Assembly: GCA_025464025.1 (NCBI GenBank)
Contig: JAODBP010000275.1
Location: 1 to 31,625, forward strand
DNA: 31,625 bases
Reading direction: 5' to 3'
DNA from: Actinomycetes bacterium
Lineage (GTDB): Bacteria > Actinomycetota > Acidimicrobiia > Acidimicrobiales > CADCSY01
Shown: one piece after another, positions 1-31,625 of the stretch
Position numbering within the stretch: position 1 is the stretch's first letter
Layout of the letters: each line of letters opens with the position of its first letter
Program-made: the position numbers and the translations under genes
Notes under the pieces: generated by a model
The model's input: only the letters and a program-made list of their open reading frames with translations
Told to the model about the DNA's origin: nothing
The model's database searches: none

Positions 1-348
1 CGTCTGGCCCAGGTGGACCTGGGTCGCCGACGCCGCCGCGTCGTAGACGAGGGCCGTGGTCGGCGGCGTACCGGCTCCGGCCACGCAGGTGGCGAGCACG
101 ATCGCCACCCGGCTGGTGGCATCGGGCCGGGCGTCGGTCACCACGGTGGTGACGTCGCCCCCACCGCAGTCGATCGGCAGGTCGACCTTCGGCCAGTCGA
201 CGGCCGTCAGCGGGAACGTGGGGAACGTCGTCGTGGTGGTCGTCGGGGCGACGGTGGTGCTCGTGGTCGTTCGTGTCGCCTGCGGCGACGGATCGCTCGT
301 GCACGCGGCGAGGAGCAGCGGGACGCACAGCAGCGCGAGTCGACGCAT
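1..348 (-). CDS. Putative lipoprotein, C-terminus beyond window
   Basis: An open frame of 116 codons begins with ATG at 348 and runs off the left edge without a stop. The N-terminus MRRLALLCVPLLLAAC is a classic lipoprotein signal: two arginines, a hydrophobic core and an LAAC lipobox, so lipidation at Cys16 and export to the outer face of the membrane are likely. A Thr-rich linker (about residues 24-42) follows, as in many actinobacterial cell-wall proteins, then a globular part with two cysteines (CGGG and ATC) that could form a disulfide. No family is recognised and the function is unknown. It reads in the same direction as the HNH gene to its right but is separated from it by a strong hairpin, so it is probably transcribed independently. 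Confidence 0.72.
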   Translation of the reverse strand, partial: MRRLALLCVPLLLAACTSDPSPQATRTTTSTTVAPTTTTTTFPTFPLTAVDWPKVDLPIDCGGGDVTTVVTDARPDATSRVAIVLATCVAGAGTPPTTALVYDAAASATQVHLGQT

Positions 349-374
349 CGCCCCGATGGTCGCGCGGTGGCGCG

Positions 375-405
375 TCGATGAGCCCGCGCGTGGCGGGCTC
401 ATCGA
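375..405 (-). terminator. Hairpin terminator behind the HNH gene
   Basis: A perfect 13-base inverted repeat (375-387 with 393-405, arm TCGATGAGCCCGC) leaves a 5-base loop. It begins 10 bases past the stop of the HNH gene and ahead of the lipoprotein start. There is no T-run, which is usual for high-GC actinobacterial terminators. Confidence 0.6.
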
Positions 406-414
406 GTCGGACGT

Positions 415-1612
415 TCACGCGGCGAGCTGTCCGAGCAACGTGTCGGGTGGGTGGGTGACGTAGCGGCGGCCGCGTGGGTCGGTCATGACGTAGGTGCCGT
501 CGGTGTGGAGCTGGTTGGTCCACCCGGGTTTGTGGACGAGCTTGTGGTGTCTTCGGCACAGCAGCACGAGGTTGGAGAGGTCGGTGTTGCCGCCTTTGAG
601 CCATTCGATGACGTGGTGGACGTCGGCGTGTTCGGCGGGGCAGTCGCAGCCGTAGGCCCGGAAGTGCTTGTCGCGCAGGACGGTGAGGTTGAACTGGTCG
701 TCGGGGACCGTTCTGGTGTCTCGTCCGAGGTCGAGGATCTTGGACGCGGCGTCGACGAACACGCGTTGCGCGGTGCAGTCGCAGAGCAGGCGTTCGACGG
801 TGGCGTCGGGGAGCGGGCCGCCGTGGAGGAGGTTGCCTTCGAGGTGGCCGTGCTCGTCGATGCGCACGACGAGGTCGACGTGGGGTCGGCGCCGGCCGTG
901 TTGCTTGGCGCCGCGGTGGTCCAGGAAGTGCTGGTGCACCCGGGTCGCGGCGTCGGCCCGGCGTTCGGCCGGGGTGCGGTCGTCGTCGTCGCAGGTGTCA
1001 TCGGCGAGGGCGACGCGGATCGCGGTCTCGATCACGGTGCCGTCATCCGCGTCGAAGGACCCGGTGGTCTCGACCCGTCCGGCCAGGGTGCGTGACACGT
1101 GCAGGGTGCTGGCCGGCTCCGGTGCTTCGATGTCGTCGAGCTCGGCTTCGGGCCCGGCGGCGCCACTCCTGCATGGCGGTCACGGTGTCGACCATCGTCA
1201 ACGGTGCGAGGAGCGGCACGAGCTCGTCTTCGCACTGGGCGAACCGGGCGGCGGTGCGGTCGTTGAGGTTGGCCAGGATCACCTGGACCTGCCCACCCGA
1301 CAGCGTCCCGGACTCCCACGCTGCACGCGTGGTCGCGAGGGAGCGGAGCCGTCGGCCGGTCTTCGTGAACGACGCCGCCATGTTCCTCGTCATGCGGCCG
1401 AAGGTCCGCAGCCAGCCGGGCATCGAGGTGGCCCCGTCGACCTCGTAGAGGTTGGAAGCGTCGATCTCGGCGCCCGCCCGGTTGAGCTTGGCGGTCAAGC
1501 GATCGACGAGCACGAGCCCCTCGGCCAGGACGTCGGTGTCCACGGGCAGGTCGAGACCATCGACCGCTGCTGCCAGGTCGCTCAATGCCAGGGCGCCCAG
1601 TTCGCCGGACAT
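415..1612 (-). pseudogene. DUF222 / HNH endonuclease (13E12-type), one frameshift
   Basis: Two reading frames together make one DUF222-HNH protein of about 398 residues, the normal family length. The N-terminal DUF222 part reads in one frame to TAMQEWRRRA near 1155; the rest continues in the next frame from EAELDDIEAPEP through VSRTLAGRVETTG to the C-terminus. Removing one base from the GGGCCC run at 1150-1155 restores one open frame. The C-terminal HNH nuclease site is intact (HHVIEW, then LSNLVLLCRRHH). ATG 1612 is chosen over the upstream ATG 1687 because it lies 6 bases after a -10 hexamer (TACGAT, 1619-1624) and just after an SOS box. The family is multicopy in actinobacteria (13E12 repeats in mycobacteria). 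The break may be a real mutation or a sequencing error in a G/C run. Confidence 0.85.
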
Positions 1613-1618
1613 GTCCCA

Positions 1619-1635
1619 ATCGTACACACGTTCGA
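1619..1635 (-). promoter_or_regulatory. LexA (SOS) box over a leaderless promoter
   Basis: On the minus strand TCGAACGTGTGTACGA (1620-1635) matches the actinobacterial SOS consensus TCGAAC-N4-GTTCGA with one mismatch. It overlaps the -10 hexamer TACGAT (1619-1624), which stands 6 bases before ATG 1612, so bound LexA would block the promoter. Mycobacterial 13E12-family genes are known to include LexA-controlled members, which agrees with the gene behind it. Confidence 0.7.
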
Positions 1636-1731
1636 TGCCGTGAGCAACCGAAAGGACCGAAAAGTCAGGAAGATGACGCCGCGCCACTCAGGGTGCTGTA
1701 CGCGGCGCGCCCCACCTGGGATGCTTCCCGC

Positions 1732-2199
1732 GTGGACGACGACAGCGTGGCCTACCTCGCCATCACCCGCCTGCAGGCGGCCTACGCCGACGTGGTCACG
1801 CGCCGGGCCTGGCCCGAGCTCGAGCCGCTGTTCCTGCCCGACGCCCCCATCCACGTCGACACCGTGAGCCGCCCGGTGATCGAGCTGACCGGTGCCACCG
1901 CCCTGGGCGAGTTCGTGGCCGGCGCCATCGAGCACTTCGAGTTCTTCGAGTTCGTGATCCTCAACACCGTCATCCACGTCGAGCTCGACGAGACCGCGAC
2001 CGGCCGGCTCTACATGGTCGAGCTGCGCCAGGACCGCGAGACCGGTGAGTGGAGCAACGCCTTCGGCGTCTACCACGACGACTACGCGCTGGTGGAAAGC
2101 GACTGGTGCTTCGCCGAGCGCAGCTACCAGAGCCTGGCCCGCAAGGTGGGCGGCGACCGGGCCGACGTCTTCGCGTTCCCGACAAAACACCACGTGTGA
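1732..2199 (+). CDS. NTF2/SnoaL-like protein
   Basis: 155 residues from GTG 1732. The frame is open further upstream, but that part would overlap the divergent HNH promoter and reads as low-quality protein. VAYLAITRLQAAYADVVTRRAW at the N-terminus, the run HFEFFEFVILNTVIHVELD and a late LVESDWCFAERSYQSLAR are typical of the SnoaL-like/NTF2 alpha+beta cone fold, which covers polyketide cyclases, ketosteroid isomerases, dehydratases and many binding proteins. The substrate cannot be told. The aromatic cluster EHFEFFEF would lie on the sheet lining the pocket. GATGCT six bases before the GTG is a weak leaderless -10. The start is less certain than the family call. Confidence 0.75.
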   Translation: MDDDSVAYLAITRLQAAYADVVTRRAWPELEPLFLPDAPIHVDTVSRPVIELTGATALGEFVAGAIEHFEFFEFVILNTVIHVELDETATGRLYMVELRQDRETGEWSNAFGVYHDDYALVESDWCFAERSYQSLARKVGGDRADVFAFPTKHHV

Positions 2200-2231
2200 G
2201 AACCGGCGCCGTCACGGGTAGCTGCAGCCCC

Positions 2232-2480
2232 GTGGCGGTGCGTGAGATCGACCAGGCCGGGGCCCTCGTCGAGCAGGCCCTGGGGCTGCTCCACGGTGCT
2301 CGACGCCGAGCCGCCGGGGGCACCCGGCTGGCCGGCCCGGAGGGCGATGCGGTCCGGGCCGATCTCGAGGCCATGGTCGCCCGGGCCGACGAGGCGCTCA
2401 ACGACGCCCGCCTCGTGCTCGACCGGATGCTCACCGACGTCACGCTGGCGCCCCGGCCGGTGATCATGCTCCCGGCCTGA
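2232..2480 (+). CDS. Small helical protein of unknown function
   Basis: 82 residues from GTG 2232 (a second GTG lies at 2238). The codons show the strong G/C third-position bias of the neighbours from this point on, whereas the stretch back to GTG 2196, which would give a GTGA overlap with the preceding gene, uses AGA, GGT and AGC codons less like them. The protein looks almost wholly helical, with amphipathic stretches around ALVEQALGLLHGARRRA and VRADLEAMVARADEALNDARLV that could form a two-helix hairpin or coiled coil. No family is recognised. It sits between the NTF2-like gene and the thiolase-like gene in a tight row, so cotranscription is likely. Confidence 0.55.
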   Translation: MAVREIDQAGALVEQALGLLHGARRRAAGGTRLAGPEGDAVRADLEAMVARADEALNDARLVLDRMLTDVTLAPRPVIMLPA

Positions 2481-2501
2481 CGATCTGCCATGGTGCGGGT
2501 C

Positions 2502-4001
2502 ATGCCCGCTCCCGTCATCGTCGGCATCGGCCAGGTGGCCAACAAGGACCCCGAGCGCCTCGTCCACCCCGTCGACCTGCTCGAGGATGCGACCCGCCTC
2601 GCCGTCGACGACGCCGGGGCCGACGTGCTCCCCCACGTCGGCATGGTGCTCTCGTCCCCGCTCTCGGTCTTCACCGAGGAGCACGGTGGCGCCATGGTCG
2701 CCGAGCGACTCGGCCTCCGACCCGGCCCCCGCGTGCAGGCCTCCTACAGCGGCGCCGGCCCCCAGCGGCTGCTGGCCCAGGCGTGCCGGGCCATCGCCGA
2801 CGGCGAGCTCGACGCCGCCCTCCTCGTCGGCGGCATCGCCGACTCGTCGGTGCGCAACGCCCGCAGGCAGGGCCGCACGCCCCTGGCCCCGCCGACCTCG
2901 ATCTGGTCACAGGGCTCCGACGGCACCGGCGACGAGACCCTGACCCGCGAGTGGAAGCGACCGTTCATGGCCGAGGGCGCGGCCGGCGCCCAGCTCCCCT
3001 CGTCGATCTTCGCCCTGATCGAGAGCGCCCTGGCCGCCCACGCCGGGCACGACCCCGAGACCCACCGCCGGGCCCTCGGCGAGCTGCTCGCCCCGTTCAC
3101 CGCGGTGGCCGCGACGCGACCGGACCTGGCCTGGTTCCCGACCGAGCGCACGCCGGCGGAGATCTCCGGCGTCCGGCCCGACAACCGGTTCGTGGCCGAG
3201 CCCTACACCAAGCTCATGTGCTCGTTCCCGACCATCGACCTGGCCGCCGCCGTGCTCGTCACGTCGGTCGAGCTGGCCGACCGGCTCGGCGTGGCCGCCG
3301 AGCGCCGGGTGCACCCGTGGGCCGTGACCTGCGCCAGCGAGGCCGGGCCGCCGTCGACCTGGCAGGACATGCACCACGCCGCGGCCCTGACCGCCGCGGC
3401 TCGTCGGGCGCTCGACAACGCGTCCGTCACGCCCGACGAGCTCGTCGGCTTCGACCTCTACTCCTGCTTCCCGGCCGCCGTGCAGCTCGCCGTCGCCGCC
3501 TTCGGCCTCGGCCCGACCGACCCTCGGCCGCTGACCCAGACCGGTGGGCTGCCGTACTTCGGCGGGCCCGGCGCCTCGTACTCGTTGCACGGGGTCGCCT
3601 GCATGGTCGAGCGGGTCCGGGCCGAGGCCGGGTCGGTCGGCGCCGTGGTCGGGGTCGGCGGCACGTGCCACGACTTCGCCGTCGGCCTGTACTCCACCGA
3701 CGAGCCCCGGCGGCCGGGCACCTACGAGGAGGCCACCGACATCACCGAGTCACTCGCCGAGGTGGCCACGCCGATCGCCCAGCACGCCGAGGGCGAAGCC
3801 ACCGTCGACGCCATGACCGTGCTCCACGAGCGAGACGGCGGACCGGTGGCGGCCCCCATCGTCGCCCGGCTGCCCGATGGCACCCGGGTGGGTGCCCGGG
3901 CCGCCGACCCCGAGCTCCCCGCCGCGCTGAGCGGCACGTCGCTCGTCGGCCGCCAGGTGCGGCTCGAGGACCGGGGCGACCACGTGCGCTACACGCCCTA
4001 G
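2502..4001 (+). CDS. Thiolase-like protein (TLP1 type, extra C-terminal domain)
   Basis: 499 residues from ATG 2502; an ATG at 2490 would add four. The sequence follows the SCP2-thiolase fold: PVIVGIGQ at the start, an N-terminal half with SYSGAGPQRLLAQACRAI where thiolases carry the nucleophile, and a C-terminal half with GGLPYFGGPGASYSLHG and GVGGTCHDFAVGLYST. The normal nucleophilic cysteine position reads Ser-Tyr-Ser and the GHP histidine motif is replaced by GGPG, so ordinary Claisen thiolase chemistry is unlikely. Roughly the last 85 residues (VARLPDGTRVGARAADPEL and on) resemble the added beta domain of mycobacterial thiolase-like protein type 1. A role in acyl-CoA or lipid handling is inferred. 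It ends 20 bases from the convergent M23 peptidase gene. Confidence 0.85.
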   Translation: MPAPVIVGIGQVANKDPERLVHPVDLLEDATRLAVDDAGADVLPHVGMVLSSPLSVFTEEHGGAMVAERLGLRPGPRVQASYSGAGPQRLLAQACRAIADGELDAALLVGGIADSSVRNARRQGRTPLAPPTSIWSQGSDGTGDETLTREWKRPFMAEGAAGAQLPSSIFALIESALAAHAGHDPETHRRALGELLAPFTAVAATRPDLAWFPTERTPAEISGVRPDNRFVAEPYTKLMCSFPTIDLAAAVLVTSVELADRLGVAAERRVHPWAVTCASEAGPPSTWQDMHHAAALTAAARRALDNASVTPDELVGFDLYSCFPAAVQLAVAAFGLGPTDPRPLTQTGGLPYFGGPGASYSLHGVACMVERVRAEAGSVGAVVGVGGTCHDFAVGLYSTDEPRRPGTYEEATDITESLAEVATPIAQHAEGEATVDAMTVLHERDGGPVAAPIVARLPDGTRVGARAADPELPAALSGTSLVGRQVRLEDRGDHVRYTP

Positions 4002-4020
4002 GTCGCCGTGTCGGCGGGCG

Positions 4021-4608
4021 CTACTCGGGCTTGAGGTAGGGCGCCGGGTTCCGCGGCACGCCGTCCTCGCGCACCTCGTAGTGCACGTGGTAGGTGCTGG
4101 CCGAGCCGGTCTGGCCCTCGAGCCCGATCGGGGAGCCCCAGGTGACGGCCTCGCCCCGGTGGGCGGTCACGGCGGCCAGGTGCGCGTAGAGCGTCGTGAC
4201 GCCGTCGCCGTGGTCGATGGTCACCGTGTTGCCGTAGCCCGACAGGCCGGGACCGGCCTGGATGACGGTGCCCGGGAAGGTGGCCATGACCGTCGTCTTG
4301 TACGGGCCCTTGTAGTCGATGCCCTCGTGGGGCCGGCCGCCGCGACGGCCGAACGGCGAGATCACGTGGCCACCGTGGATGGGGTTGGTGAACTGGGCCG
4401 GGTCGTGCGGGTTCGGCGGGGGCGGGGCCGGGGCGGTCGTCGACGTCGTGGTCGGGGCCGGGACGGGCACCTGAGCGGCAGCGAGCTGGACCTTCGGAGC
4501 CGGAGCCGGAGCCGGAGCCGTGGGCGCCGATGCCGTCGCCGAGGCCACGGGGCTGACGAGCAGCACCATGGCACCGATGGCGATCGTGATGGGCGTGCGC
4601 GGTCGCAT
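4021..4608 (-). CDS. Secreted M23 (LytM-type) peptidase
   Basis: 195 residues. A signal peptide (about residues 1-24, ending ASATASA) is followed by a low-complexity Ala-Pro/Thr linker, coded partly by tandem GGAGCC units near 4500-4524, and then a LytM domain (about 73-195). The zinc site is complete: His94 and Asp98 in HEGID, His143 in YAHL, and His174/His176 in HVHYEV. Such enzymes cut peptidoglycan cross-bridges, or, when inactive, activate other hydrolases; all ligands are present here, so activity is expected. AGGAG 5 bases before the ATG is a good ribosome site. The promoter region carries a conspicuous ladder of GTCAC repeats, described separately. It is convergent with the thiolase-like gene. 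Confidence 0.92.
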   Translation of the reverse strand: MRPRTPITIAIGAMVLLVSPVASATASAPTAPAPAPAPKVQLAAAQVPVPAPTTTSTTAPAPPPPNPHDPAQFTNPIHGGHVISPFGRRGGRPHEGIDYKGPYKTTVMATFPGTVIQAGPGLSGYGNTVTIDHGDGVTTLYAHLAAVTAHRGEAVTWGSPIGLEGQTGSASTYHVHYEVREDGVPRNPAPYLKPE

Positions 4609-4699
4609 GGATCTCCTGGGATCGGGGCGTCCCCGACCATGTGGGTCACCGGCGGCGCACGGCCTGCCGGTCCCTCACGGGGACGGGTCTCGTTCAGGG

Positions 4700-4760
4700 G
4701 TCACGAGACCGTAACAAACCGTGTCACCCCTCCGCCACCCTTTCGTCACCCGTTCGTCAC
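4700..4760 (-). promoter_or_regulatory. Ladder of six GTNAC repeats, 11-base phased
   Basis: Read on the plus strand, GTCAC 4700, GTAAC 4711, GTCAC 4723, GCCAC 4734, GTCAC 4745 and GTCAC 4756 follow one another with steps of 11, 12, 11, 11 and 11 bases, all on one face of the helix. Direct repeats with an 11-base period are the typical target of OmpR/PhoB-type regulators. The half-site resembles that reported for actinobacterial MtrA, which controls cell-wall hydrolases. The ladder lies 92-152 bases upstream of the M23 start. Confidence 0.55.
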
Positions 4761-4838
4761 GAATGACACCGAAGGGCCACGCGCGACATGGCCCGCGACC
4801 GGTGCCCGCCGGCCAGCGATCGGCCGGGGAGGGAGCCA

Positions 4839-5663
4839 TCAGCCCAGGAGGTAGTGCACGCCGATGGCGCCGCTGAGGACGGCGCCGATGGCGGTGGTGG
4901 CCCGGAGCACCCCGGGGTGCCGGGCCGCCCCCGACCACCCGGCGGCCACGGCGAGGGCGAGCCCGCCCGTGGTGACCAGGATGCCGGCGACGAAGGCGGC
5001 GAGGATGGCGATCCCGGTCGTGGTCGACGTCACCTGGGCCGCGCTGACCAGCACCACGGCCTGGGTGCCCGTCTCGGCACCGACGCCGTGGAGCATGCCG
5101 ACGACGAGCGACCCGCCCCGGCCGTACCGGGTCTGGGTGACGGCGTGGACGTGACGGTGCCGGTGGCCGAGCAGGAGCCGGCGCTCCCGCGGGGGCGCGC
5201 TGACCGCCGGCGCGACCTCGACGTGGACGTGGTCGTGCCCGCCGCCACCATGGTCGTGGGGGTGCTCGTGCTCGACCGTGACCGTCCGCGTCCTCCGCAG
5301 CGCGGCCCGCACCCGTCCGAGCCCCTGCAGGAGGAGGATGCCGCGGCTGGTGGTGCGGCCGCGCCAGAGCGACCTGGCGAGCAGCAGGGCGAGGACCACG
5401 AGCGTGGCGCCGACCACCCGCTCCATGACCGGGTCGGTCCAGTCCGGCAGGCGATCACCGAGGGCGATGGCGATGGCGCCGAGCACGAAGACGGCGAGGC
5501 CGTGGCCCAGGGCGTAGAGCACGGCGAGCTGGGCCGACCGCCGCCGGTCGGGCTCGGCGCCGGTCAGGTCGGTGATGGCGGCGAGGTGGTCCCAGTCGAT
5601 GCCGTGGCGCAGGCCGAGACCGAACGTCGCCACGAGCAGCGCGACGTCGATGCCATGGCCCAC
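4839..5663 (-). CDS. NicO/NiCoT-like nickel or cobalt transporter
   Basis: 274 residues from GTG 5663. The first membrane segment carries LRHGIDWDHLAAI (residues 18-30), matching the nickel/cobalt permease signature HX4DH, with His20, Asp25 and His26 as expected metal ligands. A second motif-bearing segment (GMLHGVGAETGTQAVVL) fits the same family. About six hydrophobic segments are visible. The central loop is very rich in histidine (HEHPHDHGGGGHDHVHVEV and GHRHRHVHAV), suggesting cytoplasmic or surface metal buffering; such loops are common in the NicO/RcnA branch, so uptake and export cannot be told apart. It lies 76 bases after the ZIP-family gene in the same direction, which suggests a joint metal-homeostasis unit. 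Confidence 0.8.
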   Translation of the reverse strand: MGHGIDVALLVATFGLGLRHGIDWDHLAAITDLTGAEPDRRRSAQLAVLYALGHGLAVFVLGAIAIALGDRLPDWTDPVMERVVGATLVVLALLLARSLWRGRTTSRGILLLQGLGRVRAALRRTRTVTVEHEHPHDHGGGGHDHVHVEVAPAVSAPPRERRLLLGHRHRHVHAVTQTRYGRGGSLVVGMLHGVGAETGTQAVVLVSAAQVTSTTTGIAILAAFVAGILVTTGGLALAVAAGWSGAARHPGVLRATTAIGAVLSGAIGVHYLLG

Positions 5664-5739
5664 GTCGGCCAGTCTGACCGGTCCCGAAGACCGACGCGAA
5701 CGTGCGGCCCCAGCGAACGGGTTCCCGCGGGAGGGGTCG

Positions 5740-6582
5740 TCAGGCTCCCGCTGCGACGAGCACGTAGTCGGTGGCGAACCCGAGGACGAGTCCCAGGAAG
5801 ATGCCCCACATGACGATCTCGTCGAGACCGTGGCGGGCGGCCACCTTCGACAGCTGGAGCACCACGTACAGGATCGACCCCGCGGCCAACGCGAGGAAGC
5901 CCAGGAAGACCGTGTCGTTGACGAACGAGTGGCCGACGACGGTGCCGACGAAGGTGGGACCTCCTCCGATCAGGCCCATCGCCAGCAGGAAGCCCCACGA
6001 CGGGCGTTCGCCCTCCCCCGCCAGCGGGCCCACGATCCCGAAGCCCTCGGTCGCGTTGTGCAGGCCGAAGCCGATGACCAGCATGAGGGCCAGGGAGACC
6101 TCGCCGCTCGCCGCCGACTGCCCGATCGCCAGGCCTTCAGAGAAGTTGTGGAGCCCGATGCCGACAGCGATCAGCAACGCCAAGCGGTACGACGGCGCCC
6201 ACCCGCGGATCCCCTTGGACCCCTCACCGGAGCGCTGGGCGCTCATCCACCGGTCGTAGTAGACGAGCCCGACGAGGCCGAGCGCCACACCGAGGGCGAA
6301 CACCGACGCGAGCCCCGCGAAGCGCAACCAGGAGCCATGGCCGCCGGTCGCGGCCGTCAACGCCGACTCGACAGGCTCGTTGGCATGGGCCAACACGTCG
6401 AAGAGGAGGAACACGAGGATGCCGATGGCGACGGCGTTCAAGCCGGCCCGCAGCCGCGGCGCCGGGTTCCTCACCCTCCCGATCGGAAGACCGAGGAAGA
6501 TCGTGAGACCGGCGATCGCGGCGAGGAGGAACAGTCGTCCGGTCGAGATCTCCGTGGCGAGCACGGCGGCGAGGGTAGGCAT
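5740..6582 (-). CDS. ZIP-family metal transporter
   Basis: 280 residues with about eight membrane segments. The diagnostic metal motifs of ZIP carriers are present in two consecutive helices: HNFSEG at residues 145-150 and HNATEG at 175-180. The family moves zinc, iron or manganese across the cytoplasmic membrane; the long form with an extra N-terminal helix resembles the GufA/ZupT-like branch. A purine-rich AAGG stands a few bases before the ATG. It is followed by the NicO-like gene and preceded, after an 89-base gap, by the end of uppP, all in the same direction. No metal-responsive operator could be recognised in the upstream gap. Confidence 0.88.
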   Translation of the reverse strand: MPTLAAVLATEISTGRLFLLAAIAGLTIFLGLPIGRVRNPAPRLRAGLNAVAIGILVFLLFDVLAHANEPVESALTAATGGHGSWLRFAGLASVFALGVALGLVGLVYYDRWMSAQRSGEGSKGIRGWAPSYRLALLIAVGIGLHNFSEGLAIGQSAASGEVSLALMLVIGFGLHNATEGFGIVGPLAGEGERPSWGFLLAMGLIGGGPTFVGTVVGHSFVNDTVFLGFLALAAGSILYVVLQLSKVAARHGLDEIVMWGIFLGLVLGFATDYVLVAAGA

Positions 6583-6671
6583 GCCTTACGGTCTCGTCAA
6601 AGCGTTCCAACCGCGGGTCGGGACGGCGAACCCACTCGAGCGCCATGCCGGCGAAGGGTCCGTCGTGGTGC

Positions 6672-7511
6672 TCACAGGAAGCGGATGATGCTGATCCCGC
6701 CGGCCAGCAGGCAGTACACGGCGAACGGCACGAGCGTGTTGGTCTCGAAGAAGCGAACGAGGAACCGGACGGCCACGTAGGACGCCAGGCCGGCGAACAC
6801 CGCTCCGACCAGCGCCTGCATCCGGACGCCGTCGCCGAGCGGGCCGAGGAGGTCGGGCAGCTTGTAGACGCCGGCGGCGAAGATCACCGGTGTCGCCAGC
6901 AGGAACGAGAAGCGGGCTGCCTCCTCGTGGCTGAGCCCCCGGAGGAGGCCGGCGACCATGGTGATGCCCGAGCGGCTGATGCCCGGGAACAGGGCGGGGA
7001 TCTGCGCGGCGCCGATGAGCCCGCCCTCCTGCGGTTCGAGCGCCTCCAAGCGGCGACGTGCCTCCCGGCGGCGGAACCGCTCCCCGGCGAGGAGGATCAC
7101 GCCGTTGACCGTGAGGAAGACGGCGGCGGGCAGGGGCTTGGCGAAGCTGGTGCGCAGCGTGTGCTCGAGGACGAGGCCGGTGATCCCGACCGGGATGGTG
7201 CCGATCACCAGCAACCAGGCCATTCGCTCGTCGACGGTGTCGACCCGTCGGGTGCGGATCGTGCGGAAGAAGCCTCGGACGATGCGGACCCAGTCGGCGC
7301 GGAAGTAGACGAGAAGGGCGAGGGCCGTGGCGCAGTGCAGCGCCACCACGAAGGCCAGGTAGAAGGACTCGCCTGACGACTGCGACCGCACGATCTCATC
7401 CCAGCCCAACCAGGCCGGCACCAGCACGGAGTGCCCGAGGCTGGACACCGGGAAGAGCTCGGTGACCCCTTGGAGCAACCCGATCACGACGGCCTGGAAG
7501 TAGCTGAGCAC
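6672..7511 (-). CDS. uppP: Undecaprenyl-diphosphate phosphatase (BacA/UppP)
   Basis: 279 residues from GTG 7511, the usual length. Both family signatures are intact: GVTELFPVSSLGH (residues 15-27) and PGISRSG (176-182), holding the catalytic Glu, Ser, His and Arg. About eight membrane helices are visible. The enzyme removes one phosphate from undecaprenyl diphosphate on the outer membrane face, recycling the lipid carrier for peptidoglycan and other wall polymers; extra copies give bacitracin resistance. The promoter carries the CGCGAACCC box shared with the lipoprotein/ABC operon and a GT-C gene, implying control by the same regulator. Many actinobacteria have several copies, so this may be an inducible paralogue. 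Confidence 0.95.
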   Translation of the reverse strand: MLSYFQAVVIGLLQGVTELFPVSSLGHSVLVPAWLGWDEIVRSQSSGESFYLAFVVALHCATALALLVYFRADWVRIVRGFFRTIRTRRVDTVDERMAWLLVIGTIPVGITGLVLEHTLRTSFAKPLPAAVFLTVNGVILLAGERFRRREARRRLEALEPQEGGLIGAAQIPALFPGISRSGITMVAGLLRGLSHEEAARFSFLLATPVIFAAGVYKLPDLLGPLGDGVRMQALVGAVFAGLASYVAVRFLVRFFETNTLVPFAVYCLLAGGISIIRFL

Positions 7512-7519
7512 GGTTGGAG

Positions 7520-7555
7520 AAGCTACGGAGGCCTGGGTTCGCGCCAGGTTAGAGA
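7520..7555 (-). promoter_or_regulatory. uppP promoter with CGCGAACCC box
   Basis: Minus strand: GCGCGAACCC (7535-7544), then 9 bases, then the -10 hexamer TAGCTT (7520-7525), then 8 bases to GTG 7511. A degenerate second half, TCTCTAACCT (7546-7555), lies exactly 11 bases upstream. The same box with the same 9-base gap occurs at the promoters of the genes starting at 12240 (minus) and 17421 (plus). Confidence 0.5.
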
Positions 7556-7596
7556 CCCGGCGCTCCGGCCATCACGGCTGGCGGCGGGTGGTGGGC

Positions 7597-10245
7597 TCAG
7601 AGGTCACGGAGCGCCTGCGCTGACTGTCGGCCCGCGGTTCGAGCGGTCGTCGCTGCGACGCCGACGAGCGAGCCGAGGGCGAGGCCGAACACGGCGAGGA
7701 GGTAGAGCCAGGGCACGGCCAGGTGTTCGGGCGGCGGGTCGAACACGCCGGTGAGGACCTTGACGAGCAGCACGGCCGAGGTCCAACCGACCGCGGCGCC
7801 GAGCACCGCGCCGAGGACCCCGAGCACGACCGCTTCCGAGCGGACGAACGCGCCGAGCTGTCGGCGTCCGGCTCCGACGGCGCTGATGATGGCGAAGGCT
7901 CGCCGACGCTCGGCCAGGCCGAGGGCGAGCACCAGGCTGCACGACGCGACCGAGAGCACGAGCGCGTACCCGAGCTCCAGCCTGGTGAGGCCGGCCAGGT
8001 CGACCGCAGTCAGGCTCGAGCCGATGGCCATGTGGCTGCTGTCGATGTCGGTGACGGTGGCACCGGTGCCGACCGCGGCCCGGACCTGAGCGGCGACGGC
8101 ACGAGGGGAGCTTCCGTGGGTCTGGAGGAGCAGGACCGGGGCGATCGGGCCAGCCTGGCGGTCGAGGTAGGCGGCATTGGCGACGATGAAGCTGTCCTTC
8201 GGCGCGGTCGGGAACTCCTTGGCCACGCCGACGTAGCGGAACGCGACCTCGGTGAGCTGACCGGTGCTCCGGTCGCGGAGGCGGAGGTGGACGGCGTCGC
8301 CGAGGTGGAGCTGGAAGTCGAGGACGGTCTCGGCGCTGAACAGCGCAGCGTCGGGTCGACGGGCGAGGCGGCCGAGCAGTGCCTTCGCCGTGCCACCGGT
8401 GAAGTAGGCGTCTTGGAGCTTCCCTGCGCTGCGGATCGTGTCGGGCTGGACCCCGTAGAGGTCTTGGAGGTCGGCGCCGACGTAGGCGAAGCGGTGCTCG
8501 AGCGGCTCGACGTGGCGGACGCCGGCGATGCCGGCGACCTTTGGTTCGAGCGAGGTGGCCGCGTTGGTGGTGGGGGTGACGGTGACGTCGGCGCCGTTGG
8601 TGAGCACGGCGTCGACGCGGGCTTGCTGCCGGTAGGTCGCGTTGAACACCGCGGTGGAGATGGCGAACGTGAAGGTGAGCGCGAGGAGCGTCACCGCGGT
8701 CGCGAGGGTTCGGCGACGACGGGCGAGGCTCGACGCCGCGGGCCGGGCCAGGTTGCCGGTGACCGGACGGAGCACGGCGCGGACGACGCGCGAACCGCGA
8801 CCGAGCAGGAGGTCGGTGAGGCGCCAGACGGCCAAGCCGGCGCCGGTCCAGAGCAGGAGGGGGCCGGCGAGTGCCCAGTAGTTGACGGACACCGTGGGCA
8901 CGCCTTCCGGGGCGAGGACGAGCTGGTAGTGGTTGCGGCTCGAGGCCCAGAACACCACCGCGGCGCTGGCGAGCAGCAGGATGTCGGCGCCGTAGCGCAG
9001 CACGATCGGCGTCCGGGTCCGAGTGATCTCGCGTCGTGTGGCGGCGACGGTGGCCGCGGCATCGCGTCGGGCGGGCAGGGCGACGGATGCCACGGCCACG
9101 ACGACGCCGAACCCGGCTGCCGCCAGCGCCCACGTCAACGTCGCGCGCTGGGATGCGCCGAAGCTCGCGGTGCCGAACGCGACGCGGCCGGCGAGCGCGG
9201 CCAGCCCGAGACCGGCGACGCAACCGGCGGCGGCTACGAGCGCCGCTTCGGCGACGGCCAGGCGTTGCAGGACTGCCGTGGTCGCGCCGCGGGCGCGGAG
9301 GAGGGCGAGCTGGCGGCGCCGGCGGGTGCGGCCGGTGTCGGCGACCGTACGGGTGAGCAGACCGGCGAGCGCGGCACCCGGAAGGCCGAGCAGCACGAAG
9401 AGGATCTCGGCGTAGAGGGCGTCGGAGCGGGCGGCGTCGAGGGTGGCACCGAGGTTGTTGCCGACGAGGGCGGCCCCCGTGAGGTCGGCTTCGAGGCGGT
9501 TCGCCATCCGCGACGTGCGGGTGAAGGCGCCAGCGGGATCGTCCGGCAGCCGGTGGTCGAGTCGAGCGTGGACCTGGATGCGGACGAGGTCGGGCCTGGA
9601 CGCGGCGAGCGGGTCGAACAGCCGGTGCCACCGGTCGATGGGCACGAGCAGCACGTTGTCGGGCGGCGCCTGGGGCTGCGATCCGGGCGGTGCGCCCACC
9701 TTCTGGAAGAGGGAATCGGCTTGGGGCAGCTCGACGATGCCGTCGACGCGGAGACGGACCGGGGGCAGGCCCTCGCGGCCGACGATGACGACGTCGCCCG
9801 GACCGGCCCGCAGGTTGGCCGCGGTCTGCTGGGCCAGGAGGACACCGGACCCGGAGCCGACGAGGGTCCGGAGCCCGGCCGGAAACGTGGCCCGGTACCC
9901 CGGAGCGAGGCCGAGGACGATGCCCGGTCCGGTCGACTGCGTGGTGCCGCCGGTCGTGGCCTCCATGCCGGAGGTGGTGCCGAACCCGGTGAGGAGCGCG
10001 GCGACCGTCTCGGGTTGGCGGCGGATCCCCTGGAGCACGGTCGAGGGGTCACCGCCGGGCTGGACCTCGACCTGCCAGTCGACGGCCACCTGGGCGATGG
10101 CCCGATGGGTCATCTGCTTCTTCGCGGTCGCCACGAACACGCCGAGGGAGCCGACGAGGCCGACGGCGAGCGCGACGCCGGCCGCGGCGCCGAGGAGCCG
10201 GCCCGAGCGACGCCGGACCAGCCCGACCAGCCAGAGGCGGGTCAC
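7597..10245 (-). CDS. ABC transporter permease, two FtsX-type modules
   Basis: 882 residues from GTG 10245; this start overlaps the stop of the upstream ATPase by four bases (GTGA), and sequence further upstream in this frame is only the ATPase in another frame. One membrane helix near residues 17-38 precedes a large extracytoplasmic domain, then helices (around AEILFVLLGLPGAALAGLL, VAEAALVAAAGCVAGLG and LTWALAAAGFGVVVAVASV), a second extracytoplasmic domain, and a final FtsX helix set ending QALRDL. Two FtsX units in one chain match type VII (MacB-like) mechanotransmission permeases, which handle lipoproteins, peptides or antibiotics rather than classic solutes. Gene order and overlaps place it last in the lipoprotein/ATPase operon. 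Confidence 0.88.
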   Translation of the reverse strand: MTRLWLVGLVRRRSGRLLGAAAGVALAVGLVGSLGVFVATAKKQMTHRAIAQVAVDWQVEVQPGGDPSTVLQGIRRQPETVAALLTGFGTTSGMEATTGGTTQSTGPGIVLGLAPGYRATFPAGLRTLVGSGSGVLLAQQTAANLRAGPGDVVIVGREGLPPVRLRVDGIVELPQADSLFQKVGAPPGSQPQAPPDNVLLVPIDRWHRLFDPLAASRPDLVRIQVHARLDHRLPDDPAGAFTRTSRMANRLEADLTGAALVGNNLGATLDAARSDALYAEILFVLLGLPGAALAGLLTRTVADTGRTRRRRQLALLRARGATTAVLQRLAVAEAALVAAAGCVAGLGLAALAGRVAFGTASFGASQRATLTWALAAAGFGVVVAVASVALPARRDAAATVAATRREITRTRTPIVLRYGADILLLASAAVVFWASSRNHYQLVLAPEGVPTVSVNYWALAGPLLLWTGAGLAVWRLTDLLLGRGSRVVRAVLRPVTGNLARPAASSLARRRRTLATAVTLLALTFTFAISTAVFNATYRQQARVDAVLTNGADVTVTPTTNAATSLEPKVAGIAGVRHVEPLEHRFAYVGADLQDLYGVQPDTIRSAGKLQDAYFTGGTAKALLGRLARRPDAALFSAETVLDFQLHLGDAVHLRLRDRSTGQLTEVAFRYVGVAKEFPTAPKDSFIVANAAYLDRQAGPIAPVLLLQTHGSSPRAVAAQVRAAVGTGATVTDIDSSHMAIGSSLTAVDLAGLTRLELGYALVLSVASCSLVLALGLAERRRAFAIISAVGAGRRQLGAFVRSEAVVLGVLGAVLGAAVGWTSAVLLVKVLTGVFDPPPEHLAVPWLYLLAVFGLALGSLVGVAATTARTAGRQSAQALRDL

Positions 10246-10916
10246 GAGCGGCTCCGATCGACGATCGTGCCGTCGGCGATCGTCCACCGCTCGTCGAAGC
10301 GCTCCGCGACGAGGGGGTCGTGGGTCGAGACCAGGACCGCGGCGCCGGTCTCGGCCGCGGCATCGTCGAGCGCGTCCAACACCGCCGCCGCGGTCGCGTG
10401 GTCGAGCTGGCCGGTCGGTTCGTCGGCGACGACGAGGGAGGGACGCCCGGCGAGGGCGCGGGCGATGCCCACGCGTTGGGCCTGACCGCCGGACAGCTCC
10501 TCGGGCAGGAGGCGGGCGAGATCGGCGAGGCCGAGTCGTTCGAGGGCCGCCCATGCCGAGACGGTCGCCTCGGCATCGCCGATGCCGGCGAGCAGGAGGG
10601 GGAGCGCCACGTTCTCGGTGGCGTCGAGCTCGGGGAGGAGGCTGGGACGTTGGAAGACGACACCGACCGTCCCGGGCCGCAGCGTCCGGGGTGGTCCGCC
10701 GAGGCCGGGCCAGTGCAGGGACCCGACCGTGGGTTGGTCGAGACCCGCGAGCAGGAGCAGCAGGGTGCTCTTGCCCGATCCGGATGGGCCCATGACCGCG
10801 ATCCGGGCGCCCGCCTCGATCGAGCACGAGATCCCGTGGACAGCGACGACCGAGGTGGGGCCGTCTCCGTAGGTGCGTGCGACTCGTTCGGCGATGGCCA
10901 GCGGGGTCGTGGTCAC
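10242..10916 (-). CDS. ABC transporter ATPase (MacB/LolD-like), first of two
   Basis: 224 residues from GTG 10916, whose GTGA overlaps the stop of the preceding ATPase. All nucleotide-binding elements are present: Walker A GPSGSGKST, Q-loop VVFQRPSLLPELDATENVALPL, signature LSGGQAQRVGIARAL, Walker B LVVADEPTGQLD and the H-loop LVSTHD. The ENVALPLL run after the Q-loop and the signature variant are those of the LolD/MacB/FtsE class that pairs with FtsX-type permeases. It ends in a GTGA overlap with the permease, so the two are translationally coupled. Together with the second ATPase it probably forms a heterodimeric motor on the single large permease. Confidence 0.95.
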   Translation of the reverse strand: MTTTPLAIAERVARTYGDGPTSVVAVHGISCSIEAGARIAVMGPSGSGKSTLLLLLAGLDQPTVGSLHWPGLGGPPRTLRPGTVGVVFQRPSLLPELDATENVALPLLLAGIGDAEATVSAWAALERLGLADLARLLPEELSGGQAQRVGIARALAGRPSLVVADEPTGQLDHATAAAVLDALDDAAAETGAAVLVSTHDPLVAERFDERWTIADGTIVDRSRS

Positions 10917-11572
10917 GTCAGCTGCCCGTCGACGAGGACGACGACCCGGTCCGCTGCGCCGGCGACGGCCCGGCTGTGGGTGGCGAGCAGCACACCGCGG
11001 CCCGCCTCGGCTTCGGATCGCAGCAACGCGAGCACCTGACGTTCGGTGGTGGCATCGATCTCGCCGGTCGGCTCGTCCGCGATCAGCACGGCCGGGTCGT
11101 TCGCGAGCGCGACGGCCAGGCCGGCGCGCACGGCCTCCCCTCCCGAGAGCTGGTCGGGCCGGCCACCACGCCGGCCCAGGATGCCGAGGCGCTCGAGCAG
11201 GTGCTCACGGCGTTCGGGGTCGACGCCACCGCCGAGTCGCTGGGCGATGACGAGGTTGTCATCGACGCTCAGGTGTGACACGAGGTTGTCCTGCTGGAAC
11301 AGCAGCCCGATGGACCTCGACCGCAGGTCGGCCCGTTGCCGCTCGGTTCGCCGGGTCATGGTCTCGCCCGAGATGCGGACCGTGCCGCCGTCGGGTTCGT
11401 CGATGCCGGCCAGGCAGGCGAGGAGCGTCGACTTCCCCGACCCCGACGGACCCGTGACGGCGACGATCTCGCCGGGCACGACGTGGATCGACACGCCCCG
11501 CAGCGCGAGGACCTCGTCGTCGCCGGCATGGAAGAAGCGATAGAGGGACCTGGCCTCGAGGACCGGGGTCAC
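10913..11572 (-). CDS. ABC transporter ATPase (MacB/LolD-like), second of two
   Basis: 219 residues from GTG 11572, which overlaps the lipoprotein stop by GTGA; a GTG at 11578 is an alternative. Walker A GPSGSGKSTLLACLAG, Q-loop LLFQQDNLVSHLSVDDNL, Walker B VLIADEPTGEID and the H-loop ATHSRAV are present. The signature reads LSGGEAVRAGLAVAL, where Glu-Ala-Val replaces the usual Gln-Gln-Gln/Arg run, so the two ATPases are not equivalent and one composite site may be weaker. Two distinct ATPases feeding one FtsX-type permease and a lipoprotein is an arrangement seen in actinobacterial envelope exporters. The substrate is unknown; the shared promoter box with uppP favours an envelope-stress role. 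Confidence 0.93.
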   Translation of the reverse strand: MTPVLEARSLYRFFHAGDDEVLALRGVSIHVVPGEIVAVTGPSGSGKSTLLACLAGIDEPDGGTVRISGETMTRRTERQRADLRSRSIGLLFQQDNLVSHLSVDDNLVIAQRLGGGVDPERREHLLERLGILGRRGGRPDQLSGGEAVRAGLAVALANDPAVLIADEPTGEIDATTERQVLALLRSEAEAGRGVLLATHSRAVAGAADRVVVLVDGQLT

Positions 11573-12240
11573 CGCCACGTGAACGAGTCGCTGACGATCC
11601 GCCAGGGATCGACGTTGTCGGCCCCGACCGCCCCGGCGAGCGTGAGGACGGCTTCCTTGCCACCCTTGGCGAACTCGTAGCGCTCGACCGCCTCGCGGAC
11701 CACCTTGCCGGTCACCGGGTCGGGCAGACCGTCCATCCGATAGGTGATCAGGATGGCGGGACCGCTCGTGCGCTGGACCTGGGTGACCTTGCCGGCCTCG
11801 AAGCAGTTCGCCGACGCCTGGATCGCCGGGACCTCGGTGGAGGTGGCCGACGCCACGGTGGGTGCCGCCGCGTCGAGGACCTCGATGCGGATCGAGTTGA
11901 ACTTGTCGGTGAAGGTGACGACACCGCCCGCCACGGTGCGGGCCCAACCCTCGGGGACCTTGACCGTGACCCCGCCGGCGGGCGGCGTGTACGGGACGAA
12001 GGCCTGGTTGTCGGGGATGTCGCCGGGATCGTTGACCTCCTTCGCGCCATTGCCGCCGGCCGGCGCGGTGACCGGCGCGCAGGTGGCCGGCGCGGTCGTC
12101 GAGCTGGAAGCGGGCGCCGAAGTCGATGGTGGGAGCGCCGAGAAGGTGGTGCTTGCCGCTTCCTTCGTCCCACCGCCCGACGAGCAGGCGCTGAGCGCGA
12201 CCGCGAGGAAGAGGAGGGTTCCACCGAGACGTCCGACCAT
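11569..12240 (-). CDS. Lipoprotein heading the ABC operon
   Basis: 223 residues. The signal MVGRLGGTLLFLAVALSAC ends in an LSAC lipobox, predicting lipidation at Cys19; a Ser/Thr/Ala linker (about 21-55) leads to a globular domain. Visible stretches include VTVKVPEGWARTVAGGVVTFTD and ILITYRMDGLPDPVTGKVVRE, the look of a small PsbP/LpqN-like lipoprotein fold that binds lipids or shields a target. That fold call is tentative. It is the first gene of the operon and its stop overlaps the next GTG, so it is made with the transporter and could deliver substrate to, or sense it for, the extracytoplasmic domains of the permease. The leaderless promoter carries the shared CCGCGAACCC box. Confidence 0.8.
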   Translation of the reverse strand: MVGRLGGTLLFLAVALSACSSGGGTKEAASTTFSALPPSTSAPASSSTTAPATCAPVTAPAGGNGAKEVNDPGDIPDNQAFVPYTPPAGGVTVKVPEGWARTVAGGVVTFTDKFNSIRIEVLDAAAPTVASATSTEVPAIQASANCFEAGKVTQVQRTSGPAILITYRMDGLPDPVTGKVVREAVERYEFAKGGKEAVLTLAGAVGADNVDPWRIVSDSFTWR

Positions 12241-12247
12241 GGCACCG

Positions 12248-12294
12248 ATCTTGGCCCTGGACGGGTTCGCGGCCAGCCCGGTGCCGGTTCGCGG
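12248..12294 (-). promoter_or_regulatory. Lipoprotein/ABC operon promoter with two CCGCGAACC boxes
   Basis: Minus strand: CCGCGAACCG (12285-12294) and CCGCGAACCC (12263-12272) lie 22 bases apart, two 11-base steps. Then come 9 bases, the -10-like hexamer CAAGAT (12248-12253) and 7 bases to ATG 12240. Box, 9-base gap and near-leaderless start repeat the layout at uppP and at the gene starting at 17421. Confidence 0.5.
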
Positions 12295-12352
12295 AAGGTA
12301 AAAGGTCAGCGTCCGGCGTTGGAGGATTTACCCGGCGCATACCTTCCGCGAA
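12288..12352. repeat. 13-base inverted repeat in the divergent promoter region
   Basis: TTCGCGGAAGGTA (12288-12300) and its exact complement (12340-12352) are separated by 39 bases in the gap between the divergent ABC operon and DUF347 gene. The left arm overlaps the distal CCGCGAACC box. A partial third arm, TACCTTCGG, forms the -10 region of the DUF347 gene (12376-12384). This may be an operator serving both directions by looping. Confidence 0.5.
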
Positions 12353-12387
12353 GGGGGCGAAGTCCTGGTGCTTCGTACCTTCGGCCC

Positions 12388-13176
12388 ATGCCGACCGAAC
12401 CGCAACGCCGCACCAGTGGGCGCACCCTGCTGAGCAAGGTCCCCGAAGTCACGATCTTCTTCTGGATCATCAAGATCATGGCGACGACGGTCGGAGAGAC
12501 GGCCGCCGACTTCCTGAACGAGACCATGAAGCTCGGCCTGACGACGACCACCATCGTCATGACCGTCGCCTTGGTCGTCGTCTTGTACTTCCAGTTCCGA
12601 GCGCCTCGGTACGTGCCCGGCATCTACTGGCTGACCGTGGTGGCGATCAGCATCGTCGGCACCCTGGTCACGGACAACCTGACGGACCGGTTCGGCGTCA
12701 GCCTCAAGCTCACGACCACCGTGTTCGCGGTCGCCCTCATCATCACGTTCGCGGCGTGGCAGAAGATGGAGGGGACGCTGTCGATCCACAGCATCTTGAC
12801 GCCGAAGCGCGAAGCGCTCTACTGGCTGGCCATCCTCTTCACCTTTGCTCTCGGGACGGCCGCCGGCGACCTCATCGCCGAGACGTTCAACGTCGGCTAC
12901 TGGAAGTCGGGTCTGATCTTCGGCGCCTGCATCGGGCTCGTGGTGCTCGCCTGGCGCCTCGGCGCCAACCCCATCCTCACGTTCTGGGCCGCCTACATCC
13001 TCACCCGGCCGCTCGGCGCCTCGATCGGCGACTACCTCTCGCAGAAGCCGGCCGACGGCGGGCTCGGCCTGGGCACCGTCGGCACCAGCGCCCTCTTCCT
13101 CGGGACCATCCTCGCCGTCGTCGTCTACCTGACGAGGACGAAGCGAGACCAGGTCGCCCTCACCGTCCCGGCCTGA
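12388..13176 (+). CDS. DUF347 (COG4705) membrane protein
   Basis: 262 residues from ATG 12388. This start is chosen because TACCTT (12376-12381) stands 6 bases before it as a leaderless -10; the frame is open from 12319 but that part is promoter. The protein is built from repeated two-helix units with the DUF347 mark: TTVGETAADFL near residue 33, GTLVTDNLTDRFG, GTAAGDLIAETF and RPLGASIGDYLSQ. About eight membrane segments are visible. The acidic Gly-(Glu/Thr)-x-x-Gly/Ala-Asp motifs in each unit lie in helices and could bind ions. The molecular function of the family is not known to me. It is divergent from the lipoprotein/ABC operon and shares its 150-base control region. Confidence 0.88.
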   Translation: MPTEPQRRTSGRTLLSKVPEVTIFFWIIKIMATTVGETAADFLNETMKLGLTTTTIVMTVALVVVLYFQFRAPRYVPGIYWLTVVAISIVGTLVTDNLTDRFGVSLKLTTTVFAVALIITFAAWQKMEGTLSIHSILTPKREALYWLAILFTFALGTAAGDLIAETFNVGYWKSGLIFGACIGLVVLAWRLGANPILTFWAAYILTRPLGASIGDYLSQKPADGGLGLGTVGTSALFLGTILAVVVYLTRTKRDQVALTVPA

Positions 13177-13198
13177 ACGCCGGGCCCGGCAGACGACT

Positions 13199-14347
13199 GT
13201 GACCGACATGCTCATCGATCGGCGACCCCGAGAGATCCTCGCGGTCTGGACCGGCGCGGTCGCCGCGATCTGGATGCTGCGCCCGCCACCGAGCTCATGG
13301 CACTTCTTCCACGACGCCGCCGGGATGCTCGTCGGGGACGCCCCGGCGCTCCTCGGACACGGCGGGCTGCACCTCTGGCAGTCCCAACCCGACTTCCAGT
13401 TCGGACCCGTGACCGTGCTCTTCGCCCTGGTCCTCCGGGTGCTCGCCGGGTCCCATGACGCGTGGGCTGCCCGCCTCGTGATCGCTCCGCTCGCCCCGGT
13501 GCTGGTCTGGCTGGTGGAGGACGCGGCGACGCACGTCCGACTCGGGCCACCGGCGCGGACGACCCGCCGGATGGCGCTCGCCGCCGGGGTGGTCCTCGTC
13601 CCGATCTGGGACTACTTGGCCCTCGGGTCGCTCCACATCGACGATGCCATCGCCATGACCGCTGCGGTGCTCGCCGTCTGGGCGATCGCCCGGCGTCACC
13701 CCCTGGTGGTCGCCATCGCGCTCGGCGTCGCCGCCAACGCCAAGCCCTGGGCTGTGGTCTTCCTGCCCCTCGCCCTGGCGACCCCCGCCGAGGACCGTCG
13801 TCGGACCCTCGGGATCGCGGCAGCACTGGCGCTCCTTCCCTGGCTCCCGTTCCTGTTGGCGGCCCCCGGCACCATCCAGAGCCTCCGGGCGTTCCGCATC
13901 CACAACATGTCGACCTCCGCGCTACGGGCGCTGGGGATCCACACGGCGTCGACACCGTCGTGGGATCGGCCGGCCCAGCTCGGTCTCGGCCTCGTCGCAG
14001 GGCTCGTTGCCGTGCGACGGGGAAGGTGGCCGGGAGCGCTGCTCGTCGGCGTGGCGATCCGCCTGCTCCTCGACCCGGGCTCGCACCTCTACTACTCGGC
14101 AGGTCTCGTCGTCGCCGCGCTGGTGTGGGACCTCGTGGGCTCCCCCTGGACGATCCCGTGGGTCACCTTGGCGACCGCGGCCGCCCTGCAGGTTCCCCGC
14201 ATCATGCACGCCCCACCGTGGCTGAGCGGCTGGCTCCGCCTGCTGGTGACCGTCGGGGCGGTCGTGGCCGTGTTCGCCTGCCCCACCCGAGCGCTCGCCG
14301 GCTCGGCAGCGGACGACCGGCGGCCGGCCGTCGGAGCAGCGTCGTGA
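13199..14347 (+). CDS. Polytopic membrane protein, GT-C/GT87-like
   Basis: 382 residues from GTG 13199 (ATG 13208 is an alternative). Ten or so hydrophobic segments alternate with short loops. The first outer loop, after RPPPSSWHFFHDAAGMLVG, holds acidic and aromatic residues (HLWQSQPDFQFGPVTVLFALVLRVLAG) as in polyprenol-phosphate-sugar-dependent mannosyltransferases of the GT87/DUF2029 group, and ANAKPWAVVFLPLAL matches their conserved Lys-Pro region. Such enzymes add sugars to lipids or wall polymers on the outer face. Substrate unknown. The stop overlaps the next start by GTGA, so it is translated together with the DMT-type gene. Confidence 0.72.
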   Translation: MTDMLIDRRPREILAVWTGAVAAIWMLRPPPSSWHFFHDAAGMLVGDAPALLGHGGLHLWQSQPDFQFGPVTVLFALVLRVLAGSHDAWAARLVIAPLAPVLVWLVEDAATHVRLGPPARTTRRMALAAGVVLVPIWDYLALGSLHIDDAIAMTAAVLAVWAIARRHPLVVAIALGVAANAKPWAVVFLPLALATPAEDRRRTLGIAAALALLPWLPFLLAAPGTIQSLRAFRIHNMSTSALRALGIHTASTPSWDRPAQLGLGLVAGLVAVRRGRWPGALLVGVAIRLLLDPGSHLYYSAGLVVAALVWDLVGSPWTIPWVTLATAAALQVPRIMHAPPWLSGWLRLLVTVGAVVAVFACPTRALAGSAADDRRPAVGAAS

Positions 14348-15225
14348 GCATCGCACTCGCCCTCCTCTCCGCGCTGGCGTTCGGCGCTGGGATGACGCTC
14401 CAGCAGCGGGGAGCACGAACCATCCCCTTCGAGCACGCCCTGCGGGCCTCGATGCTGCGCCGTCTCCTGACCCGCAAGGTGTGGTTGGCCGGCATCGCGG
14501 TCAGTGGCGTCGGGTTCCTGGCCCAGCTCCTGGCGCTGCGGACCGGAGCGCTCGTCGTCGTGCAACCGATCGTCACGTCCGCGCTCGTGGTGTGCCTCGC
14601 CATCACCGCGTGGTACGACCGCGAGCCGTTGGGCGGACGGTCGTGGGGTGCGATCACGGCCGTCGTCGCCGGCGTCGCCGTGTTCCTCTTGGCCGGCACC
14701 GCGCACCAGGGGGCCACCGCGGCCCTGTCCACACCGGCGCTCGGCGCCGCGTCCCTGGCCTTCGCCGGACTGACGGCCATCTGCGCCCGGCACGCGCGGA
14801 CCGGGGCCGGTCTGGCGAGGGCGGTCGCTGTCGGTGCGGCCGCCGGGCTCGGGAACGCCTACGTCGCGGTCCTCGGCCGCGCCGCCGCCGACGCGCTCCA
14901 CCACGGCGTCGGTGCACTGCTGCGCTCGCCCTACCCGTACGCCCTCGGAGCAGCCGCCGTCATCACCGTGCTCCTCGTGCAGGCCATCTACCAGGCTGGG
15001 CGGCCGACGCTCTCCCTTCCGATCGCCACCATGACCGAGGCGGTCGGCAGCCTGGTCCTCGCCATCACCGTGCTCCACGAACGGCCCGTCCTCACCGGGC
15101 TTCGAGGCGGCATGGCGATCCTCGCCTTCGGCATCGCGCTGCTCGGGTTGGTCGACCTCAGCCGGGATGAAGGTCGAACGGCTGTCGAGGTCGACCAGGA
15201 CCTGACGGCGATGGGGTCGACGTGA
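14344..15225 (+). CDS. DMT/EamA-like integral membrane protein
   Basis: 293 residues from GTG 14344, coupled to the previous gene by GTGA. Nine to ten membrane segments are visible. The pattern LALLSALAFGAGMTLQQRGA at the start, GALVVVQPIVTSALVV in the fourth segment and PTLSLPIATMTEAVGSLVLAITVLHERP near the end matches the EamA/DMT-type proteins common in actinobacteria, where the last two repeats carry the Pro and Glu of the inverted 5+5 fold. It could export a small metabolite or move a lipid-linked intermediate for the neighbouring GT-C-like enzyme; the substrate is not evident. A strong hairpin follows 46 bases after the stop. Confidence 0.8.
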   Translation: MSIALALLSALAFGAGMTLQQRGARTIPFEHALRASMLRRLLTRKVWLAGIAVSGVGFLAQLLALRTGALVVVQPIVTSALVVCLAITAWYDREPLGGRSWGAITAVVAGVAVFLLAGTAHQGATAALSTPALGAASLAFAGLTAICARHARTGAGLARAVAVGAAAGLGNAYVAVLGRAAADALHHGVGALLRSPYPYALGAAAVITVLLVQAIYQAGRPTLSLPIATMTEAVGSLVLAITVLHERPVLTGLRGGMAILAFGIALLGLVDLSRDEGRTAVEVDQDLTAMGST

Positions 15226-15271
15226 TCGCAGGGAGGCCGCTTTGTGGGGGCGGCCCGCCCTGCCGGGGTGA

Positions 15272-15305
15272 CAGCGGGAGCCGGAGTTCGCACCGGCTCC
15301 CGCTG
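15272..15305 (+). terminator. Hairpin terminator after the DMT-type gene
   Basis: A perfect 13-base stem (15272-15284 with 15293-15305, arm CAGCGGGAGCCGG) has an 8-base loop and no T-run. It separates the GT/DMT pair from the two-component operon. Confidence 0.6.
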
Positions 15306-15408
15306 GCGCCACCCCTGCCTCCACGGCAGCCACCTGATGGCTGACCCGCCAGCGATCCCGGGCGCCGGCGGCGGCGACCCGCTCGCCTCGGTGCCTACGC
15401 TCGACCCC

Positions 15409-16086
15409 ATGGTCGGCGCCGTCGAGGTCGTCTTGGTCGAAGACGACGATGGGATCGGCAGCTCCCTCGTGCGGACCCTGGTCGGCCAGGGCTACCTCGT
15501 GACCTGGGCCCACACCGCGGAGGAAGCACTCGCCGCCGTGGAGACGAGCACGAGGCTCGTGATCCTCGACCTCGGCCTACCCGACCGGGACGGTCTCGAG
15601 GTCTGCCGTGAGCTCCGCGACCGAGCGCCCGCGCTCCAGATCCTGATCCTCACGGCTCGCAGCGGTGAGGGCGACGTCGTCCTCGGCCTGGACGCAGGAG
15701 CGGACGACTACCTCGCCAAGCCGTTCGGGCTGGCCGAGCTGCTCGCCCGCGTCCGTGCCTGCACCCGCCGCATCGACGACGACAGCGACCGTCTCACCCT
15801 CGGCGGGCTCACCATCGACGTCCTCGGGCGGACGGTCACCGTCGACGGCGTGGCGACCGACCTGCGCCCGAAGGAGTTCGACCTGCTCGTCGCGCTCGCC
15901 CGCAACGTCGGGCGGGTCGTGCGACGCGAGCAGCTGCTCGACGAGGTGTGGGACGAGCACTGGTTCGGGTCGACCAAGACCCTCGACATCCACATCTGGG
16001 CGTTGCGCCGCAAGCTCGACGCGCCCGAGTCGACGAGCCGCATCACGACGGTCCGCGGGGTCGGCTACCGGATCGACGCCCGGTGA
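15409..16086 (+). CDS. OmpR-family response regulator
   Basis: 225 residues from ATG 15409, chosen because TACGCT (15396-15401) lies 7 bases upstream as a leaderless -10 and the receiver fold starts at once. The receiver (residues 5-118) has the acidic pocket EDDD (11-14), phospho-acceptor Asp54 in VILDLGLPD, the switch Thr in LILTARS and Lys in DYLAKPFG. A winged-helix DNA-binding domain follows (about 127-225) with LRPKEFDLLVALARNVGRVV and the recognition helix region TKTLDIHIWALRRKL. Such proteins bind direct repeats at 11-base spacing; boxes of that kind stand before the gene at 17421 and elsewhere in this window. The stop overlaps the kinase start by GTGA. Confidence 0.95.
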   Translation: MVGAVEVVLVEDDDGIGSSLVRTLVGQGYLVTWAHTAEEALAAVETSTRLVILDLGLPDRDGLEVCRELRDRAPALQILILTARSGEGDVVLGLDAGADDYLAKPFGLAELLARVRACTRRIDDDSDRLTLGGLTIDVLGRTVTVDGVATDLRPKEFDLLVALARNVGRVVRREQLLDEVWDEHWFGSTKTLDIHIWALRRKLDAPESTSRITTVRGVGYRIDAR

Positions 16087-17369
16087 GGCGCCGGATCCTG
16101 CTCTCCATGGTCCTCGTGACGGCCGTCGCTGTCGCGCTGTTCGCCATCCCGCTCGGCGTGGCCGTCAACCGCTTGTACCGCGGGCGGGAGGTCAGCCGCC
16201 TCGACCAGGAAGCCACCCGTGCCGTGGGCTCGGTCCCGGCGACCGGCCTCGACGGCGCCGACGCCCTCCGCCTGCCCCAGGCGCCCGGCAGGGTGCGCAC
16301 CGCCATCTACGGGCCCGACGGCCAGCGCCTCGCCGGAGTCGGGCCGCGCACCGGTGGCAGCGTGGTCCGGGCCGCGCTCCGCGGCCAGGTCACCAACGAC
16401 CACGACGGCGCCTGGCTCGCCGTCGCCGTGCCCATCCACGACGAGGACCGGATCGTCGGCGCCGCCCGCGCTGCGCTGCCATGGGACGTCGTCACCGACG
16501 ACACGAACCGGGCCTGGCTCGCCATGACCGCGTTCGCGCTGGTCGTCGTGATGCTGTCCGGTGCGTTGGCCTGGTGGCTGAGCTCGATCCTGGCTCGCCC
16601 GATCGAGCACCTGACCGCCCTCGCCCTCCGCCTGGGGGACGGTGACTTCAGCGCCCGGGTCGAGCCGGCCGGCGTTCCTGAGGTCGACCGGGCCGGCACG
16701 GCGCTCAACCGCACGGCCGCCCGGCTCGGTGACCTGATGGCCCGCGAGCGGTCGTTCACCGCCGACGTCTCCCACCAGCTGCGAACGCCGCTCACCAGCC
16801 TTCGCCTCGCGCTCGAGAGCGCCCTCCTCACCCCCGGGGTCGACGAACGAGCCGCCATCGACGTTGCCCTCGGCGAGGTCGGCCGCCTCCAGACGACCGT
16901 GGCGACCTTGCTGCGCATGGCACGCGACGCGGACCCGCTCGGAGGCGTGCCGTGTGATCCGGCCAAGGTGAGCGTCGAGGTCGCCGAGCGGTACCGGGGG
17001 ACTCTCGCCTCCGCCGGCCGACCGCTCCACATCGACGTGCAGCCGGACCTGGGCCAAGCCCGCTGCTCCGCCGACGTCCTGCGCGAGATCCTCGTCGTGC
17101 TCCTCGACAACGCCGTCATCCACGGCGACGGCACGGTCCGCCTCACCGTGCGCCCGGCCGGCGCCGGGGTGATCGTCGAGGTCGGCGACGAGGGAGCCGG
17201 CATCCCGGACCCCGCCACCGTGTTCCGCCGCCGCGCCGGCGAGGCCACCGGGCACGGCATCGGACTGGCCCTGGCCCGCTCCCTCGCCGAGGCCCAGGGC
17301 GGTCGGCTCCTGCTCAGCCACGCCGCTCCGCACCCTCGCTTCACCGTCGCTCTCCTCGCCGCCACCTGA
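16083..17369 (+). CDS. Sensor histidine kinase
   Basis: 428 residues from GTG 16083, coupled to the response regulator by GTGA. TM1 is near residues 5-28, then an extracytoplasmic sensor of about 115 residues, TM2 near 145-170, a HAMP linker (about 170-222) and a HisKA domain with phospho-acceptor His231 in FTADVSHQLRTPLTSL. The ATPase domain has the N-box VVLLDNAVIHG, G1 DEGAGI and G2 GHGIGLALARSLAEAQGG. The N-box reads Asp-Asn-Ala-Val-Ile-His, close to canonical. The sensor loop has no recognised ligand fold. The genes around it make or transport envelope components, so it may sense wall damage or an antibiotic; this is inference. Confidence 0.94.
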   Translation: MRRRILLSMVLVTAVAVALFAIPLGVAVNRLYRGREVSRLDQEATRAVGSVPATGLDGADALRLPQAPGRVRTAIYGPDGQRLAGVGPRTGGSVVRAALRGQVTNDHDGAWLAVAVPIHDEDRIVGAARAALPWDVVTDDTNRAWLAMTAFALVVVMLSGALAWWLSSILARPIEHLTALALRLGDGDFSARVEPAGVPEVDRAGTALNRTAARLGDLMARERSFTADVSHQLRTPLTSLRLALESALLTPGVDERAAIDVALGEVGRLQTTVATLLRMARDADPLGGVPCDPAKVSVEVAERYRGTLASAGRPLHIDVQPDLGQARCSADVLREILVVLLDNAVIHGDGTVRLTVRPAGAGVIVEVGDEGAGIPDPATVFRRRAGEATGHGIGLALARSLAEAQGGRLLLSHAAPHPRFTVALLAAT

Positions 17370-17378
17370 CCGCGGCGT

Positions 17379-17414
17379 CCGCGAACCCGCCGCGAACCCA
17401 CCGTCTCGTACGGT
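17379..17414 (+). promoter_or_regulatory. Promoter with tandem CCGCGAACCC boxes
   Basis: CCGCGAACCC occurs twice, at 17379-17388 and 17390-17399, exactly 11 bases apart, as expected for an OmpR-type dimer. Nine bases later stands the -10 hexamer TACGGT (17409-17414), then 6 bases, then ATG 17421, so the transcript is probably leaderless. The boxes occupy the -35 region. Confidence 0.6.
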
Positions 17415-17420
17415 CGCCCG

Positions 17421-19433
17421 ATGTCGGCATTCGCCTACCTGCGTGGCGGTGGTGCCCTCGTGATCGCGGTCGCGAGCGTCACCTACGCGTGCCGGCACCT
17501 CCGCTCCCTCCTCACGCCCACCTGGCACGGGCCGTTGGCCCGGTTGGCCGAGATCGTCCTCGGTCTCAGCCTCGTCACGGTGCTCCTCGAGGTCCTGGGG
17601 ACCATCGGTCTGCTCCGCCCCACCATGGTCATGGTCGCCATCCCCCTGTGCGCCCTCGCCGCGGGCAGATGGGCAGCGGGGCGCAGCATGCCGAGCGACC
17701 AGCCGGCCCGCCCCCGGATCGTGGTCCGGTGGGACGTCCTGCTGTCGTTCGGGATCGTCGTCGTGGTCCTCGGCCAGTGGCTGGCCCACGCGAGCGTGAT
17801 CGTCGAAGGCGGCTTTCGGGACATGGACTCGCTCCGCTACCACGGCCCGTTCGTCGCCCGTTGGGTCCAGCAGCACAGCCTTGTCCACCTCGAGCACACC
17901 TCCAGCGAGGTGCAGGAGACGTTCTTCCCGGCGAACGCCGAGCTGCTCCACGCCTACGGCGTCCTGCTCTTCGGCCGCGACATCCTCACGCCCTTCCTCA
18001 ACCTCGCCTGGTACGGCCTCGGCGTGCTGGCCGCGTGGTGCGGCCCCGTCTCGGGGCGAGGACGTGCCGCAGCCGCAGCCGGGTTCGCGGCCGTCTGCTC
18101 GACGCCGCTGCTCTCCTCCATCGAACCCGGGTCGGCCAAGAACGACCTCGCCGCCGGCGTGCTCGTGCTGTGCCTGGCCGTCTTCCTCCTCCACCACGCC
18201 GAGGCGGGACGAGGCTCGATGGTGGTCGCCGGCCTGGCGGCTGGTCTCGCCGTGGGGACGAAGCTGACCGTGCTGGCGCCGTTGGCGGTGCTGGTGGTCG
18301 GGGTCGTGTGGCTCGCCCGCGGCCGGCGGCGCGCCGTCGTCGTCCCTCTGCTCGCCGGCACGGTCGTGACGGGCTCGTTCTGGTACCTGCGGAACCTGGT
18401 CCACACCGGCAACCCACTCCCCTGGCTCCGCCACCTCGGCCCCGTTCGACTGCCCGGCCCGGACATGCCGGGGGCGAAGGCGCACGGGTTCTCGGTCCTG
18501 CACTACGCCACCGACCACTCGTTCTGGACCCAGGTCGTTCCCACCGGTCTGGTGCACTCCTTCGGGCCGCTCTTCCCGCTCCTGTTGATCGGCGCCGTCG
18601 GGTTCAGCGTCCTCGCTCTCCTCGAGCGCGGCAGCGGGCCGCGGCTCGTCCCCCTCGCTGCGGTTGCCGGCATGACGGCCTACCTGGCGACGCCGTTCAG
18701 TGCCGGAGGTTCCGACGGCCATCCCACGCTCTTCGCCCTGGACCTCCGGTTCCTCGCCCCCAGCCTCCTTCTCGCCGTCGTCGTCGCCGCCCGTTCGGCG
18801 CGGGCCACCCTCCTCCTCGTCGCGTCGGCTTCGCTCGTCGCGGTGAACCAGTGGTCCGGGCTCGGTCGCTGGCCGAACAGCGACGGGGCGCTTCGGGGCC
18901 TGGCGCTCCTCGGCCTCGTCGGCGGACTGAGCGTGCTCGCGGTGCGGCACGTGCACGGTCATCAGCTCCTCGGCGTGGGCCTGGTGCTCGCTGTGGTCCT
19001 CGGAGCGGTCGGTTGGCCGGTGCAAGCGGATGAGGTGAGCGACCGCTACGCCGCGGTGGACTCGGGCCTGACCGCGGCGTTCGCGATGTTCCACGACACC
19101 CATGGGCTGCGCATCGCCGTCGGCGGCTTCGCCAACGACTACCCCCTGTACGGCGCCGGGCTCGACAACCGGGTGCAGTACATCGGCGTGCCGCTCGACC
19201 ACGGCGGGTTCCGGCCCGCGACGTCGTGTCGAGAGTGGCGCGGCGCGTTGGCGCGTGGTCGCTACGACGATGTCGTGCTCAGCCGGTCCCCGCTCGCCCG
19301 CCAGCGACTCCCACGCGAGGCCGCCTGGACGGCGACCGACCCCGCCGCCCACCTCGTGCTCAGCCGCGGCGTCACCCGCGTCTACCGGCTCCGCGGGTCG
19401 ATGGACCCGCGCCTCTGCCCGGAGGGCGCGTAA
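17421..19433 (+). CDS. Polytopic GT-C-like membrane glycosyltransferase
   Basis: 670 residues from ATG 17421. About twelve membrane segments precede a soluble C-terminal part (about 535-670). The first large outer loop carries FRDMDSLRYHGPFVARWVQ, an acidic Asp-x-Asp-like site typical of the PMT/GT-C superfamily that uses polyprenyl-phosphate sugars, followed by ETFFPANAELLHAYGVLLFG. KNDLAAGVLVLCLAVF and GTKLTVLAPLAVLVVG are further family-like stretches. It probably transfers a sugar to a wall polymer, lipid or protein at the outer face; donor and acceptor are unknown. It follows the kinase gene by 51 bases but has its own strong, boxed promoter, so it is a likely direct target of the two-component system. 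Confidence 0.82.
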   Translation: MSAFAYLRGGGALVIAVASVTYACRHLRSLLTPTWHGPLARLAEIVLGLSLVTVLLEVLGTIGLLRPTMVMVAIPLCALAAGRWAAGRSMPSDQPARPRIVVRWDVLLSFGIVVVVLGQWLAHASVIVEGGFRDMDSLRYHGPFVARWVQQHSLVHLEHTSSEVQETFFPANAELLHAYGVLLFGRDILTPFLNLAWYGLGVLAAWCGPVSGRGRAAAAAGFAAVCSTPLLSSIEPGSAKNDLAAGVLVLCLAVFLLHHAEAGRGSMVVAGLAAGLAVGTKLTVLAPLAVLVVGVVWLARGRRRAVVVPLLAGTVVTGSFWYLRNLVHTGNPLPWLRHLGPVRLPGPDMPGAKAHGFSVLHYATDHSFWTQVVPTGLVHSFGPLFPLLLIGAVGFSVLALLERGSGPRLVPLAAVAGMTAYLATPFSAGGSDGHPTLFALDLRFLAPSLLLAVVVAARSARATLLLVASASLVAVNQWSGLGRWPNSDGALRGLALLGLVGGLSVLAVRHVHGHQLLGVGLVLAVVLGAVGWPVQADEVSDRYAAVDSGLTAAFAMFHDTHGLRIAVGGFANDYPLYGAGLDNRVQYIGVPLDHGGFRPATSCREWRGALARGRYDDVVLSRSPLARQRLPREAAWTATDPAAHLVLSRGVTRVYRLRGSMDPRLCPEGA

Positions 19434-19503
19434 ATCGGTGGCGAGCCACGACGCCTTCACTACCCTTCGGTCGGCCGTGCGAGCGAACGAGGAGGTGGTA
19501 CCC

Positions 19504-19554
19504 GTGATCGTTGTGAGATGGGTGCTCCTCTACGAGGTCATGGTCGGGCGATAG
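19504..19554 (+). CDS. Possible 16-codon leader peptide
   Basis: GTG 19504 opens a 16-residue frame (about MIVVRWVLLYEVMVGR) ending at TAG 19552. It is preceded by a strong ribosome site, GGAGG, 8 bases upstream. Behind it CGGGAG (from 19560) can pair with CTCCCG just before the hydrolase ribosome site, and CCTCCC could pair with the leader's own GGAGG. That arrangement could couple translation of the leader to the hydrolase gene. No recognisable regulatory codon run is present, and it may be fortuitous. Confidence 0.3.
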   Translation: MIVVRWVLLYEVMVGR

Positions 19555-19598
19555 GTCGTCCGGGAGCGCCGTACCGGTTCCTCCCGAAAGGCACGACC

Positions 19599-20375
19599 AT
19601 GCACTTCACCTCTGAACCGCGCCTCGACGACGGCGTGCTCGAACGTCGCTTCACGCTCGGCGACATCCCCGGCCTCCTTTGGACTCCGGGCGCCGCATCG
19701 GCACCGGCCCGCCTGATCCTTCTGGGTCACCCCGGTGGACTGGACACCATGTACCCGCGGTTGGCCGATCGGGCCCGGCTCTTCGCAGCGGACGGCTACG
19801 CCGCGGCCACCATCGAGCTCCCCGGGAGCGGTGACCGACACCGTCTTCCGGCCATCGAGGAGGCCCGCGCCGACCTACGCCGAGCTCTGGCCGCGGGCCA
19901 GGCGGTGCACGACGACATCGTCGACCGGCTCGTCCTCCCCCTGGTCGAGCGCGCGGTCCCGGAATGGCGTGGACTCCTCGACGCCCTTCTCTCGATGCCC
20001 GAGATCGCCGGCCCGGTCGGGTTCGCGGGAGGGATCATCGCGATCGCAGTTCGGCTGGCACTCGTCGAACCTCGCATCGCCGCCGCCCTCCTCTTCGCGG
20101 GGAGCTTCGTGCCACGCAGCACCTTCGAGGAGGCCCGAAAGGTCACCGTTCCGTTGCACGTCCTGCTGCAGTGGGACGACGAAGGGAACGACCGGCAGAC
20201 GGCCCTGGACCTCTTCGACGCGTTCGGCTCCAAGGAGAAGACCCTGCACGCCAACATGGGCGGGCACACCGGCGTCCCGGCGTTCGAAGCGGAGTACGGG
20301 AACCGGTTCTTCGCTCGGCACCTCACGGGACGTCGCGCCGCCGGGGCAAGTGGCGATGGGCCCTGGCGGCCATGA
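19599..20375 (+). CDS. Alpha/beta-hydrolase fold protein, nucleophile Ser replaced
   Basis: 258 residues from ATG 19599, 8 bases after GAAAGG. The fold is clear: LILLGHPGGLD (residues 39-49) is the oxyanion loop, YAAATIELPGSGDRH the next strand and loop, and VPLHVLLQWDDEGND (about 184-198) and NMGGHTGVPAFE (219-230) hold the acid and histidine of the triad (Asp193/194 and His223). At the nucleophile elbow, where Gly-x-Ser-x-Gly is expected, the sequence is Gly141-Phe-Ala143-Gly-Gly: alanine stands in for serine, coded by GCG. The protein may thus be a non-catalytic binding protein or have an altered site. It is convergent with the VOC gene and separated from it by a hairpin. Confidence 0.82.
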   Translation: MHFTSEPRLDDGVLERRFTLGDIPGLLWTPGAASAPARLILLGHPGGLDTMYPRLADRARLFAADGYAAATIELPGSGDRHRLPAIEEARADLRRALAAGQAVHDDIVDRLVLPLVERAVPEWRGLLDALLSMPEIAGPVGFAGGIIAIAVRLALVEPRIAAALLFAGSFVPRSTFEEARKVTVPLHVLLQWDDEGNDRQTALDLFDAFGSKEKTLHANMGGHTGVPAFEAEYGNRFFARHLTGRRAAGASGDGPWRP

Positions 20376-20380
20376 CCCTG

Positions 20381-20400
20381 AAGCCCGACCCCTCGGGCTT
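20381..20400. terminator. Bidirectional hairpin between convergent genes
   Basis: AAGCCCGA (20381-20388) pairs perfectly with TCGGGCTT (20393-20400) across a CCCC loop, between the convergent hydrolase and VOC genes. It can act in either direction. Confidence 0.6.
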
Positions 20401-20466
20401 GGCGACAGAGCGCCTCTTCTGTCGTGCCCTGATCGGCACGTCTGCGAACGCGGCGCCCTCCGCGAC

Positions 20467-20820
20467 TCAGTCCGGGCCGATCGCGCAGAACTCATGGCCT
20501 GCCGGGTCTTGCAGGACTCGTGTCGTCCACTCGCCGGCTTCCGTGGTCGCCAGGAGCGTCGCGCCAGCAGCGATCATCTCGTCGACCATCGGTGCCGCGT
20601 GTCCGACGAAGAGGTCGAGGTGCATTCGGACCTTCGTCGTCTTCGCCTCGGGAACCCTCTGGAACGTCACGTGCGGCGGCCCGTCAGCGCCGTCGATCCG
20701 GTCGATCGAGACGTAGGGCCCTCCTGCACCTCCCGGACGTCGCACGTAGCCGAGGAACCGCTCCCAGAAGGTGGCCAGCTGATCGGGGTCGGGGCAGTCG
20801 ATGGTGATTCCGACCTTCAT
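20467..20820 (-). CDS. VOC-superfamily (glyoxalase-like) protein
   Basis: 117 residues from ATG 20820, preceded by GAGAGG 7 bases upstream; the open frame further up is non-coding. MKVGITIDCPDPDQLATFWERFLGY is the standard first betaalphabeta unit of the Glo/VOC fold, and RMHLDLFVGHAAPMVDEMIAAGATLL with VLQDPAGHEFCAIGPD the second. This is the short form common in actinobacteria. The usual metal-binding positions are only partly filled (His in MHLDLFV, Glu in GHEFC), so it may be an enzyme such as a lyase or dioxygenase, or a drug-binding protein. It is the last chromosomal gene before the island. Confidence 0.88.
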   Translation of the reverse strand: MKVGITIDCPDPDQLATFWERFLGYVRRPGGAGGPYVSIDRIDGADGPPHVTFQRVPEAKTTKVRMHLDLFVGHAAPMVDEMIAAGATLLATTEAGEWTTRVLQDPAGHEFCAIGPD

Positions 20821-20979
20821 CTGCGGCCTCTCGATCGGGTCATGGTGTCGCTCGTAGGTAGCTGATTCGGCCAGAGCTCCCGAACACCGCGGGCAATGGC
20901 GGTGGAGGTCGGCCACGGCGATCCTGCCAACACGCTGGAGTGGCGCGACGACCAATTCGGACACCATCGGATGGTGCCC

Positions 20980-21005
20980 GTGGTCGGAACCCGGGGCGGG
21001 TGGAC
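20980..21005. repeat. 26-base relic of integrase coding sequence
   Basis: 25 of 26 bases match 31378-31403 inside the integrase gene, in the same orientation; both read VHPPRVPTT on the minus strand. No longer integrase homology is visible around it. It lies just outside the tRNA-Cys fragment and may be debris of an earlier element that used the same site. Confidence 0.5.
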
Positions 21006-21048
21006 GCGGTGGTGGTCGGTCCCGGTCACGGGCGGACAAACCAAAAAT

Positions 21049-21082
21049 GGCCCCTGACCTGCAGTTCTACAGGTCAGGGGCC
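21049..21082 (-). terminator. tRNA-Cys terminator, left outside the island end
   Basis: GGCCCCTGACCTG (21049-21061) pairs perfectly over 13 bases with 21070-21082 around an 8-base loop, and on the minus strand is followed by ATTTTT: a textbook Rho-independent terminator. It stands 2 bases past the tRNA 3' end, so it is the original terminator of the tRNA-Cys gene. Confidence 0.85.
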
Positions 21083-21084
21083 CC

Positions 21085-21127
21085 GGAGGCGACGAGGGGA
21101 ATCGAACCCCTGTACACGGCTTTGCAG
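21085..21127 (-). other. 3' half of tRNA-Cys: left attachment site of the island
   Basis: On the minus strand this reads CTGCAAA (anticodon loop, GCA = Cys), GCCGT (anticodon stem 3' arm), GTAC (variable loop), AGGGG-TTCGATT-CCCCT (T arm), CGTCGCC (acceptor 3' strand), then U73 and CC. A 5' acceptor strand GGCGACG and a D arm are absent: sequence upstream of the anticodon loop (GGAGTCGTA) cannot pair with GCCG. The gene is therefore only a 3' half, the usual duplicate left when a tyrosine recombinase integrates at the anticodon loop. The orientation predicts the intact tRNA-Cys at the far right end, beyond this window. Confidence 0.85.
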
Positions 21128-21546
21128 TACGACTCCGGAGCCGATGAAAGTCCTGGTCAGAGCCACTTTATCGCGGCCTGATTCGTTCCCGGGGAGCGAA
21201 CGGGGAGCGGAATCGCGGTCCCTGGCGGACACGTAGGGCGCAGACCCGAGCCTCGGTGTGAGACGGCCGCGCCGACCCGGCGCCGGCGGCGCTGTCACCG
21301 CCCGATCCGACCTCGACGTCGCGACGTGCAGCACCCCGGTGCATATGTGCGAGGCCGTGAAGGAAGCGGTGGTTCGCAGGGCCCGAGGGAGTCGCTCGGT
21401 AGCTCGAAGCGCGAGGACCGGTGGGCGGTCGTAACTGAGGTGTGGGCGATGGCGCGAGGACGTGCGAGCACAGCGAGGCCGGGTGGGTGCAGGAGCGGCT
21501 CTTCGGCGACGGCCCCCTCGAAGGGGTAACAGAATACTATGACCCC
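21128..21546. other. Gene-free left end of the island
   Basis: No convincing gene lies here. It holds the element side of the attachment site; a short direct repeat CGGGGAGCGAA/CGGGGAGCGGA near 21190-21211, possibly a recombinase arm site; and the promoter of the Xre gene. Open frames through it lack consistent codon use. Confidence 0.5.
21514..21540 (+). promoter_or_regulatory. Leaderless promoter and possible operator of the Xre gene
   Basis: The -10 hexamer TACTAT (21535-21540) stands 6 bases before ATG 21547. An inverted repeat CCCCT-CGA-AGGGG (21514-21526) covers the -35 region and is a candidate self-repression site for the Xre protein. Confidence 0.5.
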
Positions 21547-21867
21547 ATGGAAGCGCTGCCCTCGCCCGCCGCCGGGCTGCTCCAACTCGCTCGCCATCGC
21601 TCCGGGCTCTCCCAGCGCGAGCTGGCCGAGCGTGCCGGTGTGCCCAAGACGATGGTGAGCGCCTACGAGCGCGGGAAGCACCAGCCGACCCTCCCGACAC
21701 TGGAGCGACTCCTGCGCGCCGCCGGCTGGGAGCTGCGTCTCCAGCTCGTCCCCTACGACTCGCAGTCCGACACGGTGCAGGCGCGCATGGACTCGTGGTC
21801 GCCGGCCGAGCGCGAGGCCTACGACCGTTGGCTCGACGAGACGGCAGCCGCCGCCAGCGCGACGTGA
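21547..21867 (+). CDS. Xre-family regulator, putative antitoxin
   Basis: 106 residues from ATG 21547. A helix-turn-helix fills residues 10-62: LLQLARHRSGLSQRELAERAGVPKT then MVSAYERGKHQPTLPTLERLL, the standard Xre pattern with SQRELAERAGV as helix 2 and the YERGK recognition end. A short tail (WELRLQLVPYDSQSD, then SPAEREAYDRWLDE) may bind the partner. Its stop overlaps the nucleotidyltransferase start by GTGA, typical of toxin-antitoxin pairs in which the regulator comes first and represses its own promoter. Function is inferred from this layout. Confidence 0.85.
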   Translation: MEALPSPAAGLLQLARHRSGLSQRELAERAGVPKTMVSAYERGKHQPTLPTLERLLRAAGWELRLQLVPYDSQSDTVQARMDSWSPAEREAYDRWLDETAAAASAT

Positions 21868-22403
21868 CCGACCAGCCTCCGTTCCACCCGGCCGAGATCG
21901 TCGAGGTCCTCCGGCGTCATGACGTCGAGTACGTCGCCATCGGCGCGTTCGCCGCACTCGCCCAAGGCGCGCCGATCCCCGCGACCGCCGACATCGACGT
22001 GACCCCTCGGACCACCGCCAAGAACCTCCAGCGCCTCTCCGCCGCCCTCGACGAGCTCGAGGCCCGGATCCGCACCGAAGCGATCCCCGAAGGGCTCCCG
22101 TTCAGGCACGACGGAAAGAGCTTGGGCCAGGCGCAGACGTGGAACCTCCAGTGCCGCCACGGCGACTTCGACATCGCCTTCCGGCCCTCCGGGACCGACG
22201 GCTACGACGACCTGATCCGGACCGCGACCATCGTCGTCGTCGACGGGCAACCGACGGTCGTGGCCAGCATCGACGACATCATCCGATCAAAGACCGCCGC
22301 CGGCCGGCTCAAAGATTTCGCTGCGCTCCCTGGCCTGGAGCGCTACCGCGACTCCCTCCACCGGCACCGCCCCGAGCCCGACGGGCCGAGCCTCGGGCTC
22401 TGA
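21864..22403 (+). CDS. Nucleotidyltransferase-fold protein, putative toxin
   Basis: 179 residues from GTG 21864. Family marks are YVAIGAFAALAQG (residues 23-35), the metal-binding Asp-x-Asp in TADIDV (Asp43, Asp45), a third acidic residue in GDFDIAF (Asp103) and the late helix IDDIIRSKTAAGRLKDF. This is the DUF6036/AbiEii-like group of minimal nucleotidyltransferases. The catalytic triad is complete. In related toxin-antitoxin systems such enzymes block growth by modifying tRNA or a protein, and the neighbour neutralises them, giving phage abortive infection or element stability. The pair here has an Xre partner rather than the AbiEi wing-helix antitoxin, so it is only AbiE-like. Target unknown. 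Confidence 0.8.
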   Translation: MTDQPPFHPAEIVEVLRRHDVEYVAIGAFAALAQGAPIPATADIDVTPRTTAKNLQRLSAALDELEARIRTEAIPEGLPFRHDGKSLGQAQTWNLQCRHGDFDIAFRPSGTDGYDDLIRTATIVVVDGQPTVVASIDDIIRSKTAAGRLKDFAALPGLERYRDSLHRHRPEPDGPSLGL

Positions 22404-22456
22404 CTTGGCCGCCTTGCGGACCAAGGTCCAGCAACGGAGATGTAGCGCGAGAAACG

Positions 22457-22470
22457 GATAACGGGCATTA
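22457..22470 (+). repeat. Left copy of cassette-flanking inverted repeat
   Basis: GATAACGGGCATTA is repeated exactly, in inverted orientation, at 30649-30662, with weaker similarity going inwards (CAGCGTGTG against TCTGACTGTG). The two copies bracket all genes of lower GC content: the kinase pair, the membrane protein, the STAND gene and the hsdM stump. Confidence 0.6.
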
Positions 22471-22552
22471 CAGCGTGTGCTCTCGCTTCCCGTCACCTAG
22501 CTCGCGCAGAAGGTCGCCGCGCGCAGCCATTGCAGCGCAGGCCGACCCACTG

Positions 22553-22574
22553 GGGGTCCCGGCGGCCGGACCCC
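22553..22574 (+). promoter_or_regulatory. Hairpin ahead of the kinase operon
   Basis: GGGGTCC (22553-22559) and GGACCCC (22568-22574) can form a 7-base stem with an 8-base loop, 36 bases before the start of the RNase H-like gene. It may end transcription entering from the nucleotidyltransferase or act as an operator. The rest of 22404-22610 holds only the inverted repeat. Confidence 0.35.
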
Positions 22575-22610
22575 GGGTTTCGCGCGGCCACATCGTGATA
22601 CGAAGTCGAG

Positions 22611-23066
22611 GTGAAGTCGCTCGGTCTTCGGACGTACCGCGACAAGATCGTCTGGGCCACATGCGAGGGTGGCTCCCGTGCCTCGGCGGTGATCGCAGCG
22701 CACGGGACACTTCAGATCCCGACCTCCGACCGTGGAGAGCAGTTGGCGTGGGTGCGTCAAGAGATCGCAGCGCTCGTGGTCGACGTCAAACCTGACACCG
22801 TCGTCCTTTGCCCGACTGAAGGCACAACCGTGTCCAACGCCGTGGTCGAGCGGGCGCAGGTCGACGGCGTCGTATTGGAATCGCTCCACGCAGTCGCGCT
22901 TCCGGCCCAGGTGAGGAAGTCGGCAACCATCCGAGCTTCGTACGGCTGCCAGACCAAGGCTCAGCTGACGGCGGCGCTGGATACGATCCCGGGTCTCGCC
23001 GCGATCGCTCCGACTGCTGACCGACGCGAGCCCGCTGCCGCCGCGGTCAGCGCACTCCCGGCATAG
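22611..23066 (+). CDS. Unknown protein, possibly RNase H/RuvC-like fold
   Basis: 151 residues from GTG 22611; TACGAA lies 6 bases before it as a weak leaderless -10. I do not recognise a firm family. The order strand-strand (SLGLRTYRDKIVWATCEG, ASAVIAAHGTLQIP), helix (EQLAWVRQEIAALVVDVKP), strand DTVVLCPTEG, helix, strand VDGVVLESLHAVAL and a final helix region DRREPAAAAVSAL is like the RuvC/RNase H fold and recalls DUF3010 proteins. The Glu of CPTEG and the Asp/Glu of DRREP could be catalytic, but the first aspartate of RuvC is replaced (LRTYRD). It is followed after 5 bases by a protein kinase, so the two are one operon and probably one system. Confidence 0.7.
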   Translation: MKSLGLRTYRDKIVWATCEGGSRASAVIAAHGTLQIPTSDRGEQLAWVRQEIAALVVDVKPDTVVLCPTEGTTVSNAVVERAQVDGVVLESLHAVALPAQVRKSATIRASYGCQTKAQLTAALDTIPGLAAIAPTADRREPAAAAVSALPA

Positions 23067-23071
23067 CCAAG

Positions 23072-24088
23072 ATGCCCTTCACCCGCGTTGGGAAGTTGGG
23101 CAACGGGAACTTCGGTGATGTCTTCCTCGAACGGGACGACGGCTTAGACCGCCTCTGTGCGGCGAAGTACGTGTTGCCGAGTGCCGGCAACCGCTTCGCT
23201 GAGGCACAGGCGATGCTGGCGGTGTCTCACCCGAACGTCGTGGAGATCTACTCCGCCGACGAGGACCCTGGGACCGGCGGCGTCGTGATCCGCATGGCGT
23301 ACCACCAGGCCGGCAGCTTGGCGAAGGTCTACGGAGGCAAGCCGGGCGCCGTCGGACCTGTGGTCCGCTCGATGGAGCAAGCGTGTCGCGGACTGCAGCA
23401 CCTACACACGCTGGGGATGCTTCACCGCGACATGAAGCCGGCGAACATGCTCCTGGCCGACGATGGCACGGTCAAGCTCTCGGACTTCGGTCTCTCATTG
23501 CCGATCCAGGCCGGGGGCGTCGGTGACGGCATCGGATACCAGGCGCACGTCCCGCCCGAGGCGATCGGCGCGGGCGAGATCACGACCGTGCAAGGCGACA
23601 TTTTCGCGACCGGGGTAACGCTCTACCGGCTACTGGAGGGCGATGCGCTACTCGACCAGCTGTGGTCGTCAGGCAGCGTCGAAGACCAGATCCTGAACGG
23701 CAGGTTTCCCCCTCGCGACTTCGCTCCGCACATCCACGACCGGCTTCGACGGGTCCTCCGCCGGGCAACGCATATCGACCCAGGTCGACGCTTCGAGACG
23801 GCGACTCATATGCGCCACGCACTCGAAGCGGCGCGACCCGTAGTGAGCTGGACCCCGACGATCGTTGCCGATGACGTTCGCGCGTGGGAAGGCGTTGCGG
23901 TGGACGGCACCGAATACCTCGCGCGGGTCGAGCGGAGAGACTCAGGTCGCTGGACCTTCTGGCTGGAGAAACGGCTCCCGGGTAGGGCGCTCCGCAGGCA
24001 GCACGCGGCGGGCACCGAGGACCTCACGCTCCCGCAAGCGCGACGTCACGCCGCGGATGTCCTCGGAGCACTCGCCCAACCGACCTAA
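23072..24088 (+). CDS. Hanks-type Ser/Thr protein kinase
   Basis: 338 residues. The Gly-loop is KLGNGNFGDVF (residues 8-18), the ATP lysine Lys32 in CAAKYV, the catalytic loop HRDMKPANM (118-126) and the Mg-binding Asp in SDFGLS (137-142); PPEAIGAGE takes the place of the APE motif. The kinase domain ends about residue 255, then a small beta-rich domain (DDVRAWEGVAVDGTEYLARVERRD, RWTFWLEKRLPGRALRRQ) of unknown type follows. There is no membrane anchor and no PASTA repeats, so it is not a PknB-type wall sensor. All catalytic residues are present. Position in a defence island, directly after an RNase H-like gene, suggests an abortive-infection or signalling role. Confidence 0.92.
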   Translation: MPFTRVGKLGNGNFGDVFLERDDGLDRLCAAKYVLPSAGNRFAEAQAMLAVSHPNVVEIYSADEDPGTGGVVIRMAYHQAGSLAKVYGGKPGAVGPVVRSMEQACRGLQHLHTLGMLHRDMKPANMLLADDGTVKLSDFGLSLPIQAGGVGDGIGYQAHVPPEAIGAGEITTVQGDIFATGVTLYRLLEGDALLDQLWSSGSVEDQILNGRFPPRDFAPHIHDRLRRVLRRATHIDPGRRFETATHMRHALEAARPVVSWTPTIVADDVRAWEGVAVDGTEYLARVERRDSGRWTFWLEKRLPGRALRRQHAAGTEDLTLPQARRHAADVLGALAQPT

Positions 24089-24149
24089 GTCCTGCTGTTG
24101 AAGACCGTCATGGGCTTCAGCGACGTGCGCCGCTCGATAGGTTCCGCGG

Positions 24150-24740
24150 CTACACCCGAAGCATGTGTCGTCGTCTGGCCTGGAGTGCGCGCCGTCTGGA
24201 GTCGCGATGCCGTCGCCACGAATAGAGCGCTCGCTTGGTCCGCTCACGTGCCCTGCGACGGATGGCCCTTGCGGAACGCTGAGGCGCGAGAAGGTGATGT
24301 ACCTCAGCCTCTAGCTCGTCGAGGCAGTCGTCGATCTGGTCGAGGTGCCAGCGGGAGTCCGCGGCTTCTTCGTCGGGGCTGAGGACCCGCTCGTCTGAGC
24401 GGTATGAGCGGCCATCGTGCGCCCACTGAAGCGCGTTCTCGTAGTCGAAAGAGTCGAGCCAGATCTGCGAGGCCATTCCAGCGGTCCAGCCCCCCACCAT
24501 TACCGCCCTTCGATCGCACTCTTCCGCTGCCCGGCGTAATGCAGAGAGCAGGGGCAGGTCGGTAGGCGAGTCGAGAGCGTCTCGGATGGAACGGCGAAGT
24601 ATCGGGATGTCGCTTAAGAAGATCGTGCGGACGTACTCCCGCCGCTCCTGATGCCTGTTGAGAACCCGCGTGCCGCCGAACGCCACCACTCCACCGACAA
24701 GCGAACTGAGAACGAGCTCGGCGGCGTCCACAAGCACCAT
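24150..24740 (-). CDS. Membrane-anchored protein of unknown function
   Basis: 196 residues. One N-terminal membrane segment (about 4-25, AELVLSSLVGGVVAFGGT) is followed by a soluble helical part with several Trp and Asp/Glu residues (WTAGMASQIWLDSFDYENALQWAHDGRSY), and an arginine-rich tail (ARAIRRRARERTKRALYSWRRHRDSRRR) that could bind nucleic acid or phospholipid. No family is recognised. It is convergent with the kinase operon and has a perfect 14-base palindrome about 70 bases before its start. In defence islands, single-span proteins often serve as effectors on the membrane, but nothing in the sequence proves this. Confidence 0.6.
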   Translation of the reverse strand: MVLVDAAELVLSSLVGGVVAFGGTRVLNRHQERREYVRTIFLSDIPILRRSIRDALDSPTDLPLLSALRRAAEECDRRAVMVGGWTAGMASQIWLDSFDYENALQWAHDGRSYRSDERVLSPDEEAADSRWHLDQIDDCLDELEAEVHHLLAPQRSARAIRRRARERTKRALYSWRRHRDSRRRALQARRRHMLRV

Positions 24741-24810
24741 CGTACGTCTGTTCGCTGCCGGGCAGGGCTGATGGTTCCGGCCATCTCTGCGCGGCGGTGT
24801 CCGCCCTATC

Positions 24811-24824
24811 GCACCACGTGGTGC
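24811..24824. promoter_or_regulatory. Perfect 14-base palindrome
   Basis: GCACCACGTGGTGC reads the same on both strands. It lies in the 243-base gap between the membrane-anchored protein and the end of the STAND gene, about 70 bases upstream of the former's start. The form suits a dimeric repressor. The rest of this gap holds only weak hairpins. Confidence 0.4.
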
Positions 24825-24953
24825 TTGCGCCTCAGGCGGTGTATGAGGCGTAACAACCCGCGTCGCAAACAGCCGGGTTGCAGAGCATGCCCGCCGCGAC
24901 CAGTGATGTGGAAGAAGACCTGCCGAGAGTGCTCCTGTGGATCAGGCCCGCTC

Positions 24954-24975
24954 CGGACTCGAGCCCGTGAGTCCG
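24954..24975 (-). terminator. Hairpin after the STAND gene
   Basis: CGGACTC (24954-24960) pairs with GAGTCCG (24969-24975), a 7-base stem with an 8-base loop, 9 bases past the stop of the giant gene. There is no T-run. Confidence 0.45.
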
Positions 24976-24983
24976 AGTAGCTC

Positions 24984-27900
24984 TCAGTCGGCGAGGTCGG
25001 CGACGCGACTGTCACCGGCGACCACGAGCAGATCGACGACCCTCTGCCAACGAGCGGCCTGGTCTTCCGTGAGCAGATCCGCGCGCACCTCGTGGAGCCA
25101 CTCCGGCAACGTGAAGGTTGAGGCACAGTGGCTTCCGCTCCCGGCGACGATGCGCTCGACCCAACGCAGGCCCTGGTCGATCTGATCTGCGACGTTGAGC
25201 TCACGCACTGCAATCACTAGGTGGTCGATGCTCATCCGGGTGCGTGTGATGGTCTCGAGCCACCGGTCCACCTGAGGCGCCCATGAGAGGAGGCTTCTCC
25301 AGCGGTACGGCTCGCCGGCCAGTTCTGTTGTGAGATAGCCCCACTGCCCAGGGTTCGGGATAAGAGCTGACTCGGCGTAGTCGCCCCACGTGTGCTCCGT
25401 GAAGATTCCGGGATCCGCTGACGCAGCGTCGAGCACAAGGTCCATGATCTTCGGCCAGAGCCGACGCGCTTGGTCTCCGGCGTCCGGCCGTTCCTCCGCA
25501 GCGGCAGTGATGGCCCGCAGGCCTTCCGCGAGAACTCGACCATTCGAGAGATAGCGCTGGACGTACTCGAGCACAACGTCGTCGCGACCATCGATCGCCT
25601 GCCAAAGCGCGGCGCGCGCTGCCACGAGCGCGTCACTCTCGCTGTGGTGATATCCGTGCTCGTAGGCGAGCAGCGCCCGCTGGTGGGCTGCGAGTAGCGA
25701 GTGCAGCATCACCCTCGCCGTGTCCCCACAGCATGCAGTGCTGATCGCTGCGGACCCTGACGCTCGAATGGCCGGCGTGAGTCTCTGACCGTAGAGCTCG
25801 CTTCCCTCGATGCCGTCCAGGGAACTCGCCTGCGGCGGATTGAGTTTGACGACGGATCGTCGTTGACCTTCGGGGTCCCAGGGACCGATGACGGACTCAA
25901 GAAAGGACTCCGTGACTAGCTCGAGAGCGACCGCGTGATGGCAACGCCCGAACAGATGGGACTCGTCGCAGGGCGTGTTCCAGACCGCATCCAGAGCAAG
26001 TGCGTAGGCAAGCCGCGCCTCGTTCGCGCCGTCGACCGACATGGCTCGGTTGAGATCGACAAGTCCATCCACGTCATCGGATCCGGTAATGCCCAGCACC
26101 GCTCGCACGTCACTCGCTGCAGGTAGCAAGAGAAAAGGCAAAGCACGCGCAGCGGATCGATCAGCTCCCTGGCTGAAGAAGGAGTCGTCGAACAGGTCGC
26201 CGCTGTCCTCCTGTGCAATCCCTGCTGCTATCTCAAGGAGGATCTTCGCGCTCCACATGAGGTCATCGTCAGAGACGGTGCTCCGCGCGCTGAGATGAAG
26301 CTCCACGGCCGACGCCGCGGTTGCAGCGGGCCCATCCAAGGAGAAGCTTGCAGACTGCGGAGGGTCGTCCAGCAGCTGCCGTGCTAGCGCAATGTCAGCG
26401 GCGAGCGCCCGAGCTTCGATGTCAGGAGCTCGGCCGCCGTTGTCACGCACGTGAGCGTGACGAACCGTCAGTCCGATGGCGTCGTTCGTTCGGCGCAGGT
26501 CCGCGTTTGTTTCACCTAGAACTTGCTCGACTTCGGGATCGACCACTTGCTGTATCAGTAGACGGTCGTCCTCTTGCGTGAGTTCGTACGCGGCTCGGTC
26601 GAGGGAAGCCGCCCAGTTCCGCACAGCGGCGAGGTGCTCACGGGCGGCGTCTGACGAGTGATCGCCGATCTCGGCGGTCGCCTTCGCCAGCAGTTGTTCA
26701 CCCAGGTCCTTCAAACGATCAATGCGGTCGCCATCAGCTCGGATTGTGAGCATCATGCTCACTTCCCTGAGGCTCCATGCACGCCGCTCGGGGTTCGGCA
26801 GCTCCGGAACCCGTGCCGCCAACCCGCTGGTTTGGTCACCGATCGAGCGTGAGAACTCCAAGTGCCAGATCGTCGGCTCTACCAAGAACGGGTCGATGGC
26901 TTCGCCAGCCTCCTCGAGATGCCGGACTAGCACGCCCAGTGCGAGCGCCGGCATGGCCAAGCTGTGGGCACTTTCGAGCATGATCGCTGTCAACACGTGA
27001 GGCGGGATGCCTGCGCGGACATACTCCTCGGTCACGAACTCGAGGGCCTGCAGCGCACTCGTGCAGGGGGATGGGCCCACACCGGTGCCGCGATACCAGT
27101 GCCAGACGTTCCCGTCGCCGAGGTACTCGCGCTGCTCCCCAGCTATTGAGAGCAGGTGCTTGGTGCCGGTCTCGTCCTCCCCACTCCAATGGCCATAGCG
27201 CAGGTTCCGAAGGATGCGGATGCGGTGTCGAGCTGCGTGGTCGAGCATCCGGTTCAGGAACGCGACTCCTCCGCGGTAGTCGGCTCGGAACATCGAGAGG
27301 AAGGGCCCGTGCGTGAAGGACGCCAGCGCTGATCCAAGTCCCCGGTAGTGGTGGCGCCGGATGCCGTCCTCACCGAGACCGCCGGACCACCCGAGCCCGT
27401 CCTCCTCATCATCGTCCTCCTCCTCGATGTAGTAGGCCGCTGCGAGGTCAATCAGTAGTTTCGGGTCGTAGGCGGCAAGGCTGAGTCCGGCGAAGATCGG
27501 CTCGACGGCGTGATCGAGTGAGTGGGGCTCATCCTCGGCGATGCGTCGCAAGATCGCCTCACCGTCGGCTCCGAGGTCGGGGCCCAAGAGCGCGAGGTGC
27601 TCAATCTGCGGGTCTCGGATCCAAAGGTACGGACGGCGCCGCGGCGGTTCTGGGCGCTTCCGACGGCGCCGAGACATGGAGAAGCTGCTGACGGCTGCGA
27701 ACCTCTTCCGCTGCTCTTCATCAGCAGCGATCTCCTCCGGCGTTCGCGCCGCGAGTCTCGCCTGTTGCTCGGCTTCGTGTTCGTCCAGGACGCGCTCGTT
27801 CTCGGCGCAGCGCTTGAGGATCCGGTCCCGTAGAGCCATGCGTACTGGGTGTCCAGCGGGCGTGCCCTGGAGTGTGTGCGCCTGGAGCCAGTCACGAATA

Positions 27901-30101
27901 ACCTCGTGCACTTCGTCGGAGATCTCGCCTACGGCTTCTGTCTCGAGAAGTTCGGCGATCACAGGCTCGGCGATGAGCGGCTGGAGGATCCCGCTGGGTT
28001 GGTGCCGCCCGTGTAGGACGCGGATCACGCGCGCCAGCCCCGATGCCTTCTTCTCAAGGAGCATCGGCCAGGCATCTTTCAGTAGTTCGCCCGATTCCGG
28101 TACCGCCAGCAGTGCTTCGGTCGGGACATCAGACCATCGCTCACCGCCACCAGCCTCGGCGATGGCGTCGAAGCCTTCTTGGAGTGCGCCAGATCGACCT
28201 CGCCGGGGATGCGCCGGGGTGTCGGGGGCGGATAGCAGGATCTCGCACGCAAGGCGTGCCGACGGGAGGGTCCAACGAGGAGCCCCGATCGCGGACAGCG
28301 CACTGGCGGGGTCGCGCTCGGCGAGCAGCAATCGCGCCACGGAGTAGGCGCGCAATAGGTCGTGCTTGAACGCAGGCACTCGTTCCCACGGCAACTGACT
28401 CGCGGGGAGCAAAAGACCACTCCGCCGAAGACCATCGACAGCCACATGGTCGAGGCGTCCGAGGAGGACATCGGTGTCGCTCTTATCGACTGCATGCGAG
28501 GCGAGCAGCAACATGACCTGCTCGCGAGCATCGGGCGCGCCCAGGTTGTTGCGCTCGTTGTTTCTGACGAGATGCCGCCAGATGTGGTCGAGCGCCTGCG
28601 CTTCGCTCACAGGGAGGCCGGGGTCATCGGCTCGAGCAAACAGTTCGATGACGATCGGTCGGCGCAGCAGCTCTCGCGCTCTCGGGTTTTCGACCAATCG
28701 CTGGAGGACGGGCAGGTGTGCGGCCGCCGTTGCAACTTCATCATCGTCCAACCCTGGGACGACGTATTCGCGGCGCGCTTGGCCCATCAGCTGGGCGGCG
28801 ACGCCGGCTCCCTCAGTGGTGGCAACTGCGATCACCTTGAGGCCGGCGGAGCGAGCGCTGCCAACCAGGTGGGAGAAGGTTTCACCGTGGTCCTCCGCGG
28901 CCGCCTCGGCGGAGTCGATGACCAGCAAGCGGTCGGGAGCAGTGAGCTCGGAGAAAAGCCGCTCGAGTGGGGTTGATAGAAGTGCGAGCAATTCGAGGTG
29001 ACGGGTTGGTAGATGACGGAGATTGACGGCGACTGCCTGACAGCCATCACCGAGCTCGCGTGGTTCGATGGCGTCCAGCACCAGGGCGCTCTTGCCGACA
29101 CCCGAGTCGCCCTTCACAATGACGTCCCCATCGGCGCGCATGGCCGCGGCGAGTTCGTCGCGGACTGCACGGCGCGGCAGCGTCAGGCCCGTCGACCCCG
29201 TGCCGACGACCGATCGCGCCACAGCCACTCGCGCTTGCTGGTCGAGTGCCCGGAGCGTTGACCATCCAGCCGGCGGCACCGGCACGTCTGAACGGATGTA
29301 GCCGTGTAGTCGTCGACGAAGGCTTTGAGCGTCCAGCGCACCGGCGTTCCGGGCTAGCTCTCCTGAGAGTTGCTCGATTCGATCGCGGAGTGCGATGGCG
29401 GCCTCGTTCGAAGGCTCGCGCACAGAAGTTCTTAGGTCGTCTACGAGGCGCGTCCAGCCGGCTTCGTGACCAGGCTCAAGCTCCACCTGCATGATCCAGA
29501 GCCGACGAAGAAGATTCCAGCACCGCTGTTCTGCGCCGGATACGTCGCCGTCGCCAGTCTCGGCGAGGGCGGCTGCGACCATGTCGACGAGGTGGTTGAG
29601 TCGTCCCTTCGTCGCGAACTTCCCTGGCGTGCGAACAAGTTCGACGAACTCTTCAGCGGTGGCCTGTCCTCGGGCGACTACCGCTAGTTCGGCCAACTCT
29701 TGCGCGTGCTTCTGCGGACCTGAGACCGCCACCGCGAGACGTCGCTCTTCGTAGGACTGTTCGTTGCGCTCCGCGTCGAGATCCGCCCGAACGAGAGCCG
29801 CGACGAGCTCCCCGGTCTTGCGATCGCTCCTGATGAACTTCGGCGCGCGTCGAACCGCTATCTCGAGTCGTATCGACGTCGTAGCCGAGAGAGATGCCGT
29901 GGCGACGAGGTCGTCGACGGAAGTGCTCGGTGACTGCTGGAACGCGACGCGGTCGGGGGAACGATCATCCAGCTCTAGGACGGCTCCCCCAGTGAGCAGA
30001 CGAACCAGAAGAACGGCCCCAAGTCGGTGCTCAAAACGGGTCCCGCCTCCGCCTGTCGAGTACGGGCTCGCACTCGTCGTCTCTTCTATCTCGTCCGACA
30101 C
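24984..30101 (-). CDS. Giant STAND-type NTPase (1,705 aa), putative phage sensor
   Basis: Start GTG 30101, 14 bases after the hsdM-stump stop, with GCGGGAAA between; upstream codons read only the stump in another frame. The N-terminal domain (about 1-150) begins STGGGGTRFEHRLG and contains FQQSPSTSVDDLVATA and RLEIAVRRAPKFIRSD; an acidic Glu...Asp-Asp...Glu-x-x-x-Arg order recalls degenerate PD-(D/E)xK nucleases, but this is weak. The NTPase follows: Walker A GDSGVGKS (331-338), Walker B LLVIDSAE (392-399), a sensor strand KVIAVATTE and the late FKHDLLRAYSVARLLL typical of NACHT/STAND modules. Then come about 1,100 residues of helical repeats, with a basic patch (MSRRRRKRPEPPRRR) and an acidic run (EEEDDDEED). 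The layout, effector-NTPase-long sensor, is that of Avs-like defence proteins. Confidence 0.85.
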   Translation of the reverse strand: MSDEIEETTSASPYSTGGGGTRFEHRLGAVLLVRLLTGGAVLELDDRSPDRVAFQQSPSTSVDDLVATASLSATTSIRLEIAVRRAPKFIRSDRKTGELVAALVRADLDAERNEQSYEERRLAVAVSGPQKHAQELAELAVVARGQATAEEFVELVRTPGKFATKGRLNHLVDMVAAALAETGDGDVSGAEQRCWNLLRRLWIMQVELEPGHEAGWTRLVDDLRTSVREPSNEAAIALRDRIEQLSGELARNAGALDAQSLRRRLHGYIRSDVPVPPAGWSTLRALDQQARVAVARSVVGTGSTGLTLPRRAVRDELAAAMRADGDVIVKGDSGVGKSALVLDAIEPRELGDGCQAVAVNLRHLPTRHLELLALLSTPLERLFSELTAPDRLLVIDSAEAAAEDHGETFSHLVGSARSAGLKVIAVATTEGAGVAAQLMGQARREYVVPGLDDDEVATAAAHLPVLQRLVENPRARELLRRPIVIELFARADDPGLPVSEAQALDHIWRHLVRNNERNNLGAPDAREQVMLLLASHAVDKSDTDVLLGRLDHVAVDGLRRSGLLLPASQLPWERVPAFKHDLLRAYSVARLLLAERDPASALSAIGAPRWTLPSARLACEILLSAPDTPAHPRRGRSGALQEGFDAIAEAGGGERWSDVPTEALLAVPESGELLKDAWPMLLEKKASGLARVIRVLHGRHQPSGILQPLIAEPVIAELLETEAVGEISDEVHEVIRDWLQAHTLQGTPAGHPVRMALRDRILKRCAENERVLDEHEAEQQARLAARTPEEIAADEEQRKRFAAVSSFSMSRRRRKRPEPPRRRPYLWIRDPQIEHLALLGPDLGADGEAILRRIAEDEPHSLDHAVEPIFAGLSLAAYDPKLLIDLAAAYYIEEEDDDEEDGLGWSGGLGEDGIRRHHYRGLGSALASFTHGPFLSMFRADYRGGVAFLNRMLDHAARHRIRILRNLRYGHWSGEDETGTKHLLSIAGEQREYLGDGNVWHWYRGTGVGPSPCTSALQALEFVTEEYVRAGIPPHVLTAIMLESAHSLAMPALALGVLVRHLEEAGEAIDPFLVEPTIWHLEFSRSIGDQTSGLAARVPELPNPERRAWSLREVSMMLTIRADGDRIDRLKDLGEQLLAKATAEIGDHSSDAAREHLAAVRNWAASLDRAAYELTQEDDRLLIQQVVDPEVEQVLGETNADLRRTNDAIGLTVRHAHVRDNGGRAPDIEARALAADIALARQLLDDPPQSASFSLDGPAATAASAVELHLSARSTVSDDDLMWSAKILLEIAAGIAQEDSGDLFDDSFFSQGADRSAARALPFLLLPAASDVRAVLGITGSDDVDGLVDLNRAMSVDGANEARLAYALALDAVWNTPCDESHLFGRCHHAVALELVTESFLESVIGPWDPEGQRRSVVKLNPPQASSLDGIEGSELYGQRLTPAIRASGSAAISTACCGDTARVMLHSLLAAHQRALLAYEHGYHHSESDALVAARAALWQAIDGRDDVVLEYVQRYLSNGRVLAEGLRAITAAAEERPDAGDQARRLWPKIMDLVLDAASADPGIFTEHTWGDYAESALIPNPGQWGYLTTELAGEPYRWRSLLSWAPQVDRWLETITRTRMSIDHLVIAVRELNVADQIDQGLRWVERIVAGSGSHCASTFTLPEWLHEVRADLLTEDQAARWQRVVDLLVVAGDSRVADLAD

Positions 30102-30115
30102 TCGTATTTCCCGCT

Positions 30116-30598
30116 CTACGCCGAGTCCCCGGGGCGGTCGAGCGGGAGCGATGCAGCAAGCTCCGAAATCGGCGCACGCTCTCCTTCGAGCTCCTCGAGG
30201 ATCTCCGCCGCCAACGCGCCAAGCGCCGGAAGGGATCTCGCGTTGTCGAGCGACGCGTCTTGCAACCACGTGATGTCGAGTTTGGCCCTAAAAGGGGCGA
30301 CAAGCTCGTCGCAGGCGAACCGATGGAAGCGCTCAGTCTCGACTCGTACCGATCGATCCTCCGGCTGGTAGCAGTCCACGAAGTCGGCGAGCACGGCTGC
30401 GCGCAGCGGGTTCGTCTTCAGTGTTAAGTGCATGTTGGTGCGTAGGTCGTTGACCCACGTCTCCTTCGTCCTGGGATCTGCGGCGGCCGGTTCAGGTCGA
30501 AGAACCGTCCCCCTTGGTCGTCCCAGAGCCAACCGTGCTTCGGAGGCTCTGGGGGCGTGAACCTCCACGAGCAGAAGTAGATCCAAGCGGAGAGACAT
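30116..30598 (-). pseudogene. C-terminal stump of a type I DNA methyltransferase (HsdM)
   Basis: From about 30478 to the stop at 30116 the frame reads KETWVNDLRTNMHLTLKTN, then LADFVDCYQPEDR, VETERFHRFACDELVAPFRAKLDITWL and ASLDNARSLP, the conserved C-terminal tail of N6-adenine methyltransferases of type I restriction systems. The whole catalytic domain (with NPPF/Y) is missing. A neighbouring frame (GGRFFDLNRPPQ just upstream) may be the preceding strand after a frameshift. The stop lies 14 bases before the STAND start, so an ancestral hsdM-STAND operon is likely. The stump ends close to the inverted repeat at 30646, probably the point of truncation. Confidence 0.8.
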
Positions 30599-30645
30599 CC
30601 GGAGAACAAGATCGAGAGGCCGACCGTTCCGGCGTCTCCACAGTC

Positions 30646-30663
30646 AGATAATGCCCGTTATCT
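30646..30663 (-). repeat. Right copy of cassette-flanking inverted repeat, recombinase-like site
   Basis: AGATAA-TGCCCG-TTATCT is a 6-6-6 structure: perfect inverted arms around a central region, the form of a tyrosine-recombinase crossover site. It lies 69 bases past the integrase stop. Its inner 14 bases (30649-30662) recur inverted at 22457-22470. Confidence 0.55.
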
Positions 30664-30731
30664 AGCGAACGGAACGCGGCCTGGCCGCGCGACCTGGAAG
30701 CCGCGTGTCCACCCCACGGAGGTGTCCAGCT

Positions 30732-31625
30732 TCAGGACCCGAAGGCCGCGTGGGTGACGACGCCGTTCCGCTCCCGTTCCCGGGCTTCGATGAGGCGCTT
30801 CCCAAACGAGGTGGCGATGGCCTCATCGAGCTCCGGGAACAGGTGGCCGTAGCGGTCAAGGGTGACGTTGATCGACGAATGGCCCATCCGCCGCTGGATC
30901 GCCTTCGGGTGGGCGCCCTCGGCGATGGCGAGCGCCACGCTCGTGTGCCGGAGGTCGTGGAAGCGGCAACGGATGCCGACCCGCTTCTGGGCCGGCGTGA
31001 ACTGGTTGTTCCAGAAGCTGGATGACGCGACCGGGTTCCCGGCCGCGTTCGGGAACACCAGCCCATCCGTTCCCGGGTTCGAGAAGCGCTCCAGGTGCTC
31101 GGCCAGGAGCTCCGCTGTCACCGGAGCAACCGTGATCGAGCGCACCGACGACGAGGTCTTGGGTTCCCGCCTCACCCATTCCCGGGTCTCGAGGCGCACG
31201 AGCTGCTCGGTGACCCGGATGCGCCGGGAACGCAGGTCGACCCGGGAACGGCGGAGTCCGATCAGCTCGCTCCACCGCATGCCGGCATCGATGGCGACGT
31301 AGATCAACGTGCGGTGCCGCTCGCTGTGGGCCTCGGCCAGATCCACCGCCTGGTCCCAGGTGAGGAAGGTCATCTCGGTGGTCGGGACCCGGGGCGGGTG
31401 GACTCGGTCGCACGGGTTGCTCAGCAGCCGCTCCTTCTCGACCGCGACCTGGAGCATCCGCCGCAGCGTCCGGTAGTGCCGGTGGACGGAGCTCGGGGCG
31501 ATCCCCGACGCGACCTCGTCGTTGAGCCAGTTCTCGATCTCGTCCGCCGGGAGCCGCCCGAGCCGGTAGGACCCGAACCTCGGGAGGATGTACTTGGTCA
31601 GGTCCCGGGCGTAGGTCTCCTGCGT
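30732..31625 (-). CDS. Tyrosine recombinase (phage-type integrase), N-terminus beyond window
   Basis: 298 codons are open to the right edge with no start needed. The visible N-terminal part TQETYARDLTKYILPRFGSYRLGRLPADEIENWL is the SAM-like core-binding domain. The catalytic domain begins about MTFLTWDQAVDLAEAH and holds the full set of residues: Arg in AGMRWSELIGLR, Lys near KTSSSVRSI, HxxR in FHDLRHTS, His in MGHSS and nucleophile Tyr in DRYGHL. The enzyme integrates and excises the island, and the tRNA-Cys fragment at 21085 is its expected attachment site. The codons TCCCGG and GGGAAC recur often. It ends 69 bases from the crossover-like site at 30646. Confidence 0.93.
   Translation of the reverse strand, partial: TQETYARDLTKYILPRFGSYRLGRLPADEIENWLNDEVASGIAPSSVHRHYRTLRRMLQVAVEKERLLSNPCDRVHPPRVPTTEMTFLTWDQAVDLAEAHSERHRTLIYVAIDAGMRWSELIGLRRSRVDLRSRRIRVTEQLVRLETREWVRREPKTSSSVRSITVAPVTAELLAEHLERFSNPGTDGLVFPNAAGNPVASSSFWNNQFTPAQKRVGIRCRFHDLRHTSVALAIAEGAHPKAIQRRMGHSSINVTLDRYGHLFPELDEAIATSFGKRLIEARERERNGVVTHAAFGS

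Follow-up and report, generated by a model that had tools for sequence, protein, structure and literature searches.

In the PmrAB-arn system of enterobacteria, an OmpR-type pair controls lipid-carrier glycosyltransferases and a flippase. The Bce-type modules contain one ATPase and one FtsX permease, together with a kinase that has a very short extracytoplasmic loop. Two other systems are comparable at the level of DNA. The PhoP regulator of Streptomyces is also OmpR-type and its PHO boxes are direct repeats of 11 nt (unit GTTCACC) with a core ending in ACC, phoR being a leaderless target (as far as covered in PMC6283541). At SARP-type promoters such as that of afsS, the repeats lie 11 or 22 bp apart and at a fixed short distance, 8 bp, from the -10 (to the extent described in PMC10936776). 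Finally, DUF347 and uppP share operons in Frankia, for which the parts of the report on which we draw mention neither an operator nor a regulator (PMC4531530).

Gene content of the locus

We have analyzed a stretch of 31,625 nucleotides, referred to as the window, from a member of the Acidimicrobiia. The genes of interest are the following.

6672..7511 (-), uppP, undecaprenyl-diphosphate (UndPP) phosphatase (NF001395, 424.5 bits, cut-off 394)
7597..10245 (-), FtsX-type permease with two FtsX stretches (PF02687)
10242..10916 (-), ABC ATPase 2 (ABC_tran)
10913..11572 (-), ABC ATPase 1 (ABC_tran)
11569..12240 (-), lipoprotein not assigned to a family (neither Pfam nor NCBIfam gives a match at 0.001)
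12388..13176 (+), DUF347 membrane protein with four repeats (PF03988, 205 bits)
13199..14347 (+), GTx, membrane protein behind DUF347, GT-C-like by eye (no Pfam match)
14344..15225 (+), DMT family transporter (NF038012, 92.9 bits, cut-off 50)
15409..16086 (+), OmpR/PhoB-type response regulator, the presumed binder (Response_reg 83.8 bits, Trans_reg_C 94 bits; cut-offs 30.2 and 26.2)
16083..17369 (+), sensor histidine kinase (HAMP, HisKA, HATPase_c)
17421..19433 (+), large GT-C-like membrane protein, the GT-C gene (no Pfam match, weak NCBIfam match only)

ZIP and NicO-like genes come after uppP, and a plasmid relative of the lipoprotein carries a PsbP-related annotation. The OmpR-type regulator and kinase that a preliminary description had placed between the target genes are indeed encoded there, with the corresponding domains. 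The same description had likened the locus to the bacitracin modules of Firmicutes. These share with it an FtsX permease, a regulator pair and UndPP-related genes, but the window has two separate ATPases, a lipoprotein and a kinase whose two membrane helices lie far apart (about 110 residues between them, judged by eye), and the analogy fails because this gene content differs from the Bce layout. The resemblance to PmrAB-arn lies in an OmpR-type pair accompanied by glycosyltransferases and a flippase-like protein, and BasR is among the nearest solved chains of the regulator; the GT2 proteins of relatives reach only 37 and 44.6 bits in a comparison that covered ArnC, well short of the cut-off of 529. 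A SARP regulator, in which the OmpR-type domain is followed by a BTA domain, was also considered; the regulator of the window has a receiver domain, and only Response_reg and Trans_reg_C were found in it, and the distance to the -10 is 10 bp here.

A repeated box before three genes

The octamer CGCGAACC is found at 7536-7543 (-), 12264-12271 (-), 12286-12293 (-), 17380-17387 (+) and 17391-17398 (+), that is, before uppP, the lipoprotein/ABC operon and the GT-C gene, as had been described, and with the 22-bp and 11-bp repeat spacings claimed. Nine bases do separate the ten-base form of the box from the hexamers TAGCTT, CAAGAT and TACGGT (ten if counted from the eight-base core), which are followed by the start codon after 8, 7 and 6 bases, respectively, within the 6-8 proposed. 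By number alone the octamer is only mildly overrepresented (8 copies observed and 3.69 +/- 1.94 expected; 5 of 100 shuffles reach 8), three of the eight copies falling within coding sequence (8789+, 18082- and 20020-), and CCGCGAACC with one mismatch shows no enrichment in the window (28 observed, 27.2 expected). It is placement before genes, not copy number, that sets the box apart: it appears within 60 bp upstream of 3 of the 16 listed genes, where 0.107 would be expected (Poisson P 1.9e-4). The repeated box and its arrangement at the three promoters are confirmed, CGCGAACC being the window's spelling of a longer operator with an 11-bp period.

The operator motif

A motif was learned de novo from 29 lipoprotein-gene promoter regions of other genomes, excluding the window. 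It consists of six-base half-sites at 11-bp steps, followed by 10 bp and a TAnnnT -10. The sites below are given with their ranks among the 63,140 window positions scored and, where stated, with the E values of a second profile; each has a 10-bp spacer between the last half-site and the -10.

12327..12382 (+), DUF347 operator and -10: rank 1, 34.8 bits, E=1.2e-8; distal pair TTTACC 12327-12332 and CATACC 12338-12343, weak half-sites at 12349 and 12360; -10 TACCTT 12376-12381; ATG 12388
17360..17415 (+), GT-C operator and -10: rank 2, 10.6 bits, E=2.5e-4 for 17376-17415; CGAACC 17382-17387 and 17393-17398; -10 TACGGT 17409-17414; ATG 17421
12247..12302 (-), lipoprotein-ABC-ABC-FtsX operator and -10: rank 3, 10.3 bits, E=1.9e-4 for 12260-12302, -10 excluded; TTTACC 12302-12297, CGAACC 12291-12286, weak 12280, CGAACC 12269-12264; -10 CAAGAT 12253-12248; ATG 12240
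7519..7574 (-), weak uppP operator and -10: rank 16, 0.3 bits; CTAACC 7552-7547, CGAACC 7541-7536; -10 TAGCTT 7525-7520; GTG 7511

The strongest copy, that before the DUF347 gene, had been overlooked in the preliminary description. The uppP operator, the weakest in the window, escaped the second profile at E<=5, and the response regulator's own promoter carries no operator (rank 1682 in the window scan).

The profile R1 was built from 22 sites (20 lipoprotein, one GT2 and one DUF347), and the window was absent from both training sets. L052 (a near-duplicate), L127 (shifted by one unit by MAFFT), L062, L064, L066, L121, L123, L126 and the lipoprotein site of L057 were excluded by hand; among these loci, L062, L066 and L121 score well and L123 has no operator. 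Six group-B lipoprotein loci (L128, L129, L130, L132, L133 and L134) were set aside before training once TCTCAT repeats had been seen by eye in five of them, the L133 region being too short. Up to 150 candidates per genome were scored in one target scan, with the flanks of 16 regions inspected, and part of the candidates per genome in two others.

Models from Acidimicrobiia and from Actinomycetes recover each other's sites (10 of 12 and 13 of 17 promoters, p<=0.01), and the window lipoprotein promoter is recognized by the single-class models with p 0.004 and 0.006. Along these lines, RCC trimers peak at lags of 11 (z 12.3) and 22 (z 10.6) in 27 motif-aligned regions, peaks that are partly conditioned on the motif because it was used to align the regions. 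The direct repeats at 11 bp adjoin the -10, in support of the proposed fit of 11- and 22-bp repeats to an OmpR-type regulator.

Conservation in other genomes

The expectation that the operator would be kept at orthologous promoters was borne out for the lipoprotein/ABC operon, where it is present in two classes, and largely not for the other targets. The motif scores well in 1 of 28 uppP upstream regions of other genomes, GT-C relatives have no operator in any of the four genomes that encode one, and 26 of 27 DUF347 loci lack a strong operator, the exception (above 14 bits) being in the closest genome, G001. Of 17 loci in Acidimicrobiia, 15 have the response regulator gene and the lipoprotein operon in divergent orientation. 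Regulators of TKTLD type pair with ACC operators and those of SNVVD type with TCTCAT repeats in the three loci in which both could be seen, a pairing spotted by eye and after the fact. Plasmids from Actinomycetota, Pseudomonadota and Deinococcota carry relatives of the module parts close together, as do those from Bacillota, where the exporter is absent from the stretch seen.

The fixed spacing held in G001 (about 4 Mb), in which a search for box and -10 with the spacing left free from 6 to 14 gave two matches, both with exactly 10; their number is not enriched, since a reversed control pattern also yields two. One precedes the lipoprotein operon; the other, upstream of a GT87-type gene, is 30 bases away from the likeliest start of that gene, whose frame is open further upstream. 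The window's genes recur under the operator in G001 with the operons rearranged: DUF347 and uppP share one operon, as in Frankia, and the GTx orthologue carries its own operator. Among the matches listed, the operator precedes glycosyltransferases and a DMT transporter, with weak copies before a glycosyltransferase-ZIP pair and a DedA gene, and at the six best sites (two of them training sites) the -10 is followed by a start codon after 6-7 nt. Transcripts are probably leaderless in the window and in this nearest relative.

Alternative explanations

The regulator's nearest solved chain is RegX3 (157 bits), with a similar recognition helix, and this, together with the 11-nt repeat of PHO boxes (PMC6283541, as far as it goes), would fit a Pho regulon in which PhoP/RegX3 of the lineage recognizes the repeats as degenerate PHO boxes. 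With the new motif, scores of 9.5 and 6.9 bits are even obtained at two sites (L251, L253) in the vicinity of PstS-like genes, a loose label given that the family cut-off is passed in 1 of 16 genomes. However, canonical GTTCACC pairs (up to one mismatch) precede the PstS-like gene in five genomes (G001, G502, G100, G004 and G469) and lie near it in three more (G115, G088 and G174), and with the new motif the G001 pair scores no more than 5.7 bits. PstS-like loci bear GTTCACC-type units in genomes whose module operators are of another type, and we consider membership in the Pho regulon improbable. A chance run of a GC-rich octamer near general leaderless promoters is more improbable still. The mild enrichment, lost with one mismatch, and a leaderless-type -10 lacking the box at the response regulator gene would agree with it, and the best scores of column-permuted models (mean 8.2, maximum 18.8) span those of the GT-C and lipoprotein sites. 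Against it stand the independently learned motif, its transfer across classes, the periodicity and the same layout in G001; rank for rank, moreover, the first, second and third window scores are reached by 0, 3 and 1 of 200 permuted models. Chance is hardly tenable for the DUF347, lipoprotein and GT-C sites and keeps its place for uppP.

A different signal, with operator and regulator unchanged, is the most serious of these alternatives, and we regard it as possible although somewhat doubtful: a toxic metal, lead or similar, would make the module one of metal resistance rather than envelope stress. UppP and DUF347 operons are among the lead-induced genes in Frankia (the measured organism being ambiguous there) and DUF347 has been proposed as a metal transporter, according to the portions of PMC4531530 concerned. 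The ZIP and NicO-like genes behind uppP point the same way, as do the recurrence of ZIP near the module and the metal and iron genes adjoining the plasmid relatives. Glycosyltransferases, DMT and DedA, on the other hand, fit pure metal export poorly, and inspection of the kinase sensor region by eye revealed no conserved Cys/His set.

A proposed envelope regulon

Our preferred reading, to which we assign a probability of roughly 0.7, is that the box represents the window's variant of an operator recognized by the OmpR/PhoB-type family of the regulator at 15409-16086, or by one of its close paralogues, and serving an envelope/lipid-carrier response. G001 encodes two such kinase-regulator pairs and the binder may therefore be a paralogue. 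A sensor-regulator pair resembling the neighboring one is the probable binder of this operator, which recurs before envelope genes of other actinobacteria. The operator comprises up to four 6-bp half-sites, roughly YTNRCC, with an 11-bp period (CGAACC, TTTACC, CATACC and CTAACC in the window), and the array spans the usual -35 region because the last half-site is 10 bp upstream of the -10 hexamer. Dimers of the phosphorylated regulator may bind proximally at uppP and GT-C, distally by two helical turns at DUF347, and in both places at the lipoprotein operon, and would then recruit RNA polymerase, activating transcription.

The targets, namely UndPP phosphatase, DUF347, glycosyltransferases, the flippase-like DMT transporter and the lipoprotein-ABC-FtsX exporter, suggest an envelope/lipid-carrier response. 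The envelope regulon predicted in the preliminary description gains several further targets of this kind, with uppP as its weakest member and with GT-C and DUF347 relatives mostly lacking the operator. A bolder and rather unlikely extension is that DUF347 has an unrecognized role in the polyprenyl-phosphate lipid-carrier cycle, either as one of its components or by coupling it to the movement of metal. The operator would then mark a widespread, rearranging PmrAB-arn-like module (DUF347, UppP or PAP2, DedA, glycosyltransferases, DMT transporter, lipoprotein-ABC-ABC-FtsX and the OmpR-type pair) that remodels the actinobacterial envelope.

For a class known mostly from metagenomes, these results outline a defined candidate regulon that can be put to the test. 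The Pho repeats and those of the module operator, two related codes of 11-bp repeats, coexist in one genome. The motif holds across two classes and could reveal targets in many genomes. It links DUF347, an unknown membrane family, and an unknown exporter of lipoprotein-ABC type to genes for lipid carriers and glycosylation, and so hints at what to assay.

The operator motif and its sites in the window

The five promoter copies of the box CGCGAACC, an 8-mer shared by the uppP, lipoprotein/ABC and GT-C promoters, all lie where the preliminary description had placed them. The 8-mer is only in mild excess in the window (8 observed vs 3.69 expected), and it is found at most 60 bp upstream of three of the 16 listed genes, where 0.107 would be expected. 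Counted from the -10, it forms half-sites 1 and 3 of the lipoprotein array, half-sites 1 and 2 of the GT-C array and half-site 1 at uppP.

Conservation tests were run on genomes of relatives. Lipoprotein relatives were present in at least 29 of 395 Acidimicrobiia genomes and at least 20 of 296 genomes of the Terrabacter class (Actinomycetes), with strong matches (E<=1e-30) in at least 15 and 18 of them respectively, and their flanks were annotated in both classes. A de novo motif of 56 columns was built from 29 upstream regions (17 Acidimicrobiia and 12 Actinomycetes), with the consensus TTTGCCG.gCG/CTtACC..ccG/Cg.aCCgGGCG/CTgaCC, then 10 bp, then TACCGT. It scored above 19 bits in 27 of the 29 training regions, the exceptions being L063 (a misplaced region) and L123. 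In those 27 the RCC trimer showed periodicity, with maxima at a lag of 11 (z 12.3) and of 22 (z 10.6), values that are partly conditioned on the motif. Models of a single class recovered the sites of the other, in register and at p<=0.01, for 10 of 12 promoters in one direction and 13 of 17 in the other, and gave the lipoprotein site of the window p values of 0.004 and 0.006.

Among 63,140 window positions scanned, the promoter of the DUF347 gene ranked first (34.8 bits), followed by those of the GT-C gene (10.6 bits) and the lipoprotein (10.3 bits); uppP was 16th (0.3 bits) and the response regulator only 1682nd. The first, second and third scores were matched rank for rank by 0, 3 and 1 of 200 column-permuted models. 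Since single permuted models reach 18.8 bits, neither the GT-C nor the lipoprotein site is conclusive by itself. A second profile, likewise trained on sequences other than the window, found DUF347 (E=1.2e-8), GT-C (2.5e-4) and the lipoprotein (1.9e-4, a match that excludes the -10), and did not find uppP in the window at E<=5. A 13-nt perfect inverted repeat (TTCGCGGAAGGTA at 12288-12300, TACCTTCCGCGAA at 12340-12352, 39 nt between) covers both divergent operators, and is either a by-product of their half-sites and flanks or a separate site.

The closest genome and other relatives

Of the relatives compared, the closest to the window is a metagenome-assembled genome, Acidimicrobiales isolate RYN_34 (L001, G001), in which DUF347, uppP, response regulator and kinase genes are consecutive (84, 78, 69 and 60% identity). 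Its lipoprotein promoter has the layout of the window: CGCGAACC twice, 22 bp apart, then 10 bp, TACGTT, 6 nt and ATG. At its six best sites (two of them training sites) the start codon follows 6-7 nt past the -10, outside the model's view. The box-to-hexamer pattern first proposed, searched with free spacing, matched twice in G001; both matches had 10 bp. The reversed control also gave two, so that their number is no enrichment. The second precedes a GT87 gene of uncertain start. Weaker sites lie upstream of a GT2 gene followed by a ZIP gene (81% to that of the window; E 0.053) and of a DedA gene (E 0.136). G001 also carries two regulator-kinase pairs of this family (L137, L168), each near operator-bearing genes.

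Searching 20 genomes with the second profile, with up to 150 candidates scored in each, gave at least nine sites at E<=0.01 besides training sites and one near-duplicate. Among them is that of a pair in G001 (E=9.6e-6) orthologous to the GT-C-like membrane protein and DMT transporter genes of the window (13199 and 14344; 64 and 76%). Others adjoin regulator pairs, upstream of a GT-C-like gene (G072), a 144-aa gene (G135) and a ferric-reductase-like gene (G150), or lie at a contig end (G001), apparently within a gene (G502) and in G497. Two in G119 (L170, L171) precede, by eye, short GT2-like frames, perhaps truncated, decaying duplicates that retained the promoter. In a scan of the other extracted loci, genes adjoining a regulator and kinase scored 28.4 bits (GT2, G119; later used in the second profile) and 19.1 bits (ABC, L002).

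Conserved and variable targets

A response regulator gene is divergent from the lipoprotein-ABC-ABC-FtsX operon in 15 of 17 Acidimicrobiia loci (2.6 kb apart in one), and in Actinomycetes the regulator or kinase is mostly near the lipoprotein. Against a wider conservation, GT-C relatives reach at most 2.4 bits, as do 27 uppP regions, all but that of G457, where uppP, between kinase and regulator genes, has a strong operator (25.0 bits). Only one of 27 DUF347 loci, that of G001, exceeds 14 bits. Lipoprotein promoters are conserved but uppP, GT-C and DUF347 relatives score mostly low, and the lipoprotein operon is therefore the core target, at which the operator is conserved in two classes. The other targets vary by lineage, and operons are reshuffled between the window and G001 with their genes still under the operator. 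The GT-C-like/DMT pair is downstream of DUF347 in the window, whereas in G001 an operator of its own precedes it. For uppP the window has a weak operator; in G001 the gene is downstream of DUF347, and in G072 it lies close behind FtsX. A strong hairpin (15267-15310; 18-nt arms, 89% complementary, 8 nt apart) separates the DMT and response regulator genes of the window.

The regulator

The nearest solved chain to the response regulator is RegX3 (157 bits), with which it shares the TKTLD-H of the recognition helix, and for this reason the Pho regulon has to be counted as a rival owner of the window operators. Against it, GTTCACC pairs occur upstream of PstS-like genes in five of the genomes examined and nearby in three. 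Near PstS-like genes, the new motif gives a leaderless-type promoter 9.5 bits at L251 (G200) and 6.9 bits at L253 (G215), possibly an overlap of both codes. Where the operator is of the ACC type, the helices of the regulators taken from the locus are of the TKTLD type. Among loci set aside before training, four regulators have SNVVD-type helices, three of them with TCTCAT-type 11-bp repeats in the promoter; by eye, the lipoprotein operons of L128, L129, L130, L132 and L134 have such repeats and not ACC-type ones. In L123, which lacks an operator, the only regulator is likewise a distant one. Of the evidence from sequence, this covariation, although it was spotted after the fact, speaks best for regulator and operator belonging together. 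Published parallels are the PHO boxes of Streptomyces (excerpt of PMC6283541) and SARP promoters, whose repeats, in the excerpt of PMC10936776, are 11 or 22 bp apart and lie 8 bp from the -10, compared with 10 bp in the window.

Envelope or metal

UppP, GT2, GT87, DedA and DMT suggest functions in the lipid-carrier cycle and in glycosylation of the envelope. The GT2 proteins of relatives are nearest to polyprenyl-phosphate sugar synthases, with scores below the cut-offs, DedA also falls short (182.7 bits vs 236) and the DMT match is above its cut-off. Plasmids of Cryobacterium, Streptomyces, Azospirillum and Priestia carry DUF347 relatives grouped with DedA, a regulator pair and either PAP2 or UppP; in Deinococcus and Rhizobium the group also includes the lipoprotein-ABC operon. 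On an Enterobacter plasmid (L228) the DUF347 gene follows that of a phosphoethanolamine-lipid A transferase (mcr-10.1), also envelope-modifying. A metal signal is a strong alternative, to which neighbouring genes for ZIP, NicO and iron functions and a Frankia paper (excerpt of PMC4531530) point; the envelope reading is preferred. In the window (4839-7511), uppP may form a single operon with a ZIP transporter gene and a NicO-like gene, all on one strand and separated by about 90 and 77 bp.

The operator is real and conserved at its core target. No description of such a regulon was found in the literature searched; the class of mechanism is already known, and the target set and the link to DUF347 appear to be new.
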